The notes under the pieces are model-generated. The model was given only the letters and a program-made list of their open reading frames with translations. It had not been told where the DNA came from and made no database searches. A stretch of DNA of 64,000 nucleotides. Source: Phenylobacterium kunshanense (GTDB lineage Bacteria > Pseudomonadota > Alphaproteobacteria > Caulobacterales > Caulobacteraceae). The stretch spans positions 186,001-250,000 of the forward strand of contig NZ_QFYS01000003.1 of the NCBI RefSeq assembly GCF_003254525.1, in the 5' to 3' direction. Numbering within the stretch: the stretch's first letter is position 1; every line of letters starts with the position of its first letter. Positions 1 through 64,000 of the stretch are shown here, piece by piece. A program made the position numbers and the translations under genes.

Positions 1-89
1 TCGGGGATCTGCGCGACGCCCAGAATGGGCACACCCCGATAGCCCTATTCCGCTGTGCGACACTTGAAGCGTCGTGCTAGATTCTGCGC

Positions 90-497
90 ATGAGCCGGTC
101 GCAAAGCCGTACGTACTTCGTCGCGAAGAATGCCACGGGCAGCTGGACCGTGACCCGATCGGGAGCTTCGTCGAAGGTGTTCGAGACGAAGGACGCCGCG
201 GTAAAGGCGGCGAGGCAGATCGTGCGTCAAGACGGCGGCGTGCTTGAGATCAAGAACAGCGACGGCCGCACCCAAAAGAGCTTCACGCTTGGTCGAGCGG
301 CCATGACCAAGCTGAATGAGGTCGAGGGTGTCACGCTATCTGGCGCGGGCAAGCGGACCTTCAAGGAGTTTGATCGCAAGGGACTGACGCCGAGCGAGCG
401 GCGCGCGAAGTTGCGCAAGGATCCGACTAAGCTGACGGCTGGGGTGAGGTCTCCACAGTCCCCGCGTTCCTCGCAGAGTGAACGAACGAAGGTCTAG
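90..497 (+). CDS. DUF2188-like protein, probable partner of Fic
   Basis: This is a 135-residue soluble protein. Residues 8-60 look like the small DUF2188 fold: a Tyr-Phe-Val strand, a Trp-Thr-Val-Thr-Arg strand, then a helix leading to GG(V)LEIKNSDGR. The C-terminal half is basic and Ser/Arg rich. It ends with TAG at 495-497, and the fic frame continues directly after that stop, so the two genes are co-transcribed and occupy one reading frame. The position suggests an antitoxin or modulator of the downstream Fic enzyme. The canonical Fic-inhibitory helix motif (S/T)xxxE(G/N) is not evident, so an antitoxin role is inference only. The start ATG at 90 is the first in frame. Confidence 0.6.
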   Translation: MSRSQSRTYFVAKNATGSWTVTRSGASSKVFETKDAAVKAARQIVRQDGGVLEIKNSDGRTQKSFTLGRAAMTKLNEVEGVTLSGAGKRTFKEFDRKGLTPSERRAKLRKDPTKLTAGVRSPQSPRSSQSERTKV

Positions 498-500
498 TCC

Positions 501-1091
501 CTGACGTTCGAAGGCTACTTCGTCGATGAGGACCCCTACCGCGCGAACGGCACGGAGGTGCTTCGCAATCTTCCCGGGATCGCGGATCCTGCGGCGCTCG
601 AGGCGTTCGAGACCTTCTCAGTCACGCAGCGGTCCGAAGAACCCTTCCCAGAGGGCGTCTTCGACGCAGATCATTTCTGCGCGATCCATCGCCATCTCTT
701 CCAGGACGTCTACGACTGGGCCGGCGAGCCCAGGACGATCCGCACGTTTAAGGATGGCAGTCCGTTCTGCTACCCGGAGAGCTTCGACCAGGAACTTTCG
801 AAGCTCTTTGGATGGCTGGCGGCGCGCGACCACTTGCACGGTCTGACGAGCGACGAGTTCGCAGAGGCGGCCGCGCACTTCCTGAGCGAGCTGAACGCAA
901 TTCATCTTTTCCGCGAGGGGAATGGGCGTGCTCAGTCCGCCTTCCTCGCCATGCTTGCGGCGGACGCCGGTCATCCACTTGATTTTGAGCGGCTCGACAC
1001 GGCCGCGTGGATGCAGGCGATGATTGTCAGCTTCTACAATGGAACAGAACTCCTGACCGCCCAGATCCGCCGGCTCATCGACGACGGGTAG
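501..1091 (+). CDS. fic: Fic/DOC family protein
   Basis: Fic enzymes transfer AMP or another nucleotide moiety onto hydroxyl side chains of target proteins. The active-site loop reads HLFREGNGRAQS, matching HxFx(D/E)GNGRxxR except that the final Arg is Ser, which may weaken phosphate binding. The usual Fic N terminus (DPYxxxGTxVLRN) is present only if translation starts upstream of GTG 558. The only plausible initiator there is CTG 501, preceded by AAGG at about nine bases. The frame is continuous with the DUF2188 gene, separated only by TAG 495-497 and one codon. Length from CTG is 196 residues, normal for a Fic domain. The fold is confidently called; the start and catalytic competence are uncertain. 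Confidence 0.8.
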   Translation: MTFEGYFVDEDPYRANGTEVLRNLPGIADPAALEAFETFSVTQRSEEPFPEGVFDADHFCAIHRHLFQDVYDWAGEPRTIRTFKDGSPFCYPESFDQELSKLFGWLAARDHLHGLTSDEFAEAAAHFLSELNAIHLFREGNGRAQSAFLAMLAADAGHPLDFERLDTAAWMQAMIVSFYNGTELLTAQIRRLIDDG

Positions 1092-1226
1092 AGGGGCGGC
1101 CGGCCTAATCTCCGCAAAACCTGCGGAGAATGCCGTCTCCATTCTCCGCAGGTACCTTGCCTGCGGCTCGTGTTCTGCCATCCGGCGAAGTTCGCCTTGG
1201 AAAGCCTGAATTCAAGTCGCGTCCGG

Positions 1227-2135
1227 CTAGGCCAGGACCTCGGCCAGCAACCGGGCCTGGATCGCACGGACTTCGGGGGGCAGGGCCTCTAGTCGCGCCT
1301 GGCGGCCGCGCACGGCGGGCAGGTCTGCGATGATCGGCGCTGAGAGAAGGGACCAATCGGGCGCGCCGGTCTTGAACGACATCAGGAATTGGCGGTGGTC
1401 AGCGGGCATCTCGCGGACCATCACCTGAATGGTCCGCTCCCGTATCTGCTCCAGCGACCCGAGCGAGGTCGGGAGGGAGGTCATGCCGACGAACTCCTGG
1501 TCGTAGCGGGGCTGCAGCGGCCGCGTCGGAGCCTTGAGGATCCGGTGCATCGGACGCGGGCTGCTCAGGAGGTAGGCGATGAAGGCGACCCGAAGATCGT
1601 CGTCGATCCCCTCGGCGTCCAGCAGAAGGCCGGCATCGAACAGGTCACGTGGATGCTGCCGATCGAGTGCGGCGACGAGCTTCCCCGCGTACAGGTCAGC
1701 ATGGGACACAACTGGCGCTTCGACGAAGCCGAAGCGGTCTTCCACCGCTGGCGTGACGGTGCGCGTGGCGGCGTCGAAGACGACGCCGCGGGACACGGGT
1801 GTGACCTCAATCTTCACAGGCGCGCCCGCCTGCACGTGGGCCTTGACCATCTGGCCCTCGGCATTGCGCGCCAGGTTCACCTGGGCGTTGGGGATGCGTT
1901 CGCGAATTCGGCCTGCGATACGCGTCAGCGCCGCCTCGATACGGGCCACGGATGTGGCCCAGTCCTCGATCGGCAGATAGGTGAGGTCAATGTCGACGGA
2001 CAGTCGGGGCAGGTCGCGCACGAAGAGGTTGATGGCGGTGCCGCCCTTCAGCGCGAAGACCTCTTCCTCTGCCACGCCCGGCAGGATGCGGACGAGCAAC
2101 TGGACCTGCCGCTCGTAGGCCTCATGCGTCGGCAT
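1227..2135 (-). CDS. abiEii: AbiEii/AbiGii-type nucleotidyltransferase toxin
   Basis: This is the toxin half of a type IV toxin-antitoxin or abortive infection pair, 302 residues. Near residue 28 it has the nucleotidyltransferase signature KGGTAINLF followed by SVDIDL, the GG...DxDL metal site of the DNA polymerase beta-like fold. Further on is the family motif ADLYAGKLVAALDRQHPRDLFD. Known AbiEii enzymes are GTP-binding nucleotidyltransferases that act on RNA and stop growth during phage infection. The ATG at 2135 overlaps the end of abiEi by 14 bases, so the pair is translationally coupled. A longer frame exists upstream but lies inside abiEi. Confidence 0.87.
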   Translation of the reverse strand: MPTHEAYERQVQLLVRILPGVAEEEVFALKGGTAINLFVRDLPRLSVDIDLTYLPIEDWATSVARIEAALTRIAGRIRERIPNAQVNLARNAEGQMVKAHVQAGAPVKIEVTPVSRGVVFDAATRTVTPAVEDRFGFVEAPVVSHADLYAGKLVAALDRQHPRDLFDAGLLLDAEGIDDDLRVAFIAYLLSSPRPMHRILKAPTRPLQPRYDQEFVGMTSLPTSLGSLEQIRERTIQVMVREMPADHRQFLMSFKTGAPDWSLLSAPIIADLPAVRGRQARLEALPPEVRAIQARLLAEVLA

Positions 2136-2985
2136 CGAGGTCCTCGGGCAACGTGATCTGGAATTGAGGATCGAGGCGCCCGCCCCGCACGAGCACGCGC
2201 TTGCCGGACCCCAGGTCGAAGTCCTTGGGGTCGAGACGCGATAGCCAGGCGTGTCCATGGCGGGTCGCGAAATAGAAGAAGAGCCGCTTCACCTTCACGC
2301 TTCGACAGAGCCGAAGGAGGGCGGCCATGCGGCGGGGGCTGAGCGTACTCAGGCCTTCGACGAGCTTGTCTACTTGGTGGAAGCTCTCCTTGCCGGGCAG
2401 GCCGTCGATCGTTTCCAGCAGCGCACGTTCCGGCGTCGACACCACCAGGGGCCACTCGCCCTGACCGGCCGGCAGCTTGCGAGCCGAGTCTGCGAGCGGC
2501 GGGGGAACACTGCGGTCGAGGGCGTCCGCGTCCTGTACGAGGACCGGGCCTGCCGCGAGCGGGTCGTCCCGGAACAGCCGGCCGCTGTTGTGATAGCGGA
2601 AGCGTTGAGCCACGCCGAGGGCGTCGATCCATCCTGGCGGGGGGGTGGGCCCGTAGAGATGGATGTCGCGCAGGTCCGCCGCCAGGTAGTGTCCCAGGCC
2701 CTGGAGATCGAGCGACGTGCGCCCGCCGACGAGAAGGGACTTCCCCAGCATCGTCTGCAGGGAGATGACCACCTGTTCCCAGCGGACACCAATCTGTGGG
2801 CGACGATAGACGCCGTACGCGGGCTGCTCCAGCCAGCCTCCTGAGACATATTGGCTTCGGAGGGACCGGGAATAGTCATGCGCGGTCATCCACGACGCGT
2901 CGACGAACAGCCCCTGCGGCAGCTCGCGCATGAGCTGGTTTAGTTTTCCATCTCCGCGCTTAGTCATACTGTACATCATGGGCAA
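2122..2985 (-). CDS. abiEi: AbiEi-type antitoxin and autorepressor
   Basis: This 287-residue protein is the cognate antitoxin of the AbiE system. The N-terminal part (about 10-75) looks like the winged-helix domain of AbiEi (AbiEi_3_N type). The region around 85-110, with LLVGGRTSLDLQGLGHYL, and the later STPERALLETIDGLP are typical of the C-terminal antitoxin domain. AbiEi proteins repress their own promoter by binding inverted repeats, and a perfect 8-bp palindrome lies 38 bases upstream at 3023-3041. The start could be ATG 2985 or the internal ATG at 2967 (MTKRGDGK). It precedes and overlaps abiEii. Confidence 0.85.
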   Translation of the reverse strand: MPMMYSMTKRGDGKLNQLMRELPQGLFVDASWMTAHDYSRSLRSQYVSGGWLEQPAYGVYRRPQIGVRWEQVVISLQTMLGKSLLVGGRTSLDLQGLGHYLAADLRDIHLYGPTPPPGWIDALGVAQRFRYHNSGRLFRDDPLAAGPVLVQDADALDRSVPPPLADSARKLPAGQGEWPLVVSTPERALLETIDGLPGKESFHQVDKLVEGLSTLSPRRMAALLRLCRSVKVKRLFFYFATRHGHAWLSRLDPKDFDLGSGKRVLVRGGRLDPQFQITLPEDLDADA

Positions 2986-3022
2986 CTCTCAAACCATATC
3001 AAGGTTTAAAATTGTGACTCAA

Positions 3023-3041
3023 CGCTAAGTCAAACTTAGCG
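3023..3041. promoter_or_regulatory. Palindromic operator candidate upstream of abiEi
   Basis: CGCTAAGT (3023-3030) and ACTTAGCG (3034-3041) are perfect 8-bp inverted arms separated by CAA. The surroundings are AT-rich compared with the rest of the window, as expected for a promoter. AbiEi family antitoxins are known to bind such repeats for negative autoregulation. Assignment as the AbiEi operator is inference from position. Confidence 0.55.
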
Positions 3042-3202
3042 CTGGGGGAGATAATTAAACCAATGAGCCTTAGGCGCCTGCATGTCGCCCAAATCACGCG
3101 CGCCCAATTCGATCGAGCTCGATAAAAATTTCGAGCCATTCGGCCCGCTTGTTGCACCATAAATCGTGCGTATAGGCGCTTTAGGCACGGTTTTTGGCGT
3201 CA

Positions 3203-3625
3203 CTAGCGTTCGGGCTCCTCGTCATCGAGCCATTCGTCGAGACAGCCCGCATCGAGCCAGTCCGCTTCCTCCGGATGCCGCGGCGGCAGATCGGGCGGTG
3301 AGCGAAGCGCCGCACCGTAGACTTGCAGGTCCTCCAGCGCCGCCGCCGATAGGGGATCGAGTTCGTCGCAGTGGGCGTGGGCCCAGGCCAGCCAGCTCCG
3401 CATTTCGGCGGTAAGCGCCGCGCCGGCGCACCGATCCTCGAGGGCGCCTAGGAACGCGCGCAGGCGCCCCACGCTGCGCCAGCGCCGAGCGGCGTCGTCC
3501 AGGAAGGCTTCCTGGCCCTTGATCAACCTGTCGTATTGCACGCGCGATGCCGCCAGCCGATAGGCGTCCTCGATCGGCAAGCCAGGGAACGCATAGGGGA
3601 TGAACGGCTTGCCGCGGTCCGTCAT
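3203..3625 (-). CDS. Hypothetical protein downstream of recombinase
   Basis: This is a 140-residue soluble protein of unknown function. It is helical, Ala/Arg/Leu rich and ends in a strongly acidic tail (DEWLDDEEPER). No motif was recognised. ATG 3625 lies 34 bases after the stop of the large recombinase on the same strand, so the two are probably one operon. The gene may encode an accessory factor of that recombinase, but nothing in the sequence proves it. Confidence 0.55.
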   Translation of the reverse strand: MTDRGKPFIPYAFPGLPIEDAYRLAASRVQYDRLIKGQEAFLDDAARRWRSVGRLRAFLGALEDRCAGAALTAEMRSWLAWAHAHCDELDPLSAAALEDLQVYGAALRSPPDLPPRHPEEADWLDAGCLDEWLDDEEPER

Positions 3626-3659
3626 TCCGCCGCCCACGCGCGATTGAGCACTTCGGCGG

Positions 3660-5696
3660 CTATGGCCGCCTTGTCCTGCGGCAGGAGCGGCCGTAGTGCT
3701 GGGCGACGGTCTCGGGTGTGTCCTGGATCGCGTAGCTCGCCTGCTCATAGGAGCCGGTCTGCTTGAGGATGTGGGTGGCCAGCACGTCGCGGATGCTGTG
3801 CGGCCCGTGCGGCAACAGCCCGGGAATGGCGCCGCGGCCCGTGTAGGGATTGTAGATCCCGTAGCGCTGGATGATCCAACGCCAGGCCTCGTAGAAGGTG
3901 TTCTGATCGTAGGCCGCCTCGGACCGGCTGGCCTTCACGGTCTTTACGAAGAAGGTCCCGGGGTCGGGCGCGCGGCCGAGCAGGCGCGGGCGATGGACTC
4001 CGACGTAGTCGTCGATCTCCCGGTACAGCCCGCCGATGTCGGGCAGCAGCAACCGGAAGGGACGTCCGTTGAAGAACGACGACTTCGCGTTTTTGAAGGC
4101 GTTCGCCGGAACGAAGACCTCCCAGCCGGCATCCCGCTCGCTCCAGCGGAGCTCGCCGCGGGCCTGGTCCCGGAGGCGTCGCTCGGTCCTGGGCGCCTGG
4201 TCCTTCGGGGAGACCAGCAGCTGGCGCAGGTTCTTCTGGCGAAAACCGAGGTGCAGCCCTAATCGGATCATCAGATAGGCCCGCGCGCTCTCCGCCGCGG
4301 CGAGCGGGTAGCGGCGGGGGCAGGGGCGGAGGGCCAGCACCTCATCGGCGATCTTGCGGTATTCCCCCACCGGGCTGTCGGCCTCGAGAACCGTCAGGAT
4401 GGGCTCGAACGGATCGTGGTGGACCTGGGCGATGCGGGCGATCTCCTTCGACCGGGCCAGCGCGAAGCGATGCAGGCGTGCGCAAGCGGCCGGCCAATCT
4501 TCGCGAATGGCCTGGACGTCGTCCACGGAGACGAGGCCAGGGATCGCCTCCAGGCGGTCGGCGAGGGCAGGCGTCTGCGCTATCCAACCGGCCTCCTCGC
4601 CCGTTAGGGCGACGGCGATCGAGAGCATGTCGACCTCCCACGCCGTGTAGAAGCCGCGCCGCCGCTCGCGCCATTGCAGGTACCAGTCCCAGACCGCGGG
4701 GGCCGTCAGGAGCGCGAAGGTGAGGGAGGAGACCGGCGCGCCGAAGCCGCGGACGGGCCCCTCCGGCGGCGCGGCCAGCGCACCGAAGAGCAGGCCGAAG
4801 TGCTCGACCTTCTGCGAGGCGGTTTCGGCGCCCCAGGTGCCTCTGCGCCGATAGCCGGCGGGGCTCAGGGTGGCCGTCTTGAAGGCCAGCAGAGCCGCCA
4901 TTTCCTGGGCGAGCCGGGGCGGGGCGATGATCGTGCCTCCGGATCGACGCTCCGCCAGACCGCCTTCGTCCGAGCACCTGCGGACGCCCTGCAGGGCCGG
5001 GAAACGCACGGCGAAGCGATGGCGGGCGGCGTTTGCTTGGTAGCGGCGGTAATCCGTTGCGCCCGTCACCACGACGCGCCGAACCCACTCCAGGATCTCC
5101 TCCTGGTCCTTGGGCGGAAGGCGATCGAAATCATCCGGCAGATGCCAGGCCAAGCGGCGACGCTCGGCCGAGCTAATTCCCGGCATCGACTGACCCTTCG
5201 TGGCCCGAGCTGGGTGCGGCAGCCGGCGGCGGAAGTATCCGGGCTCGAGTCCCCAGCGGCGCTCAAGGAACGCCAGCACCGCCAGACTGTCGGCGTAAAC
5301 CGGCGCCTTCTGACCGATGCGCCACATGCGCAGCGTGGAGGCCTCGACGGGCAGGCCGGACGCCGCCAGCTCTCGGCACAGCGCCATGGTGCGTTCGTGG
5401 TGTCGGGTTAGCTCCCGGTCGAGGGAGACATGGAAGGGCTCCGTTCCGTCCGTGGCGCGCGTTGGCTCAGGGCGGGACGGTGGCGCGGGGGGAGGACGAG
5501 AGTTCGCCTCTGCGTGAGCCAGGGTGCGCCGCGTGGCGGTCGCCGAGGGCGCGGTCGCGAGGGTGGTGTTGCGGGCGGAATGAGGGGCGCTTTGCGGAGC
5601 TCGCGCCGCAGCGCTTCCAGCCCGGGCCGCAGGACATCGCGCCCTCTGACGAGCGCCTCGGCGTCGATGCCGCAATCGTCCGCAATCGCCCGCCAA
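3660..5696 (-). CDS. Large tyrosine-recombinase-like integrase (N terminus uncertain)
   Basis: The C-terminal third carries the tyrosine recombinase arrangement: a GFRQKNLRQL segment as the probable first catalytic Arg, HSIRDVLATH as the His-x-x-Arg box, and AQHYGRS with the likely nucleophilic Tyr close to the end. The middle region, several hundred residues with PPKDQEEILEWVRR and similar, is not assignable and is long for a phage integrase. The first ~80 residues of this frame are low-complexity Ala/Arg/Pro and look out of frame; credible sequence begins around DGTEPFHVSLDREL. The frame at 5408-5827 on the same strand probably supplies the true N terminus through a one-base shift. It may move an older island on the left side of this window. 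Confidence 0.65.
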   Translation of the reverse strand: MAGDCGRLRHRRRGARQRARCPAARAGSAAARAPQSAPHSARNTTLATAPSATATRRTLAHAEANSRPPPAPPSRPEPTRATDGTEPFHVSLDRELTRHHERTMALCRELAASGLPVEASTLRMWRIGQKAPVYADSLAVLAFLERRWGLEPGYFRRRLPHPARATKGQSMPGISSAERRRLAWHLPDDFDRLPPKDQEEILEWVRRVVVTGATDYRRYQANAARHRFAVRFPALQGVRRCSDEGGLAERRSGGTIIAPPRLAQEMAALLAFKTATLSPAGYRRRGTWGAETASQKVEHFGLLFGALAAPPEGPVRGFGAPVSSLTFALLTAPAVWDWYLQWRERRRGFYTAWEVDMLSIAVALTGEEAGWIAQTPALADRLEAIPGLVSVDDVQAIREDWPAACARLHRFALARSKEIARIAQVHHDPFEPILTVLEADSPVGEYRKIADEVLALRPCPRRYPLAAAESARAYLMIRLGLHLGFRQKNLRQLLVSPKDQAPRTERRLRDQARGELRWSERDAGWEVFVPANAFKNAKSSFFNGRPFRLLLPDIGGLYREIDDYVGVHRPRLLGRAPDPGTFFVKTVKASRSEAAYDQNTFYEAWRWIIQRYGIYNPYTGRGAIPGLLPHGPHSIRDVLATHILKQTGSYEQASYAIQDTPETVAQHYGRSCRRTRRP

Positions 5697-5827
5697 TCGA
5701 GGCCCTGGCCGCGAGCCGGAAGGCGTTCGTTGCGGTGGAGAAGCTCCACTAAGTGAAGCCTAAGTTTCTCGACGTCCCGCGGCGAGAGCACCATCGGCCC
5801 TCGCAGCTTCACGAAGTCTGAGATCAT
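5408..5827 (-). pseudogene. Probable displaced N-terminal segment of the recombinase
   Basis: The first 75 residues of this frame (MVLSPRDVEKLRLHLVELL, then LDWRAIADDCGIDAEAL) look like genuine coding sequence with a helix-turn-helix-like segment. The remainder degenerates into Arg/Pro repeats where the overlapping integrase frame becomes plausible. The frames differ by one base, and the switch would lie in the GC-rich stretch around 5470-5600. Either the integrase gene is frameshifted, the read has an indel, or this is a separate small DNA-binding protein. Confidence 0.4.
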
Positions 5828-5904
5828 CCGCGAAAATGCGGGGTTGCGCCGCTCTCGGGCCAGGGTCGCCGTCCTTGTTGGAGGTTTCGCGTCATGCGGT
5901 AAGG

Positions 5905-5971
5905 ACGGCAGAGACGCTGTTGACGCTGTCGCACCCTACGACCGGAAAGGCAAAGGCTGTGGATAGCTTGA
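5905..5971. repeat. Direct repeat copy 1 flanking the phosphatase gene
   Basis: This copy aligns without gaps to 6691-6757 at a constant offset of 786 bases. Identical blocks include ACGGCAGAGACG (5905-5916), GTCGCAC (5928-5934) and GCTGTGGATAGCTTGA (5956-5971). Weaker similarity resumes near 6068-6108 against 6804-6844, after a 50-base length difference. No gene is supported in 5828-6070; this repeat is the only structure seen there. Confidence 0.7.
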
Positions 5972-6070
5972 AGCTCGCCAGTGCGAGACGAGCGCATCGT
6001 AGGCGCGCAACGCCTTGCACGAAGCTCTTAAGCGACGCAGACGCCTGTCCCGGAGCCAACGTTACTCAGC

Positions 6071-6647
6071 TCATAGCCAAGAATACAGGTTTGGATTAGC
6101 CAACAAGAAGCGGCGACGGGTGGCACGCTGCTCCTGCAAACCAGGCATCGCAATTTCCCACGCCGACACGGCGGCTACCAAGGCGCCGTTTCGTCCAAGG
6201 ACCTCGTCGGCGAGCTTGACAACAACCAGGTTGGGGGTGGCCTGCGGGCGGATCGCAAGCAGGCGATCCAGCGCGGCCTGCTCTCTGCCCGGACCAGCCC
6301 GGTCCGCGAGAATGGCCAGGGCGACCGCCGCCGACCGACCCACGCCGTGGAAGCAATGCACCAGGAGTGCGCGGCCCACATGCACACGCGCGAACGCGAG
6401 AGCCTCCCTGACCTGATCCGGCGTCGCCACCCGAACGCCAAGCGTGTCGTCGTCGACATCCTCGAACGCGAGTACACGCGGGAGCTGGATGGCGATGGAA
6501 GCGAAGCCGGTTTGCTGGGCGGCATTCCGGATCCTCCAGCGTGAGCACGGCGTCGAACCGACGCTTGTGCTTCCGCGCCTGTGAAAGCCCGGCGACCGTG
6601 AGGTCGCCCGGTCGGCGTTCGATGGATGAAGACTGAAGGCGGGTCAT
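6071..6647 (-). pseudogene. Frameshifted protein tyrosine/dual-specificity phosphatase
   Basis: The second half contains HCFHGVGRSAA, the HCx5R(S/T) active-site loop of protein tyrosine phosphatases. Sequence typical of this small phosphatase family surrounds it (VLAFEDVDDD upstream, RPQATPNLVVVKLADE downstream). The first half is in another frame: ATG 6647, then RRFDAVLTLEDPE and RLRFHRHPAP. The two frames join near 6480-6490, so one base has been gained or lost. Restoring the frame would give a protein of about 190 residues. The gene is either inactive or carries a sequencing error. It sits exactly between the two copies of a direct repeat. Confidence 0.7.
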
Positions 6648-6690
6648 GGTCCGTCGTTCGATGCGCTGGTTCCCCGCCATGTGGCGGCGT

Positions 6691-6757
6691 ACGGCAGAGA
6701 CGTCGTTGAGGCCGTCGCACCGGAACACGGCGTCAGCGAAAGCTGTGGATAGCTTGA
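6691..6757. repeat. Direct repeat copy 2 flanking the phosphatase gene
   Basis: This is the second copy of the repeat at 5905-5971, same orientation, offset 786 bases. It holds ACGGCAGAGACG (6691-6702) and GCTGTGGATAGCTTGA (6742-6757). The similarity appears to be at DNA level around a gene rather than part of a recognised insertion sequence. Confidence 0.7.
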
Positions 6758-6905
6758 CGCTGACCTGCGCGGGACGACCGGCCTCGCAGGCCTACGGTCA
6801 TTCAGTCCATCGCCGGGAGTACAGATGCGGATTGGCCACCAATCACCGGAGTCGTCGCGCGCTTTTCGTTGAGCCCAGCCGTCGCATCCTCCCGCGTTAC
6901 CGAAC

Positions 6906-7463
6906 TCATGGGAGCTTGACCGGTCCCTTACCGGCCGTCCCTGCAGAGGGCACGTCGAACACCACCGCAGGTCGATCGGGCGTCAGCGGCAGCACCAGCC
7001 GCCATGCCGCGGATATGATACGGGGCTCCTGGCCGTCCTTGAATGGCCGCAGCGCCCAGTCGGTCGGGTCGAGATAGCTGGCGCCCCGCGCCTTGCGCCG
7101 CGTCACCACCAGACGGACACCGCCCTTACCCAGCGCGACCTGGCCGACTTCGGCGAGCGTGAAGCCAGGTGGAGACGTGGCGCCCCCGAGGTCCCATTCG
7201 AGGGCAATCGACGGTCCGGTCACGACACCGAATCCCGTCTCGTCCTCATCGATGTCGAAGATGCAGCCGGTCGGCGCCTCCGGCCCAGGCGTGAGTTGCA
7301 TGAGCCCGGCCTTGTCGCCGAGCGTCACGCGCAGGAAGAGCAACACCGCGCCGCCTTCCACCGGGGCCGGCTCCAGGACCAGGGTGCCCGGCGGGAAATT
7401 CACGAGATCGTCCTGCCGCAACAGGGGCGTGGGAATCCAGGCTGGCGGGCGGGTGATGGTCAT
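6906..7463 (-). CDS. Hypothetical protein, third gene of overlapping operon
   Basis: This 185-residue protein has no signal peptide or membrane segment. Predicted beta-rich stretches such as GTLVLEPAPVEGGAVLLFLRVTLG alternate with acidic loops (DIDEDETGFG). No known domain was recognised. Its ATG overlaps the stop of the preceding gene by four bases (ATGA), showing translational coupling. It ends the three-gene operon that diverges from the TIR gene. Confidence 0.6.
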   Translation of the reverse strand: MTITRPPAWIPTPLLRQDDLVNFPPGTLVLEPAPVEGGAVLLFLRVTLGDKAGLMQLTPGPEAPTGCIFDIDEDETGFGVVTGPSIALEWDLGGATSPPGFTLAEVGQVALGKGGVRLVVTRRKARGASYLDPTDWALRPFKDGQEPRIISAAWRLVLPLTPDRPAVVFDVPSAGTAGKGPVKLP

Positions 7464-7996
7464 GCGGCGGCTCCAGGTCCCGCCGCGCGGACGGGATTAA
7501 TGTAGACAGGCTCGGACTGCGGGATCGTGATGCGGACGCGCCAGCCTCCGAACACCGTGTCGAGCTCGGACTCCATACCCTTGGTCCAATCGCTGAGGCG
7601 GATGGGCGTGTTGAACGGATAGCGCCCGAGCGGGTGCAGGCCGACGATGAGCGCACATCCGCTAGCTCCGCACGCCAGTTCCCCGGCGCGTGCGTCGCGA
7701 ACCCCCCAACCGCGCACAGGGGCCTCAAGGTCCGCTTCTAAAGAGAACTCGAGACCGACTTGGTAGGCCCGCTCGTCGTTGCCGGTGACCTCGACCGCTC
7801 TGTGCCCGTCGAGGTTCTCCTGTCCGAGGACTGGCAGCACAAAGCGACCATCGTCGAAATCGAAGCGGATGCCGAGCTTGGCGCTCTTCTCGCCGCCGTG
7901 CGCCATCCGCAGGACAAGCCGCCCGGGCGCTATATCGCTAACCGGCCGAGACAGCAGGGCGTGGGCCGGCAGGAAGAGCCGAGACAACGCCGTCAT
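7460..7996 (-). CDS. Hypothetical protein, second gene of overlapping operon
   Basis: This is a 178-residue protein of unknown function, apparently beta-rich, with no membrane segment. It holds a small cysteine pair (LACGASGCAL) near residue 108. Both ends overlap its neighbours by four bases (ATGA), so it is made in step with them. Reading direction and codon use support real coding. No fold or function can be assigned. Confidence 0.6.
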   Translation of the reverse strand: MTALSRLFLPAHALLSRPVSDIAPGRLVLRMAHGGEKSAKLGIRFDFDDGRFVLPVLGQENLDGHRAVEVTGNDERAYQVGLEFSLEADLEAPVRGWGVRDARAGELACGASGCALIVGLHPLGRYPFNTPIRLSDWTKGMESELDTVFGGWRVRITIPQSEPVYINPVRAAGPGAAA

Positions 7997-8205
7997 GTAT
8001 CGTCGCCCATCTCGAGCGCCTCTTGCGCGGCGATGAACACCTTCGCGTCCGTCTCCGAGAGACGCCAGTTCGGGATCGGGTCACGATCCTGCGTGACCAG
8101 GTTGCCGCGGCGAACCGTACGAAGCGCCCCGGTCCCTGAGTCCCCATCGGGGTTCTTGCCCCGCGCGGCGCAGATGGCGCGCGCGACGCGTTCGATCTTG
8201 TCCAT
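7993..8205 (-). CDS. Small hypothetical protein, first gene of operon
   Basis: Counting from ATG 8205 the protein has 70 residues. It begins MDKIERVARAICAARGKNPDG and ends with a WRLSETDAKVFIAAQEALE helix. This layout resembles small prophage or island proteins of unknown function. GAGGGGCGG about ten bases before ATG 8205 favours this start over ATG 8250. It heads the operon 8205-6906 and is divergent from the TIR gene, whose start is 58 bases away, so both promoters must lie in or near that gap. Confidence 0.55.
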   Translation of the reverse strand: MDKIERVARAICAARGKNPDGDSGTGALRTVRRGNLVTQDRDPIPNWRLSETDAKVFIAAQEALEMGDDT

Positions 8206-8263
8206 CGGCGGTCCGCCCCTCCATCTAGGGTCAAGGTATTCGCGAATCACCTCGGAGCCACGC

Positions 8264-9223
8264 GTGGCCAGCGTCTTCTTCTCATACTCTCATGCCGACG
8301 AGGCCCTGCGAGACCAGCTCGAGAAGCAGCTGGCGCTCCTCAAGCGTCAGGGCGTCATCGAGACGTGGCACGACCGGCGGATCGGGGCCGGGCAGGAGCT
8401 CGACGCCGAGATCAGCGCCCACGTTGAGAGGGACGACATCATCCTGCTGCTGGTGAGCGCCGACTTCCTGACCTCGGACTACTGCTATGACCGCGAGATG
8501 AAGCGCGCGATGGAGCGGCACGACCGGGGCGAGGCCATCGTGATCCCGATCATCCTGCGCGCGTGCGACTGGCATGGCGCGCCGTTCGGCAAGCTGAATG
8601 CGACGCCCCCGGACGGAAAGCCGATCACTCAGTGGCCTGATCGCGACCAGGCAATGCTCGAGGCCGCCAAGGCCGTGCGGGGCGCCGCCCAACGGCTTGC
8701 CGCGCCCGGCCCGTCGGCGCCCGCGGCGTCGCCGAGGTCCCCGGCGGCGATGCCCTCGCCTTCAGAACCGGTGGCGCGGTCGAGCAACCTGCGCTTGGCC
8801 AAGCAGTTCACCGAACGAGACAAGGACGGCTTTCAGACGGAGGCTTTCGAATTCCTGGCGAAGTTCTTCGAGAACTCGCTGGCCGAGCTCGATCGGCGCA
8901 ACCCTGGCGTTGAGGGCGCCTTCCGAAGGATCGACGCGAACCGCTTCACCGCCGTCATCTACCGGCACGGGAAGGCGGTGGCCCGCTGCACCGTGTTCAT
9001 GGGCGGCGGGCGGTTCTCTCCGGGGATCGCCTACGTCGCCCAGGAGACCACCGAGAGCAATTCCTACAACGAGTGTCTGACGGTGGACGCTGACGATCAG
9101 TCGATGTTCCTTCGGAGCATGGGCATGGCCCGCTTCGGGAACAACGCCCCCGACAAGCTCACCCTCGAAGGCGCTGCGGAGTTCTACTGGGGCATCCTCA
9201 TCGAGCGCCTCCAGGGCGGTTGA
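8264..9223 (+). CDS. TIR-domain protein with unknown C-terminal domain
   Basis: Residues 1-130 form a bacterial TIR domain: VFFSYSHADEALRDQLEKQL, WHDRRIGAGQELDAEI, LLLVSADFLTSDYCYDREM and IPIILRACDWHG. The Glu of CYDREM is at the position of the catalytic glutamate of NAD-cleaving TIRs. An Ala/Pro-rich linker (about 145-175) leads to a ~140-residue C-terminal domain (from RLAKQFTERDKDGF to the end) that was not recognised and could be a sensor. The start is GTG 8264 with GGAG six to seven bases upstream; longer upstream sequence in frame is out-of-frame noise from the divergent operon. TIR proteins in such islands usually act in anti-phage immunity or as NADases; which applies here is not shown. 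Confidence 0.82.
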   Translation: MASVFFSYSHADEALRDQLEKQLALLKRQGVIETWHDRRIGAGQELDAEISAHVERDDIILLLVSADFLTSDYCYDREMKRAMERHDRGEAIVIPIILRACDWHGAPFGKLNATPPDGKPITQWPDRDQAMLEAAKAVRGAAQRLAAPGPSAPAASPRSPAAMPSPSEPVARSSNLRLAKQFTERDKDGFQTEAFEFLAKFFENSLAELDRRNPGVEGAFRRIDANRFTAVIYRHGKAVARCTVFMGGGRFSPGIAYVAQETTESNSYNECLTVDADDQSMFLRSMGMARFGNNAPDKLTLEGAAEFYWGILIERLQGG

Positions 9224-9390
9224 AGGCTGTCCCGAACGGGTCGCGCGTTCGAGCCCCCTGGGTGGCGGGGATCTTCTCCGCCCCGAGGTTCATCGTTTCT
9301 GTGGTCGCAAGCCAGATGCTGGCGGGGCCACCAGAAAGCCTGGGTCCGACGACACGTGCCAAGCTTCCCGTTCCGTAGGTCCAATCGTTC

Positions 9391-9774
9391 TCAGGCCCCG
9401 CCCGGTCGGCTGGTAGGACCTTGTGACTGCCGGTTCCGGTAGAGTCTGGCCATCTGGGCGCCAAGCTCTTCGCGGGGGCCGGGGCATCCCAGCGCCTGCA
9501 GCAGGAACCGCAGGCTCTCATCGGCCTCAGCCGCGCGGACAATGGGCCCGGCGTATGAACGGCCATGGCGCCGAAGGAATTCCTCGAACGGCCCCGCGGC
9601 CAGGAACACGAGTTGCAGCTCGGACAGGCGGGCCGTGCGGACGGACTTGAGAAGCATCCAGAACTGCGCGGGGTCGGTGTCGGCCATTTGGTAGATCGCG
9701 GCGTGCGCGTCATCGCGGCCATCGAAATAATTGGCCATGAGAGCCGTCAGATCGGGGCGGGGCCTCGCGCGCAT
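9391..9774 (-). CDS. DUF6869-like hypothetical protein
   Basis: This protein is up to 127 residues; a start at the internal ATG 9738 (MANYFDGRD) is equally likely. It is mainly helical: DAHAAIYQMADTDPAQFW, then LAAGPFEEFLRRHG, then a predicted helix with ESLRFLLQALG. The LAAGPxExxLxRHG motif is reminiscent of the DUF6869 family of small cytosolic proteins of unknown role. It is convergent with the TIR gene, with an intergenic stretch of 167 bases between them. Confidence 0.5.
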   Translation of the reverse strand: MRARPRPDLTALMANYFDGRDDAHAAIYQMADTDPAQFWMLLKSVRTARLSELQLVFLAAGPFEEFLRRHGRSYAGPIVRAAEADESLRFLLQALGCPGPREELGAQMARLYRNRQSQGPTSRPGGA

Positions 9775-10007
9775 GCCGTCATCGCTGCCGACACATCGCG
9801 GGCGGCGACGGCCGCTCGTAGCATTCTGCGTGCACGCCTAAGTTATTTTGGGAGGCCATTCGTGCTTTGCGCGATTTGATGGGGTCGAAATTGAAGTATA
9901 CGATGTCGCGATTCGAAGTCTAACGCCAAGTGAAAATGTAGATACTAGGATGTACGCCATTTGGCTCATCATTGACTTCGAAAAACTATGGCTTGGATGG
10001 GCAATAC

Positions 10008-10718
10008 ATGGGCGGTGATCGGGTTGGGATCATTAGCGGGGATATCATTAGGGCTGCACGCGCCTTGGCCCGGCTCAGCCGGGAAGAGCTGGCAATCCTG
10101 GCGGGCGTAAGCCTTGATACGGTCAAACGTCTGGAAAAGTCTCGCGGACCTGTACGGGCGCATGCCGACACGATCGCACGGATCATCTCCGCCTTCGCCG
10201 TTCGGGGTGTTTCGCTGCGTTACGACGACGATTGCTCGGAACTGGTCGCCTTGCACGACAGCGGATTTGGTCCGGCGCGGAACCGTGGTGTCGAGCAGGA
10301 AGGGGTCGACGTTCACTGCGTAGTTTACATCAGCCAGTGCGACGCTGCCGAGGGCGAAGTCGATGGCCTGCTTGACGCGATCCGTGTAGCAGCTTCGCGG
10401 CGAAATCCCCGCTTGGCTGTAACAGGCGCGCTTTGGTTCCAGGATGGTTATTTCCTCCAGGCGCTGGAAGGCCCGAAGTCCAGCCTTGAGGCGCTTTACG
10501 GACTCATCGCGCTGGATGCGCGACACCGCCGGCCTGCTGTCCTGCAACACGGCGCGGTGGAGCAGCGGACGTTTCCTCAATGGCTGTTGTGTCGCCGTCA
10601 TCGGGCGGATGGTCTGATCGGCGTCCCGTCGCTTTCGCCCGCCATCGCCCCAGGAGCGGCGCTGGTCCTGCTTCGCACTCTAGTGGAAGGAGAGTCTAAA
10701 TGGACAGACAGCCGTTAG
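10008..10718 (+). CDS. XRE helix-turn-helix fused to a BLUF photoreceptor domain
   Basis: Residues 8-65 form an XRE-type helix-turn-helix (LSREELAILAGVSLDTVKRLE). Residues about 98-195 form a BLUF domain that would bind FAD and sense blue light: VHCVVYIS with the flavin Tyr, RRNPRLAVTGAL with the conserved Asn, YFLQALEG with the switch Gln, LDARHRRP, and FPQWLL with the conserved Trp. The Met usually found two residues after that Trp is Leu here. An HTH-BLUF fusion would couple light directly to DNA binding. ATG 10008 was chosen; an in-frame TTG at 9972 would add 12 residues. The upstream 130 bases are AT-rich and probably hold the promoter. It is the first gene of the sensory block. Confidence 0.75.
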   Translation: MGGDRVGIISGDIIRAARALARLSREELAILAGVSLDTVKRLEKSRGPVRAHADTIARIISAFAVRGVSLRYDDDCSELVALHDSGFGPARNRGVEQEGVDVHCVVYISQCDAAEGEVDGLLDAIRVAASRRNPRLAVTGALWFQDGYFLQALEGPKSSLEALYGLIALDARHRRPAVLQHGAVEQRTFPQWLLCRRHRADGLIGVPSLSPAIAPGAALVLLRTLVEGESKWTDSR

Positions 10719-10926
10719 GCAATCTGGGGTAGAATAGACTCGCGCGATGCGTTATGTTGTCGCACTCCATCTAGAGCCGGTCTGAGGTTGCAAGTAAACG
10801 CCCAAACCGTGCTGGTTGTGATTTCCCTCAAATATCTAACAATACTCAAAATGGGTATCACCGTTATCGCAAATTAACCACTCGCTAGACCGCCAGCGCA
10901 AATATCCTCGCTACTGACGGGCCCGA

Positions 10927-11376
10927 ATGGACCCAATCGCGGGGGCGGAAATGCAGGGTGGAGCAGACGAGGTAGGACCGGTGTCCGCCGTAGCCGCAGC
11001 GCGGAGCCGCGCTGTCGATGAGCCGGTTGCGGATCCTGCGTGCGACGCCAATGTGATCGCCTTCCCCCGCATGGCCCCGTCGCCGGCGCCTGCGGAGTTG
11101 GCTCCTATCGCGTGGGTTATCGTCGGATTGAGGCGGGTCGGTGAACCTGCCACCAGCGCTGAAATCGTCGAAGCGATCGTGAATGTTCCTGTCGCGGTGA
11201 AGCCGTTCGATCGGACTGCGGTCGAGGCGGCCCTGGCCTACTACGCCAGGCGTGAGAACGCAGTGGCACTTTTTCAGCAGGTTCGTCTGCGCGGCGCTGA
11301 GGCGTGGGGTTTCACGCCGGAATTTCGCTTCGCTCTCACAAGTGCGGGCTTTCATCCTATCCGGAGAGGCGAGTGA
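10927..11376 (+). CDS. Hypothetical protein upstream of response regulator
   Basis: This is a 149-residue protein with a low-complexity Ala/Pro N terminus. Its C-terminal part (from PIAWVIVGLRRVG) may be a winged-helix-like fold; SAEIVEAIVN and AVEAALAYYARR look like paired helices. No family was recognised. Its stop overlaps the ATG of the response regulator (TGATG), so the two are co-translated. It could modulate the adjacent signalling proteins, but this is only context. Confidence 0.5.
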   Translation: MDPIAGAEMQGGADEVGPVSAVAAARSRAVDEPVADPACDANVIAFPRMAPSPAPAELAPIAWVIVGLRRVGEPATSAEIVEAIVNVPVAVKPFDRTAVEAALAYYARRENAVALFQQVRLRGAEAWGFTPEFRFALTSAGFHPIRRGE

Positions 11377-11858
11377 TGGCCTCGTGCCGCCCGCCGCAGC
11401 CGGCGTCACCCCTCGGCACGCGCCGCCGTCGCCCGCGGAGCGCGGCTCGGGTCGTCCATATACTGCTCGCCGAGGATCACCCGATCAACCAGCGGGTGGT
11501 TCAGCTCATCCTGGCTGACGCCCCGGTCAAGCTTACCGTAACCGGGGACGGCGCGGAGGCGGTTTCCGCCATGCAACGCGAGGACTTCGATCTCGTCCTC
11601 ATGGACCTGCAGATGCCCGTCATGGACGGACTGGTCGCAACCCGCATGATCCGCGAACTGGAAGTCGCCGGCGGTCGCAATCGCTGTCGCATTTGCGTGC
11701 TCACCGCCAACGCCGATCCGGACCACCGGTCGCTAGCCTTTGCGGCCGGCGCCGATGAGTTTCTCGCCAAGCCCATAGACGCCGAGACGCTGCTCTCGGT
11801 CGCACTCGCCACCAATCAGAGCCAGTCGCGTCAAGCGACGGCGCCCCAGGGGGACTAA
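11376..11858 (+). CDS. Single-domain response regulator (CheY-like receiver)
   Basis: After a basic 25-residue N-terminal tail, the protein is one receiver domain: HILLAEDHP with the acidic pair, [13 protein letters not shown] with phospho-acceptor Asp77, VLTANA and FLAKPI with the conserved Lys. There is no output domain. The start ATG 11376 overlaps the previous stop and has GGAGAGG upstream. It closely resembles the receiver of the hybrid kinase encoded at 13557 (shared LLAEDHPIN, [12 protein letters not shown], ADExLxKPI), so it may take phosphate from the same kinase or arose by duplication. It precedes the chemoreceptor gene by two bases. Confidence 0.88.
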
Positions 11859-11860
11859 AC

Positions 11861-13462
11861 ATGGACAATAACAACGACCTCGACCGCCGCCTCGATTTCA
11901 TGAAAATGGACCCCGCCACCCGGGCCCATCTGCGCGACATAAAGGCAATTATCGCCTCGTCGCTTCCTGGCGCGCTCGAGGACTTCTATCAGCAGATTTC
12001 GACCTTTCCCGAAACCCGCAGGTTCTTCTCTGATCAGCGCCATGTCGCCAGCGCCAAGTCGCGGCAGGAGGCTCACTGGGACACGATCTCCAGCGCCCAG
12101 TTTGATGGTCAGTATGTCCGCGCGGTGACCACGGTGGGGGAGACCCACGCTCGGATCGGTCTCGAGCCGCGGTGGTACATTGGGGGATACGCCCTCGTCC
12201 TCGAGGCGTTGGTCCATGCGGTCGTAAAAGCGCGCTGGCCCAAGCATCGCTTCGGTGGCGGGCGCGGCGCCTCCGCGGACAAGGTGGCAGCCGAGCTCGG
12301 AGCTTTGGCCAAGGCCACTCTGCTCGACATGGACTTCGCGATCTCAGTTTATCTGGAGGCGGCCGAAGAGGCGCGGAAACGCGCCGAGGCTGAGGTTCTG
12401 AACTCTGAGCGGGCGAGCGTGGCGGAGTCGCTCGGCGCGGGCCTTGCGGCTCTGGCCGGCGGGGATCTCACCTACCGACTACCTGACACCCTGCCGTCCG
12501 AGTACGCGCGGCTGCGGGGCGATTTCAACAGCGCCCTCTCCACCCTCGAGCAGACCATGTCCGCCGTGGTGGGCGCGGCGACGAGTATCGGCGCAAGTTC
12601 TGAAGAGATCGCCCAGGCGTCGGATGACCTGTCTCGCCGGACCGAACAGCAGGCCGCCAGTCTGGAAGAAACCGCTGCAGCGCTCGACGAAATCACCTCT
12701 ACCGTGAAGACCACCGCGGATGGCGCGACCCAGGCCGGAAAAGTCGTGGCGGAGGCGACCCAGCAAGCCAACCGCTCCGGAGAGGTCGTCCGGCAGGCCG
12801 TGGGCGCGATGGGTGAAATCGAGCAGTCGTCCCGGCAGATCGGTCAGATCATCGGTGTGATCGACGAGATCGCCTTCCAGACAAACCTTCTCGCGCTGAA
12901 CGCCGGCGTCGAGGCCGCGCGGGCGGGCGACGCCGGCAAGGGCTTCGCCGTGGTCGCCTCGGAGGTGCGCGCCCTCGCGCAGCGCTCGGCTGAAGCCGCC
13001 AAGGAGATCAAGAGCCTGATCATGGCGTCCTCCAGCCAGGTCGAGTCGGGGGTCGCCCTAGTCGGCGAAACCGGAAGCGCCCTGCAGTCGATCGTCACCA
13101 AGATCGAAGAGATCGATGGCGTCATCCGCAACATCGCCGCGTCGTCGAAGGAGCAAGCCACCGGGCTGGCCGAGGTCAACACCGCCGTGAACCAGATGGA
13201 CCAGGTGGTCCAGCAGAACGCGGCCATGGTCGAGCAGGCGACGGCGGCGACCCAGTCGCTCAAGGGCGAGACCCTCGAAATGGTGCAGCTTGTCCAGCAG
13301 TTCAGAACGAGCGCCGCCGGAGATGGTGGAGCGCAGGGGGATCGGGGGCAGATTCGCCGAACCCCGCTTCCTGCCAGGACTGCCAGGGCCGGGAGGGCTG
13401 GGGGCGCTGCGACGGCCCTGAGACTTGCGGAGGTTCCACAGGATAGCTGGGAGGAATTCTGA
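11861..13462 (+). CDS. Globin-coupled methyl-accepting chemotaxis protein
   Basis: This 533-residue chemoreceptor lacks transmembrane segments and is therefore cytosolic. Residues about 10-165 form a protoglobin-type sensor domain; His in [18 protein letters not shown] is the likely proximal haem ligand, so O2 or another diatomic gas is the expected signal. A HAMP-like linker follows ([13 protein letters not shown]). The signalling domain has the hairpin tip [21 protein letters not shown]. The protein ends in SWEEF, matching the xWxxF pentapeptide that tethers CheR/CheB. It is the third gene of the sensory block, two bases after the response regulator. Confidence 0.9.
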
Positions 13463-13556
13463 GCATCTCGGCGGGGCCGCAGCCTGAAAGCGGCCCCTGG
13501 GCGAATGCGGGGCGCGTCGACCTGACGCTCCCAATCCTGAGAGCACCCTTCACCTG

Positions 13557-15599
13557 ATGCCGAAGACGATCAAGGCTCCGCTGCCCGACAGTCGCCCGAC
13601 TTGGCGAAGGGGGCGTCGCTATGTGTCGACCCGGGCGGGTCGGGACATACCGTACGAACTGATGTCCCTACGCCTGCAACATTTCGAGCGGGCCCAGGTG
13701 GTCACCAACACCGGCAGTTGGGAGTGGGACATCCCAACGAACGGCCTGATCTGGTCCGACCAAATCTACCGGATATTCGGCTTGGAACCGCATGTGTTCG
13801 AGCCGACCTATCCGCGCTTCCTGGCTCGGGTGCATCCCGATGATCGGCCCCTGGTCGAAGGCGCTGTCCAGAAGGCGCTCGCCCGCGAAGCCGACTACGC
13901 GATAGATCACCGCATTGTGCTGCCAGACGGGTCGATACGCACGGTGCACGAACTGGGACTCGTCGAGTTCGACGAGTCTGGGGCGCCGGTGCGGATGACG
14001 GGGGCGGTCACGGATGTGACCGAACGACGGGAAGCCGAGGCTGCGCATCGCGAGACGCAGGAGATGCTCGGAAGCCTCCTGCGGGTCTCGCCGGAGGCGA
14101 TCGTCGTCACAGATCAGTCGGCGAACATCATGCTGTTCAGCGCCGGCGCCGAGGCGATGTTCGGCTATGAGGGTCGCGAGGTGATCGGGCAGCCCATCGA
14201 AGTGCTTCTTCCTGACGAAGCGCGGGCGGCTCACCGCCTGCATGTGGAAGGTTTCGGCAGGGGAGCACGCGAGAGTCTGCGGATGCATCAGCGGGCCGAG
14301 ATACGCGGCCGACGAAAGTCGGGGGAAGTGTTTCCCGCCGAGGCGTCTCTGGCGAAGCTCTCGACTCGCAATGGAGGGGTGTTCACTGCGATCGTTCGCG
14401 ATCTGACGCAGGCCAAAGCCGCCGAGCAGCGGCTCATCCACGCCCGCGAGCAGGCGGAGCGGGCCAATCGCGCGAAGTCGACCTTCCTGGCGAACATGAG
14501 CCATGAAATCCGCACGCCGCTCAACGGCGTGCTTGGCATTGCCAGCGCGCTGGTCCGCAGCGAGCTTTCGCCGACCCAGCGGGAGATGGTCGACCTGATC
14601 GGCGTGTCCGGTCGCGCCCTGGAGGGGCTGCTCAATGACATCCTCGACTTGGCCAAGGTCGAGGCGGGCCATATCCAAATCCGCCGTGAGCCGTTCGAGC
14701 TCGGGCGGGTGGTACGCGAGACGGCTCTGCTGTTTCACGAGCGGGCCCTTGAAAAGGGGCTGGCGATCGAAGTGGACCTGCCCCTCTCCGCGGAGGGCCT
14801 CTATGAAGGCGATGAGTTGCGGCTGCGGCAGGTCCTGTCGAACCTCCTCAGCAACGCGGTGAAATTCACATCAGCAGGCGCGGTTCGGCTGAGCGTCGAG
14901 TATGTCGCGCTGGGCCCTATCGATGGGCAACTCACGTTCGCGGTGGCTGACACCGGCATCGGCTTCGAGCCTTCTATCGCGCCGTTGCTGTTCGAGCGCT
15001 TCGAACAGGCGGATGGGTCGATCACCCGCCGCTTTGGCGGGACGGGACTGGGCCTCGCCATTTCGAAGGCGCTCGTCGAACTGATGTCCGGAACGATTTC
15101 GGCGAGATCGACCCCCGGCGCGGGCTCCACATTCGAGGTTGTCTTGCCGTTGTCGCGCCGCGACGCCCCGGCAAATGGCTGCGAAAGCGCTGGTCCGCGC
15201 TCGGCCGAGGATGAAGAGGATCGCCGACTGCGCGTGCTGTTGGCGGAGGATCATCCGATCAATCGGCGCACTGTCGAACTCCTTCTCCAGGACCTGCCCG
15301 TCGACCTTACCTGTGTAGAAGATGGGCAGCAGGCCGTTGACGCGGCGGAGGCGGGCGGCTGGGACGTGATCCTTATGGACATGCAGATGCCGGTGATGGA
15401 CGGGCTGACGGCCGTTCGCCGGATTCGGCAGGCGGAACTGAGCCGTGGCCTGCCCCGCACGCCCATTTGTGTCGTCACCGCCAACGCCCTCGACCGGCAT
15501 CGCGCCGACTCGATTGACGCTGGCGCGGATGAAGTTTTGACCAAGCCGATCTGCGCCGAGAAGCTGATCGGGTACCTCTTCAACCTGGAAGACGACTGA
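13557..15599 (+). CDS. PAS-PAS hybrid histidine kinase with receiver
   Basis: This is a 680-residue soluble sensor kinase with no transmembrane helix. PAS1 lies at about 45-155 (SWEWDIPTNGLIWSDQIYRIFG, bilobed PAS/PAC with ITDVTERREAE-like end), and PAS2 at about 160-285. HisKA carries MSHEIRTPLNG with phospho-accepting His316. The HATPase domain shows NLLSNAVKFT, ADTGIGF and GGTGLGLAIS. The C-terminal receiver has Asp608 in LMDMQMPVMDG. It probably signals to its own receiver and then to a phosphotransfer protein not seen here, or to the neighbouring single-domain regulator. Neither PAS domain shows the GxNCRFLQ motif of LOV domains, so the ligand is unknown. Confidence 0.92.
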   Translation: MPKTIKAPLPDSRPTWRRGRRYVSTRAGRDIPYELMSLRLQHFERAQVVTNTGSWEWDIPTNGLIWSDQIYRIFGLEPHVFEPTYPRFLARVHPDDRPLVEGAVQKALAREADYAIDHRIVLPDGSIRTVHELGLVEFDESGAPVRMTGAVTDVTERREAEAAHRETQEMLGSLLRVSPEAIVVTDQSANIMLFSAGAEAMFGYEGREVIGQPIEVLLPDEARAAHRLHVEGFGRGARESLRMHQRAEIRGRRKSGEVFPAEASLAKLSTRNGGVFTAIVRDLTQAKAAEQRLIHAREQAERANRAKSTFLANMSHEIRTPLNGVLGIASALVRSELSPTQREMVDLIGVSGRALEGLLNDILDLAKVEAGHIQIRREPFELGRVVRETALLFHERALEKGLAIEVDLPLSAEGLYEGDELRLRQVLSNLLSNAVKFTSAGAVRLSVEYVALGPIDGQLTFAVADTGIGFEPSIAPLLFERFEQADGSITRRFGGTGLGLAISKALVELMSGTISARSTPGAGSTFEVVLPLSRRDAPANGCESAGPRSAEDEEDRRLRVLLAEDHPINRRTVELLLQDLPVDLTCVEDGQQAVDAAEAGGWDVILMDMQMPVMDGLTAVRRIRQAELSRGLPRTPICVVTANALDRHRADSIDAGADEVLTKPICAEKLIGYLFNLEDD

Positions 15600-16130
15600 C
15601 CGTCTCCGGGGGGGTGATCCGGTCGGTCAACATCCGGTCTACCGCCGCCGAGTCCTCGGAGAGGTGAGCTCTTGGCGGGCGTCCCCTTTGCGGCCCGGGC
15701 GGACGTGGGCGGGCCGCTGGGGAGCGCGTTTCTTGGACCTCGGTGCGCGGAAAAGACGCACGCGGAACGTCCATCCTGGATCGCGGCCCGCCGGGCAACT
15801 CTCTAGATGAATGGGAAGATTGCGGGAATTTGTGACGGATTTGCGATGCAATATTCGGGATTGGAAAGGAAATAGATAGGTATAGATCTAAATAGTGAAA
15901 TTGTAGCGTTGGAGCTATGATGCCGGACAGGGTTGCTGGTAGGGTGGAGACGGTCAACTGCAAGACTGCGCGTGGCGATTGTTAGTATAACTGAATTTCC
16001 CGTTCGAGCCCCGAACGCGCCTAGACCCATCGGCGTATGTTCATATGTACGCAAATTAAGCAGTTTCAGCACTCACCGGATTTCGGCTTTTCAGCGGGGA
16101 GGAAAGCGTTTGAGAGGGGGGGCGGATTGC
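15600..16130. other. Intergenic region between kinase and LuxR genes
   Basis: No convincing gene. The stretch 15810-16080 is markedly AT-richer than the surroundings (for example GATAGGTATAGATCTAAATA near 15875), consistent with a promoter region for the LuxR gene, but no specific element could be assigned. Confidence 0.5.
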
Positions 16131-16787
16131 GTGTCGCCGCGCGCCTTGGTGGTGTCCCGGGTTCCGGTCATGGCCGCGCATCTCAAGGCCTTGCTCGCCG
16201 ACCTGATGGGGAGCGCGGAGATAATATCGGCTCGAACCGCGGAGGAGGCCTACGCCGCGCTTGAACGTTCATGCGTCGACGTCATCGCCGTCGGCGTCGA
16301 TGGGCTGCGGCTGAGAGACTGGCCTTTCCTTCGCCTCGAGCTGGGAGGCGACGTTCCGACCCGCCGCATCTACTTCGGGCTCGAGTGTGACGCCGTGAAG
16401 CTGCGCGCGCTGAAGGCAGCTGGCGCGGATGGCTTCGTGCCCTGGACGATGGATCTTCACGAGATGCGGAACATCGTCGCCGAGATCATCGCCGGCCGCC
16501 GTTGGTTCGCCCCGCATTGCGGGGACTGCGCGGCGCGCGACGGGAAAGGCGCTGCGGTTACGGCGCCGAGGCTCACCCCTCGCCAGCGGGAGGTTCATCG
16601 GCTCCTGGCCCGGGGCGCCAGCAACAAGGACATCGCCGCGGCGCTCGGAACCTCGCCGGCGACGGTGAAGGTCCACGTGAACGCCATCCTCAAGACGCTC
16701 GGCGCGAAGAACCGGACGGAGGCGGCGATCTATGCGCCGGCCGCCGACCATCCCTGCCCCAGCTGCGACGTGCTGGAGGGGTGCTAA
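16131..16787 (+). CDS. LuxR-family regulator with degenerate receiver
   Basis: The 218-residue protein has a receiver-like N-terminal half and a LuxR/FixJ helix-turn-helix (LTPRQREVHRLLARGASNKDIAAALG and following). The receiver lacks the usual acidic pair after the first strand (ALVVSRVP) and reads VIAVGVDGL where the phospho-Asp is expected, so it is probably not phosphorylated. A zinc-like Cys set (HCGDCAARD, and CPSCDVLEGC at the very end) is unusual. GTG 16131 is preceded by GAGAGGGGGGG; TTG 16110 is an alternative. It probably acts as an output regulator of the adjacent sensory genes. Confidence 0.75.
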   Translation: MSPRALVVSRVPVMAAHLKALLADLMGSAEIISARTAEEAYAALERSCVDVIAVGVDGLRLRDWPFLRLELGGDVPTRRIYFGLECDAVKLRALKAAGADGFVPWTMDLHEMRNIVAEIIAGRRWFAPHCGDCAARDGKGAAVTAPRLTPRQREVHRLLARGASNKDIAAALGTSPATVKVHVNAILKTLGAKNRTEAAIYAPAADHPCPSCDVLEGC

Positions 16788-16789
16788 GC

Positions 16790-16925
16790 ATGAACGATCG
16801 GCCGGAGACCATGAGCGCCCGCGGACAGCCGGTGTTCCGACTGGTGGAGCGCTTGCCGGGGGGCAGCCAGCTGGTCGAGGACTTTCACGCCCCCGATCGT
16901 GGGCAGGCGGTGCGCCGGGTCCGCT
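16790..16925 (+). pseudogene. 5' fragment of a small hypothetical gene
   Basis: ATG 16790 follows the LuxR stop closely. The frame encodes MNDRPETMSARGQPVFRLVE and then a segment with LVEDFHAPDRGQAVRRV, which looks like genuine protein. After about 45 residues the frame turns into Arg-rich noise where a histidine-kinase fragment begins in another frame. The gene is therefore truncated by a deletion or recombination near 16920. Confidence 0.5.
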
Positions 16926-16928
16926 CCG

Positions 16929-17015
16929 GCCGCCAAGGGCGTCTACGCGGGCGACGGCGCCCGCCTGGGGCAGATACTGCTCAATCTCCTGTCGAACGCG
17001 GCGAAGTTCACGGAG
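16929..17015 (+). pseudogene. Histidine kinase N-box fragment
   Basis: In the frame read here, the sequence AKGVYAGDGARLGQILLNLL followed by SNAAKFTE is the N-box of a HATPase_c domain. Nothing upstream or downstream continues the kinase, so this is a ~30-residue relic. It joins a small-gene fragment on the left and a decayed transposase on the right. Confidence 0.7.
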
Positions 17016-18005
17016 CGCAGGCGCGGCAGCTCGCGAGGTCCCAGTAGGAGTGCAGCGTCAGGCCCCGCTGCACGGTCGTCATGTGATACGGCAGCAGGGC
17101 GCCGGCCGGGCAGCGGTAGACGTCCTGGTCCGACAGGTAGGTAAAGTCCTGCTTGCCGAAGCGGCGCCCGAGGTTAGCGGCTTCGGCACATAGGGCGTCA
17201 CGCCGATGGACTCGCAGGCCACGATCTCCTCGCCCGAGAAGTAGCCCCGGTGGGCCAGCATCTCGAGGCCGTCCACGCCCATCGCGGACTTGGCCTTCTC
17301 GCTCATGGCCGTGAGCTGCTGGCGGTCGCTGCCGGTCATGATCACGTCGTGGGCCACGATCAGGTGACTCAGCCTCGACGACGGACTGGACGTTGTAGCC
17401 GACGATCCCGCTGCCCCGGCCGCTGGTCGCCATGGATCGCGCGTCCGGGTCGGTCAGCGAGACCTAGCCGTCCGGCGCCTCAGCCACTTGGATTTCCATG
17501 GCCTTCAGCGCCTGCATCTGTGCGCGCAGGGTGGCGATCTTGTCCTTCAGCTTCCCGGCCCGCGCCTCGGCGGCCTCGCCCTCCTGCCGGTCGGCGGTGT
17601 CGAGGTCGACCAGATAGCCCTCGATGTGCTCAGCCACCTGCTCCATCCGCTTCTTCAGCTTCGTGGCGGTGAAGTTCTTGTCGCGCATGTTCACCGCCTG
17701 AACTTGCTGCCGTCTACCGCCGCCAGCGCCTGGGTGAAGAGCCCGATCTGGCGGCACAGCACCACGAAGTGCGCGCAGGCCGCCTGGATCGCCGGACCGT
17801 GGTCCTTGCGGAAGTTGGCGATGGTCTTGTGGTCCGGCGCCAGCTTGCCCATCAGCCACATCAGCTCGACGTTGCGCCCCGCCTCCCGCTCCAGCCGGCG
17901 GCTCGACGGCACGCGGTTCAGGTAGCCATAGACGTAGAGCTTTAGCAGCGTGGCCTGCCTGCGATCCTCACCCTCGACGAAGCGGCCCATCTGCGCCCCC
18001 GACAC
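17014..18005 (-). pseudogene. Decayed IS1182-type transposase
   Basis: Three frames on the same strand carry consecutive parts of one DDE transposase. First comes MSGAQMGRFVEGEDRRQATLL, then SSRRLEREAGRNVELMWLMG, PDHKTIANFRKDHGPAI and VDGSKFRR. The second has NMRDKNFTATKLKKRMEQ and LKAMEIQVAEAPDG. The third has SLTDPDARSMATSGRGSGIVGYN, HRGYFSGEEIVACE, FGKQDFTYLSDQDVYRCPAG and YWDLASCRAC. The segment expected between LL and KLYVYGYLNR (about 50 residues) is deleted, at least two frameshifts are present, and the C terminus stops at the kinase fragment. The element is dead, and no terminal repeats were found. Confidence 0.8.
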
Positions 18006-18480
18006 CGTGACGTCAGGAGCCTGAACTGCTTCGCGTTCTTACACAGCCTCAGTCGGTTGTTCGATCCCTCTGGGTTCCGCCATGGGGCGGAGACGCCGAA
18101 GACGCAGAAGGGGCGACGGCTCCCTCCGGGCGGCGCGCGAAAACCTGTGGACCGTTTCACTCGGCGGGCATCACGACCGGTCTTTCCCGGCGTGGCCGAC
18201 CGGCCGTCCGCAGCGAAGTGTCCAGGCGTGGCGGGCGATAGCGTGTGCAAGCGCGTTCCCGGGAGGGGAATGCCTTCCCCTACGGCCGAGCCCGTGGTCT
18301 CGGCCGACCCCTTCTGCGGGGCCCGCGCCCCCGCAACGCCCCGCATGATGGCCTGTCCTGCGCACGGCTCCGCCGTCCGATGATGCAGATCGCTTCCCGC
18401 GCCTGCCCGCGCGGGAGGAGGAGGGAGGACGAGGCGGGGCGGCCCCGCATCGGGGGTCGCCTCCATCGCAGGGGACCGCC
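18006..18480. other. Non-coding gap before the ICE backbone
   Basis: No convincing gene. It lies between the IS remnant and the RadC-like gene and may hold that gene's long leader. Around 18043-18080 the string GTTGTTCGATCCCTC and a following TTCCGCCA resemble a tRNA 3' end, but the T stem does not pair. A GC-rich leader runs directly into the RadC-like ATG. Confidence 0.4.
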
Positions 18481-19128
18481 ATGCCCCGTTCCACTTCCAC
18501 CCCCGCAGAGGTCCTCGCCCGGCTCATCAGGTCCGGTCCGTCCGCTCTGGACGACCAGGAAGCGCTGGAGGTCGCCGCCGGCCTGGACGCCGGGGAGGCG
18601 GCCGCGCTGTTCGCCGAGTTCGGCTCCCTGCCGGAAGTGCTGGCGGCCTCGGTCGCCGCCCTGTCGCGGTCCGCGCCGGCCGAAGCCGCCGTGCGCCTCG
18701 CCCTCGCGAAGGACATCGCCCGGCGACTTCTCGCGTCGCCGCTTCGCCAGCGGCCCGTGCTTAGCGGTTGGGAGAGCGTCGCCGCCTACCTGCGGGGCAT
18801 GCTGGCCGGGCGCTCGCGCAAACAGTTGCTCGGGCTCTTCCTCGACAAGCGCAACCGTCTGATCCGGGACGAAGTGCTGGGCGAGGGAACGGTCGATCAC
18901 GTGCCCGTTTACCCGCGTGAGATCATGCGGCGAGCTTTGGAGCTCGATGCCGCGGCGGTGGTGCTCGCCCACAACCACCCTGGCGGGCTCGCGACACCCT
19001 CGACCAGCGATGTGGACTCCACGCGCCAGGTCGTCGAGGCCGGACGGTTGCTGCGCATCGCCGTGCACGATCACTTCCTGGTCGCTGACCAGGAGGTGAT
19101 CAGCTTCCGCGGCCTGGGCCTCCTGTGA
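18481..19128 (+). CDS. radC: RadC-family JAB-domain protein
   Basis: This 215-residue protein carries the metalloprotease-like JAB/RadC core. It has DEVLGEGTVDHVPVYPREI, HNHPGGLATPSTSDVDSTRQ (the HxHP...SxxD zinc motif) and a C-terminal VHDHFLVADQEVISFRGLGLL. RadC-like proteins are very common on plasmids, islands and ICEs; no DNA-repair role has been firmly established for them. The stop overlaps the GTG of the next gene (GTGA). Together with the Toprim and DUF2958 genes it opens the backbone of the dusA element. Confidence 0.88.
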   Translation: MPRSTSTPAEVLARLIRSGPSALDDQEALEVAAGLDAGEAAALFAEFGSLPEVLAASVAALSRSAPAEAAVRLALAKDIARRLLASPLRQRPVLSGWESVAAYLRGMLAGRSRKQLLGLFLDKRNRLIRDEVLGEGTVDHVPVYPREIMRRALELDAAAVVLAHNHPGGLATPSTSDVDSTRQVVEAGRLLRIAVHDHFLVADQEVISFRGLGLL

Positions 19129-20096
19129 GCCGGGCCGCGACCCTGGCGCCGATCGTCCGCGCGCTCGGCGGCGACCTCTGGGCCGGCGGGCGACGCGCCA
19201 ATGTGCCGGGCCCCGGGCATGGTCCCGATGACCGCTCAGTGTCGCTGCTCCTCTCGCGCGACCGGGTGGTGGTCCACTGCTTCGCCGGCGACGACTGGCG
19301 GACCGTGCTGGCCGAGATCGAGGACCTCGGCCTTGTGGACGGCGAGGGCCGCCTGGTCGGGGCGGGGGGCGCCCTTGTGGTCCCGCCGCCGGCGCCCGGA
19401 CGGCGTGAACGATTGGCCGCGGCGCAGCAACTCTGGTCGGAAGGTCGGCCGCTCGGGCGCTCACTGTCGGCGCGGCACCTCGACCTGCGCGGCGTCGCCG
19501 CGCCCACGGAGGGTCTGCGGCACCATCCTGAGGTTCCGGCGGCGGTCTACGCCGGCGCGGGCCCGCGCCGGCCGGCGCTGCTGGCGGCGATCCGGGACGC
19601 CGCCTCCGGGGATCTCGTCGGTGTCGAGGTCACCTACCTCGCGCCGAACGGGACGCGGGCCCTGCTCCGACTGCCGCGCAAGACCGTCGGCCTCTGTCCG
19701 CCAGGCGCCGCGGTGCGTTTCGCGCCGGCCGGTCCACGCCTGCTGGTGGGCGAGGGGGTGTTCACCAGCCTGTCGGCGGCGGGGCGGTTCGGGCTGCCGG
19801 CCTGGGCGCTCCTGTCGACCCGTAACCTGCGTCGATGGCGGCCGCCGGCGGGGGTGCGCTTCGTGCTGATCGCTGCGGACCGCGGCGCCGACGGCGAGGC
19901 CTCGGCGCGGGCGCTGGCGGCGAGCCTGCGCGCGTCCGGGGTGGCGGTGGCGTTGCGATGGCCGCCACCGCCGTTCGGGGACTGGAACGAGGCGCTTGGG
20001 ATGGGCCCCGGGGAGGTGGAGGGGAAGGAAGGGCGCGGACGGGCGGGCGCGGCGGACGGGAGGTCCGGGCCGTCGGCCCGGAGACCCACGCCATGA
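19125..20096 (+). CDS. Toprim-domain primase-like protein
   Basis: This 323-residue protein has an N-terminal primase-like region (VVVHCFAGDDW) and a C-terminal Toprim domain. The Toprim glutamate lies in LLVGEGVFTSLSA and the metal-binding Asp in VLIAADRGADGEASA. Toprim domains bind Mg2+ and act in primases, topoisomerases and OLD nucleases. Such plasmid/ICE Toprim proteins are thought to prime replication or help DNA processing after transfer. It is coupled to the RadC-like gene by GTGA and to the DUF2958 gene by ATGA overlaps. Confidence 0.8.
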   Translation: MSRAATLAPIVRALGGDLWAGGRRANVPGPGHGPDDRSVSLLLSRDRVVVHCFAGDDWRTVLAEIEDLGLVDGEGRLVGAGGALVVPPPAPGRRERLAAAQQLWSEGRPLGRSLSARHLDLRGVAAPTEGLRHHPEVPAAVYAGAGPRRPALLAAIRDAASGDLVGVEVTYLAPNGTRALLRLPRKTVGLCPPGAAVRFAPAGPRLLVGEGVFTSLSAAGRFGLPAWALLSTRNLRRWRPPAGVRFVLIAADRGADGEASARALAASLRASGVAVALRWPPPPFGDWNEALGMGPGEVEGKEGRGRAGAADGRSGPSARRPTP

Positions 20097-20515
20097 CCGA
20101 CACCCAACCCGACGACGACGGCCTCGTCCTGATCCCGGACGCGCTGCGGCCGCGCCTCGCCGCCAATGCGGCGGAGCCGGACGGGGATCACGTCCCCGTC
20201 CTGAAGCTGTTCAACCCCTCCGGGCCCGGGACCTGGCTGATCACCGAGCTCGATCCTGATGGCGACACGATGTTCGGACTCTGCGACCTCGACATGGGCT
20301 GTCCGGAGCTGGGCTCGGTGAGCCTGCGCGAACTTACCGGCGTGACCTTGCCGTTCGGGCTGACCATCGAGCGCGACATCCACTTTGAGGGGCGGCTGCC
20401 GATCTCGCAGTGGGCCGAGATCGCACGGCGCTGCGGCTCGATCCGCGAGGCCGAGCAGATCGTGCGCACGGTTGCGCCCGCGTCCGACACTGCGCCGGCC
20501 GTAGATCCCGACTGA
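20093..20515 (+). CDS. DUF2958 domain protein
   Basis: This 140-residue protein matches the pattern of DUF2958: LVLIPDALRPRLAANAAE, VPVLKLFNPSGPGTWLITEL, MGCPELGSVSL and LPFGLTIERDIHF. The family is a frequent passenger of conjugative plasmids and ICEs, and its function is unknown. The ATG overlaps the Toprim stop. The last 30 residues are a disordered Ala/Pro/Asp tail. Confidence 0.85.
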   Translation: MTDTQPDDDGLVLIPDALRPRLAANAAEPDGDHVPVLKLFNPSGPGTWLITELDPDGDTMFGLCDLDMGCPELGSVSLRELTGVTLPFGLTIERDIHFEGRLPISQWAEIARRCGSIREAEQIVRTVAPASDTAPAVDPD

Positions 20516-20678
20516 ACCCTTCCGCCCATCCGCCGGCGGTTGCGGCCGCCGGCGGACCTGTCCGGCCCCTTTGGCCGGGCGATCCGCGCCCTCCCGGCGC
20601 AAGCTGCCCTCGCCATTGTCCCGCCAAAGCGTGGGTGGCGAGGACCGACTCACACCCCTGACCCCCAGGAGTACGACC

Positions 20679-22475
20679 ATGAGACTGGCCTTTGCCGATC
20701 CCCGCAACCTGACCCTCTCGCCGCTCAACATGCACTATGGGCGACCCGATCCCGACGTCTCGGACATCCTGCCCTCGGTCCGCCAGCGCGGGGTGCTGCT
20801 GACGCTGCTGGTGCTCGAGACCGTGGCCGACGGCGCTGTCGTGCCCGACCGCTTCGAGGTGGTCGCCGGTCGGCGCCGCTGGAAGGCCGCGCTCGCGGCG
20901 ATCGCCGAGGGTGTCGAGATCGACCCGGTGCCGATCGGCATCCTCGAAGCCGGCGACGACGCCGCGGCCATCGAAGCCTCGCTGATCGAGAACCTGGGCC
21001 GCCTGCCGCCCGACGAGGTCACCTGCTGGGAGACTTTCACCCGGCTGGTGAAGTCCGGGCGCACGGCCGAGCAGATCGCCGCCACCTTCGGCCTGTCGGA
21101 CGTGGTGGTGAAGCGGACCCTGGCGCTGGGCAACCTCCTGCCGCGAGTGCGGAGCCTCTACCGCAAGGAGGCGATCGACGTGGCGACGGTCCGCTGCCTG
21201 ACGCTGGCCAGCAAGGCGCAACAGAAGGCTTGGCTCGCCATGTTCGACGATCCCGAGCAGCGGGCGCCGATGGGCGGTTCGCTGAAGGCCTGGCTGTTCG
21301 GCGGGGCCTCGGTCCCCACGAAGCACGCGCTGTTCTCGCTGGACGACTATCCGGGCCAAATCCGAGCCGACCTGTTCGGCGAGGAGAGCTACTTCGTGGA
21401 AAGCGACCTCTTCTGGCGCTGCCAGAACGAGGCGGTCGCCGCGCGGGTGGAGGCGCTTCTCGCCGACGGATGGAGCGAGGTCACGGTCCTCGAAGTGGGC
21501 GAGCCCTTCTACAGCTGGAAGCACGTCAGGACGCCGAAGGCCAGGGGAGGCAAGGTGTTCATCTCCGTCGGGATGAAGGGCGAGGTCGAGGTTCACGAGG
21601 GCTGGCTCACCGACAAGGAGGCCAAGCGGGCGCACGCGGCGGCCGAGAAGGCGGCGCGCGGCGAAAATCCCGACGCCGCCGAGGCCGCGAAGCTGGCGTG
21701 GCCCGAGGTGACCCAGGCGCAGGGGCGCTACATCGACCTGCACCGCCATGCCGCCGTTCGGGTGGCCCTCACCGAACATCCGGCGGTGGCGCTGCGCCTG
21801 CTGGTCGCCCACGCTGTCGCCGGTTCGCCCTACTGGCAGGTGAAGCCCGAGCCGCGCGCGCCCCACGACCCCGGGATTGCCGTCAGCCTGGCGGCCAGCC
21901 CGGCGGAGGCGGCGTTCGCCGAGCGGCGGCAGGCCGTGGCGGCGATCCTCGACCTGGGCAAGGAGGTCGACCAGGTGCTGGGCCGCCGCGGCCTGGGCGG
22001 GGTTGCGGCCGTCTTCGCGCGGCTGCTCAGCGTGCCCGACGAGGCTGTGCTCGCGGTGGCGGCCGTGGTCATGGCCGAGAGCCTGGAGGCCGGGGGCGAA
22101 GCGGTCGACGCGGCCGGCGTCTGGCTGAAGGTCGACATCGCCCGGTTCTGGTCGCCCGACGACGCCTTCTTCGACCTGATGCGGGACCGCGAGACGGTCA
22201 ACGCCATGCTGAAGGAGGTCGGCGGCAAGAAGGTCGCGGACGGCAACCTGACGGAGAAGGTGAAGACCCAGAAGGGCATCCTGAGGGACTTCGTGGACGG
22301 GGCGAACGGGCGTGCCAAGCCCGAGGCCTGGACGCCGAAGTGGATGGCGTTCCCGGCGCAGGCCTATACGCGGCGGCCGTTCGATCCGGCGCGGCGGGCC
22401 CGCGGGGTCGCCCCGCTGCTGCGGCGGGCTGAGGCGGCCTTGACGCCCGAACCGGCCGCGATCGCCGCCGAATAG
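20679..22475 (+). CDS. ParB/RepB-like protein of the ICE backbone
   Basis: This 598-residue protein has an N-terminal ParB nuclease-like fold (LTLSPLNMHYGR, VVAGRRRWKAALAAIAEG, IEASLIENLGRLPPDEVTCW) and a helix-turn-helix (RTAEQIAATFGLSDVVVKRTLALGNL). The long remainder (about 200-598) is a helical region typical of the extended ParB homologues on alphaproteobacterial plasmids and ICEs, with no assigned role. It could aid maintenance or act as a regulator; no ParA was seen in the window, so classical partition is unlikely. ATG 20679 has CCAGGAG eight bases upstream. Confidence 0.85.
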   Translation: MRLAFADPRNLTLSPLNMHYGRPDPDVSDILPSVRQRGVLLTLLVLETVADGAVVPDRFEVVAGRRRWKAALAAIAEGVEIDPVPIGILEAGDDAAAIEASLIENLGRLPPDEVTCWETFTRLVKSGRTAEQIAATFGLSDVVVKRTLALGNLLPRVRSLYRKEAIDVATVRCLTLASKAQQKAWLAMFDDPEQRAPMGGSLKAWLFGGASVPTKHALFSLDDYPGQIRADLFGEESYFVESDLFWRCQNEAVAARVEALLADGWSEVTVLEVGEPFYSWKHVRTPKARGGKVFISVGMKGEVEVHEGWLTDKEAKRAHAAAEKAARGENPDAAEAAKLAWPEVTQAQGRYIDLHRHAAVRVALTEHPAVALRLLVAHAVAGSPYWQVKPEPRAPHDPGIAVSLAASPAEAAFAERRQAVAAILDLGKEVDQVLGRRGLGGVAAVFARLLSVPDEAVLAVAAVVMAESLEAGGEAVDAAGVWLKVDIARFWSPDDAFFDLMRDRETVNAMLKEVGGKKVADGNLTEKVKTQKGILRDFVDGANGRAKPEAWTPKWMAFPAQAYTRRPFDPARRARGVAPLLRRAEAALTPEPAAIAAE

Positions 22476-22599
22476 CCTCAGCAGCTTTTCTCCACGCACG
22501 CTCCCGTTTCTCGCGGGGGCGTGCGCCTTTGCAGTGGATGCGAACGCACGCCACAGCTTTGACGGGCGAACTTGGTTCGTTCATTGCAGGGGCTGACCC

Positions 22600-22812
22600 A
22601 TGGACGAGCACCTCGCCTATTTCCTGGAGTTGCGGATTCGGCTGCGTGGCCGCGCCGAAGCGGTGGCGATCGTCGACCGTTGCATCGGAATGATCGCCCG
22701 CGCTGACGGGGCGTCGCCGGCCGAGGTGGAGGTCATCGAGCTCGAATTCGAGGCCTTGCGCCGGGACCTGATCCTGCGGTTCGGGGAGCGCAAGCCCATC
22801 ACGCAGCACTGA
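22600..22812 (+). CDS. Small helical hypothetical protein
   Basis: This 70-residue acidic protein is predicted to be almost entirely helical (LAYFLELRIRLRGRAEAVAIV, then VEVIELEFEALRRDLILRF). ATG 22600 follows CAGGGGC. It lies between the ParB-like gene and a convergent membrane-protein gene. No motif was recognised. It is typical of small uncharacterised ICE backbone proteins. Confidence 0.5.
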   Translation: MDEHLAYFLELRIRLRGRAEAVAIVDRCIGMIARADGASPAEVEVIELEFEALRRDLILRFGERKPITQH

Positions 22813-22838
22813 GGACCCGCCAGCTGACGGCCGACAGC

Positions 22839-23723
22839 TCAGCCGATCTGGCGGTCGAAGTTGTAGGGATCCGGCGCGTCGCGGGCCGCCAGGCTCAGTG
22901 GCTGAAAGCCCGCCTCGTTGTCGGACTGCGCGAAGCAGAAGCCGGTGATCCAGCCGCGGCCGGCCAGGTCGCGGTATTCCACGAAGCCGTGGAAGTAGAC
23001 GCTCGGCCGTGAATCTTCGCCGCCGGATCTCACCTTCCGGCCCGGCTTCAGCGCCGAAAACAGCGGCAGCGCGCGACCGGTTTCGATCTCCTGAGAGACA
23101 TCATTCGCACCGACGGCGACGCCGTGGACGACGGGCTTGCCAGCCTCCTTGTCCGGATCGATGGGGTCCGGCATCTCGCCGCTGTTGCCAAGCTCGAAAT
23201 GCCGCCGGGTGATCAGCGCCGGCACGCGGCCGAGGTTGCGGAACCGGTACTTCGTCACGTCGTAGGTGATCGAGTTGTCGCCGAAGGTGACGCCGCTCTT
23301 CACGACCTCAAGCAGCAGGAACGGCCGCTCGTAGCCGCTCAACATGCGCTCCGCCACGTCGGCGCTGCGCCGGTTCTCCCGCCACGCACGGCGGGCGTAG
23401 ACGGCCGCGGCTACCGCAGCGAGGCCCGCGATCGCGGACAGTCCCAGAGCGCTGAAGCCCAGGTACGTCTGCCAGCGCGCGGCCTCGACCTGGGCGGCGA
23501 TCCCTTCCTCGGCGATGCGGTTCGCGTGCTGGGCTGCGGCCAAAGTCTCGCGCTCGAAAGCGGATGGCCGGTCGATCGAAGTGGGCGCTGGCGCAGGCTC
23601 ACTGGCCACCGGCGTTTGCGCGGGCGCCGCCGTTACGGCCGCGGCAGTGACGCCCGGACCCAACAGCACGGCGATCAGCGACCAGGACGCAGACGCGAGC
23701 AGCGGACGGAGGGTTGGACGCAT
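22839..23723 (-). CDS. Hypothetical membrane-anchored protein
   Basis: This 294-residue protein has an N-terminal signal or anchor (residues 8-30) and a second hydrophobic helix at about 85-107 (FSALGLSAIAGLAAVAAAVYARR), followed by a ~190-residue soluble domain. Conserved-looking stretches are YRFRNLGRVPALITRRHFE and VYFHGFVEYRDLAGRGWITGF, a pattern seen in small inner-membrane proteins with a cytosolic beta-domain; no domain name can be given. It runs against its neighbours and may be a lone cargo gene. The ATG at 23723 was chosen because the frame upstream is noise. Confidence 0.6.
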   Translation of the reverse strand: MRPTLRPLLASASWSLIAVLLGPGVTAAAVTAAPAQTPVASEPAPAPTSIDRPSAFERETLAAAQHANRIAEEGIAAQVEAARWQTYLGFSALGLSAIAGLAAVAAAVYARRAWRENRRSADVAERMLSGYERPFLLLEVVKSGVTFGDNSITYDVTKYRFRNLGRVPALITRRHFELGNSGEMPDPIDPDKEAGKPVVHGVAVGANDVSQEIETGRALPLFSALKPGRKVRSGGEDSRPSVYFHGFVEYRDLAGRGWITGFCFAQSDNEAGFQPLSLAARDAPDPYNFDRQIG

Positions 23724-23930
23724 GCGGCGAGCGTGCCGCGATTCCGGCGGGTCGCGTTGGCCGGGTGCGGCCGGCGTCACCGGCGCCGCCGAAGCGGAGG
23801 ATCGCGACGGAGCGCCACCGGGCCGGCCCGCCGGCAAGGGTGCGCTGGCGCCGCCTTCGGCGCCCTGGCCTGCGGGCCGGTCCGGCGGCCGGAGGTCGCG
23901 AGCTTCGGCTCGCAGCCTCAGGAGACCGCC

Positions 23931-24878
23931 ATGCGACCGCCATCCACCTTCTTCAACACCGCCGACCTCGACGGCTTCGATGCACGCACCGCCGCGCTGC
24001 AGGACCCGCGACCCCATCCCACCGAGCCGCAACTGGTCCAGCTGGGCCGGGCCCTTCTGGGCGAGGTGCTCGACACCGTGCTGGGCGGCGCCCTCGAGGA
24101 TCACGCCGTCACCATCTGCGAGACGCTGATCGGCGGGCTGCACGCCGGTGTCCAGCGCCTCGAACGGGACGCCGACCGCGAGCGCGAGCGGCTCGCCGGC
24201 CTGCTGCGCGACTTCGACGGCTCCGAGGTCGCCGACGTGGACCTGCAGGAGGCGAAGGCGCGGGCCGACGCAATGGACGTGGCCGCCGAGGCCCTGGCCT
24301 TTGTGCGCGACGCCGCCGCCGAGAGTTATGGCATTTCGACCGGAGAAGTCTGGAGCCCCTGGCGGGGATCGGTCCGCGGCGGGGCGACTGCGGCGCAGCT
24401 CGACGCCCAGGCTGCGCTGCGTGCGATCGAAGTCCGCCGCCGCGACGCCGCCGACCCCGGCGATGCGGTGGTCGCGTTCCGCGCTTCGCCGCGCAGTGAC
24501 ACGCCCGAGGACGCCGGACGGATCTTCGACGCCCTGAACTGGGCTCGCACCCAGCACCCCGACATGTCCCTCGCGCTTACCGGCGCGAAGGGCGGCGAGC
24601 GCATCGCCAAGCGCTGGGCGCAGCAGAAGGGCGTCCGTCTGGTCCTGGCCCGTCCCGACTTCGAGCGCTTCGGCCGCGCCGCGCCGTTCCGCGCCAACGA
24701 CCAGCTGCTGGCGCTGCAGCCGGTCTGCGTGCTGGTGCTGCCCGAAAGCCTGGGCCTGGCCGCGCAGGCCGGCGCGCCGCCGTTCGGGCCGGCGATGAAC
24801 CTCGCCGAACAGGCCCAGGCGCGCGGCGTGCGTTGTGTGCGGATCGGTCCAAAGCCCGGCGCGCCCGCCGCCGCCTGA
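23931..24878 (+). CDS. DUF2493 (SLOG/YAcAr-like) protein
   Basis: This 315-residue protein has a helical N-terminal half and a C-terminal DUF2493 domain. In that domain, ALNWARTQHPDMSLALTGAKGGERIAKRWAQQKG and VLARPDFERFGRAAPFRAND form the Rossmann-like fold thought to bind nucleotide-derived ligands. DUF2493 genes recur beside ParB-like, RadC and DUF736 genes on alphaproteobacterial plasmids and ICEs. ATG 23931 has AGGAG 10 bases upstream. Role unknown. Confidence 0.8.
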   Translation: MRPPSTFFNTADLDGFDARTAALQDPRPHPTEPQLVQLGRALLGEVLDTVLGGALEDHAVTICETLIGGLHAGVQRLERDADRERERLAGLLRDFDGSEVADVDLQEAKARADAMDVAAEALAFVRDAAAESYGISTGEVWSPWRGSVRGGATAAQLDAQAALRAIEVRRRDAADPGDAVVAFRASPRSDTPEDAGRIFDALNWARTQHPDMSLALTGAKGGERIAKRWAQQKGVRLVLARPDFERFGRAAPFRANDQLLALQPVCVLVLPESLGLAAQAGAPPFGPAMNLAEQAQARGVRCVRIGPKPGAPAAA

Positions 24879-25055
24879 GCCCGGCCGGCGGGCTGTGTCG
24901 AATCCGGCGACCGGCCCGCCATTTCCTGGCGTGCATTGTGAATATTGGCGGGCGGCCCAGGCGGCGGCGCCCGCGAGGGGGAAATATCGCCCTTGTCACG
25001 ATCCGGGGCGGCCGCGCCTCCTTGCCGCTTCGCCTGATCCAGGCCAGCGGAGTTT

Positions 25056-25700
25056 GTGATGGCCGAGCCCCAGGCCGAGCCCTTCCATGTCGCCCTGTCG
25101 GCGCTGCGCGAGCGCCTGCAGAACGGGACGCTCGCGCCGGGCGGCCGGGCGACCGCCGTCGACCTAGCCGACGAGCTGGGCCTCTCGACCACGCCGGTGC
25201 GCGAGGCGCTCTCGCGCCTGACCGGGGAGGGGCTGCTGGAGGACCGGCGGGGGCAGGGCTACTTCGTCCGCCTGCTCGGCCCCGTCGAGGTCGCGGACCT
25301 CTACCGGATGAGTCTGGCGCAGCTCCTCATCGCGCTGGACCCCCGGCGTGCGAACCGGGTCGCCCCGGCTTCGCCCGGCCCGCTGGACACCGAACCGGCG
25401 GGCGGTGTTGACCCGGTCGCCGGCGTCGAGTCGCTCTTCCGGCGCTGGGTGGCCGCCACCGGGAGCCGGCCGCTGTACGCCGCCTTCCGCATCGGGCAGA
25501 TCCAGCTCGGGCCGGTGCGTCGGCTGGAGGCCCAGCTGTTGGCCGACCTGGACGGCGAGGCGCTGGCGCTGCTCGCGAGCGGGGCGGCGTCGCGGGCCGA
25601 GCGGCTGGCGCTGCTGCGCCAGTTCCATGCCGTGCGGATCCGGGAATCCGACCGGCTCGCGGCCCTCATCGAGGCCGGCGCGCGGGACCTGAAAAAATAG
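25056..25700 (+). CDS. GntR-type regulator of the lasso peptide cluster
   Basis: This 214-residue transcription factor has an N-terminal winged helix of the GntR type (LRERLQNGTLAPGGRATAVD, LGLSTTPVREALSRLTGEGLLE, then RGQGYFV). The helical C-terminal effector domain is shorter than in FadR. GntR-type genes accompany several alphaproteobacterial lasso loci. It lies 85 bases before the precursor gene, and a tandem GAATATA repeat in that gap is a candidate binding site. A second ATG is one codon downstream of the first. Confidence 0.75.
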   Translation: MMAEPQAEPFHVALSALRERLQNGTLAPGGRATAVDLADELGLSTTPVREALSRLTGEGLLEDRRGQGYFVRLLGPVEVADLYRMSLAQLLIALDPRRANRVAPASPGPLDTEPAGGVDPVAGVESLFRRWVAATGSRPLYAAFRIGQIQLGPVRRLEAQLLADLDGEALALLASGAASRAERLALLRQFHAVRIRESDRLAALIEAGARDLKK

Positions 25701-25703
25701 ACC

Positions 25704-25721
25704 GAATATAGATTGAATATA
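25704..25721 (+). promoter_or_regulatory. Tandem GAATATA repeat before lasso precursor
   Basis: GAATATA occurs at 25704-25710 and again at 25715-25721, 11 bases apart (one helical turn). The sequence is AT-rich in a very GC-rich locus and sits between the GntR stop and the lasso precursor start. It may be an operator or part of the promoter; direct experimental support is absent. Confidence 0.45.
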
Positions 25722-25785
25722 CACATCCCAGGTTGTCCGATTGGCTCGTCGCAATCAGCGGCGGTTACGACCCAGGGAGGTCAAG

Positions 25786-25911
25786 ATGATGAAGCTGTTC
25801 AGCCTGCGGAGCTTCCGGCTCCTGAGCCTCGGCGGCGCCAAGGCGTCGACCTACGGCAACCCGGACGGCGACGAGGTCGAGATCGACGAGCAACTCTACT
25901 TCAAGCCGTGA
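25786..25911 (+). CDS. Lasso peptide precursor (A)
   Basis: This 41-residue open frame was found by direct reading. The leader is MMKLFSLRSFRLLSLGGAK followed by ASTY, and the Thr at position -2 of the cut site is the residue lasso maturases require. The predicted core is GNPDGDEVEIDEQLYFKP, 18 residues. Gly1 would be joined to the side chain of Glu9 (nine-residue ring), with Tyr15/Phe16 as candidate plugs. Calculated monoisotopic mass of the cyclised product is about 2045.92 Da. GGGAGGTCAAG precedes ATG 25786; ATG 25789 is an alternative start. It is followed by a strong hairpin and the B gene. Glu7 would give a seven-residue ring, which is smaller than usual. Confidence 0.85.
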   Translation: MMKLFSLRSFRLLSLGGAKASTYGNPDGDEVEIDEQLYFKP

Positions 25912-25918
25912 CGCCGAG

Positions 25919-25944
25919 GCGGCGCCGGCTGCGGCCGGCGCCGC
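25919..25944 (+). terminator. A-B intergenic hairpin
   Basis: GCGGCGCCGG (25919-25928) and CCGGCGCCGC (25935-25944) form a perfect 10-bp stem with loop CTGCGG. It lies directly after the precursor stop and eight bases before the B start. No U-tract follows, so it is more likely an mRNA stabiliser or attenuator that sets a high precursor-to-maturase ratio. Such hairpins are known between A and B of proteobacterial lasso loci. Confidence 0.7.
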
Positions 25945-25951
25945 TGTCGCC

Positions 25952-26593
25952 ATGACGCTGACCCTTCGCTCCGACGTCCATGCCGCCGTGGTCGATGACG
26001 ACGTCGTCGTCCTCGACATCGGCGCCGACGACTATCTCTGCCTTCCGGGCCTTGCGCCGCTCTGGCGGCTGGCGGTCGACGCCGACGGCCGCGTCGGCGA
26101 CCCCGACCTGTCGGCCCAGCTGCGCGCCGCCGGGCTGCTCGGGACGGACCATACGCGTGTTTCTCGCGCGCCGCTTCCGCTGGCGCATCGCTCGGCCTGC
26201 GACCTTCCCCCCGAGCCCCTGACGTTCCGCGACCGCCTGGCCCTGACCGGCGCGCTCTGGGACGTCCTGCTGCACTATCGCGGTCGCTCGCTGACCCACA
26301 TCCTTCGCCATGTGCGGCGACGCGGGGTTGGGCCGGCCGCTTCGGTGGCGGCCACCGTGCGGCTCAGCGCGACGTTTGCTCACGTGCTGCCCTGGCTGCC
26401 CTTGCCCGCCAAGTGCCTGGTCCGCAGCTTCGCCCTGCTGTGCTTCCTGCAGCGGCGGGGCCAGGACGCCCACTGGTGTTTCGGCGTGCGGACCTGGCCG
26501 TTCTCCGCGCACTGCTGGCTGCAGGTCGGCGATGTCGCCCTCGACGACCATGCCGACCAGCTCCGCGCCTACACGACGATCCATGTCGCCTGA
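25952..26593 (+). CDS. Lasso peptide maturation protease (B)
   Basis: This 213-residue protein should remove the leader peptide with ATP and hand the core to the cyclase. Residues 1-80 look like the fused leader-recognition (RRE, B1-like) part. Residues 90-213 are the transglutaminase-like cysteine protease (B2-like): Cys155 in KCLVRSFALL, His187 in FSAHCWLQVG and Asp in VALDD form the expected catalytic triad. The ATG follows the A-B hairpin, and the stop overlaps the cyclase start by 11 bases. Confidence 0.9.
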   Translation: MTLTLRSDVHAAVVDDDVVVLDIGADDYLCLPGLAPLWRLAVDADGRVGDPDLSAQLRAAGLLGTDHTRVSRAPLPLAHRSACDLPPEPLTFRDRLALTGALWDVLLHYRGRSLTHILRHVRRRGVGPAASVAATVRLSATFAHVLPWLPLPAKCLVRSFALLCFLQRRGQDAHWCFGVRTWPFSAHCWLQVGDVALDDHADQLRAYTTIHVA

Positions 26594-28376
26594 GGCGCCG
26601 CAGATTCTGGCCTTCGCCTGGCCGCGGGAGAGCCCTGACGCCGGCGCAGAGGCGCAGGCCTGGCGCGACGCCCTGCGCGCGCGCGGCTGGAGGGTTCTCG
26701 ATGCGGGCCCTGGGCTCGAAGTCTGGGGCTACGGCCGGCCGCTGGCGGTCAGGCGCCTTCACGCCGGGCTGCTGCTCGTGGGCGAAGCGCACCCCCGTAC
26801 CCCCGGCGCGTCGTGTCCGCAGTTCGACCAGCCCCTGTTGCGCACCGCCCGCGCGCTCGCCGACCACCATTGGGGCGAATACCTGGCCCTTTTGCGCGAG
26901 CCGGGCGCGGACCGGGCCTGGGTCTTCCGCGATCCGTCCGGGGGCCTGGACGCCCTGACCTGGAGGGCCGGGCAGATCGTGGCGGTCGCCAACGAGATCA
27001 CGCACTTGCCGTTCGGGCTGTCGCCGCACGACCTGGCGCTCGACTGGGACGCCATTACCGACTTCGTGCGCCGCCCCCTGGCGAGCCTGGACCGCTGCGG
27101 GCTCGCCGGCTTCCACACGGTGACTCCAGGCGACCTGCATCCGCTGGGCGCGTCGCCGGGGGAGGCCGTACCGATCTGGCGGCCGGCGGCGTTCGCGGGC
27201 AACGCGGCGATGGAGGACGCCGAGGCGCGGCTGCGGGCGGTCGTGGACGAGGTCGTGGACGTGCAGGCGAGGCGCGTCGGTCGGGCTGTCGCCGAAGTGT
27301 CCGGCGGGCTGGACAGCGCCATCGTGGCCATCTCGCTCGCCCGCGCCGCCGACCCAGCCGCCAACCTGATCGGCCTCAACTACTACGGTGACCGGCCCGA
27401 AGGCGACGAACGCCCCTGGGCCCGGGCCGCCTGCGCGGCCGCAGGCCTGCCGCTGGTCGAGGTCGCCAAGCCGGTGGGCGAAGTGGACCTGTCCGATTTC
27501 ACCGACTTCGCGCGGGCGGCGCGCCCCGCGTTCAACGCCCTGGACGGGGACCGCGATCGCCACACCTCGCGCCTGGCCCTGGCGGAGGGGGTGGACGCCG
27601 TCTTCACCGGCAAGGGCGGCGATGCGGTCCTCTTCCAGTCGCCGACGCCGCGCGTGCTGGAGGACTACCGTCTGGCCCATGGCCGGATCCCGTGGGGCGA
27701 CCCCTTTGCCCTCGACGTGGCCCGCTGGCTGCGGCGCTCGGTCTGGTCCGCCCGCCGCGCGGCCCGGCGCTCGTCCGCGCCGGCCTACGGCGCGCGGGCG
27801 GGGATCTGGGGCGCGCGGACCCGCGAGGCGGTGACGACGCCGGCGCATCGCTGGCTCACCGATCTCGACGACATGCCCCCGGCCAAGCGGATGCAGGTGG
27901 AGCTGGTCGCAGCCTCGCAGATGGCGGCGGGACCGTGCCGGCGGACGGCGGTCGCGCAGGTGCGTCATCCGCTGCTGGCGCAGCCGGTCGTCGAGCTGTG
28001 CCTCGCCATTCCGGCCTGGGCGCACGTCGCCGGTGGCCGGGACCGCGCGGTGGCCCGTCGCGCCTTCGCCGACCGTCTGCCCGCCGTCGTCGCCGAGCGG
28101 CGTTCAAAGGGCGCGCTGACGTCGCTCTACAGTCGCCGCACCGCCGCGAGCCTCGCGGTGCTGCGGCCGTTCCTGATCGAGGGCGTGCTGGCCGAGGCCG
28201 GCGTGCTCGATCGCCGCGCCCTGGACGCCGCGCTGCAGCCGGACGCCCTGATCCGCCGGCCGGATGGTGCACGGGTCATGGGGGCGGCGATGGTGGAAGC
28301 CTGGGTGCGGCACTGGCAGGGCCGGGCGCCGGACCTGCGGACCGCGTCACGCGAGCGGCTGCGGTCCCGCGCCTGA
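26583..28376 (+). CDS. Lasso peptide cyclase (C), asparagine synthetase-like
   Basis: This 597-residue enzyme should adenylate the ring Glu side chain and close the macrolactam with Gly1. It has an N-terminal glutaminase-like domain lacking the catalytic N-terminal Cys (MSPEAPQ), so it does not use glutamine. The synthetase domain holds the PP-loop EVSGGLDSAIVA near residue 240 and FTGKGGDAVL. ATG 26583 lies inside the end of the B gene. Its 3' end overlaps the convergent isopeptidase gene by about 100 bases. Confidence 0.9.
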   Translation: MSPEAPQILAFAWPRESPDAGAEAQAWRDALRARGWRVLDAGPGLEVWGYGRPLAVRRLHAGLLLVGEAHPRTPGASCPQFDQPLLRTARALADHHWGEYLALLREPGADRAWVFRDPSGGLDALTWRAGQIVAVANEITHLPFGLSPHDLALDWDAITDFVRRPLASLDRCGLAGFHTVTPGDLHPLGASPGEAVPIWRPAAFAGNAAMEDAEARLRAVVDEVVDVQARRVGRAVAEVSGGLDSAIVAISLARAADPAANLIGLNYYGDRPEGDERPWARAACAAAGLPLVEVAKPVGEVDLSDFTDFARAARPAFNALDGDRDRHTSRLALAEGVDAVFTGKGGDAVLFQSPTPRVLEDYRLAHGRIPWGDPFALDVARWLRRSVWSARRAARRSSAPAYGARAGIWGARTREAVTTPAHRWLTDLDDMPPAKRMQVELVAASQMAAGPCRRTAVAQVRHPLLAQPVVELCLAIPAWAHVAGGRDRAVARRAFADRLPAVVAERRSKGALTSLYSRRTAASLAVLRPFLIEGVLAEAGVLDRRALDAALQPDALIRRPDGARVMGAAMVEAWVRHWQGRAPDLRTASRERLRSRA

Positions 28377-30795
28377 GGTGCTCGTCGAGCCAGGCGAAGG
28401 CGCGGGCGTAGTAGTCGCGGATGTTGCCCGGGCTCGCGAACGCGTGGCCTTCGCCCCAGTAGGTGACCAGCACGGCGTCCTTGTCCTGCCGCTGCAGGCT
28501 GGAGAACATCTCCTGCGCCTGGCCGATCGGGATCGTGTCCAGCTCGCCGTGCACGATCATCAGCGGGGTGCGGATGCGGTCGGCCGTCAGCACCGGGCTG
28601 TTGCGGACATAGCGGTCGGGGTCCGCCCAGGGCGGGGCGCCCATGCCGCCCTGCAGGTCCTCGGTCCAGCCGGCGGCCGCGTAGCTGCCGACTCCGCCCT
28701 GCGGCAGCACCAGGCGCTTCAGCCCATAGTCGCCGTGCATGCTGAAGAGGTCGGCGGGCGCGGCCTGCACGATGGCGGCGGCGAAGCGATCGGTCTGCCC
28801 GAGGACGGCCAGCGCCCCGTAGCCGCCGAAGCTGGCGCCCCATATCCCCAGCCGGTCCGGGTCGAAGGCGTCACGCAGCGCAGGGTCGGCCGCGGCGGCG
28901 TCGACGATGGCGAGCACCTGGTCCGCCAGGCCCGCCGCCGGGCCGTCGGGGCCCGGTGAGCGGGGTAGGCTGGGGATCAGGACGGCGTAGCCCTGGCCGA
29001 CCAGCAGCGTCGGCGTCTCGATCCCGCCGCCGCGCCGGGCGTCCATGTAGTCCGGGAAGGTCGGGTAGGCGGAGCCCGGGTAGGGCCACACGACCAGCGG
29101 CGGTCGAGAGACCGATGCGGCGGGCCGCATCAGCCAGCTGGTGAGGTGCTCCCCGCGAGGTCCTCGGTGGTGGACCGCCGCGATCCGCAGCGGATCGACG
29201 TCGCTGAGGCGCCCGTTGATCGCCGAGATCGATACCTCGGGCGCGCCCGGCCGTACCCAGCTCAGCACCTCCGGACCGTCGTCGTGTGGGGTTCGGACGA
29301 CGGCGCCGGAGGGCCCGGCGGCCAGGACCTGGGCGCCGGCCGCCAGCGCGACCCCCGCCCGGCCGGCGCCGAGGTGGAGCTGCGGGCCCGACGTCCCCTG
29401 CAGCGCCACCGAGACCTGATCGGCCGCGCGGGGGGAGAGCTCCGCGCGCGGGCGCAGCCCCACCGCGGCGGGGGCGACCAGGCGGATGGCGGGCGCGCTG
29501 CCGCTCCAGGCGGGATGCGCGCCCGCCCGATCCACGCGCCAGAGCCGCCCGCCACTCACCAGCCAAAGCGCCTCCCGCCACAGGATCGCCGGGTCGCCGG
29601 CCGGCGCCGGGATCGCGTGGGTCAGGTTGCGGGTGCGATCGCCGGCCAGGCGGAACCAGTCCGCCCGGCCGGCGCCGACGGCCCCGACCGGCCGGGCAAA
29701 GACGATCGGGTCGCGTCCCAGCCAGCCGGCCCGCACCACCGCGGGCCGGCCCGACACCACAGGCCTCAGATCCTGGCCGACGGGGCGGGCGGCGGCGGCG
29801 GCGGCGTCCACACGGAGCAGCGCCCCGCCTGTCCACGGTGCGTCCGCCTGTCGCGCGAAGATCAGGAGTTCGTCGGACGTCGGCGACCAGCGGAGCAGCT
29901 GGCCGAGGACGTCCCAGGCGCGGTCCAGCGCGCGGCCGTCTCCCGTGGCGAGGTCGACCAGCGTCAGCCCCGTACGCGTCGTCTCGACGCCCCAGGCGCC
30001 CTGGACCGGGCGGCCGGGGTCAAGCGGGATGTCCTCGCCTTCGGTCAGCAGGGCGGCGCGCCGACCGTCGGGAGAGACCTCGAAGTCGGCGAAGGCGCCG
30101 CTGGCCAGCCGGCGCACGTCGCCCGTCTTGAGATCGATACGGAGCAGGTCGCGGCCCGGACTGCGGGGCCGAAGGGTCCGATAGCGTCCGCTGCCCACCG
30201 CCGTGACGCTGGTCTCGCCGGTGGCGGCGCGGGCGCGTTGGGCGGCCAGCTCCAGCGGATAGCGCCGCAGGCGCAACTCCAGCGGCGCCGAGGCCGGATC
30301 GGGGAGGGCGAGAACGACCAGGGTCTGGGCGTCCTGCCAGGCGACCGCGCGGCCCGTGGCGGTGAGCAGGGGCGCGACGTTCAGCCAGCGGGTGGCGCCC
30401 GTCGCGGCCTCCGCCACGCCCAACTCCCAGCGTCCCGCCTTCAGGCGGAAGACCGCCGCGCGGTCGCCGCAGGGCGAGACCGGTCCCAGCGCATAGCCGA
30501 CCCCCGGTTCGCGCGGCACGAGGGGCCGAAGCTGTGCGGGCGCGCTGAGCGGCGCGACCTGCAGCCGGGTCCGGAACAGGTCTGTGCGGCTGTCGTAGTC
30601 GAAACGCGCGGCCGAGGCGTACGGACCCTGCGCCTCCACGAACAGCCAGCGTTCGGCGAGCTCGACCCGCCCGAACGCCTCGCGCTGCAGGACGTCCTCC
30701 ACGGTGAGCGCCCGGCCCAGCGCGACGTGCGCGCAGGCGAGCGCCATCAGAGCCGCCGCGGCCAGCAGGCCGCAGCGCCGACGGGGCGTGCGCAT
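28276..30795 (-). CDS. Lasso peptide isopeptidase (E), S9 prolyl oligopeptidase family
   Basis: This 839-residue secreted hydrolase has an N-terminal signal peptide (LLAAAALMALACAHVALG), a long beta-propeller-like region and a C-terminal alpha/beta hydrolase domain. Ser655 lies in GASFGGYG, Asp753 in HGELDTIPI and His784 in GEGHAFASPGN; these form the catalytic triad. Family members linearise their cognate lasso peptide by cutting the isopeptide bond. ATG 30795 overlaps the stop of the TonB receptor gene. The last ~35 residues are a Pro-rich tail running antisense into the cyclase gene, possibly read beyond the functional end. Confidence 0.88.
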   Translation of the reverse strand: MRTPRRRCGLLAAAALMALACAHVALGRALTVEDVLQREAFGRVELAERWLFVEAQGPYASAARFDYDSRTDLFRTRLQVAPLSAPAQLRPLVPREPGVGYALGPVSPCGDRAAVFRLKAGRWELGVAEAATGATRWLNVAPLLTATGRAVAWQDAQTLVVLALPDPASAPLELRLRRYPLELAAQRARAATGETSVTAVGSGRYRTLRPRSPGRDLLRIDLKTGDVRRLASGAFADFEVSPDGRRAALLTEGEDIPLDPGRPVQGAWGVETTRTGLTLVDLATGDGRALDRAWDVLGQLLRWSPTSDELLIFARQADAPWTGGALLRVDAAAAAARPVGQDLRPVVSGRPAVVRAGWLGRDPIVFARPVGAVGAGRADWFRLAGDRTRNLTHAIPAPAGDPAILWREALWLVSGGRLWRVDRAGAHPAWSGSAPAIRLVAPAAVGLRPRAELSPRAADQVSVALQGTSGPQLHLGAGRAGVALAAGAQVLAAGPSGAVVRTPHDDGPEVLSWVRPGAPEVSISAINGRLSDVDPLRIAAVHHRGPRGEHLTSWLMRPAASVSRPPLVVWPYPGSAYPTFPDYMDARRGGGIETPTLLVGQGYAVLIPSLPRSPGPDGPAAGLADQVLAIVDAAAADPALRDAFDPDRLGIWGASFGGYGALAVLGQTDRFAAAIVQAAPADLFSMHGDYGLKRLVLPQGGVGSYAAAGWTEDLQGGMGAPPWADPDRYVRNSPVLTADRIRTPLMIVHGELDTIPIGQAQEMFSSLQRQDKDAVLVTYWGEGHAFASPGNIRDYYARAFAWLDEHLRRGTAAARVTRSAGPAPGPASAAPRLPPSPPP

Positions 30796-33700
30796 CACCA
30801 GCTCTTGGTGAGCTGGATCGAGAGGAAGCGGCCGATGACGTCGGCCGTGGCCGGGTCGAAGCCGAAGCCGGAAGGGTTGTCGTAGAAGGGGGGCTTCTGG
30901 TCGAAGGCGTTGCGCAGGCCCACGAGAACGCCGGCGCCCTCCCAGCGTGTCCCCGCCGGACCCGTCCAGCGGACCTGCAGGTCGAGGGTGGTCTGGCCGG
31001 AGATCTTCGAACCCAGGGCGTCCTCGAACCCGCTGAGCCGGTTCACCGCAACCCCGAACGCAAAGGCGTCGCGGCTCCAGTCGGCAGTGGCGCGGGCCCG
31101 GAACCGGGCCGGCACGCCAGGCTGGCCGAGCAGTTCGACGAAGTCGGCCGCCGGGGTCACCGCCTGTTGGTAGTCGAGCAGGCGCGAGGCGTTGAGGCCG
31201 AGGCTGAGGCGGCCGCCGGCGAGGTCGGCCGCATAGGTGGCCTGCAGGTCCACGCCCCGCACCGTCAGCCCGGCCGTGTTGACGAAGCGCATGTCGACGA
31301 CGGCGCCGTATTCGGTGGGCGGGAAGACGCCCTGTGCGGTGGTGGTGATGGGCTCTGCGAGGAGCGCGGTGATATAGTCGAGGTCGGCGGGGTTGGTGGC
31401 GGGCGAGATCCGTCGCACGAACGGCGTCAACCGCGGATCGGTCAGCGCCACCGTGCGGTTGGTGAAGGCCGGCCGGTCGATGCGGTTCTCGAACTTGGTG
31501 CTGAACCCGTTGAGGGAGAGGCGCAGGCCCGGCATGGACGGCGGAGACCAGTCGACTCCCACCGTCACGGTCTTGGCTGTCTCGGGGCCGAGGTCGGGAT
31601 TGCCGCCCTGCGGCGCCAGGGTGAGGATGCGCGCCGGCCCATCCGCGAGCCGGACGGGGCCGTTGCTGCGCGAGTCCGCCAGCTCCTGCAGGGCCGGGGC
31701 GCGGTAGGACTCGCCGTAGGTGGCGCGGACGAGGACGCCTTCGGCCGGGGTCCATTGCAGGCTGACCCGCGGGTTCACGGTGGACCCGAAGTCGCTGTAG
31801 CGCTCGGCGCGCACCGCCCCGGAGAGTTCGAGCGCCTCGATCCCGCGGACGCGGTTGCCGGCGCCGATGAGCGGCACGCGGGCTTCGGCGTAGAGCGCCG
31901 TCACCGTACGGTCGGTGGAGAGGCCCTCGATAGCGCGGGGCGCCGCCGTGGAGGTGTAACCGGAGCCCGCGCGGACGAAGGTCTCGCGGCGGACCTGGGC
32001 GCCCAGCGCCAGCTTCAGGTCGCCGGCCGGCAGCACCAGCACCGTGCCGTCGGCCTGCAGGTTCGCGGAATAGACCCGGCTGCGGAAGCGGGTCTTGTTG
32101 AAGCCCGAGCCGATCGCGGCCAGGACGGCCGGCGTGTTGGCGGGTTGGCCCGCGTAGGGATTGAAGAAGCCGTCGCGCCGGGCGCTGTAGGCCGTGCCCG
32201 GATTGTCGGCGCTGTTGCCGAGGGCCTCCGACAGGATCAGCGCGTGCAGTGCGCCGGTGGTGGTCCCTTCGATGATCTCCTGCGCGAAGGCGCCGTAGCC
32301 TCCGCCCCGCCAATCCCCGAACAGGCGACCCTCGGCGCCCACGGTTCCGGAGAGGCTCTCCGTGGTGGCGCGGATCTCCGGGTTGGGAAGCTCGGCGAAG
32401 GCGTACTGGATCTGGTTGGAGGCCGCCCCGTTCGGCGAGACGAAGAACGGGTTGTTGCGGCCGACCGACAAGGTCGAGATCAGCCCCGAACCCGTGACCT
32501 TGGCGCTGCGGAAGCTGTGGCGGAGGTCCCCGGACAGCTCGACGTCGGGGGAGACATCCTGGCGCCAGGCGAGGTAGGCGCTGGAGCGCCGCTGACTTGG
32601 GAGCAGGTCGACGCCCTGGTTCTGCTCGTAGCGATTGACGGTGCCGGCCGCGAAATCGGCGGCCTTGAGGCCGGTCCCCGGCTGTCCGGCCGGGATCGCC
32701 CAGAACGGGACGCTCGCCGCCGTCGCGGGATCGGTCCGCAGGACGTTGCCCGGGAAGCTGAAGGTGTCCCGGCGGTCCGCCCCGCCTTGGCTCCGGAAGT
32801 CCGAGGTGGCGGCGAAGCCCCGGTCGTCCGCCGACAACGCCTCGCGGCGGTAGAGTTCGAAGGCCGCCAGGATGTTGCCCGAGCCCCAGTCGCGGCCGAT
32901 CACCCCGCCGACCAGACCCTCGCGCGGCTCTCCCGCGGTCCCGACCCCGCCCCGGACGCGCAGTTCGCCGCCGTCCAGGTTGCGGCGCAGGATGACGTTG
33001 ACGACGCCGCCCACGGCGTCGGACCCGTAGAGCGCCGAGGCCCCGTCGAGCAGGACCTCGACGCGCTCGACGGCGATGGACGGCAGGCCTGAGAGGTCCG
33101 CGAAGTCGCCCTTGTTGCCGGATCCGGCCATGCGACGGCCGTTGAGGAGCACCAGCGTGGCGTCGCTGCCCAGGCCCCGCAGATTGACGCTCGAGCCGTA
33201 GCCCGAGTTGGTGCCGAGCGGGTCCGCGCGCGTCGTCACCGTCCCTTCGGTGGACTGGCCGGCGAAGTTCTGCGGCAGCACCTGCAGGGCGGCGGCCACC
33301 GTCGCATGTCCGGAGCGCTCGAGCGCTTCCCGATCGAGGAGGATCACCGGCGCTGCCGGGCTGCCGCCGCGTATGTGGGTGCCGGTGACGCGTACCTCCT
33401 CGAGCAGAGCCGGCGGCGGCCGCGGAGCGGGCTCGGCCGGGGCCGTGGCGAGGGCAGCCGAGGATTGCGCGGCGGGCGGCGGACCGTCGCCGTCACCGCC
33501 GAAAGCGGCGGCGGCGCGGGCTCTCGGTCCGGCCTGCGGCGGCGCCGGACGCCGCGGCTTGAGGACGACGACGCGGGGCGAAGTTCGACGGGCCTCGATC
33601 TCCTGCGTCGCCAGCAGTCGCCGCAGCGCCTCTTCGGTGGTGAAGCGCCCGGAGAGGGCCGGCGCGGTGCGGCCGGTCACGAGCTCCGGCGGGAAGAGGA

Positions 33701-33878
33701 GTTGGTCGCCGGTCTGGGTGGAAAGGGTCCCGAGCGCCTGCTCCAGCGGGCCGGCGGGGATGCTGATCGGCTTCGGGCCCGCCGCCAAGGCGGGCGTCGC
33801 CGCGACGGCGAGGACGCTCGTCGCCAGGGACCCCAACAGAACGCGGCGCAGACTCCGACCCAACGCAACCCGTCGCAT
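30795..33878 (-). CDS. TonB-dependent receptor with STN signalling domain
   Basis: This 1027-residue outer-membrane receptor has a signal peptide (VLAVAATPALA) and a secretin/TonB N-terminal domain at about 38-110 (IPAGPLEQALGTLSTQTGDQLL). A linker with Pro/Ala follows, then the plug (EEVRVTGTHIRGG, GLGSDATLVLLNGRRMAGSG) and a 22-strand barrel ending FLSIQLTKSW with the terminal Trp. It should take up the lasso peptide or a similar ligand and signal inward through FecR and the ECF sigma factor. It is coupled to the isopeptidase gene by overlap. It may control expression of the whole uptake/cleavage set. Confidence 0.9.
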   Translation of the reverse strand: MRRVALGRSLRRVLLGSLATSVLAVAATPALAAGPKPISIPAGPLEQALGTLSTQTGDQLLFPPELVTGRTAPALSGRFTTEEALRRLLATQEIEARRTSPRVVVLKPRRPAPPQAGPRARAAAAFGGDGDGPPPAAQSSAALATAPAEPAPRPPPALLEEVRVTGTHIRGGSPAAPVILLDREALERSGHATVAAALQVLPQNFAGQSTEGTVTTRADPLGTNSGYGSSVNLRGLGSDATLVLLNGRRMAGSGNKGDFADLSGLPSIAVERVEVLLDGASALYGSDAVGGVVNVILRRNLDGGELRVRGGVGTAGEPREGLVGGVIGRDWGSGNILAAFELYRREALSADDRGFAATSDFRSQGGADRRDTFSFPGNVLRTDPATAASVPFWAIPAGQPGTGLKAADFAAGTVNRYEQNQGVDLLPSQRRSSAYLAWRQDVSPDVELSGDLRHSFRSAKVTGSGLISTLSVGRNNPFFVSPNGAASNQIQYAFAELPNPEIRATTESLSGTVGAEGRLFGDWRGGGYGAFAQEIIEGTTTGALHALILSEALGNSADNPGTAYSARRDGFFNPYAGQPANTPAVLAAIGSGFNKTRFRSRVYSANLQADGTVLVLPAGDLKLALGAQVRRETFVRAGSGYTSTAAPRAIEGLSTDRTVTALYAEARVPLIGAGNRVRGIEALELSGAVRAERYSDFGSTVNPRVSLQWTPAEGVLVRATYGESYRAPALQELADSRSNGPVRLADGPARILTLAPQGGNPDLGPETAKTVTVGVDWSPPSMPGLRLSLNGFSTKFENRIDRPAFTNRTVALTDPRLTPFVRRISPATNPADLDYITALLAEPITTTAQGVFPPTEYGAVVDMRFVNTAGLTVRGVDLQATYAADLAGGRLSLGLNASRLLDYQQAVTPAADFVELLGQPGVPARFRARATADWSRDAFAFGVAVNRLSGFEDALGSKISGQTTLDLQVRWTGPAGTRWEGAGVLVGLRNAFDQKPPFYDNPSGFGFDPATADVIGRFLSIQLTKSW

Positions 33879-34004
33879 GCAAGCTTCCCCCGCGGGCCGC
33901 GGTCGAGCCGGTCACGTCAACCGGGCTTTCTGACGTCGCAGTCCGTCAGGCGCGGGAGACGTGAAGCGGCGGGATGGACCCTACCGGGGGACGAAAAAAA
34001 TCTG

Positions 34005-35027
34005 TCACGCGCCAGGACCGGCCTGGGGACCGGAGGTGGCCGCCGCCCCGGGGGCGAGCTTCCAGGACCCGCCCTGGCCACGGCTGAGGCTGAGGTCGAA
34101 CAGCTCCGCCACGCCGCGGGCGAATGACTCGGAATCGCCGACGTCGAAGAAGCCGCTGACCGGGCGCTCCGCCAGGCCGGGGCCGGCGAGCTCGACCTTG
34201 CGGTCGCTGTAGCGGTTGACCTCGGCGACGGCGGCGGCCAGCGGCGTCTCGCGGAAGACGAGGCGGCCGGTCGTCCAGCTGGTGGTGCGGGCCGCATCCG
34301 TGGCGACCTTGCGGATCGCGCCCTTCGCGGACACCAGGGCTTCCTGGTTGGGCGCGAGCACGACGGCGCCCTGGCCCGCCTCGGGGCTGACCTGGACGGC
34401 GCCCTGCAGCAGCGTCACGCGCACGCCGCCGTCCTGGCGGCGCACGTCGAACTTGGTGCCCAGCGCGCGGATGCGGGCGCCGTCGGCCTCGACGACGAAG
34501 GGGCGCGCGGCGTCGTGGGCGACGTCGAAGAAGGCTTCGCCTTTGGCGAGGACGAGGCGGCGTTCGCCGTCGCGGAAGGCGACCTTCACCTTGCTGTCCA
34601 CATTGAGGTGCACCCGGCTGCCGTCTTCCAGGCGGACCACCTTCTGCTCGACGGCGTCGGTGGCGTAGGCGGGCTCCAGCTGCTGGACCGCCAGTATCGT
34701 CCCGCCGGCCGCGGCCAGGCCGGCCAGGGTGAGGCCGCCGGCGAGGCGGGGGCCCCTCAGCCAGGCGCGCCAGCCGGACCGGCGCTTGCCGCGGTCCAGG
34801 GCGTCCTGGGTCATGCGCAGGATCTCGGGGTCGGCGGCGTGGCGGCCCGACGCATCCCAGAAGGCCTCGGCTTCCTCGTAGGCGGCGTCGTTGACGGGGT
34901 CGTCCCGCCAGTCGCGGAATTCCCGGACGGTCTGGGTGGAGATCGAATGGTTGCCGAGGCGGGCCAGCCACTCGGCGGCCTCCTCCTGGGCGCGCGTGGG
35001 CCTAGGCTTCGGTTGGGGATCGCTCAT
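34005..35027 (-). CDS. FecR-type anti-sigma regulator
   Basis: This 340-residue protein has an N-terminal cytosolic DUF4880-like region (EEAAEWLARLGN, REFRDWRDDPVNDAAY), a transmembrane helix at about 95-113 (LAGGLTLAGLAAAGGTILAV), the periplasmic FecR domain (LEDGSRVHLNVDSKVKVAF, LVLAKGEAFFDVAHD) and a C-terminal domain that touches the receptor STN. It relays ligand binding from the TonB receptor to the sigma factor. It lies 10 bases after the sigma gene, with the receptor 126 bases further on. Confidence 0.92.
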   Translation of the reverse strand: MSDPQPKPRPTRAQEEAAEWLARLGNHSISTQTVREFRDWRDDPVNDAAYEEAEAFWDASGRHAADPEILRMTQDALDRGKRRSGWRAWLRGPRLAGGLTLAGLAAAGGTILAVQQLEPAYATDAVEQKVVRLEDGSRVHLNVDSKVKVAFRDGERRLVLAKGEAFFDVAHDAARPFVVEADGARIRALGTKFDVRRQDGGVRVTLLQGAVQVSPEAGQGAVVLAPNQEALVSAKGAIRKVATDAARTTSWTTGRLVFRETPLAAAVAEVNRYSDRKVELAGPGLAERPVSGFFDVGDSESFARGVAELFDLSLSRGQGGSWKLAPGAAATSGPQAGPGA

Positions 35028-35037
35028 GCGTCGTCGC

Positions 35038-35553
35038 CTAGCCGCGGTACCGCGCCATGCAGAGCCTGAGCGCCTGGGTCATCCGCTTCTCGACGGCCTT
35101 GACCGAGATCCCGAGGTGCGTGGCGATCTCAGCATAGGTCATCCCGCCGAAGCGGCTCAAGACATATACGTCGCGCAGGTTGCGGGGGAGCTTGGCGACC
35201 ACCTCGCGGTGAAGCAGTGTCTCGTGCTGGTCGGGCGGGCTGACGCCTTCCGGGAGGTCGTCGCCGGTGACCAGGCGGGGGCGCTTCTGGGCCTTCTCGC
35301 GGCGCAGATGGTCCTGGCCGACGTTGAGGGCGATGCGGGCGAGGAGCGCCTTGGGGCTGCGCCAGTCGAGCGGATGCTGGGCGAGGCGCAGGAAGGTCTC
35401 CTGGGCCAGGTCCTCGGCGATCTCGCGGCCGAAGCGGCGGGCGAGGAAGGCGGTCAGCCAGGAGGCGTAGGTGCGGTAGAGGGCGGTGACCTCGACCGAC
35501 CAGCCAGTAGTCTTGCTCACTTCAGGCTTATTGGCAGGGTCCGCCTGAGACAC
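35038..35553 (-). CDS. ECF sigma factor (FecI-like)
   Basis: Region 2 is LYRTYASWLTAFLARRFG with EIAEDLAQETFLRLA, and region 4 is LPRNLRDVYVLSRFGGMTYAEIA with the HTH LGISVKAVEKRMTQAL. Both are typical of the FecI/ECF group. The start GTG 35553 has GGGAAC at seven bases and gives 171 residues; GTG 35520 gives 160 but lacks a ribosome site. Longer upstream sequence in frame runs antisense through an XRE gene and is noise. It should direct transcription of the receptor and isopeptidase genes once released by FecR. Confidence 0.9.
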   Translation of the reverse strand: MSQADPANKPEVSKTTGWSVEVTALYRTYASWLTAFLARRFGREIAEDLAQETFLRLAQHPLDWRSPKALLARIALNVGQDHLRREKAQKRPRLVTGDDLPEGVSPPDQHETLLHREVVAKLPRNLRDVYVLSRFGGMTYAEIATHLGISVKAVEKRMTQALRLCMARYRG

Positions 35554-35595
35554 TCGCGTTCCCACTAGGTGCTTACCGGATGGCAGGCCACGTTT

Positions 35596-35627
35596 TGTAG
35601 AGGATACTCCGTGGTGAAATACTCTAC
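35596..35627. promoter_or_regulatory. Operator repeat 1 before first small XRE gene
   Basis: TGTAGAGGATACTCCGTGG (35596-35614) is repeated exactly at 35878-35896 before the second XRE gene. Within the first copy, GTAGAG (35597-35602) and CTCTAC (35622-35627) form an inverted repeat. Each copy precedes an HTH gene on the + strand, so it is probably the shared operator of these regulators. Confidence 0.6.
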
Positions 35628-35647
35628 AATCCCATCGTCTCCGGGCG

Positions 35648-35860
35648 ATGGAGCTCCGGCGGATCCTCGCAAGGAACGTGCTCAGGCGGCGCAAGGCGCT
35701 CGACCTGTCGCAGGAGGAGCTTGCGGACCTCGCTGGCATGGATCGAACTTGGCTGAGCCAGCTTGAGACGACGAAGGCAGCCGTATCGATCGATATCATC
35801 GAGAAGATTGCGAGAGCATTTGAAGTCGATCCGGCGGAGCTTCTTCGGGCCGAGCCGTAG
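35648..35860 (+). CDS. Small XRE-family regulator 1
   Basis: This 70-residue protein consists of one helix-turn-helix (LSQEELADLAGMDRTWLSQLE, then IIEKIARAFEVDPAELL). There is no effector domain, so it may bind its operator as a simple dimer. ATG 35648 lies 20 bases after the operator-like repeat. It is divergent from the ECF sigma gene (start 35553), so the gap serves both directions. It is a close paralogue of the next gene. Confidence 0.8.
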   Translation: MELRRILARNVLRRRKALDLSQEELADLAGMDRTWLSQLETTKAAVSIDIIEKIARAFEVDPAELLRAEP

Positions 35861-35877
35861 CAGGCGAAGACCTCTCG

Positions 35878-35907
35878 TGTAGAGGATACTCCGTGGAGGA
35901 ATCCTCG
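35878..35907. promoter_or_regulatory. Operator repeat 2 before second small XRE gene
   Basis: This is the second copy of TGTAGAGGATACTCCGTGG (35878-35896). It is followed by GAGGAATCCTCGAC, which contains the palindrome GAGGATTCCTC only in imperfect form. Placement 34 bases before ATG 35930 is consistent with an operator or promoter element. Confidence 0.55.
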
Positions 35908-35929
35908 ACGCTGACGCGCTCTGAGCCTA

Positions 35930-36136
35930 ATGGGCGCCCGAGAGACACTTGCGACGAACCTGCGCGCCGCTCGGCGCCGGCAGGGTTTGTCGCAAGAAGA
36001 ACTCGCGTATCGCGCAGATATCGACCGGACATATGTCAGTGCGCTGGAGCGCGGCGTCTATGCGGCGACTATCGACGTGATCGAGCGCATCGCGCGAGCG
36101 CTAGATATGCAGACGTGGGAACTCCTCAAACCGTGA
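35930..36136 (+). CDS. Small XRE-family regulator 2
   Basis: This 68-residue single HTH protein (LSQEELAYRADIDRTYVSALE, then VIERIARALDMQTWELL) is clearly related to the preceding gene; both keep the SQEEL-DRT-LE-IARA pattern. With its own copy of the operator it looks like a tandem duplication that has diverged. The two may repress each other or nearby ICE genes. Confidence 0.8.
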   Translation: MGARETLATNLRAARRRQGLSQEELAYRADIDRTYVSALERGVYAATIDVIERIARALDMQTWELLKP

Positions 36137-36176
36137 GGCAGAAGGGACGCCCCTGGTCGGAGGCGTCCCTGAGAGG

Positions 36177-36485
36177 TCAAGTCTTGCTGCGGCGTGACCA
36201 CCAAAGCTCATGGCCGTCCGGGGTCTCGACCAGCAGCGCGTTGATGGGGGCGGCGAAGCTCGGATCGTCGAGGCGGACGGAGAGACCATCAGGCTTGTCG
36301 GCCCTGGTGAGAGGCCAGGTCGCGCCGAGTTCGGCGGAGCCGGCGTAGACCCGGTGGCTCGGGCCGTGCTCGCCGCTGGCCTCGATCGGCCGGATGTCGA
36401 CCGCCTTCAGGCTGAGGGCGAGGGTGCGAATGGCGCCGTGGAAGCTGCCGTCCGGGGTCTTCTGGAACACGCCGATGGTGGTCAT
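36177..36485 (-). CDS. DUF736 protein, paralogue 1
   Basis: This 102-residue DUF736 protein begins MTTIGVFQKTPDGSFHGAIR and ends VETPDGHELWWSRRSKT. DUF736 proteins are widespread on alphaproteobacterial plasmids and ICEs; function unknown. It faces away from the second copy at 37074, and its 5' leader is homologous to that copy's leader in inverted orientation. AGGAGAC lies close to the ATG. Confidence 0.88.
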   Translation of the reverse strand: MTTIGVFQKTPDGSFHGAIRTLALSLKAVDIRPIEASGEHGPSHRVYAGSAELGATWPLTRADKPDGLSVRLDDPSFAAPINALLVETPDGHELWWSRRSKT

Positions 36486-37073
36486 GGGATCGTCTCCTGC
36501 GCTGGAGCCGCGCCTGCCGCGGCCCGATGGCGCGCCCTGGGCAGGCCCTGGAGACTGGCTGCAGCCGTAGGCCCGCAGCGTCAGCGGAGGACGGCGGAGC
36601 CGTTGCGGCCGGGTCTGGGTCTGCCGGGCTCGCCGGAGGGATGTGGCGGGGTGGCGGCGCAGGTGCGGTCCTGGCCGCCGTGAGGTTCGGTGGCTCGGCG
36701 ACGGAAGCGGGCAGGGGCGGTCACGCTCGCTTCGCAGGGGTTCCTGGGCGTTGTCGTCGGCGCCGGATGATCGCAGGCGTCGGATGCGCCGCGGATGCCG
36801 GTGGCGAGGGGCGCCGGGATTCCTGAGGAGCTCGGTCGGCCTGTCGCGGCCTCTCGTGGCGTGATGGGTCAAGGTCCGGTCCGTGGCGCAACGGCGGGCC
36901 CGGCTTTCCTCCCCTGCGCTGGCGCGCATTCCTCGCGAGGCAAGAAAGCCGGTCCTGGTCGCCGTCCTCCGCTGCGCTGCGGGCCGTGGGCTGCGCCGCA
37001 AACCTGCGAACCTCGACTCCGGACGCCATCGAGGCCGCGGCAGGCGCGGTCCGAACAGATCAGGAGACTTCCA
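36486..37073. repeat. Inverted paired leaders of the two DUF736 genes
   Basis: No gene is supported in this gap. The leader of paralogue 1 (reverse strand) and that of paralogue 2 (forward strand) share blocks: GCCGCGGCAGGCGCGG then AGGAGAC near the starts, and GCCGTCCTCCGCTG followed by CGCTGCGGGCC further out. The arms are about 36486-36600 and 36960-37073. Conservation of untranslated sequence between paralogues suggests a functional leader or a recent inverted duplication. Confidence 0.6.
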
Positions 37074-37388
37074 ATGGCGACCATCGGCACCTTCACCAAG
37101 AGCGGCGACGGCTCCTACGCGGGCTCGATCAAGACCCTCAGCCTCAACGTCAAGCAGGCCCAGCTGCGGCCCGTCGACAAGGAGAGCGACAACGCCCCCG
37201 ACTACCGGATCTTCGCCGGCGGCACCGAGTTCGGGGCGGCCTGGAAGAAAACCTCGCGCGAGACCAACCGCGACTACCTCTCGGTCAAGCTCGACGACCC
37301 CAGCTTCCCGGCGCCGATCTACGCGAACCTCGTCGACGCGGACGACGGCTACAGCCTGGTCTGGTCCCGCAACCGGATGAACAGCTAG
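37074..37388 (+). CDS. DUF736 protein, paralogue 2
   Basis: This is a 104-residue DUF736 protein ([61 protein letters not shown]). It retains the canonical family sequence more closely than paralogue 1. The RBS AGGAGAC precedes ATG 37074. Neighbours are small uncharacterised ICE genes that lead to the mobilisation module. Confidence 0.9.
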
Positions 37389-37509
37389 GCCGTGCAGGCG
37401 GTGGCTCCTCAAGCAGGGGCCACCGCCCCGCACTCCCGAGGTCGGCGAGCGACGAGCGGTGAGATGGGACTCGCCAACGGTTCGAAGTTCTGCTTTCGTT
37501 CTTTTTCGC

Positions 37510-37674
37510 ATGGAAGCGCACAACGACAATAAGCCGCCGCCGGAGGCGAGCCGCGTCCTGCCGATCCTGGGTCGCGTCGACCCGGACGGCCGCCTGCGGC
37601 TCGACCGGCCGCTGAACGCCGAGATCCTCGACTTCCCGCGCGCCCCCTGGCCCAGCGATCCCCGGGAGGCGTGA
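37510..37674 (+). CDS. Small hypothetical protein
   Basis: This 54-residue protein starts at ATG 37510 (MEAHNDNKPPPEASRV). It is hydrophilic, with an ILGRVDPDGRLRLDRPLNA beta-hairpin-like centre. It overlaps or abuts the GTG of the next gene (37676). No family was recognised, and no adjacent structure suggests a function. Confidence 0.45.
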   Translation: MEAHNDNKPPPEASRVLPILGRVDPDGRLRLDRPLNAEILDFPRAPWPSDPREA

Positions 37675-37675
37675 C

Positions 37676-38251
37676 GTGGCACGCACCTTCCCCGTCGCCG
37701 ACACTCCACCCGACCTGCTGGAGGAGATCGCGTGTCCATCGCCGCCGGCCGGGTTCTGGGTGGCGCCGCGCGACGCCACGCGGACGGTGGGCGACCTCGT
37801 CGCCCGCGGGCACGCGCTGGCAGCCGGCTGCGCCCGATGCGGGCACGGGCGGCAATGGCTGGCCGATGAGCTTGCGGCCGCCCCGGCCGGTCTCACGGTG
37901 GGCGCGATCGTCGCCCGCCTGGTGTGCGGGGAGGGTGGCTGCGGGTCGCGGAGCGGCACGCTCGCGGTGCTGTGGCCGCCGGACCGCCGGCCATCGGCCC
38001 GCCGCCGCCATCTCAGCCGCCGCGACATCGCACGGATCCAGGCCATGGCCGAGGAGGTGACGGAAACCCACCAGCCGCCGATCCTGGAGGACCTCGACGC
38101 GCCAATCCGCGTCGGTGCCTGCCTGCCAGGCCAAGAGACCTACTTGGCCGCCCACGTGATCGCCGCCTGGCGCGGGCGCCTGGTGCTGGGTTGGCCGCTG
38201 AGCCGCAAGGCCCGCAACGGCCGCCGCGCCATCGACGACCTGCACGCCTGA
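37676..38251 (+). CDS. Hypothetical protein with zinc-finger-like cysteines
   Basis: This 191-residue protein starts at GTG 37676, one base after the previous stop. Near residue 52 CARCGHGRQW and near 83 CGEGGCGSRSG form a four-cysteine group that could bind zinc. The rest is Arg/Ala rich. It is followed after four bases by another Cys-containing gene, and the pair precede the mob genes. A role in DNA processing is possible but unproven. Confidence 0.55.
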   Translation: MARTFPVADTPPDLLEEIACPSPPAGFWVAPRDATRTVGDLVARGHALAAGCARCGHGRQWLADELAAAPAGLTVGAIVARLVCGEGGCGSRSGTLAVLWPPDRRPSARRRHLSRRDIARIQAMAEEVTETHQPPILEDLDAPIRVGACLPGQETYLAAHVIAAWRGRLVLGWPLSRKARNGRRAIDDLHA

Positions 38252-38255
38252 TCCT

Positions 38256-38600
38256 ATGGGTACGAAGCACCCTGACGTGGTGGTCGCGCCGCCGAGCGCG
38301 ATGACGGCGCTGACCCTTGCCGAGATGCACGTGCGCCGGTGGGAGCTGAAGGCCGTCTGCAGCTGCTGCGGCATCAAGCTCCGCGTGAGCCTCCCGGCCA
38401 TGATCCGCACCTATGGGCCAGACGCGGTGTGGTGGGGCCGCAAGCCCGCCTGTCCTGGATTGGAGTGCGATGGCGGGAGCCTGACCTATGCAGCCCGCGC
38501 GCTCCGGGGCGGCTCCTGGGTGTCGATGGCTCAGGCGCCCGGCGACGTGGCGATGGCTGCCTACAGCAAGCGACAGCGGACCTATCCGGGCCCACGTTGA
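38256..38600 (+). CDS. Hypothetical protein with CxxC motifs
   Basis: This 114-residue protein has VCSCCGIKLRVSL and ACPGLECDGG, two Cys pairs that could coordinate zinc. It also has the WWGRKPACPGL segment common to small ICE proteins of unknown role. ATG 38256 is four bases after the previous stop, so the two are co-transcribed. It ends 163 bases before the mobilisation genes, just upstream of the oriT candidate. Confidence 0.55.
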   Translation: MGTKHPDVVVAPPSAMTALTLAEMHVRRWELKAVCSCCGIKLRVSLPAMIRTYGPDAVWWGRKPACPGLECDGGSLTYAARALRGGSWVSMAQAPGDVAMAAYSKRQRTYPGPR

Positions 38601-38717
38601 GCGTCATGTCTTGGCCCGGCTGGGCGGCCCGCAGGGCCGGCGGGTGGACGGCGCGGGGGTAGCCTTGCGCCCTCGTGACGGCTGAGGGGAGGGGCCAATC
38701 TGCAAGGCGGTGGTCTA

Positions 38718-38762
38718 GGGCAGGATAGCCTTGGCGGCAGCATTGTAGACAGGAGGCCTGTC
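38718..38762 (-). other. oriT: Candidate oriT: IncP-like nic core plus hairpin
   Basis: On the reverse strand 38728-38718 reads CTATCCTGCCC, which matches the IncP (RP4) nic-region core where cleavage falls after ATCCTG. An inverted repeat, GACAGG (38748-38753) and CCTGTC (38757-38762), lies about 20 bases away. The site is immediately upstream of the mobC-like and relaxase genes, the usual oriT location. The hairpin also contains the mobC ribosome site. Nicking is inferred, not shown. Confidence 0.6.
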
Positions 38763-38763
38763 G

Positions 38764-39285
38764 GTGCCCGTGCTGAGTACGCGCGTGACGGACGACCTGG
38801 CGGGGCGCTTCGACGCCGCCTCGGCCGCCGTCGGCGGACGCTCCGCCATGCTCCGTCGCCTGGTGGAGGATGCGGCGGGCAGCGCCCCGGTGGCGGCCCC
38901 GCTATCGCCCGGCAGGCGCGACGCCGCGCGACTGATGGTGAGGCTCGCCGCGCCGGAGGCGCGCCACGTTGCGGACCAGGCCGCGGCGTTGGGCCTTTCG
39001 CGGGCGGCTTGGGTGGCGGCGCTGGTACGTCGCCACGCGTCCGGCGCGCCGCGCTTCGCCCGGTCAGATGAGCTGGCTCTGATTGCCGTTCACGGCGAGG
39101 TCCGGCGGATCGGCGTGAACGTCAACCAGATCGCCCGGGCGCTGAACACCGCGGTGATGGAGGGGCGGGTCCTGGACACCGAACTCGGAGCCGTCGCCGA
39201 TCTCGGCCGCGAACTGCGGGCCCACGTCGCGAGCCTTGGCGAGGCGTTCGCCGGCAACCTGGCCTACTGGGCGGCGGACCTGTGA
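38764..39285 (+). CDS. MobC-like relaxosome accessory protein
   Basis: This 173-residue DNA-binding protein has a ribbon-helix-helix-like N terminus (VLSTRVTDDLAGRFDAASA) and the MobC signature VNVNQIARALNTA. MobC proteins bind oriT and help the relaxase open the nic region. The GTG start at 38764 has AGGAGG seven bases upstream, and that ribosome site lies in a stem (GACAGG-CCTGTC), which may link relaxosome state to translation. Its stop overlaps the relaxase GTG by four bases. Confidence 0.8.
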   Translation: MPVLSTRVTDDLAGRFDAASAAVGGRSAMLRRLVEDAAGSAPVAAPLSPGRRDAARLMVRLAAPEARHVADQAAALGLSRAAWVAALVRRHASGAPRFARSDELALIAVHGEVRRIGVNVNQIARALNTAVMEGRVLDTELGAVADLGRELRAHVASLGEAFAGNLAYWAADL

Positions 39286-40349
39286 GCGAGTTCCGGACCG
39301 TCGCCGGGTTCGAGGACGTGTGGCGGCCGCCGGTACGGACCAGAGCACGCCGCCCAGAGGAGGTGCTCTCGCCCGGGTCCTCTGGCGCGACGACCCGCGC
39401 GCGGTTGCAGCGCATCGTGCGGCGCGCGCCAGAGGTGATGGTGAAGGTGACCGGCCGGACGCGGGACCCGGCCCATCTCGCGGCGCACCTCAGCTACCTC
39501 ACCCGCAATGGCGAGCTTGCGGCTGAGGATCGGGACGGCTGCATGATCGAGGGGCGGCGCGAGGTTGCCGACCTGGCCCGCGACTGGTCGGCGGCGGAGA
39601 TGATGGATAGTCGCCGGCGTCAGAATTCGCCGTTCGGTGTCAGCCTCATTCTATCGATGCCGGCGGGCACGGACGCGCTGAGGCTTCGCGATGCCGCGCG
39701 AGCCTTCGCGCGGGAAGCTTTCGCGGATCGGCACGACTACGTGTTCGTCCTCCACACCGATACCGCACATCCCCACGTCCATCTCACGGTGCGCGCCCGA
39801 TCGGACGATGGCGTGAGGCTGAACCCCAAGAAGGCGGATCTCGAGACATGGCGTCAAAGCTTCGCCCGTGCGCTTCGGGAGCGGGGGGTCGAGGCCGAGG
39901 CGACGCCGCGCCGCGCGCGAGGGGTCACGCGCAAGGCCGAGCGGGGTGCGATCCGTCGGTTGCGACAGCGGCACGAAGGAGGACATGGCGCCGTTGGACG
40001 CGTGGCGCGCGAGAAGCTGCGCCAGGCCGGGCTGCTGGCGTTCGGCGGATCCATCGAGCTCACACCTTGGGAGCGGCAGGTCGCCGCGCGGCAGTCGCAG
40101 ATCCGGCGGATCTACCTCGCCCAGGCGAAGCTGCTGCAGTCGTCTCTCGATCCCGCCGACCGGAAGCTTGGAGCCGAGGTCGAGGTCTTCGTCAGGAGCT
40201 TGCGCCCGCCGGACACGGAGCGGTTGGCGCTGGCGCGGACGCTGCGCGACGCGAATGAACGAGCTCGGTCGAAGGAACGCGGAGCGGGCAGGACGAAGGA
40301 CCGGGCGTGGCGCGTTGCGGACATGAGGCGTTGTAGTGATGGTCGATGA
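39282..40349 (+). CDS. Conjugative relaxase (VirD2/TraI-like)
   Basis: This 355-residue relaxase nicks oriT and stays linked to the 5' end of the transferred strand. The N-terminal part holds a candidate Tyr in LSYLTRNG; the metal site is VFVLHTDTAHPHVHLTVRA, the HxDxxxxHxH motif of MOB relaxases. The C-terminal half is basic and helical, ending in WRVADM. GTG 39282 overlaps the mobC stop. A second WRVSDM tail at 40791-40838 suggests partial duplication of the 3' end. Confidence 0.9.
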   Translation: MSEFRTVAGFEDVWRPPVRTRARRPEEVLSPGSSGATTRARLQRIVRRAPEVMVKVTGRTRDPAHLAAHLSYLTRNGELAAEDRDGCMIEGRREVADLARDWSAAEMMDSRRRQNSPFGVSLILSMPAGTDALRLRDAARAFAREAFADRHDYVFVLHTDTAHPHVHLTVRARSDDGVRLNPKKADLETWRQSFARALRERGVEAEATPRRARGVTRKAERGAIRRLRQRHEGGHGAVGRVAREKLRQAGLLAFGGSIELTPWERQVAARQSQIRRIYLAQAKLLQSSLDPADRKLGAEVEVFVRSLRPPDTERLALARTLRDANERARSKERGAGRTKDRAWRVADMRRCSDGR

Positions 40350-40736
40350 ATGCAGCACCAATCGCTCCGAGCCTTCCTTTCCGGCGAGATGAAGCCACAA
40401 GCGCTCTGGCTGGAGATCGAGCCCGAAGTCGCTGCGAGTGCTGCTGCTGTCACGAATGGCAGGACGGGTCATGTCATCATCACGGATGGCGTGCCTACCA
40501 GCATCTGTTGCGTGCACATCGACCGGCTCTTGCAGGCTCTGGAGAGCGGAGCTCTCCCACTTAGCTCTGCCGCATACATCGCGGATGCTCTGATCTTCAG
40601 CGACGACTTCGACTGGGAGGAAGATGCCGTCGCAGACGTGCTCTTTGGGCTTTCGGATGAAAGCGGTCCCTTGAGCCCGGCCGACCTGGCTGCGCTCCGG
40701 CAGCGATTGGGTGGAGCATCCGCTCACCGCCAATAG
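40350..40736 (+). CDS. Hypothetical protein after relaxase
   Basis: This 128-residue acidic protein has no recognisable family. It contains VIITDGVPTSICCVHIDRLL and FSDDFDWEEDAVADVLFG. ATG 40350 follows immediately after the relaxase stop, so co-expression is likely. It lies between the relaxase gene and the relic of its 3' end, so it may have been inserted into an older arrangement. The role could be immunity, exclusion or regulation; nothing visible decides this. Confidence 0.5.
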   Translation: MQHQSLRAFLSGEMKPQALWLEIEPEVAASAAAVTNGRTGHVIITDGVPTSICCVHIDRLLQALESGALPLSSAAYIADALIFSDDFDWEEDAVADVLFGLSDESGPLSPADLAALRQRLGGASAHRQ

Positions 40737-41098
40737 GTACCTCTGAGACGAATCCGTCGACGCCGATTGCGGATGTCGGCTTTCGGCAAAGACGCGAAGG
40801 TCAACTCCTGGCGCGTCTCGGACATGAGTCTTCGTTGAGCTGGCTTCGGGCTGCCCTCGCCTGGCGCGCGGAACGCGCCCTGGCCTCCTGTTACGCCCGT
40901 CGTTCAAGGAGGACGGCACGCGCGCCGCCGCCGATTGCGGCAGGCCGGCGCCGCCAACGCGTCCCTAATCCAGTCTCCGAGCAGCCGGGGCATCAGGGGC
41001 GCCCACCGCGACCGCGCGGTCGCCGTCTGCCAGGGTCCATCCCGGGAGCAAGCCGCGTAGGGATCCGGCCAGGGCCTGCACGAACAACGTTCAATTGT
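40737..41098. other. Gap containing a relaxase 3' relic
   Basis: No intact gene. At 40791-40838 the frame reads DAKVNSWRVSDMSLR then TGA, a close match to the relaxase C terminus (WRVADM). It is probably the old 3' end of a relaxase, left after insertion or recombination. The remainder carries nothing recognised. Confidence 0.5.
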
Positions 41099-41452
41099 TC
41101 ACGCGATTCGCACCCCGTTGGGCACGACTTGGTCGGGGCGAATGACCACGGCCTCGGTCTCGGACGGGGTAGCCGCCAGGACCAGCACCTCGGAGCGAAC
41201 GCCTGCGACGTGCTTGGCCGGAAAGTTCACCACACAGATCACCTGTCGGCCGACCAGATCGGCCACGTCGTGGCGGGCGACAAGTTGGGCCGAGCTGGTA
41301 CGGACACCGAGACTCGGCCCAAGGTCAATCTTCAGCACAAACGCGGGCTTGCGCGCGATCGGGTTCCGGTCGGCAGAGAGGACCGTGCCGACGCGCATCT
41401 CGACGCGGAGGAACTCGTCCCACGTCAACGGATGCGCGTCGTAGGCCGTCAC
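41099..41452 (-). CDS. CsaA-like tRNA-binding (EMAP/OB-fold) protein
   Basis: This 117-residue protein has the OB-fold of CsaA: FLRVEMRVGTVLSAD, ARKPAFVLKIDLG, SSAQLVARHDVADLVGRQVICVVNFPAKHVAGVRSEVL. CsaA-type domains bind tRNA and were proposed as export chaperones. GTG 41452 overlaps the stop of the preceding oxidase-like gene (GTGA), so the proteins are made together, an unusual pairing. The family match is good; its role in this island is unknown. Confidence 0.85.
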   Translation of the reverse strand: MTAYDAHPLTWDEFLRVEMRVGTVLSADRNPIARKPAFVLKIDLGPSLGVRTSSAQLVARHDVADLVGRQVICVVNFPAKHVAGVRSEVLVLAATPSETEAVVIRPDQVVPNGVRIA

Positions 41453-42204
41453 TGGCCCCTCTCCGGGCTCAGGAACGTGAGGTTTTCGCACCACTCCCAG
41501 TTCAAAGCGTACGCGTCCTCGAACCACTTCAGGAAGCCCGGCGCTTCGGCGGCGCAGACGGTGTTGCTGAGGAGACGCTCGGTCATCATGACATGGTACG
41601 CTTCCGCCGGATCATCACCGCCGACATGGGTCTGGAAGTACGCCAGGGATTCCTTCTTGCAGCCCATGCCGGATTCCAGGCCGTTCCACAGGGCGTTGAT
41701 CATCTGGTTTGCGTGCTTCTCGAACGCCGCCATGTGGGCGACCCTACGCAGCGGATCGGCATTGGAGAGGCCCACCCGCAGCGCGCGGAGGTAGCTGGCC
41801 GTCGGCTCGCCGAACTCGGGCGTGATCTCGCGCCCGAAGATCGTGTGCAGGTCACGGCGCAGCAGGTTGGCGTGGAAGGCCGACGTCCGGAGGATGTTGG
41901 GCAGGCCCGGCATCCCTTCTTGCATAAGGCACGCGTGCCCCCCGAACTCGTCCCACACCAGGAAGGCGCCGACCACCGCGGTTGCCTCCGCTTCGGCGTC
42001 GATGTCCCCTTGGGCGTCGACGAGGTACTGGAAGGTGTCGGCGATAGCCCCTGCCTGCAGAAAGGGGAACGAGATCGACATCGCCAGATAGTGCCTGAGG
42101 ACCTGCTCGGCGTTCGCGCGGGTCAATCCGTTCTCGAACGGGTGGCGATCGAAGCGGGCTTCAACGACGGCTTCGAGGGATGCCGTGGCGTGGGGGTGGG
42201 TCAT
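41449..42204 (-). CDS. Haem-oxygenase-fold (HDO/PqqC-like) protein
   Basis: This 251-residue all-helical protein carries motifs of the haem-oxygenase-like diiron oxidase superfamily: WDEFGGHACLMQEG, AAFEKHANQMINAL and YFQTHVGGDDPAEAYHVM (the HxxxDxxH-type spacing). Such proteins modify natural-product or cofactor substrates using iron and O2. The metal ligands are inferred by pattern and have not been tested. It starts at ATG 42204 and is coupled to the CsaA-like gene downstream. The two may form a small modification system acting on aminoacyl-tRNA or a peptide; that is speculation. Confidence 0.7.
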   Translation of the reverse strand: MTHPHATASLEAVVEARFDRHPFENGLTRANAEQVLRHYLAMSISFPFLQAGAIADTFQYLVDAQGDIDAEAEATAVVGAFLVWDEFGGHACLMQEGMPGLPNILRTSAFHANLLRRDLHTIFGREITPEFGEPTASYLRALRVGLSNADPLRRVAHMAAFEKHANQMINALWNGLESGMGCKKESLAYFQTHVGGDDPAEAYHVMMTERLLSNTVCAAEAPGFLKWFEDAYALNWEWCENLTFLSPERGQ

Positions 42205-42505
42205 GGCTTCGCTCCTGCTGAACGCCAGCAGGATCGAGGCGCAAGTCGCGGCGGGAAACGGACTAGCGAGCGGCGCGATCAGGCGATTCGAACCCGCGCG
42301 GCGCGAATGCGGCCTTGGATCGAGCGTCGCGCCCGCACCGGGTCATGAGGTGGCCGATCCGCGTTCCGGTCGCGGCGCATCCGCGCCTTGCAGAGGTCGC
42401 CCCACAGCCCGTATGAACAACCTTAACAACTCTGACGCGTTCCGGTCACGTCCATGACACGTCCCGAACTCGTCCTCACGACCGTGCGCGAGGGGGCAGT
42501 GCGGC
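42205..42505. other. Divergent promoter region
   Basis: No gene seen. It separates the oxidase-like gene (reverse) from the 420-residue unknown (forward). CAACCTTAACAACTC near 42420 is the only AT-rich stretch and could be part of a promoter. Confidence 0.35.
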
Positions 42506-43768
42506 ATGGCCAACGACGAAGCCGAGAATGCTTTCTGGAGCACCGTGGACCGGCGGCGTCAAGCGGTCGCCCGGGCCCTGGGGTCCGTTTGCAATGAGCT
42601 GAAGCTCAAACCCGCGCGGCTAGTCAGTGTCGCACGGTCAATGAGCCTTGAGGTGGACGCAAAGTCGATCCAGCGGGTGCAGACCTACGCCAGGCAGTTG
42701 GAGGCCGAGGAGGCCATCACGAAGCCGATGGGAACGAAGCTAGCGCAGGTATCGGTCCCCGGGGCGAACAGCTCGGCGCGTACGTCGCGCAAAGGGACCC
42801 TGAACCCGCCCAGCAAGTTCAGCCGGGTTGCGCGTGTCCTCCTCCACATCATCGACGACCACGACGGCTTGAACCCCGAAAGGAAGCTGGCCGAGGTGGG
42901 CGAAGGCCTGCGGGCGCTGATAAAGGACTTGGAGGCGAAGGTCGGCGCGACGCCCGCGCCCGCCAAGGCTCCGGCCAAGGACCCTGCCCGCGCCGAGCTC
43001 GAAGCGTTCGGGGCGCTCGCCATCGAGAAGCTGACAGCCGAGCTGGGCGCACCGGCCGGCGACTTCTCGTTGGTCGCGGATCGCTTCCTGACGGAGGAAG
43101 ACAAGGCAGCTGGGCAAGCTCACTTCGTCTGCTACCGCTTCCATTCGCGGCCTGGGTACGTCGTCAAGAGCTTCATGGCCATCATGGCACCGACACCAGC
43201 TTTTCCGGGCTGCTCCTTCTTCCACGCCTTTGTCGATCTGGACGAGGAGGGACCGCGGTTCACTCGGGGTCTGGTCGTGCCTGCCGGAGAGTGGGTCTAC
43301 TTCCTCGGCGCGATGAAGGAGTACAATGCGCTGAAGCTCATGATGGTGAAGGGGAGGCGATTCCGGCGCGCGAAGCGGTTCCACGGACTAGCGCTCTCCA
43401 TGGACAGCGAAACGCCCATCGCGGCGCGGTTCGTCATGCGACGCTGTGAGGCGAAACGGCACGATCAAGCCAACATCGGCGTCTTCGAACTTGAAGATAT
43501 TCGGGAAGAGATCGGAGACCTCCTCGGCTCGATCCGCAACCGCGTCGACTTCGAGTTCGACCCGCATCGTCCGGTGACCTTCGACGATCGACCCATTTCC
43601 CAGAAGGACATGGTCCACGAAGTGCAGGACCAGTTCCGGCGGGCGGACGGCACCCCGCGGTTCAAGATCCCGGACGACGATGAACTCGTCGAATTCAACC
43701 CGGCGGATGACGAGTTCTACACGTTCAACGCAGCCTTGAAGATATGGTCCTCCGAAGAGGCGGAATAA
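42506..43768 (+). CDS. Large hypothetical protein (420 aa)
   Basis: This is a soluble protein of unknown function. Residues 1-150 are helical with a HTH-like segment (LKLKPARLVSVARSMSLEVD). A short Ala/Pro/Lys linker at ~150-160 leads to a compact C-terminal half rich in aromatic residues (HFVCYRFHSRPGYVVKSFMA, EWVYFLGAMKEYNALKLMMVKG, GLALSMDSETPIAARFVMRR). The C-terminal part could be a sensor or effector domain. It begins a forward-strand block ending with a DUF3883 protein and facing a methyltransferase-HNH gene, which suggests cargo with a defence role. Confidence 0.6.
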   Translation: MANDEAENAFWSTVDRRRQAVARALGSVCNELKLKPARLVSVARSMSLEVDAKSIQRVQTYARQLEAEEAITKPMGTKLAQVSVPGANSSARTSRKGTLNPPSKFSRVARVLLHIIDDHDGLNPERKLAEVGEGLRALIKDLEAKVGATPAPAKAPAKDPARAELEAFGALAIEKLTAELGAPAGDFSLVADRFLTEEDKAAGQAHFVCYRFHSRPGYVVKSFMAIMAPTPAFPGCSFFHAFVDLDEEGPRFTRGLVVPAGEWVYFLGAMKEYNALKLMMVKGRRFRRAKRFHGLALSMDSETPIAARFVMRRCEAKRHDQANIGVFELEDIREEIGDLLGSIRNRVDFEFDPHRPVTFDDRPISQKDMVHEVQDQFRRADGTPRFKIPDDDELVEFNPADDEFYTFNAALKIWSSEEAE

Positions 43769-44149
43769 CCCGTCACGACAGGCCGGCCGAAATGGCGTCG
43801 GGGCATCGGCGTCGAGGTACATTTCGAAGAGTCCCGTTGCTCGACCGACAGCCGTCCTTCGCGGCCCGAACTACTCGACCAACCACCAACGTCGGACGAT
43901 GGCTCTCGCGCCAGCCGACCCGTCCCGGCGTCTGAGAGCGTGGCCTGAGAGTCGGACCGCTCCCGAGCTGAGCGTCCCGAACACCACGCGCTCGCTTGGC
44001 GGGTGACTGACGGTGAAGGCTGCCCTCCCCACTCCGCCTCATGCAATGTCCGCTTTGCGTAGCGGCCCCAACTTCCGCAACTGGCGCAGAGGCGAAGCCC
44101 TTGAAGCACCCAGGACCTCCGCGCAAGCTAGGGCCAAGGGCGGAGCGGT
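43769..44149. other. Intergenic region upstream of DUF3883 gene
   Basis: No convincing gene on either strand; candidate frames are low in structured sequence. Contains no repeat that was noticed. It probably holds the promoter of the DUF3883 gene. Confidence 0.35.
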
Positions 44150-44995
44150 ATGGTCGATCAGAATAAGTACGGCACGGACTGGACCGACTCTGAGCTCGAT
44201 CTCATCGTTGCAGACTACTTCGCGATGTTGACCGCCGAGTTGCGCGGCGAGCGATACGTGAAGGCCCACCACTGTCGCGAAGTCATGAAGCTGACCGGCC
44301 GGACCCACAGGTCCGTCGAGTCGAAGCATATGAATATTTCGGCCGTGCTGGACCAGTTGGGGCGACCCACGATCGCCGGGTACAAGCCTTACCCGAACTA
44401 CCAACGGTCCATACTCCAGGCGATTGAGAGGTACCTGGCTAAGGAGCCGGTCCTCTGGGAGCCCGCGGCAAACGATTTCGATGCGGGAGGTGTTGTTGAT
44501 GGCCTACAGCTTCCCTTCCTGGAGCCGCCGCCGCTCCTGAGTCCAAGCACCGAACGGCCGGAAGGACTCCGACGATTGGTCCACAAGTTCGATGCTGGAG
44601 AACGCGACTTCCGCAACCGCGCGTTAGGAAAGGCCGGCGAGGAAGTGGTGCTGGCGTTCGAGCGGACGCGTCTAGAAGCCGAAGAACGCCCCGATCTTGC
44701 GCGCAAGGTGCGCTGGGTCGCCCAGGAAGACGGCGACGGGGCGGGTTACGACATTCTTTCGTTCGATCATGCCGGCCGCGAGCGCTTCGTGGAGGTGAAG
44801 ACCACGCTCGGCAATCGGATGACTCCCTTCTACCTGACCCGAAACGAGTGTGCGCTGTCCGAGGAGCGGCCTGATGCGTTTCGCCTCGTGCGCCTGTACG
44901 CGTTTGCGCAAGACCGGCGCGCGTTCGAACTCGAGCCGCCGTTGTCCGAAGTCGTTCGTCTCTCGCCGCTGACCTTCGAAGCTCGGTTCTCCTAG
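44150..44995 (+). CDS. DUF3883-domain, PD-(D/E)XK-like nuclease
   Basis: This 281-residue protein has an N-terminal DNA-binding-like region (GTDWTDSELDLIVADYFAML, CREVMKLTGRTHRSVESK) and a C-terminal DUF3883 domain. That domain shows KAGEEVVLAFERTRLE, GAGYDILSFD and RFVEVKTTLG, the GxxGE...GYDI...EVKTT pattern of restriction-like nucleases. DUF3883 is common in prokaryotic restriction and defence proteins. It lies 39 bases from the convergent methyltransferase-HNH gene. Confidence 0.75.
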   Translation: MVDQNKYGTDWTDSELDLIVADYFAMLTAELRGERYVKAHHCREVMKLTGRTHRSVESKHMNISAVLDQLGRPTIAGYKPYPNYQRSILQAIERYLAKEPVLWEPAANDFDAGGVVDGLQLPFLEPPPLLSPSTERPEGLRRLVHKFDAGERDFRNRALGKAGEEVVLAFERTRLEAEERPDLARKVRWVAQEDGDGAGYDILSFDHAGRERFVEVKTTLGNRMTPFYLTRNECALSEERPDAFRLVRLYAFAQDRRAFELEPPLSEVVRLSPLTFEARFS

Positions 44996-45034
44996 AGCCG
45001 GCGCCGAACAGTTCGCCGCTCTTTGGGCTTCGCG

Positions 45035-46753
45035 TCACGGCCCTGTCCATTCCTGTACCTGCTGATCCTGCCTGAGGCGGAGACGGCGCCATTCGAGGCC
45101 CGCGAAGACGTCATCGAGGTCACGCCCGCCTTGGACGGGGAGGGCGGCGTCCACCTCCCGCCAGAACCGGTCGGCGAGGGCGTCATCCGCCTCCCAGGCG
45201 AGCGACCACCACTTCTGAAACCCATCCCGCGCCTGGTTCAAGGCCGTCGCGGACGGGAGCCGGTCTCGTTTAGCGTTGCGGTTGACGCTCGGACGAGCGG
45301 GAAAGAGGTTCCAGAGATCGCCGCACGGCCAAGCCGTCCAGGGAAGGCAGTGATCGATGTCCAAACTGTCGGCGCGAAGGCGGCTGCCCGTCCAAACGCA
45401 CCGCACCGTCTCGCCGCGCGCCATGAGGCGCTTTGCGACATCGCGGGCGAGGGCGGTGTCGCGCGCCGGGTCGAGCCAGAGCAGCGCACCTTCGGCTTCG
45501 CCCGGGGCCACGGTGCGGCCCATCCGCAGACCAAATCCTTGGATGAGCCGCGCCCATTCGGTGATCAGCACAGGTTCCACCCACGCGCCCAATCGCTGGA
45601 GCGTGCGCCAGACGGGACCAGGTACGCCAATCATTCCGAAGCTTCGGAGCGTCTCCGCGTCCATGGTGATTTCGCCCGCAAAGCGCGGTGCGCGCGCGGG
45701 CGCAGCCTCGAAGACCGGCTTCTGAGAATTCGGATAGCGGGTGAAGTGCGCCGGCATTCGGCTGATGTTCGAGCGAGCATCTGCCAGCGCCTGCGCCACG
45801 GTCGCGGCGCGCGAACCCGTGAACCTGGCGCCAATCCTGAGGTCCTGCCCGGCGACGCGGTCGGCGAGAAGCTGCCGGAAGGCGTCGCCCGCGAACCCAA
45901 GGCGATCGGCGCCGCGGTTGCCGGGGAGCTGCGGGAGATCGGCGGCGGCCAGCGGCAGGTACATCCGCAGCCAGTTCAGCGCCACCGCGCCGAGTGGAAG
46001 GTCGACAACGTCCTCGTCGTGACGTTCGACGGCGAGCGCCGGGGCGGTGTCCGCGATCCGCGCGACGGCGCGAAGAAGGCCGAGCTTATAGGTCGCCGAC
46101 TTGTCGTCGTTGAGGATGATGCCGCGCAGCAGCGGCAGGGCGCCGGCGCCGTCGTCAGGCATCTGCAGGACGTAGGTCGTCCATTCCACCTCCGAGCGTT
46201 GCTGAAGGTCCGCGCCGGCCGCGACCTTCAGGATCATCAGGCCTTGCGCCCGGGCATGCGCCTCGAGTTCGCTGGTGGAGACGGGCCACATCGGTCGGTC
46301 GGTCGAGCAGGCGCCGTCCCGCACCGATATGAGCAGACGTCCGCCGGGCTTGAGCAAGGTTGCGATCTTCCGGAACGCTCTGGACCGTTGCTCCGGCGGA
46401 ACATGCATGAAGACGCCGCTCATGAGGATGACGTCGAACGCCAGGCCGAGGCGATGAGTAGCGGCGAGGGCGGGGAGGCGGTCGTCGAGCCAGCGGATGC
46501 CTGATCCGATATGACGCGCCGCGCCTGCCTCTCTCATTCCGCGGGCGGGCTCGACGGCCACAACCTCGAACCCGAGGCTCACGAGCCAGGCGGCGTCTCG
46601 GCCGGAGCCGGCGCCTATGTCCAGAGCGAGGCGGTCGGAGCCTGGCGGCAGGAAGCCGAGGAACGCCGCGTGCACATCTTCCGCGCGCAGCTCTTCATAG
46701 CGCGCGACCAACGCCGCGCCATTTGCGTCATATCCGACAACCGGATCCTGCAC
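45035..46753 (-). CDS. SAM methyltransferase fused to HNH nuclease
   Basis: This is a 572-residue fusion. Residues 1-175 form a class I methyltransferase (ALDIGAGSGRDAAWLVSLG for SAM, EVVAVEPARGM, GVFMHVPPEQRSRAFRKIA). The middle part is helical. The C-terminal ~100 residues hold an HNH-type motif (LDIDHCLPWTAWPCGDLWNLF then NRNAKRDRLPS). One polypeptide thus pairs methylation and nuclease parts. The methyltransferase lacks the (N/D)PPY motif of DNA base methylases, so it may act on RNA or a small molecule. The ORF is continuous with no frameshift seen. Opposite orientation to the DUF3883 gene. Confidence 0.7.
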   Translation of the reverse strand: MQDPVVGYDANGAALVARYEELRAEDVHAAFLGFLPPGSDRLALDIGAGSGRDAAWLVSLGFEVVAVEPARGMREAGAARHIGSGIRWLDDRLPALAATHRLGLAFDVILMSGVFMHVPPEQRSRAFRKIATLLKPGGRLLISVRDGACSTDRPMWPVSTSELEAHARAQGLMILKVAAGADLQQRSEVEWTTYVLQMPDDGAGALPLLRGIILNDDKSATYKLGLLRAVARIADTAPALAVERHDEDVVDLPLGAVALNWLRMYLPLAAADLPQLPGNRGADRLGFAGDAFRQLLADRVAGQDLRIGARFTGSRAATVAQALADARSNISRMPAHFTRYPNSQKPVFEAAPARAPRFAGEITMDAETLRSFGMIGVPGPVWRTLQRLGAWVEPVLITEWARLIQGFGLRMGRTVAPGEAEGALLWLDPARDTALARDVAKRLMARGETVRCVWTGSRLRADSLDIDHCLPWTAWPCGDLWNLFPARPSVNRNAKRDRLPSATALNQARDGFQKWWSLAWEADDALADRFWREVDAALPVQGGRDLDDVFAGLEWRRLRLRQDQQVQEWTGP

Positions 46754-46955
46754 GTCTCAACCAACTCCCCACCCGCGGTGGAAGCTAGGGGAGGAGGGGC
46801 GCGCCGTTCAAGCCTCGCCGGGTTGGACTTCGAACGCTTCGGCAGCCTCGGCTGCCTGTACGAGTTGCTCGGCCACACGCCCTGCGAGCGGCACAGGCTG
46901 AGCCTGAAGCACCGCGTCGGGTGGAGGCGAAGGCAACCCCCGGCTAGGCAAGCCA

Positions 46956-47537
46956 CTACCCGCGCTGATGGTCCCTCGATTTCGCCCGTGCCGGCGTGAG
47001 AGACGCTCCCCGTTCGAGCCAGGTTGCAAGGCGGGTCCGGGCTGCGGCCAGGATGCGCTGCTGTTCGGCGGGTTCCACGATCCGCGACTTGACCACGCCT
47101 TCGACGATCCGGAGGCGGGTCTGGGCGTCGAGGGGCGAGTGCTGTCTTGAGCCTGAACGCGAGCGGTCCGGGTCGACTTGCTGGCGGTCGCGCTCCGTGG
47201 GGCGGTAGCCTCGGACTTCGAGGCCAGCGGCCTGGGCGCGGAGCCAAACTTCGCGGCGGAATTCGGTGTGGCCGCGGACGCTGATCGCGTTCCAGCCGCG
47301 GTGCTGGGCGATGGCGAGGAGGTCGCGGACCACGTGGGGATCGTTGCGGTCGGTGGTGAGGCGGCCGCCGTGGTCACGAAAGGCGGCCGCCTCGCTGCGT
47401 GCGCCGGCGTAGAAGCCCAGGCCGCGGCCCCCGCGAGCTTCGGTGAAGTAGCGGCGGCGCAGCTGCTCCGGGACGTCGCCGGGCGTGGAGGTCCGGCGGT
47501 CGCCCTCGGGGGCGACGATGTTGAGGTCTTCAGCCAT
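46956..47537 (-). CDS. LPD7-type protein of the conjugation region
   Basis: This 193-residue protein carries the LPD7 pattern (YFTEARGGRGLGFYAG, GGRLTTDRNDPHVVRDLLAI, HRGWNAISVRGHTEFRREVW, GLEVRGYRPTERD). LPD7 domains occur in large polyvalent proteins and next to relaxase or coupling genes, often moving with the DNA. The start ATG 47537 overlaps the end of the traG gene by eight bases, so it belongs to the transfer operon as its last gene. The C-terminal 60 residues are helical and Arg-rich. Confidence 0.65.
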   Translation of the reverse strand: MAEDLNIVAPEGDRRTSTPGDVPEQLRRRYFTEARGGRGLGFYAGARSEAAAFRDHGGRLTTDRNDPHVVRDLLAIAQHRGWNAISVRGHTEFRREVWLRAQAAGLEVRGYRPTERDRQQVDPDRSRSGSRQHSPLDAQTRLRIVEGVVKSRIVEPAEQQRILAAARTRLATWLERGASLTPARAKSRDHQRG

Positions 47538-49389
47538 GGGACGGCTCCTTGGCGGGCGCTGGCGTGGTGGCGTCGATGAACCGCTCGACCCAGGCTTCGA
47601 CCTCGGCGGGCGTCGCGCCCTCGGGCGGGAGCGCCTCAAGGCCCTCGGCGGCGAGCATCGGGGCGATCGCCTCGAGCGTCAGCGGATCGGCCGAGGATGC
47701 GGCGGGGGCGTCGTCGATGGGATAGTCGTCGATGGGGGCGGCCGGGTCGATGGGCGGCGGGGGACGAAGGCGGCGCCGGAAGGCCGCCTCAGCGAAGTAG
47801 CGCAGCTTGCGGCCTCGGATCGGCGGGATGCCGGCCTTCAGCACGATGAGGTCGTCCGCCGGCATCTGGGTGAGCTCCTGGGGCAGGAGGAGCGGGCGGC
47901 GCTGCTCGGATTCGCTGACGCTGCGATGTCCGCGCGAAAGGCCGCTGGGGCGGCTGCGGGAGGGGCTGCGGACGGTGGTGTCGCCGAGGCGCTCGGAGAG
48001 TTCGCGGGCGAGGCGGAGCTCCTTTGGCGCGAAGGCGATCTCCACCGCACAGTTGGACAGGATTTCCTCTGTGACATCGGCGCCGTATTCCGCGCGCAAC
48101 TGGGCGGGACTTTGCAGGACCGGGAGTAGGCGCAGGCCGTAGCCGGCGACGTACGCGAAGGCCTTGGCGAGCACCTCGGCGTGGCCCAGGCGCGCGAACT
48201 CGTCGAGCAAGACGAGCACCTGGTGCGGATGACGATCCGAGTCGGGGCGCTCGCGGCACGACAGGTCGATGAGCTGCTGGAAGAGCAAGGCGTACAGGGG
48301 CGCGAGGCGGATCAGGTTGTCCGGGGACGCGGCGAGATAGATCGAGGTGCGGCGGCTGCGAAGCGCGCCAAGGTCGAAGTCGCTGGCCGCGGTCGCGGCG
48401 CAGACGCGCGGGTTCAGCCAGAGGTTCAGCTTGGCGGTCAGGCTCTGGCGAACCGACGCGAAGGTGTTCTCCGAGGCTGAGGTGAAGTCGGTGAGCGCCC
48501 GGACGCAGCCGGTCGACAGCGGCCGGCCGTCCTCGCGGCGGCTGGCGATGAGGGCCGGGAAGCGCGTGCGGGGGTCGCCGGCGGTCAGCTCGGCGTAGAG
48601 CGAGCCCAGCGTGAGCGGGCGCTCCGGCGTCTCGGCGAGATAGGCGCCGACGCCGACAAACCCGGTTCGCGCCGACTCCGCCCAGAACGGATCGGCGTTC
48701 GGCGGGTGCGGGAAGAGCATGGCCGCGATGCGCTGCAGTTCGTCGAGGACCGCCACAGGGTCGGCGCGGTCGATGTGGCTGAGCGGATTGTAGCGCGAGG
48801 TGCGGCCCTGCGGATCGAGTGGATCGAACAGGTGGACCGCCTGGCCGTGGTGGGCGCGGAAGCCGGCGGTAGCCTCCCAGTTCTCCCGCTTCACGTCGAG
48901 GACCACGACCGAGTCCGGCCAGGTCAGCAGGTTCGGAATCACCACGCCGACGCCCTTGCCGGTGCGGGTTGGGGCATAGAGCATGACGTGCTCCTGCCCG
49001 CCGAAGACTAGCAGCCGTCCGGACTTGCGCCCGAGGAGGATGCCGGTGCGAGCGCGCAGGCCCGCCCGCCGGACCTCGGCTTCGCTCGCCCAGCGCGCTG
49101 CGCCGTACAGCGAGCGGCGGATCTGGCTGGCGGTCGCGAAGCCGAGCACGAGCACGGCTCCGCCCGCGCCGAGGACGCCGACCTTCAGCCAGCGCTGCAC
49201 CTCGGGGTCGTGGCGGAAGTACCAGAACCAGGCGGGGACCGCGGCCCAGTCGATGTCGCCGGACAGGCGGCGCAGGCCGGAAAGCGCGATCACCGCCGTC
49301 AGGCCCGCAAGGAGGGCCAGGACGGCCGCCGCCGCGCCGGCGCCGAGGGCGGCCTTAAGCGGCCACGGCGCGTGGGCGAAGCGGCTCAT
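47530..49389 (-). CDS. virD4: Type IV coupling protein (VirD4/TraG)
   Basis: This 619-residue ATPase docks the relaxosome to the type IV secretion channel. Two N-terminal transmembrane helices are seen at ~12-36 and 68-86. Walker A is YAPTRTGKGVGVVIPNLL and Walker B is VLVLLDEFARLG. A C-terminal acidic tail (DYPIDDAPAAS) may contact the relaxase. ATG 49389 overlaps the VirB11 stop by 35 bases. It is the standard IV-type arrangement, last of the core transfer genes before LPD7. Confidence 0.93.
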   Translation of the reverse strand: MSRFAHAPWPLKAALGAGAAAAVLALLAGLTAVIALSGLRRLSGDIDWAAVPAWFWYFRHDPEVQRWLKVGVLGAGGAVLVLGFATASQIRRSLYGAARWASEAEVRRAGLRARTGILLGRKSGRLLVFGGQEHVMLYAPTRTGKGVGVVIPNLLTWPDSVVVLDVKRENWEATAGFRAHHGQAVHLFDPLDPQGRTSRYNPLSHIDRADPVAVLDELQRIAAMLFPHPPNADPFWAESARTGFVGVGAYLAETPERPLTLGSLYAELTAGDPRTRFPALIASRREDGRPLSTGCVRALTDFTSASENTFASVRQSLTAKLNLWLNPRVCAATAASDFDLGALRSRRTSIYLAASPDNLIRLAPLYALLFQQLIDLSCRERPDSDRHPHQVLVLLDEFARLGHAEVLAKAFAYVAGYGLRLLPVLQSPAQLRAEYGADVTEEILSNCAVEIAFAPKELRLARELSERLGDTTVRSPSRSRPSGLSRGHRSVSESEQRRPLLLPQELTQMPADDLIVLKAGIPPIRGRKLRYFAEAAFRRRLRPPPPIDPAAPIDDYPIDDAPAASSADPLTLEAIAPMLAAEGLEALPPEGATPAEVEAWVERFIDATTPAPAKEPSHG

Positions 49390-50356
49390 GCCACACCTCC
49401 GCCAACCGGAACCGGCCGCCGTTCCGCTCGACGTGGACGACAACGTCCACGAGGGTCGTGAGCAGATGGCGGATGTCGTCACGGTGCAGGTCGCGGCCCG
49501 CCTCGCTCTCCTTCATCAGCAGGGTCAGCTGCTCGAAGGCCAGGCCCGCGGAATTGGCGTGCACGGTGGTGATCGACCCGGGATGGCCGGTGTTGACGTT
49601 GCGCAGGTAGAAGAAGGCCGAGGCGTCGCGCAGTTCCTGCAGCAGGATGCGGTCCGGGCGCATCCGCAGCGCGCTCTCCAGCAGTTCGCGCGGACCCACC
49701 CGGGCGAGCCCTTGTCCATCCTTGGCGTAGAGCAGGTGCACGGCGTTGCGGTGGGGGACCACGAGTTCGCGGGCGTCCTCGATCGTGATCAGCCGCTCAT
49801 GTTCCGGGATCAGTCCGACGAGGGCTTTGGCGAAGGTCGTCTTGCCGGAGCCGGTGGCGCCCGAGACCAGGATGTTGCGCCGGTCCTTGACCGCCTGCCG
49901 GAAGAAGGCCGGCCAGTCGCGGGTCTCGCGCAAGCTCGCCAGAGCGGGATCGGCGCGACGCAGGGGCGTGACGGCGGAGGCGGCGTCGTCGAAGTAGCCG
50001 TCCCGGGCGAGGTCCTCGAGCGCGAAGGTGGCCGCCGACGGCTTGCGGAGGGTCAGGGAGACGTGCTCGGCGGCCGGGGGCAGGACGATCTGGCAGCGCT
50101 CACCGCTCGGCAGCACCGTCGAGCACACCGGCCGCTCCGCAGAGACGTCCTGAGCCGTGGCCGCCGCGGCCGCCACCGCGATCCGCGTCAGCACCGCGGC
50201 CGTCAGCTCCGGCGCCGCGATCCAGCGCCAGCCCTGCGGGCCTTCCACGCCGAACTCGCCGGGCCGGTTGACGACCACTTCGGTGACGCCCGGCCCGTCC
50301 AGCTCGGCCCGGATGGGGGCCAGGTAATGCGTCAGGATCGCGGGGTCGAAGGTCAT
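49355..50356 (-). CDS. virB11: VirB11 secretion ATPase
   Basis: This 333-residue traffic ATPase is a hexameric inner-membrane motor of the T4SS. Walker A is VSGATGSGKTTFAKAL, the Asp box is ERLITIEDARELVVP, and the Walker B-like part is MRPDRILLQELRD with the His box TGHPGSITTVHAN. ATG 50356 overlaps the VirB10 stop by four bases, and its own end overlaps virD4. No missing residue seen. Confidence 0.93.
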   Translation of the reverse strand: MTFDPAILTHYLAPIRAELDGPGVTEVVVNRPGEFGVEGPQGWRWIAAPELTAAVLTRIAVAAAAATAQDVSAERPVCSTVLPSGERCQIVLPPAAEHVSLTLRKPSAATFALEDLARDGYFDDAASAVTPLRRADPALASLRETRDWPAFFRQAVKDRRNILVSGATGSGKTTFAKALVGLIPEHERLITIEDARELVVPHRNAVHLLYAKDGQGLARVGPRELLESALRMRPDRILLQELRDASAFFYLRNVNTGHPGSITTVHANSAGLAFEQLTLLMKESEAGRDLHRDDIRHLLTTLVDVVVHVERNGGRFRLAEVWHEPLRPRAVAA

Positions 50357-51453
50357 GGCCGCGGCCGCAGGGCATAGACGGAGGAAAAGTCGAGATCCTG
50401 GGCCACCTGGATCGCCACCTCGCTCCCCTGGTCCTTCCGAAGGGTCGGCCGGATGTCGTCGCCCTGGCGGACGGCGAGCCCGGCCGCGTCGGACGGGAGC
50501 CGCACCGTTCCGACCGCGCCGTCGTCGGCGAGGGCGGCTGCGCCGCCGTCGATGATCGAGAGCAGGATCGCGGCGCCGAAGCGGTCCCAGAAGTGGGTGT
50601 CGACCGTCCCGCCGAACCCGGCCCGCCCCAGGGCGTCGCTGGCCGGCGAAGCGAGCGAGATCGCCACGCCGTTCGGAGTGACCGCCCGGGTCCAGAGGAC
50701 GAAGACCCGGGCCTGGCCCTGGCGCATTCCCGTCCGGTACTCGCCGAGCACGCGCGCGCCCTTCTCGAGCAGCACGACCGCGCCGTTGTCGGAATAAACG
50801 TCCCGGTCGATCAAGCAGGTCACGTAGCCCGCCGTGGTGGTGTCGATCGCTGTCTGCAGCACGCAGGGGATCGTCGCGCCGGCGAGGACCAGGAAGTTGC
50901 GGTCGCCGACAGGCGCCGCAGTCGCGCGGCCGATGGTCGAGCCGCGGCGCAGGTCGTCGAGTTCGGTTGCGGCGCGGTCGGGCGCCAGCGCCGGGATGAG
51001 GGCGGGGGCGCCGCCGGCGAGCGACAGGCCCCCGCCCCGGGAGTACGCCATCAGGGGCGACCTCCGCGCCGCCTCTCGAGGAGACACGCTGCCGGTCCTG
51101 GTGGTCGGCGTGGAGGCCTCGGTGGTCGAGCCCTCGATCGCCGGCACGATGTCGCCGCCGCCGGGTTTTGTCAGGCTCGGCGAGCCGGCGCCGGGCTGCG
51201 CCAGCGTCGGGGGCGGGGATTTCGCCGGTTCGAACGCGACCACCTGGCGTGCAGGTGTTTCGCGCTTGCGCTCTGGGCGCGGCTGCTCGGCGCTCCAGGT
51301 GGCGAGCGCCACCGCGCCGCAGCCGACGAGCAGGCCCGCGAAGGCCAATGCCTTGCCGCGGCCGCCCGACGACAGGGGGCCTGCGATCGGGGAGATCGTA
51401 CGATCGAGCGGCGGGTCGGTATCGGGGCTGGAGGCTGTGGGGACGTCGGTCAC
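50353..51453 (-). CDS. virB10: VirB10 (TrbI-like) core complex protein
   Basis: This 366-residue protein spans the periplasm from inner to outer membrane. It has a short cytosolic tail, a membrane helix at ~36-52 (LAFAGLLVGCGAVALATW), a Pro-rich linker and the conserved beta-barrel C-terminal domain (LVLAGATIPCVLQTAIDTTT, GYVTCLIDRDVYSDNGAVVL, LEKGARVLGEYR). It is coupled to virB11 and virB9 by overlaps of four bases. Confidence 0.93.
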   Translation of the reverse strand: MTDVPTASSPDTDPPLDRTISPIAGPLSSGGRGKALAFAGLLVGCGAVALATWSAEQPRPERKRETPARQVVAFEPAKSPPPTLAQPGAGSPSLTKPGGGDIVPAIEGSTTEASTPTTRTGSVSPREAARRSPLMAYSRGGGLSLAGGAPALIPALAPDRAATELDDLRRGSTIGRATAAPVGDRNFLVLAGATIPCVLQTAIDTTTAGYVTCLIDRDVYSDNGAVVLLEKGARVLGEYRTGMRQGQARVFVLWTRAVTPNGVAISLASPASDALGRAGFGGTVDTHFWDRFGAAILLSIIDGGAAALADDGAVGTVRLPSDAAGLAVRQGDDIRPTLRKDQGSEVAIQVAQDLDFSSVYALRPRP

Positions 51454-52307
51454 TTGCTGGCCTCCTCACGCAACGGGCGATCGACGTCCGGCGCCGCGGT
51501 GGCCGTGCCGGTCGGTCGGCCGGCCGGCTGGTAGGCGAGGTTGAAGATGCAGAGGACTTCGCGGCCCTTCCGAAGCCGCAGCTGCGCGGCGGTCTGGTGG
51601 ACGACCAGGAATTCGCCGCGCACGTCGAACGGGACCAGCGCCTCGGAGCCGTCGGGCGAGACGGCGTAAACCGCCGGCACCGCCAGGGCTCCCGGGAAGC
51701 GCAGCACCGTAGAGCGGCCGTTGTCGGTCACCTCGGACGGCGCGATGGCGGCGGACCCCTGCAGCGCGTAGGCGAGGTTCCGCGGGCCCTCGAGCACGCC
51801 ACGTTCGAGCTTGAGCTGCAGCACGCGCTGCTCGAGCGCCCGAGCCTCTTCCGACAGCGCGGCCTGGAGCTTGCGGGTTTCGGCCTCGGGATAGCGGAAC
51901 TGCACGACGAAGTAGGTGTCGACGGCGCTCCGGCTGGTCCGCCCCGCCCGGGCGGCGAGTTCGAAGGTGTAGTGCCGGGTCTCGCCGGCCTCGGACCGCG
52001 TGGTGACGATGAGGTTCGTCGGCGCCCGGGGCGTGGTCGGCTTGGCGAAGAGGATGTTGGTCTCAGGCGCCACCTCCCAGCCGGAGGTGTCGCCCAGCGC
52101 CACGTGCAGGATGGTCTCATCGCCTCCGAACCGGATCTGCGTGGCCGTGCGGAACGCGCCGACGATGCGGACGACCTGTTGCGGATCGTAGTCGATGGTC
52201 TTGATGCGTGGGTCGGCTGGGCCGGGCCGAGGGACTTCGACGGCCTCGGCCGGCGCAGTCGTGGCCAGCGCCGCCAGCAGGACGAGTGCGACGGTGGGGC
52301 GGGTCAT
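51450..52307 (-). CDS. virB9: VirB9 core complex protein
   Basis: This 285-residue periplasmic protein has a signal peptide (ALVLLAALATTAPAEA). Its N-terminal domain (IDYDPQQVVRIVGAFRTATQIRFGGDE) and C-terminal domain (PVYAVSPDGSEALVPFDVRG, LVVHQTAAQLRLRKGREVLCIFN) correspond to the VirB9 pair that line the outer ring with VirB7 and VirB10. It is joined to virB8 and virB10 by four-base overlaps. Confidence 0.93.
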   Translation of the reverse strand: MTRPTVALVLLAALATTAPAEAVEVPRPGPADPRIKTIDYDPQQVVRIVGAFRTATQIRFGGDETILHVALGDTSGWEVAPETNILFAKPTTPRAPTNLIVTTRSEAGETRHYTFELAARAGRTSRSAVDTYFVVQFRYPEAETRKLQAALSEEARALEQRVLQLKLERGVLEGPRNLAYALQGSAAIAPSEVTDNGRSTVLRFPGALAVPAVYAVSPDGSEALVPFDVRGEFLVVHQTAAQLRLRKGREVLCIFNLAYQPAGRPTGTATAAPDVDRPLREEASK

Positions 52308-52984
52308 CGGACCACCTCCGGATCGGCGCGATACGAGGAGACCTGGAAGCCGAGGGGATTGCGCAGCCGGTCGCTCTCGCCCATCGGCGCCTTGGTGTAG
52401 GCGTAGGCCGCCGTGGCGATCCAGTCGGACTCCTCGACCTGGGCCCCGCGCCGGACGGTCCGGTGGAACCGGACGTTGGCGACGCCGGGCGCCACGAAGC
52501 TGATGGCGCGCACCGCGATCTGGACGTCGGCGGCGGGACCATACGTCACCTGCGGGCTGGCCGCGTTCGTCGGGCGGTAAGCCAGCGCCCAGCGCTGCTG
52601 CTCGTCCGGCGTCGACATGATCGAGACCTGGCGGAAGTTGGCTTCGGCGGCCTGCGGCAGCCAGCCTTCCCGAGCCCGGACATAGGTCGCGAGGAAGGAC
52701 TTGGTGACCGCCTCGTCGTAGCGGGCCGGCCCGTCGTGCTGAAGGCCCCGCAGGACCTCGACGGCCCCGGTCGCACGGTCCACGCGGACCACATACGGTT
52801 CAACAGTCTTGAGCGGCGTCAGCGCCGCGATGGCCGCCACGGCGGCGCCGGCGAGCAGGGCCGCGACGGAGGCGATGCTCCAAGCAAGGCGGCGCGACCG
52901 GTAGGCGGCGGCTAGGCGGTCGTGGTCCCAGGTCCTCGCCTCCGCGAGATAGGCCCTGAGGTCGGGGGTTCGGACGCCGCTCAT
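52304..52984 (-). CDS. virB8: VirB8 inner-membrane scaffold
   Basis: This 226-residue protein has one transmembrane helix at ~36-56 (SIASVAALLAGAAVAAIAAL) and a periplasmic NTF2-like domain (VEPYVVRVDRATGAVEVLRGL, SFLATYVRAREGWLPQAAEANF, WALAYRPTNAASPQVTYG). ATG 52984 was chosen; ATG 53002 is an alternative start but its extra residues look out of place. It overlaps the lipoprotein gene upstream by four bases. Confidence 0.9.
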   Translation of the reverse strand: MSGVRTPDLRAYLAEARTWDHDRLAAAYRSRRLAWSIASVAALLAGAAVAAIAALTPLKTVEPYVVRVDRATGAVEVLRGLQHDGPARYDEAVTKSFLATYVRAREGWLPQAAEANFRQVSIMSTPDEQQRWALAYRPTNAASPQVTYGPAADVQIAVRAISFVAPGVANVRFHRTVRRGAQVEESDWIATAAYAYTKAPMGESDRLRNPLGFQVSSYRADPEVVR

Positions 52985-53211
52985 CGCGATCCGCCTTGGC
53001 ATTGGCCCGCCCCGACGGTGGGGGCGGGCTGGACATTGGGCGTCAGCACCGAACCGTGCGGGTTCGCGGGGCGGCGCTGGCCCGAGCACCCGGGAGCGTC
53101 GTTCGGGGTGGAGGCGCACCCTTCCGCCAGGAGGGCGATCGCGGCGAGCCATGCGCATAGCCGGCGACGAGGGGCGGTGCGGAGCGGATTCACGGATGGC
53201 GCAAGGGGCAT
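52981..53211 (-). CDS. virB7: VirB7-like lipoprotein
   Basis: This 76-residue protein has a basic start, a short hydrophobic stretch and a lipobox (LLAEGC) with Cys32 as the lipidation site. A Pro-rich tail follows (PANPHGSVLTPNVQPAPTVGAG). The size, position before virB8 and lipobox fit VirB7, which ties VirB9 to the outer membrane. Sequence similarity in this family is low, so the call rests mostly on context. Confidence 0.7.
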   Translation of the reverse strand: MPLAPSVNPLRTAPRRRLCAWLAAIALLAEGCASTPNDAPGCSGQRRPANPHGSVLTPNVQPAPTVGAGQCQGGSR

Positions 53212-53344
53212 GACGACCTCATTGCCTGACCCTGCCAAGTCCAGCCGCGACGCGGGAGGACGTAAGGCTACCCCTCCTCGGACGTCCGGAACTGACGCGG
53301 GACTCGGCGTAGCGTCCGCCAGAGTCGCCACGAGAGGATGGCCG

Positions 53345-53662
53345 TTGAGCAACCAAACGAACCCGATGCAGCAGATCCTTTCGGACGAGCGCCGGCTGGC
53401 CATCCTCCGTTGCCTGTGGAAGTCGCCGGGCCATTGCGCGAACGAGGAGGTGCTCGGGAAATACCTGCGGCAGGTGGCGCTCTACGGAGGCTGCGACGCC
53501 ACGCGCAGCGCACTGGATCATCTCGACCGCGTCGGTGCGGTCCATACCCGCATGCACCTATCGCTGATGGTCGCGGAGCTGACCCGGCGCGGCGCGGATG
53601 CCGCAGAGGGCTGCACGGAGCTCGAAGGTGTGCCGAAGGTGGGCGCCGACTGTCCCTACTGA
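53345..53662 (+). CDS. Winged-helix phage-like regulator inside the virB operon
   Basis: This 105-residue protein runs opposite to its neighbours. The sequence (ILSDERRLAILRCLWKSPGHCANEEVLGKYL, RSALDHLDRVGAVHTRM, VAELTRRGADAAEG) matches the small winged-helix proteins of Mu-like phages (VpaChn25_0724-type), whose role is probably regulation. TTG 53345 has GAGAGG eight bases upstream, and no ATG was found. Its location between virB7 and virB6 suggests it may control part of the transfer operon by antisense transcription or as a repressor. Confidence 0.55.
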   Translation: MSNQTNPMQQILSDERRLAILRCLWKSPGHCANEEVLGKYLRQVALYGGCDATRSALDHLDRVGAVHTRMHLSLMVAELTRRGADAAEGCTELEGVPKVGADCPY

Positions 53663-53674
53663 GGCCGCTGCACG

Positions 53675-54616
53675 TCAGCGCGGGCCGCGGATCTGCCGGA
53701 TCGAGCCGCCCTGCGGTGGCGCGAAGCCCCGGTTTCCGTCGGCCGACGACGCGCCATATCGCCCCCCACTGCCGCCGCGCAGGCCCGCGGCGTCGCCGAA
53801 ATCGGCCAGGCCGATGCTGGCCCCGCCGGCGATACCGGCCGCGATGGCCGGCGTCTGCAGGAAGAAGATCGCGCCCAGGAGGCAGAGGGCGATGAAAATG
53901 AGCGAGCCGACGACAGGATCTTGCCCGTCGATCTTGCCCCACTGTTCCCCAACCAGAGACAGGACCAGCTGGAAGATCGCCAACATGAGGGCGAAGAGGA
54001 CGAGGTAGTTCACGGCCTGGCTCAGCCAGCCGAAGAAGTAGCGCCGCGTGGCTTCGAAGAGCGAGCAGGCGACGAAGGCCGGGCCTAGCGCCACGAGTAG
54101 CGCGAGCGCCACCTTGCTCAGGACCACGATCCCGAAACCTAGCGCAGCCGCGAGCGCGCCGAAGACAAATACGGCGCCGCTCACCACGAGCGGGACCCAG
54201 TTCATTGGGGTGGTGCGGTCCGCCGTCTTCTGCCCCAGGTAGGCCGCTCGCCCGAAGAACTCGTCGAAGGCAGCGCCGGCGTCCTGGTTCGACGCCCCCG
54301 AGACGGCGCGTGCGATCGTATCCGGTAAGCCATGGAAGAGGGGTTGGCTGATCCAATCGCCGTAGGCGGCGGTGGTGGCAAGCATGATGACCAGAGCAAG
54401 CTTCACCGAGCGGATCGCGAAATCCATGATCGGTTCCGCAATCACACCGCGCAGGATGGCGAACCCGTACAGCAGCACATAGAGCACGACAGCGAGCCGC
54501 AAGGGCCCTGCCACCTCGCTCAGCATGCGACCCGCGCCAGCATCCAGGAACTGATCAAGCTTCCCGTCGATGAAGGCGTAGGCCGGAGAGAAGATTCGGA
54601 AGTCGCCGTCCATCAC
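53675..54616 (-). CDS. virB6: VirB6 polytopic channel protein
   Basis: This 313-residue inner-membrane protein has about six hydrophobic segments (LRLAVVLYVLLYGFAILRG, LALVIMLATTAAYG, WVPLVVSGAVFVFGALAAALG, VALALLVALGPAFVACSLF, FALMLAIFQLVLSLV, SLIFIALCLLGAIFFLQ). The C-terminal 60 residues are hydrophilic and Gly-rich. It lies next to the EexN gene, with a four-base overlap. It probably forms part of the inner-membrane DNA channel. Confidence 0.88.
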   Translation of the reverse strand: MMDGDFRIFSPAYAFIDGKLDQFLDAGAGRMLSEVAGPLRLAVVLYVLLYGFAILRGVIAEPIMDFAIRSVKLALVIMLATTAAYGDWISQPLFHGLPDTIARAVSGASNQDAGAAFDEFFGRAAYLGQKTADRTTPMNWVPLVVSGAVFVFGALAAALGFGIVVLSKVALALLVALGPAFVACSLFEATRRYFFGWLSQAVNYLVLFALMLAIFQLVLSLVGEQWGKIDGQDPVVGSLIFIALCLLGAIFFLQTPAIAAGIAGGASIGLADFGDAAGLRGGSGGRYGASSADGNRGFAPPQGGSIRQIRGPR

Positions 54617-54831
54617 TCGAAACTCTTCTTGAAGAGCTTCAGTCGCTTGTCAGCCTCGATCGCGGCGAGGCCAGCTCGCGCGCTCTCGCATTCCCCGCCG
54701 CGGTGGGTTCCGTCCTTGCAGGCCGTCACCACGCGCTGTGCATCCTCGGGATGGGCCTCGAAGTACGACACTGAGCGGGGCTCGGCCTGGCATCCGGCGA
54801 GACACAGGGCTGCGGCGAATATGCGCTTCAC
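54613..54831 (-). CDS. EexN-like entry-exclusion lipoprotein
   Basis: This 72-residue lipoprotein has a short signal with lipobox LCLAGC and a mature domain with YFEAHPEDAQRVVTACKDGTH, then CESARAGLAAIEA. The paired Cys and EAHPEDA-type helix fit the EexN family, which reduces redundant entry of the same element. It overlaps virB5 and virB6 by four bases each, as common in these operons. Confidence 0.75.
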   Translation of the reverse strand: MKRIFAAALCLAGCQAEPRSVSYFEAHPEDAQRVVTACKDGTHRGGECESARAGLAAIEADKRLKLFKKSFE

Positions 54832-55529
54832 TGGAACGTCCTCCGGAAGAGCTGCAAGCGAGCTTCCCCCTCAGCGGTCGCGCGCTCCCGCTCGCGCTGA
54901 GCCTGAAGGCGGGCCTCGGCGTCCTGGGCCATGGCGAGGCCTTGCAGCCGCATCTGGTCGTTGAGGCTGAGGGCCTGCTCGGCGCTGATCCGCGCCTGCA
55001 GGTCCATGACCGCGCGGGCGTTGGGCGCGCTGTCCAGCGCGGCCAGGAGTTCGTTCAGGCCCTTAAGCCGCTGTGCGCCGGCCGTGGCGGCCGCGCGCCC
55101 GAGCGCGAGGTCGCGGGCCGCGCGGTCGCCCTGCCGTTCCAGCTCCTGGCCGAAGGCATCGTCGGCCGGCGCCGTGTAGAGCCGGGCATCGGCGCGGATG
55201 GTGGCGGCGCGGCGACCGATCTCGCCGAGCGCAGCGAGATCGCCCTGCGCCGCGGCGACGTACTTGTCGACCTCGGGCACGAAGGCGCGGAGTTCGGGAG
55301 CCTTCAGGAGGCCGGCGAGCGCGCCAGCGCCTGAGCCGGTGTTGAACCCGTCGTACAGCCGCTTTGCCTCGCTGACCTGCGACTGCAGCTCCTTGAGCTG
55401 GTCGAGCGCGGTCGTCGCCTGGCGGATCAGGCTCGCATAGCTGGTCGGGTCGTGGACCATGAGCTGCGCGGAGGCCGGCGAGGCGAAGGCGAGCGCGCCC
55501 GCCAGCGCGAGAGGGACGAGGGATCTCAT
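54828..55529 (-). CDS. virB5: VirB5 minor pilus component
   Basis: This 233-residue secreted protein has a signal peptide ending ASPASAQ and mature helices typical of VirB5/TrbJ (TSYASLIRQATTALDQLKEL, RLYDGFNTGSGAG, ISAEQALSLNDQMRLQGLAM). It sits at the pilus tip. The long helix near the end is Glu/Arg/Gln-rich. The stop overlaps the eexN start by four bases. Confidence 0.88.
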   Translation of the reverse strand: MRSLVPLALAGALAFASPASAQLMVHDPTSYASLIRQATTALDQLKELQSQVSEAKRLYDGFNTGSGAGALAGLLKAPELRAFVPEVDKYVAAAQGDLAALGEIGRRAATIRADARLYTAPADDAFGQELERQGDRAARDLALGRAAATAGAQRLKGLNELLAALDSAPNARAVMDLQARISAEQALSLNDQMRLQGLAMAQDAEARLQAQRERERATAEGEARLQLFRRTFQ

Positions 55530-57910
55530 GGGAGCTGCCTCCGGGCCGTTTGGAAAGGAACCATCCAGCGGGCCGGATCGTCGCCGTGCTCGCTGCGAAT
55601 ATGGTCGAGGAGTTCGACGGTCTCAGCCCGTCCGGAGAGGACCGCCAGGGCATCGTCGAGGCCGCCGAGGTCCAGCTCGGCGACGACGGAGTCGAGGCCC
55701 TGCTTGACCAGGAAGCGGTGGGAGCTCGCGGAGAGCTCGTCGCGCACGAGCGCGAACTCGCGCGCGCTGAGGCCGAAGCCGTCGATGTAGTCGCGCTCTG
55801 CCGCGTACGGGTTCGGCAGGAAGATCTTCGTGGCGCATTGCTCGACTATGGTGTGCGCGATCGGGGAGCGCAGCACGTCCGCCGGGGATTGTGTCCCCAG
55901 CACCAGGAAGGCGTTCTGCTTGCGGAAGGTCTTGAGGCCGTCCTGGGCGAGGCCGCGGAAGGCCTCGTCGCCCAGCGCCTTCCAGAACTCGTCCACGTCG
56001 ATGACCAGCCGGCGGCCGTCCACCAGGCGCTGCAGGCGATGGAAGAGATACATCATGAGCGGCGTCCGCACCTCGGGCGCGTCGAGCACGTGGGTCATGT
56101 CGAAGCCGACGAAGCGGGCCTCGAGCGGGAGGACGTCCTCGTCGCTGTCGAGCGCCCAGCCGAGCGCCTGGCCCGCGCGCCACCGTTCCAGCCGCGCGCC
56201 GATCCCGCCGGCGTCCCGTTGGCCCAGCAGGGAGCGGAGCGCGGCCATCGACCGGCTGGCCGGCGGCAGCGGCAGAAGGGCGGCGACGGCCTGGTCGATC
56301 GCCGCTTCCTCCTGCGGCGCGAGCGGACGCTCGCCATGCCGCACCATCTGGCGCACCAGGGCGCCCAGGAAGGCGCGCTCCGCGGGCGTGTCCGCCAGCG
56401 CCTTCAGGGGGGCGAAGCCGCTGGGCTGGCCGGGCGTGAGCGCGAGATAGGTCCCGCCGGAGGCGCGCACGAAGATCTCGGCGCCGCGGTCCTTGTCGAT
56501 GAACACCTGCTGCGCGCCGAGCTTCTCGAGCTGCGCCAGCATGAAGTTCTGGACGACCGTCTTCCCCGATCCCGAAGGGCCGCAGATGAAGGTATGGCCG
56601 AGGTCGCCGACGTGGAAGTTGAAGGCGAAGGGCGAGCCCGCGGAGGTCCGCAGGGTCGTGACCGCGGCGCCCCAGTGGTTGCCGGAGGCGCGGCCGGCCG
56701 GATGGGTATGGAAGGGCGCAAAGCCCGCGAAATTGCGGCTGGTGATCGCCGCGGGCCGCAACCGGAGCCGGAAGTTGCCCGGAAACTGCGCCCAGAAGGC
56801 GGCCTCCAGGCCCAGGTCCTCGCGGGCTGCGACGAGGCCCCCGTCGGCGAGCAGGGCCCGCGCGCTGGCGAGGTGCTCGGCCAGGCTCCGGGGTGTGTCG
56901 CCATAGACGAGGACATTGGCCTGGTGCTCGCCCATCACGAAGCGGTTGGACATCAGCCCGTCCAGGCCCTGGTCAAGGTCGTCGATCTGCGAGGCGGCGC
57001 GGTCCCGCGCCGAGAGCATCTGGTTCTGCTTGCGGGTCATGATCGCCTGGGCGGCGGCCTTGGACAGGAAGCTGAAGGACTGCGACGCGACGAGCGGGTA
57101 GGGGGCTGACAAAAGGCCGTCCCAGAGGCCGGGCCGCGTCGCGGCGGGATACTCCTTCACACCTAGCATCGCTGCGTAGCGGGCGCTGGCGACGTCGCGG
57201 ATCTCGAGCGCTTCGCGCCCGAAGATTAGGCGCGCCGTGTAGATCGCCTCGCCCAGGTGTCCGCGCACCAGGGGAACCCGCGCCGGCTCGCCGGTGAGGA
57301 CCAGCCGCAGCATCTCCATCGGCGCCGAGAACCAGAGGCTGTCCCGCTCGTAGAGGCCGAGCGGTTCGGCGCGATAGCGCGCCAGGTGCTGCTGCAGCGC
57401 GTCGCCGGCCTCCTCGAGCCGACGTACCGCGTCGTCGGTCTCAAGGTCGACCCGGCTGGCGCGGATGAGCCGGCCCACCCAGGCCTGCGTCCGCTCGGCC
57501 GCGTCCCCGGCGGGATGCAGGACGAGGGTCAGGTAGAGCTCGTTCGCAAAGACGCGCTCGCGGCCCAGCCGGGCGCGATAGGCGGCGTCGAGGTCGCGGG
57601 CGAAGTCGGATCGGAAGGCGCCGGTCGCGGGCGGTTCGGCCTCGCGACGGACCAGATGATGCCAGACGGCGAGGCGGTCCGAGGCCAGGTTGCGCCATGC
57701 GCCGTTGAGCTTGGCGTGCCGGTCGTTGAGGTCGCGGATGTCGGCCGTCTCGAAGCTGGCGCCGTCGAGGCGGAAGGCAAGCATCAGGGCCCCGGTGTCC
57801 AGGGCCACGATCCGATCGTTGACGTGCCGCGCGTAGGGCAGGGTACGGGCCGCCAGAAACTCGCGTCCGCGTGCGCGCTCCGGCGCGGCGTGGGAGGCGA
57901 GGTCAGGCAT
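55526..57910 (-). CDS. virB4: VirB4 ATPase
   Basis: This 794-residue ATPase drives pilus assembly and substrate transfer. The N-terminal half is the VirB4 CagE/TrbE-like region (LPYARHVNDRIVALDTGALM, RRSLYxxDS-type elements not all visible). The C-terminal half has Walker A ICGPSGSGKTVVQNFMLAQL and Walker B LVIDVDEFWKALGD with later LGTQSPADVL. ATG 57910 overlaps virB3 by eight bases. Confidence 0.93.
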   Translation of the reverse strand: MPDLASHAAPERARGREFLAARTLPYARHVNDRIVALDTGALMLAFRLDGASFETADIRDLNDRHAKLNGAWRNLASDRLAVWHHLVRREAEPPATGAFRSDFARDLDAAYRARLGRERVFANELYLTLVLHPAGDAAERTQAWVGRLIRASRVDLETDDAVRRLEEAGDALQQHLARYRAEPLGLYERDSLWFSAPMEMLRLVLTGEPARVPLVRGHLGEAIYTARLIFGREALEIRDVASARYAAMLGVKEYPAATRPGLWDGLLSAPYPLVASQSFSFLSKAAAQAIMTRKQNQMLSARDRAASQIDDLDQGLDGLMSNRFVMGEHQANVLVYGDTPRSLAEHLASARALLADGGLVAAREDLGLEAAFWAQFPGNFRLRLRPAAITSRNFAGFAPFHTHPAGRASGNHWGAAVTTLRTSAGSPFAFNFHVGDLGHTFICGPSGSGKTVVQNFMLAQLEKLGAQQVFIDKDRGAEIFVRASGGTYLALTPGQPSGFAPLKALADTPAERAFLGALVRQMVRHGERPLAPQEEAAIDQAVAALLPLPPASRSMAALRSLLGQRDAGGIGARLERWRAGQALGWALDSDEDVLPLEARFVGFDMTHVLDAPEVRTPLMMYLFHRLQRLVDGRRLVIDVDEFWKALGDEAFRGLAQDGLKTFRKQNAFLVLGTQSPADVLRSPIAHTIVEQCATKIFLPNPYAAERDYIDGFGLSAREFALVRDELSASSHRFLVKQGLDSVVAELDLGGLDDALAVLSGRAETVELLDHIRSEHGDDPARWMVPFQTARRQLP

Positions 57911-58235
57911 GACGCACGACCGCGCGGCGGCGACCGAGCGACAGGGGGCTCGGCGAGCTGCCGCCCCACAGGCCGCCGTTGCGGGCCCGGCCCTTGGTCT
58001 CGACGAAGAGGTAGAGGACCCGGAAGGCGTTGGGGTCCGCGCGGCAGATCGCCTTGAAGACGACGTGGAGGACCGGGGCAATCAGGAGGTAGAGGAGCGA
58101 CCCACCGCCCAGGAACGCGACCGTCGAAACGATCAGGTTCGCGCCCATGGCCTCCATCGGCACGCCCAGGATCAGGGCCGGCCGTGTGCAGGCGAGGAGC
58201 AGGACGTCTTCCTGCAGGCGTTCGGCGGAGGTCAT
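57903..58235 (-). CDS. virB3: VirB3 inner-membrane protein
   Basis: This 110-residue protein has two hydrophobic segments (LILGVPMEAMGANLIVSTVAFL, LLYLLIAPVLHVVFKAIC) and the typical VirB3 ending DPNAFRVLYLF. VirB3 works with VirB4 in pilus biogenesis. ATG 58235 overlaps the virB2 stop by one base. A long antisense frame covering this and the next genes is noise. Confidence 0.85.
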   Translation of the reverse strand: MTSAERLQEDVLLLACTRPALILGVPMEAMGANLIVSTVAFLGGGSLLYLLIAPVLHVVFKAICRADPNAFRVLYLFVETKGRARNGGLWGGSSPSPLSLGRRRAVVRHA

Positions 58236-58537
58236 CAGCCGGCTCCGCCGCCGGTGATCAGATCGACGATGGTCGACGCGCCGAAGATCACGATGATGCC
58301 GACGACGACCGTGCCGGCGCGACGCAGGTCGATCTGGCCGAACATCCACACGATCCCCGTGATGATCACGGCCAGGACCGCGAGGCCGCGCACGACGCCG
58401 CTGTTGAGCAGGTCGATGATGTTCTGGATGAAGCCGCCGAGGTCCCCGCCGACATCCTGGGCGAAGGCGGGACTCGCCGCGAGCGAGGTGGAGAGGGCGA
58501 GCAGGGCGATGCGACGTGCGCGGCGCGGAAGGTTCAC
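58235..58537 (-). CDS. virB2: VirB2 major pilin
   Basis: This 100-residue prepilin has a signal peptide (ALLALSTSLAASPAFA) and two transmembrane helices (FIQNIIDLLNSGVVRGLAVLA, GTVVVGIIVIFGASTIVDLI) separated by WMFGQIDLRRA. The mature pilin is about 74 residues. It is located after the lytic transglycosylase gene and before virB3, as in classic VirB operons. Confidence 0.88.
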   Translation of the reverse strand: MNLPRRARRIALLALSTSLAASPAFAQDVGGDLGGFIQNIIDLLNSGVVRGLAVLAVIITGIVWMFGQIDLRRAGTVVVGIIVIFGASTIVDLITGGGAG

Positions 58538-59121
58538 GGCGTGGCTCCTGAGACGGAGATGACGAGACGAGGCGATGGCGAGGCGGCGCGGCCGAAGACG
58601 TCCCAGGCGGGCGGCTGGGGCTGCGGCGCCGGCGGCGGCGTCGAGTTGGCGGGAAGGCGTGTGCCAGCTTTGGCGATGACGCGGGCCACGTAGCCGTTGG
58701 CGAACCCGCGCTCGGCATGGCCGGTGTTGTAGACGCTGAGCGCGACCCGGAGGGCCGCCTGGCCAGGTCCGTGCCGGGCCCGCCCACGTGCATAGCCCTC
58801 GCGCAGGACCACTGCGGCGGCGGCGAGATTACGGCACGGGTCGAACGCAGCCTCGATGGAGAGCCCCAGCCGCGCCAGGTTGCGGACGTTGATCTGCGCG
58901 AGGCCAAGATCGATGTCGCGGCCGGCCGCGGCAAGGGATCTCGCCGCTGCGGCCGCCTCCGCGGCCGTCGACGGCTGTGGCCGCCGGGCGCGGGCGCCGT
59001 TCACGCCGATCGCGAGGGGATCGAGGTCGCTCTCGGCGCGCGCCACGGCCAGCAGGGTGGCGGGGGCGACACCGGGAGCGCACTGCACGGCGAGGTCGGC
59101 GACGATTTGGGGATCCAGCAT
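58534..59121 (-). CDS. virB1: VirB1 lytic transglycosylase
   Basis: This 195-residue SLT-family muramidase opens peptidoglycan for the channel. Catalytic Glu in AVARAESDLDPLAIGVN, DLGLAQINVRNL and ALSVYNTGHAERGFANGY are visible. ATG 59121 has AAAGGAC upstream and begins the operon. No clear signal peptide is seen, so export may use the secretion apparatus or it stays in the cytosol until lysis; the frame gives no longer N terminus. Confidence 0.88.
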   Translation of the reverse strand: MLDPQIVADLAVQCAPGVAPATLLAVARAESDLDPLAIGVNGARARRPQPSTAAEAAAAARSLAAAGRDIDLGLAQINVRNLARLGLSIEAAFDPCRNLAAAAVVLREGYARGRARHGPGQAALRVALSVYNTGHAERGFANGYVARVIAKAGTRLPANSTPPPAPQPQPPAWDVFGRAASPSPRLVISVSGATP

Positions 59122-59203
59122 GGGCCCGTCCTTTCGCCAGAAGGCTGGCGGGCGGGGCGGGTGGGCGCGAGGGCGTAACCTCCTCCCTGGCGAGCTGGGC
59201 CGA

Positions 59204-59243
59204 TGCGCCAAAAAATGGCGGGCTTGGCGCCCCTATTGGCGCA
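59204..59243. promoter_or_regulatory. TTGGCGC repeats in the virB/LuxR divergent promoter
   Basis: TGCGCCAA (59204-59211), TTGGCGC (59224-59230) and TTGGCGCA (59236-59243) are three copies of one 7-8-bp word, the first in inverted orientation. They lie in the 185-bp gap between virB1 and the LuxR gene, so they could be operator sites for the LuxR or XRE regulators. Function is inferred from position and symmetry. Confidence 0.55.
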
Positions 59244-59306
59244 CGAGGCGACTTAGGTTGTCCCCTCGTGGCGAGGCGGGAACCGCGAAGACGACGGAGT
59301 AATTGC

Positions 59307-59651
59307 ATGTCTTCGGAAGCCGGGCCGTGTTGGGCGGCCGGCATTCGAAGGAACGGCGTAATGCGTGCGTTGCATGAAGACAGCCTGGCGTCGCCGGCTG
59401 TAGATCTTGATGATGAGGTCGTGACCTTGTCGCCTCGCCAGGCGGAGTGTCTGTTCTGGGTTCAACAAGGAAAGAGCTCGCGGGATATCGGCACCATTCT
59501 TGGCGTGTCGCACCGGATCATCGAACGGCATGTCTTCCGGGCGTGCGCAAAGTTGGGCGTGCGAACGCGGCTCCAGGCCGTGTTGCGAGCCCGGTCGCTC
59601 GGCCTGATCGCCGACCCGCCCGGGCGCAACGGCACGGGCCGCGTCAGCTAG
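59307..59651 (+). CDS. LuxR-type HTH regulator beside virB
   Basis: This 114-residue protein is a LuxR/GerE DNA-binding domain without an effector domain (LSPRQAECLFWVQQGKSSRDIG, LGVSHRIIERHVFRACAKLG, VRTRLQAVLRA). ATG 59307 follows GGAGT. It is divergent from virB1 and is probably a regulator of transfer genes. It ends with a four-base overlap against the XRE gene on the other strand. Confidence 0.8.
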   Translation: MSSEAGPCWAAGIRRNGVMRALHEDSLASPAVDLDDEVVTLSPRQAECLFWVQQGKSSRDIGTILGVSHRIIERHVFRACAKLGVRTRLQAVLRARSLGLIADPPGRNGTGRVS

Positions 59652-60154
59652 CGCTTTCCGTCCTCGGGATCGTCGTCGCCGCCGCCCAGGTCTTCGTCGA
59701 ACATCCACTGCTCGAGATCGGCAGCGTACTCCTCCGCCCGCTTGATGAGCAGGTCGAAGCCGCGGGCGTAGGTGAGCAGGAGCGAGCGGGGATCGAGTTC
59801 GCGCAGCGCCTTGCCGCCCGGTCGCCGATGCAGGCGGCGCAGCGCGACGAGGAGGAGCGAGGCGGCGTTGTTTCCGGACGTGTCGATCGCGAAGTCCACG
59901 GAGCCGAACTCCACGGCGAAGATGATGCCCCAGGGATCGACGTGCACGATCTCCGCGAACCGCCGGATCGGTTCGACCTGGACGCCATAGTAGCCGGACT
60001 CCCAGCGCTGGTAGGTTCGCAGGCCCTTGCCCATCAGCTTGGCCATCTCGGCCGACCTCAGGCCGCTGCGCTTGCGGAAGTGCCTCAGGATGGTCCTCAG
60101 CGTCGCACGCCGGGCGGCCGCATCCTGGTCCTGCAAGATATCCATGCCATGCAC
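59648..60154 (-). CDS. XRE-family regulator with extended C-terminal domain
   Basis: This 168-residue regulator has a HTH at ~24-60 (LRSAEMAKLMGKGLRTYQRWESG) and a C-terminal helical domain with a Asp/Gly-rich tail (DEDLGGGDDDPEDGKR). The start is ATG 60154 or 60145. It is convergent with the LuxR gene with overlapping tails. It may set the lysogeny-like state of the ICE. Confidence 0.75.
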   Translation of the reverse strand: MHGMDILQDQDAAARRATLRTILRHFRKRSGLRSAEMAKLMGKGLRTYQRWESGYYGVQVEPIRRFAEIVHVDPWGIIFAVEFGSVDFAIDTSGNNAASLLLVALRRLHRRPGGKALRELDPRSLLLTYARGFDLLIKRAEEYAADLEQWMFDEDLGGGDDDPEDGKR

Positions 60155-60330
60155 ACGAACAACCTGAACTTGTCATATGGTGTTCATGCGCGGAGGGCCT
60201 GTGTCAAAGCCAAGGTCGGGTGATGGACGGTTCTCGGCCCGCGGCGTGGGGCGGGGCGAGGGTAGGGTTACGCCCTCGGCGGTCGCGCGGCGGGCGCGCA
60301 GGATGGCGAAGATCCGTTGGAGACCGCGAG

Positions 60331-60600
60331 ATGAGCGACGTCCTGACCGCTACGCCCCACCGACTGCTCCGGACGAACGAGGCCGCCGACTGGCTCGGCC
60401 TGTCGGGTCGGACGCTCGAGAAGCACCGCACATTCGGGACCGGCCCGGCCTATCGTAAGATCGGGGGCCGGGTCGTCTATGCAATGGTTGACCTACAGGC
60501 GTGGGCGGATCGCGGCGCGCGCACCTCCACCACCGAACCGACGGAGGCCGCCGTCAGCGCGGCCCGGGCCCGTCGCGAGGTCCGCAGCTTCCTTAGTTGA
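60331..60600 (+). CDS. Excisionase-like HTH protein
   Basis: This 89-residue protein has a MerR-like/HTH_17 domain (RLLRTNEAADWLGLSGRTLEKHRTFGTGPAYRKIGGRVVY). It lies close to the integrase and starts at ATG 60331 with GGAG upstream. This is the usual position and size of a recombination directionality factor (Xis), but a role as transcription factor is equally possible. Confidence 0.7.
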   Translation: MSDVLTATPHRLLRTNEAADWLGLSGRTLEKHRTFGTGPAYRKIGGRVVYAMVDLQAWADRGARTSTTEPTEAAVSAARARREVRSFLS

Positions 60601-60775
60601 GAGGTTCGGTCGCCGACGCGGTCGGCTGCTGGTTCAGCAACTGTGCGAGGTGTTGGGCGTCCTCGGTCGACAGGGCCTGCTGCGGGATCTTTGCGATCTC
60701 CGCCACCTGGCCAAGCACCAGGTCGAAGACGCTGAATCCCCGTGTGTCGGGCCTGACCACGAACCGCTCGCTCAT
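60593..60775 (-). CDS. Small hypothetical protein near integrase
   Basis: This 60-residue acidic/helical protein (MSERFVVRPDTRGFSVFDLV, then EDAQHLAQLLNQQ) ends tail-to-tail with the excisionase-like gene, overlapping by eight bases. Residues 1-20 resemble a small beta-strand region. No family known. It stays next to the integrase and may be part of the ICE core. Confidence 0.5.
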   Translation of the reverse strand: MSERFVVRPDTRGFSVFDLVLGQVAEIAKIPQQALSTEDAQHLAQLLNQQPTASATEPLN

Positions 60776-60857
60776 GCCCCGATGATGCGCTTACAAGCGG
60801 CGCCGGCCAACCGGCGGCGCTGCGATGGCTGTGGATCATTGGCTCCCGACCGCCACG

Positions 60858-61919
60858 TCATCGGCTCATTCCCGCAGCGATGGCGTGCAGGGACTCGGGC
60901 TTCAGGTGCGTGTAGCGCCGCAGCATCTTCCAGTCCTTGTGCCCGGTGACGAGCGCCACGTGCTGGATCGCGAACCCGGCCTCGAACAGCCGGCTGGTGC
61001 CCTCATGGCGCAGGTCGTGGAAGTGCAGATCGAACACCCCGGCCATGATGCAGGCGCGCGTGAAGGCGGTGCCTGCGGACTTGTGATGGTGCGGGAAGAT
61101 CCGGTCATCCTCATTTGCGCGGATCGCGCGCTGTTCCTCGATCAGGGCGGCGGCGTCGAAGCCCGAGACCGCGAGGAGCGGAATGCGCTGGTCGTTACCC
61201 TTCTTCTCTCGCGGGTCCTTGCGGTCGCGGATCAGGAGCATCTTGGTGCGCGGGTTGTAGTCGCTCCAGGTGACCCGGAAGATCTCCTCCTGGCGCATCG
61301 CCGTGGCGATGGCGAACTTGATCACGCGCGACATGGGGATCGTGTAGCGCTCGTTCTTGTCGAAGTGCTGGAAGAGCTTCTCCAGCTCGTCGTCGGTGGG
61401 CCGCCGGTCGCGCTCGTTGCTCTTGCCGATCAGGCCCAGCCGCTTCAGCGCGATGCGGGCGAGGTTGATCGGCTCGACGCTGACATCGAGGCCGTGAACC
61501 GCGGCAGCATGCGAGACCACCAGCTTGATCACGCCGATGTCCATCGACAGGGTGACCGGCCCGGCGCCCTGCGCGGCGCGGGCGCGCCCGAATTTCAGAA
61601 GCTCGCTGCGATCCAGATCGACGACGCTTTTGGCGCCCAGCTCGCGCTTGAGCATCTCCAGGGTGGCGGCCTTTGAGCGGCCTGGCGGCTTGCCGACATC
61701 GGTCATGTCGGCGATGTGCAGGTTGATGAGGTCCTTGAACTTGGTGATACGCGAAACGCGGGACGGCAGGGGCGAACCGCCGCGGTCGATTTGCCTTTCG
61801 GCCTCAAGACCCCAGTTCTTGGCGTCCTCGCGGTTGACGAAGGTCTCCGTCAGGGACTTGCCCTTGCGGCGGACCCAGACCCGCCAGTGGCCGGACTTTT
61901 GCTTGCGGATGGAGGCCAT
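60858..61919 (-). CDS. int: Tyrosine integrase of the dusA-type ICE
   Basis: This 353-residue integrase has an N-terminal arm-binding domain (MASIRKQKSGHWRVWVRRKG), a core-binding helix domain and the catalytic domain. Arg I is in ATAMRQEEIFRVTWSDY, the HxxR box is HFHDLRHEGTSRLFE, and the His/Tyr pair is GHKDWKMLRRYTHL. Location 97 bases from the dusA start is typical for elements that insert into dusA. The integrase reads away from dusA, so it is the ICE's end gene. Confidence 0.92.
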   Translation of the reverse strand: MASIRKQKSGHWRVWVRRKGKSLTETFVNREDAKNWGLEAERQIDRGGSPLPSRVSRITKFKDLINLHIADMTDVGKPPGRSKAATLEMLKRELGAKSVVDLDRSELLKFGRARAAQGAGPVTLSMDIGVIKLVVSHAAAVHGLDVSVEPINLARIALKRLGLIGKSNERDRRPTDDELEKLFQHFDKNERYTIPMSRVIKFAIATAMRQEEIFRVTWSDYNPRTKMLLIRDRKDPREKKGNDQRIPLLAVSGFDAAALIEEQRAIRANEDDRIFPHHHKSAGTAFTRACIMAGVFDLHFHDLRHEGTSRLFEAGFAIQHVALVTGHKDWKMLRRYTHLKPESLHAIAAGMSR

Positions 61920-62016
61920 TTTTCGCGTGCAATACGGGTGCGGTAGAGGATCGAAACCGGGCGAAACGGATCGTGGAACGTCGTAAAATGGCGGGCCAGA
62001 GCGTTCTTCCAGTCAG

Positions 62017-63069
62017 TTGAAATGTAAGCACAAAACATTGAAAAAACAAGCTTATTCGCTATCCGTTGCACCTATGATGGACTGGACCGACCGGCACTGC
62101 CGGGTCCTGCATCGGATGCTGACGCGCCGGAGCCTGCTCTACACCGAGATGGTCACGACGGGCGCGGTGATGCACGGCGACCGCGAGCGGCTGCTGGGGT
62201 TCTCGCCCGTGGAGCATCCTGTGGCGTTGCAGCTCGGCGGGTCCGAGCCGGCGGACCTGGCGGAGGCGGCGCGGATCGGCGAGGCCGAAGGCTATGACGA
62301 GATCAACCTGAACGTCGGCTGCCCGTCCGACCGGGTGCAGTCGGGGCGCTTCGGCGCCTGCCTCATGCGCGAGCCCGAGCTGGTGGCCGAGTGCATGGCG
62401 GCGATCTCTGCTGCGGTGAAGGTTCCGGCCACGGTGAAGTGCCGGATCGGCGTCGACGACCAGGATCCGGAGGAGAGCCTCTTCCGCCTGGTGGAGCTGT
62501 GCGCCAACGCGGGGGTGACCACCTTCGTCGTCCATGCCCGCAAGGCGTGGCTGAAAGGTCTGTCGCCGAAGGAGAACCGGGATATCCCGCCGCTGGACTA
62601 TCCGCTCGTCTGGCGGCTTAAGCGCGAGCGGCCAGAGCTGACCATCGTCATCAACGGCGGGATCGCGACCCTGGAGGAGGCCGAGGCCCACCTGGCCAAC
62701 GTCGACGGGGTCATGCTGGGCCGCGCGGCCTATCACACGCCACTGGTCCTGGCGGAGGCGGACGCGCGGATCTTCGGCGAGGGCGAGGCGGTCGATCCGT
62801 TCGCCGCGGTGGCGGCCTATCGGGACTACGTGGGCTCGGAGCTGGCGCGGGGAACGCACCTGGCGGCCATGACCCGGCACATGCTGGGGCTGTTCCACGG
62901 TCGGCCGGGGGCGCGAGCCTGGCGGCGGATCCTCACGGTCGAGGGTGTGAAGGCCGGGGCCGGCCTGGAGGTGATCGACCGCGCGCTGGCGGCGATCGCC
63001 GAACGCGCGGCGTCAGGGCTCGAAGCGCAGGGTGTCGCGGGTGGCCTCGAAGCGGGTGAGGCGGCCTAG
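62017..63069 (+). CDS. dusA: tRNA dihydrouridine synthase A
   Basis: DusA reduces uridine 20/20a in tRNA with FMN/NADPH. The sequence has SVAPMMDWTDRHCR, INLNVGCPSDRVQSGRFGAC with the catalytic Cys, HARKAWLKGLSPKENR and the FMN loop INGGIATLEEAE with MLGRAAY. It is 350 residues from ATG 62017. The first ~20 residues (MKCKHKTLKKQAYSL) and the AT-rich codons up to about 62070 look element-derived and replace the chromosomal 5' end, so the ICE restores the gene at its right junction. The gene is not disrupted. Confidence 0.95.
   Translation: MKCKHKTLKKQAYSLSVAPMMDWTDRHCRVLHRMLTRRSLLYTEMVTTGAVMHGDRERLLGFSPVEHPVALQLGGSEPADLAEAARIGEAEGYDEINLNVGCPSDRVQSGRFGACLMREPELVAECMAAISAAVKVPATVKCRIGVDDQDPEESLFRLVELCANAGVTTFVVHARKAWLKGLSPKENRDIPPLDYPLVWRLKRERPELTIVINGGIATLEEAEAHLANVDGVMLGRAAYHTPLVLAEADARIFGEGEAVDPFAAVAAYRDYVGSELARGTHLAAMTRHMLGLFHGRPGARAWRRILTVEGVKAGAGLEVIDRALAAIAERAASGLEAQGVAGGLEAGEAA
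62068..62095 (+). other. attR: Right attachment junction (attR candidate) in dusA
   Basis: Codons switch here from AT-rich (TAT TCG CTA TCC GTT GCA CCT) to GC-rich (GAC TGG ACC GAC CGG CAC) while the protein stays VAPMMDWTDRHC. This is where dusA-type elements exchange at the conserved 5' end. The exact core and the left copy were not found; limits are approximate. Confidence 0.55.
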
Positions 63070-63522
63070 GTAGCTCATCCCGAGGAGCGACACGTCGAGC
63101 CCCTCGGAGACGACCAGGGCCTGGACGTTCTCGAGCTTCGCCCCGTTCACCGAGACCGACGCCAGGGTCACGGCCGACGCGCGGGCGGAGCCGCCCACGG
63201 TCGTCACGTTGTAGCCGGGCTTCAGCGCGGCGACGTCAATGCCGAGGCGCTCGGCGTCCCTTGGCGTGAGGGCCACGGCCGTGGCGCCGGTGTCGACCAG
63301 GAAACGGACGGGCCGGCCGTTGACCTCGGCGTCGGCCCAGAAGTGGCCGTCAGGACCCTTGGCGACCGCGCCGGAGCCGGGTTTCGGCGAGCCGGCCGCG
63401 AAGCCGTCGACGCCGAACCGGGCCATCCGCAGGGGCTCGGGCGTGAGCGTGGCCACGAGGGCCGCGCTCACGATCGCCGACGCGCCCGCCACGACGGCGA
63501 GCCTGCCGAGGGAAGACACCAC
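63013..63522 (-). CDS. Retropepsin-like aspartic protease (TIGR02281 type)
   Basis: This 169-residue protein has a membrane anchor (VVAGASAIVSAALVATL) and a periplasmic domain with the catalytic loop FLVDTGATAVALTP. Such TIGR02281-type proteins are typical of alphaproteobacterial chromosomes. Its 3' end overlaps dusA by 57 bases, convergent. It belongs to the chromosomal side of the ICE junction. Confidence 0.88.
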   Translation of the reverse strand: MVSSLGRLAVVAGASAIVSAALVATLTPEPLRMARFGVDGFAAGSPKPGSGAVAKGPDGHFWADAEVNGRPVRFLVDTGATAVALTPRDAERLGIDVAALKPGYNVTTVGGSARASAVTLASVSVNGAKLENVQALVVSEGLDVSLLGMSYLGRLTRFEATRDTLRFEP

Positions 63523-63531
63523 ACATCACCC

Positions 63532-63553
63532 AAAAAAAAGCGGCCGTTCGGCC
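63532..63553 (-). terminator. Rho-independent terminator candidate
   Basis: On the reverse strand GGCC-GAAC-GGCC is followed by GC and eight T (plus-strand A tract 63532-63539). A short four-bp stem with a tetraloop and a strong T tract fits termination of the DUF1289 transcript. The stem is weak, so the call is tentative. Confidence 0.45.
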
Positions 63554-63646
63554 TGTCTTATGGATGCGACTTTGGGTGGAGTTCGGTTGGTATCCGATGA
63601 AGGATCAGGGTTTCCGAGACCTTGCCGGCCTGCTCGCTGGCGGACC

Positions 63647-63856
63647 TCAGAACATCGCCAGTTTCTCGGGCCGGATCAGGCCGCGGCGGCCGGGGAGTTC
63701 GGCCAGGATCGCGTCGCGCTCCGCCTCGCTGAGGCGGGACCAGGTCGCGACCTCGTTGAGCTTGCGATAGCAGCCCAGGCACAGGCCGCTCTCGCCGTCG
63801 ACGACGCAGACCTTGATGCAGGGGGTCTTGATGGGGGCGGGCGGTGTCGCGGTCAT
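63647..63856 (-). CDS. DUF1289 protein
   Basis: This 69-residue Cys-rich protein (TPCIKVCVVDGESGLCLGCYRKLNEVATW) matches DUF1289: CxxxC...CxGCxR near the start. Function unknown; probably binds metal. Its ATG overlaps the stop of the thioesterase gene (ATGA), making an operon. Confidence 0.88.
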   Translation of the reverse strand: MTATPPAPIKTPCIKVCVVDGESGLCLGCYRKLNEVATWSRLSEAERDAILAELPGRRGLIRPEKLAMF

Positions 63857-64000
63857 CCGGGGATAGCGTAGGTGACGTTGGCCTGGGCCGCCAGCCTGTC
63901 GGGCGCCTCGGTCCAGATGCGGACGTCGCAGATCGCCAGCCGGCGACCCAGGCGCAGCATTTCGGCCTCGGCGTGCATGTCGCCCGGCTGGGCGCCACGC
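63853..64000 (-). CDS. PaaI-type thioesterase, C-terminal fragment
   Basis: The final 48 codons read GDMHAEAEMLRLGRRLAICD, then VRIWTEAPDRLAAQANVTYA and IPG before TGA. This is the end of a hotdog-fold PaaI-type acyl-CoA thioesterase; the HAEAExLRxGRRL stretch and the C-terminal A(Q/T)ANVTYAIP are characteristic. The gene runs beyond the right edge of the window, so start and full length are unknown. Confidence 0.75.
   Translation of the reverse strand, partial: RGAQPGDMHAEAEMLRLGRRLAICDVRIWTEAPDRLAAQANVTYAIPG

Follow-up and report, generated by a model that had tools for sequence, protein, structure and literature searches.

The closest described relatives of the locus studied here are the clusters for caulonodins VI and VII in Caulobacter and for brevunsin in Brevundimonas diminuta, in which genes for a B protein, a C protein, a long E peptidase, a TonB-dependent receptor, FecR and an ECF sigma factor occur together. 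A literature search found no account describing these clusters as parts of mobile elements. A convergent peptidase and a TonB receptor also stand beside the A-B-C genes in astexin- and benenodin-type (AtxE2) clusters, to judge from plasmid annotations and the part of PMC11006600 used here. Genomic islands at dusA constitute a second point of reference (Farrugia et al. 2015, PMC4482086): according to the available excerpts of that paper, their integrase adjoins dusA, imperfect repeats lie at the dusA 5' end, a type IV secretion system (T4SS) is listed in the island of Phenylobacterium zucineum HLK1, an island of 184.8 kb occurs in Caulobacter K31, and the functions named do not include lasso cargo. 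Finally, FecIRA-type surface signalling joins a receptor bearing an STN domain, FecR and a FecI-like sigma factor, with a sigma promoter before the receptor gene.

Features of all these systems meet in the window analysed here, a stretch of 64,000 nucleotides from Phenylobacterium kunshanense. The host is a soil bacterium. The window shares the B/C/long-E/TonB/FecR/ECF gene set of the caulonodin VI/VII and brevunsin clusters but its core is new relative to theirs; among the loci surveyed, by comparison, the core of one (L281) is identical to caulonodin VI (19/19 residues) and that of a Brevundimonas diminuta locus (L294) matches brevunsin at 18 of 21, following the cores tabulated in PMC12427821. 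In alignments with relatives, the B, C and E proteins of the window show 28-49% identity, except for the nearest C (59%). We consider that the locus is probably a lasso module of the caulonodin VI-VII/brevunsin kind, serving to make, sense, import and degrade its peptide, organized in two layers and carried on a dusA-type integrative and conjugative element (ICE).

The lasso module and its enzymes

The module spans positions 25059-35520, with GntR, A, B and C facing the convergent E, TonB receptor with STN, FecR and ECF genes, and every member of the complete set claimed in the earlier note was located. The GntR-family regulator (25059..25700, forward strand; PF00392) is 70-92% conserved in the nearest three elements. 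It is followed by a precursor of 41 aa (25786..25911, forward), with no match among the NCBIfam models, in which a boundary placed by the Thr -2 rule separates the leader MMKLFSLRSFRLLSLGGAKASTY from the core GNPDGDEVEIDEQLYFKP. The resulting junction, STY/GNPDGDEVE, fits the expected Thr at -2, small residue at position 1 (Gly1) and Asp or Glu at positions 7-9 (Glu9), the last being kept in 7/7 type I precursors.

B (25952..26593, forward; PF13471) combines a putative RRE-like leader-binding part with a Cys protease and exceeds the cut-off of the lasso B2 model NF033537 (76.5 bits against 33). A structural model of B reached a pLDDT of 93.9, TbiB1 being among the Foldseek matches listed (E 0.38). 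The catalytic triad is aligned and intact, with Cys155 and His187 present in 35/35 sequences and Asp199 represented by 31 Asp and 4 Glu. Likewise, C (26583..28376, forward), an asparagine synthetase-like macrolactam cyclase, matches PF00733 at 95.1 bits and carries SGGLDS at residues 240-245, a motif (SGGxDS) found in 19/19 aligned sequences, so that the loss of catalytic residues in B and C, named by the earlier note as grounds for rejection, did not materialize. C scores below the curated lasso cyclase cut-offs, reaching 42.5 with NF033535 (cut-off 525) and 69.5 with its best model, NF033561 (cut-off 300).

The genes for C and E, ending at 28376 and 28276 respectively, overlap convergently by 101 bp (28276..28376), in agreement with the earlier estimate of about 100 bases. 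This overlap recurs in 26 of the 36 loci with both ends readable, in a single phase in 19 of those 26. E (28276..30795, reverse strand; PF00326) is a long S9 peptidase of 839 aa occupying the isopeptidase position. It has the S9 fold with a Ser-Asp-His triad, Ser655 and His784 being invariant in 38/38 aligned sequences and Asp753 replaced by Glu in three (35 Asp). The assignment of E as an isopeptidase in the earlier note is nevertheless weaker than it was put there, and E is not demonstrably of the AtxE2 type: it reaches 49.8 bits with the lasso isopeptidase model NF033523, short of the cut-off of 400. Eight peptidases from plasmid lasso clusters served for comparison, of which the seven short, AtxE2-type ones gave 22-53 bits (best 52.8), astexin/benenodin-type E proteins having only some 650-710 aa, while the single long one, from a Polymorphobacter plasmid, was close (383 bits). 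Because a generic S9 peptidase of the same genome gave 58.9 bits, the name isopeptidase is founded on gene position; the best matches listed in a fold search were ordinary S9 exopeptidases.

The module yielded no export gene, and lacks in particular the ABC exporter gene of antibacterial lasso clusters, which bears on a bacteriocin role, in which the lasso would kill relatives devoid of the element while its own receptor and E protect the producer or recycle the peptide, so that the element would hold its host population as a colicin plasmid does. Carriage of lasso modules on mobile elements is compatible with such a role, as are the hypervariable cores (32 distinct in the 40 loci listed) with a receptor varying along with them. 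A receptor for one's own toxin would nevertheless be odd, and the portion of PMC7549694 used here describes proteobacterial clusters without an ABC transporter as mostly having an isopeptidase, with antibacterial activity tied to other clusters. We regard killing as an unlikely function.

Proposed receptor signalling and its putative promoter

The TonB-dependent receptor (30795..33878, reverse) comprises an STN signalling domain (PF07660), a plug (PF07715) and a barrel (PF00593); its start at 33878 was chosen by a conserved ribosome-binding site, the searches having been run with a start at 33836. Together with FecR, an anti-sigma factor/transducer (34005..35027, reverse; PF04773), and a FecI-like ECF sigma factor (35038..35520, reverse; PF04542, PF08281), it completes a FecIRA-type gene set. 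A putative ECF promoter, GTAGGGT-N16-CGTCT (33957..33984, reverse), precedes the tonB-E genes and lies in the same place before the receptor gene in 7/7 type I elements. With one mismatch allowed, the motif occurs 7 times in its own genome, compared with 8 for a reversed-pattern control. The virB, relaxase and integrase genes showed no ECF motif ahead of them. The difference from FecIRA systems lies in the ligand, which here would be a self-made lasso whose biosynthesis and peptidase genes share the locus.

The same genes would also suit scavenging, in which the lasso binds a metal or nutrient outside the cell, its own TonB receptor retrieves it and E releases the load, the variable genes diverging because private retrieval excludes cheaters. 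Pyoverdine with FpvA/FpvR/FpvI offers a parallel, and the receptor, FecR and FecI-like sigma factor, as well as a conserved sigma promoter standing only before receptor and peptidase, all accord with it. A siderophore-like role has already been proposed for isopeptidase-type clusters in the part of PMC11006600 used here. Scavenging would predict neither the linkage to T4SS genes described below nor the linkage to LuxI/LuxR that 5 of the 18 plasmid stretches with annotation display, and we hold it to be possible but rather doubtful.

The dusA-type element and mobile carriage of related clusters

The lasso module lies within an integrative element of about 62.3 kb (positions 1..62081 of the window; C29:185818-248081 in full), whose first 182 bp, including attL, lie to the left of the window. 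It is flanked on both sides by an imperfect 20-bp repeat (17/20 bp the same), with attR (62062..62081, forward) in the 5' end of the host gene dusA (62074..63069, forward; PF01207), the insertion site. Next to it is a dusA-type tyrosine integrase (60858..61919, reverse; PF00589), homologs of which were located 153-155 bp from dusA in 8/9 cases in other genomes of the genus.

Upstream of the module, on the forward strand, are genes for RadC (18481..19128; PF04002), a Toprim-domain protein (19125..20096; PF13362, PF23639), a DUF2958 protein (20093..20515; PF11171) and a ParB-like protein (20679..22475; PF02195). Beyond it lie two DUF736 proteins (both PF05284; 36177..36485, reverse, and the backbone marker at 37074..37388, forward), a MobC/NikA-like accessory protein (38764..39285, forward; PF05713) and a MobA/VirD2 relaxase (39282..40349, forward; PF03432). 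The T4SS genes, on the reverse strand, comprise VirD4 coupling protein (47530..49389; PF02534), VirB11 ATPase (49355..50356; PF00437), VirB6 (53675..54613; PF04610) and VirB4 ATPase (55526..57910; PF03135), together with VirB10, VirB9 and VirB8 (50353..52984) and VirB3, VirB2 and VirB1 (57903..59121), these two groups being named from operon position only. Profile matches thus place relaxase, coupling protein and T4SS between the element ends, and the element appears to be an intact dusA-type ICE. Its lasso cargo and surrounding conjugative backbone, as proposed in the earlier note, were both borne out.

The accompanying premise of a mostly chromosomal location for such lasso loci finds no support. 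A VirB4 or relaxase gene lies within 60 kb of 29 of the 46 lasso C loci in the genus, as against 1 of 92 control loci (Fisher p 8e-17), the other 17 having no such match within that distance. T4SS or relaxase homologs occur within 10 kb in 30 of 80 named, Caulobacterales-centred loci, and C homologs are found on 25 plasmids. Mobile carriage is therefore common rather than exceptional. The cluster is not fixed at one chromosomal site, and the second ground for rejection named in the earlier note thus did not materialize either. The host itself has a second lasso element (C22:696105-771839). Over 75.7 kb this shares 99.86% identity with an element of a different species (G067), the flanks being at 79-81% identity, a pattern that points to recent transfer.

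Such linkage might still reflect passive cargo, lasso clusters having entered by chance at insertion hot spots and persisting through some advantage to the host that has nothing to do with transfer. Cluster-free relatives of the element, with which the earlier note had proposed a comparison, do exist, for example in G002 at dusA. Of 41 VirB4 loci (at least 59% identity), 24 show no lasso C on their contig within 110 kb, a figure inflated by contig breaks (G066 is one such case), and five of these genomes (G002, G044, G051, G058 and G074) have no C match at all. The confinement of the ECF motif described above points the same way. Against passive carriage, the neighbourhood virB1-g64-XRE / GntR-B-C recurs in Brevundimonas, Caulobacter and Phenylobacterium, and lasso modules adjoin three kinds of T4SS (VirB, Trb-like and Tra/MPF_F). 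Passive carriage is a serious possibility, though short of a probable one.

Divergence, apparent block exchange and proposed working

Between related elements the core, B, C, E and receptor barrel have diverged (34-63% identity), whereas conservation is higher, mostly 67-92%, for GntR, leader, STN, FecR and ECF. The trees conflict: in AU tests the lasso data reject a grouping of G000 with G066 (p 4e-13), whereas the regulator and backbone trees reject G000 with G037 (p 8e-5 and 1e-82), for groups picked after seeing the trees, with quick trees and with G037 genes assembled from frameshifted fragments. This conflict suggests an exchange of the specificity block, and the recognition parts appear, on sequence evidence, to have been swapped between elements as a block, the control genes staying behind. 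Old vertical divergence of a merely fast-evolving block, without any exchange, is an improbable account given the strength of these p values. Silent sites relative to G066 speak on both sides: 301/406 are the same in GntR, FecR and ECF as against 511/934 in B, C, E and TonB, but those of the T4SS (40-62% the same) have diverged as much as the block's (49-57%), so that the contrast may partly reflect faster protein evolution rather than swapping.

In the two-layered module that we favour, B would bind the leader and cleave after Thr-Tyr, and C would activate Glu9 and link it to Gly1, yielding a threaded lasso of 18 residues that would then exit the producer cell. Cells with a matching TonB receptor would bind and import the peptide, the signal passing from the receptor STN through FecR to the ECF sigma factor, which would drive tonB-E from the GTAGGGT-N16-CGTCT promoter, and E would cut the imported peptide, closing what may be a private loop of self-recognition. 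GntR and leader, with STN, FecR and ECF, would form a shell remaining with the element; core, B, C, E and receptor plug and barrel would form the inner specificity block, diverging and being exchanged between elements. With the block exchanged in this way within a fixed shell, peptide and receptor would change jointly while the output is kept.

Pherotype loci such as comQXPA and agr have conserved neighbours on either side of a block in which peptide, modification enzyme and receptor vary together. The lasso locus would differ from these in its Gram-negative host, its lasso peptide, its TonB/ECF output and its location on an ICE, the signalling being putative. It is conceivable, if distinctly unlikely, that lasso peptides of this class serve conjugative elements as pherotype-like signals, private pairs sensing matching neighbours and adjusting uptake, transfer or competition, with the block setting specificity and GntR and STN-FecR-ECF preserving the output.

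If conjugative elements do carry these clusters as regular modules, with a specificity block swapped between fixed regulators, the benefit of isopeptidase-type lassos to their producers would become directly testable. The pattern would also provide a ready-made natural collection of peptides with their matching receptors, and mobile elements would be one place to seek lasso clusters.

Lasso module and the identity of its peptidase

The lasso module occupies positions 25059-35520 and is carried by a dusA-type integrative element of about 62.3 kb (C29:185818-248081, C29 being the contig that holds the window). All lasso genes claimed by the earlier note were recovered at agreeing coordinates: GntR, precursor, protease (B) and cyclase (C) lie on the plus strand and converge with a minus-strand S9 peptidase in the isopeptidase position (E), a TonB-dependent receptor, FecR and an ECF sigma factor. 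The 41-residue precursor reads MMKLFSLRSFRLLSLGGAKASTY-GNPDGDEVEIDEQLYFKP, with Thr at position -2, Gly at 1 and Glu at 9, and catalytic residues are conserved across the alignments of B (35 relatives), C (19) and E (38), the window counted in. The convergent overlap of C and E, previously put at about 100 bases, measured 101 bp; the two genes overlap in 26 of 36 loci with both ends readable, in a single phase in 19 of these 26. No relative of B was found in the PDB by phmmer, and no match of the cluster DNA to plasmids by megablast.

The model of E displays an S9 peptidase fold (pLDDT 87.6), with S9 exopeptidases as the best structural matches among those listed. A relationship to AtxE2 was unsupported by model score, sequence comparison and fold matches, and lasso isopeptidases were absent both from the 33 phmmer matches of E and from the fold matches listed; judged from its sequence, E is not demonstrably a member of the AtxE2 family. 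It represents a long form of about 800-845 amino acids, frequent in clusters of this kind, and long-form E accompanies known lasso-making clusters, since one such locus (L281) has the caulonodin VI core and another (L294) a brevunsin-like core. In G081, a genome of the same genus, E is much more diverged (31% over part; G081:C34:222639-224891) than the other genes of an otherwise close element.

Multi-core precursors were observed in 13 of 20 loci examined (L237, L239, L240, L242, L250, L251, L252, L255, L256, L257, L258, L260 and L264), all adjoining virB1, as a single ORF of 75-114 amino acids located about 100-400 bases before B and comprising two or three tandem units, each with a recognition motif (LGxA..xTR) and a core with Glu9. 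Multi-core lasso precursors are not known to have been reported.

Element boundaries and linkage to conjugation genes

Exact dusA core repeats were not found within about 100 kb, and attL was subsequently recovered using a degenerate pattern. The ends are marked by a 20-bp imperfect repeat (17/20 identical). Its left copy lies 182 bp outside the window, at C29:185818, and its right copy in the dusA 5' end at 62062. Allowing at most one mismatch, the pattern occurred three times in 1.39 Mb of sequence, at both element ends and in another genome of the genus (G055:C36), 1.3 kb before a lasso cluster. Between the ends lie the integrase, relaxase, MobC, VirD4, VirB11, VirB6 and VirB4 genes, in agreement with the ICE backbone proposed in the earlier note; the remaining VirB names were assigned by position. 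Integrase homologs were located 153-155 bp from dusA in eight of the nine other genus genomes having one, out of 60 searched. A left end near C29:153 kb, suggested by the match of G012 DNA upstream of dusA to C29:151520-153350 (about 151.5-153.4 kb, 33 kb left of the host attL), was dropped, as no att-like sequence was found there. Further cargo comprises an AbiEii/AbiEi toxin-antitoxin pair close to the element's left end (1227-2931), a TIR-domain protein, possibly a defence gene (8264-9223), and, in a row at 11861-16787, a protoglobin chemoreceptor, a PAS histidine kinase with receiver and a LuxR-type regulator.

Within the genus, at least 29 of 46 lasso C loci (matches of at least 200 bits) have a VirB4 or relaxase match no more than 60 kb away on their contig, against at least 1 of 92 generic S9 control loci (Fisher p = 8e-17), both counts being lower bounds that depend on the VirB4 and S9 matches as listed. 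Controls scored between 61 and 33.9 bits, after removal of G057:C226, judged to be a lasso E fragment. Several of the other 17 loci are on short contigs or have backbone genes or an att site present (G059:C182, G059:C90, G011, G046:C18, G055:C36). A fixed tie between lasso and T4SS genes is argued against by the VirB4 loci of the window's family: of 41 among the matches listed, two G011 fragments excluded, 24 lack a lasso C within 110 kb on the contig. It is likewise argued against by G002, with integrase, relaxase and VirB4 by dusA and no lasso C. Five genomes among the lasso-free VirB4 loci had no C match whatever.

Among the best 80 of 321 loci in named genomes, homologs of T4SS or relaxase genes lie no further than 10 kb away in 30 (Brevundimonas 17/24, Phenylobacterium 7/22, Caulobacter 1/17, the rest 5/17), and 44 have some backbone homolog. 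C homologs occur on 25 plasmids, every one below 60% identity; 19 were examined, one of them lacking annotation, and T4SS genes of VirB, Trb and Tra types were within about 12 kb in 8 of the 18 annotated stretches. On the Caulobacter FWC26 and C. rhizosphaerae plasmids, Toprim, ParB and RadC precede GntR, an arrangement like that of the window. Genes for AHL synthase, LuxR and phytanoyl-CoA dioxygenase adjoin the lasso GntR in five of the 18 (L309, L310, L312, L315, L318), where a tie between lasso production and quorum sensing is possible. Titles and abstracts, mainly of open-licence literature, contained no description of lasso clusters as regular ICE parts.

The host carries a second lasso element on another contig (C22:696105-771839), which matches G067:C70, from another species, at 99.86% identity over 75.7 kb. 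Its left end lies inside tRNA-Arg(acg); its right end was looked for and not found. Mis-binning in one assembly may produce such near-identity, but in both assemblies the element shares its contig with divergent flank, the adjoining sequence being 79-81% identical to G067 and the dusA regions of the two genomes about 77%. From these comparisons, the near-identity reads as recent transfer.

Divergence of a putative specificity block within a conserved shell

Compared with the nearest elements (G066, G081 and G046), the window proteins of the shell are 70-92% (GntR), 75-89% (FecR), 84-87% (ECF) and 67-81% (TonB STN) identical, against 44-49% for B, 45-46% for C, 34-52% for E and 52-63% for the TonB barrel. 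Precursor leaders share 14-19 of 23 residues, and cores 4-5 of 16-18. DNA identity to G066 is about 0.9 in GntR, drops to about 0.6 inside B and is back at 0.9 over the first part of tonB, placing the block edges near leader/core and STN/plug. Identical fourfold silent sites in GntR+FecR+ECF versus B+C+E+TonB numbered 301/406 versus 511/934 for G066 (p = 1e-11), 246/350 versus 503/954 for G046 and 205/340 versus 368/718 for G081; however, T4SS silent-site agreement is as low as that of the block, so this contrast alone is no proof of exchange.

Trees of the 12 elements with enough genes (G025, with two clusters on one contig, was omitted) conflict: lasso proteins group the window with G037, whereas regulators group it with G066, and the T4SS tree places it with G052, G066, G081 and G046, leaving G037 outside. 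AU tests rejected the swapped groupings, the groups having been chosen with the trees already in view. The T4SS of G052 resembles that of the window (VirB4 83%), yet its lasso set, regulators included, is 38-49% identical, which points the same way. No description of specificity-block exchange was found in titles and abstracts of mainly open-licence literature.

Putative sigma regulon and candidate purposes

The motif GTAGGG(T/C)-N16-CGTCT, found between fecR and tonB in all seven type I elements, looks like an ECF promoter. The host genome has two exact copies, both in the window element, before tonB and at 5912-5939 (minus strand); the latter precedes an ORF ending at 3660, without Pfam match, and was not seen in relatives. 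One-mismatch copies in the host genome (seven) did not exceed the reversed-pattern control (eight). The host genome scan revealed no motif before virB, relaxase, integrase or precursor, and visual inspection upstream of ECF brought out no conserved motif. Because the motif precedes tonB and not the transfer genes, the sigma factor probably raises receptor and peptidase, and control of transfer genes by ECF is unsupported. The parts of module and element are ordinary and their arrangement is new; the candidate purposes are signalling, scavenging and killing, and some of these explanations can hold together.
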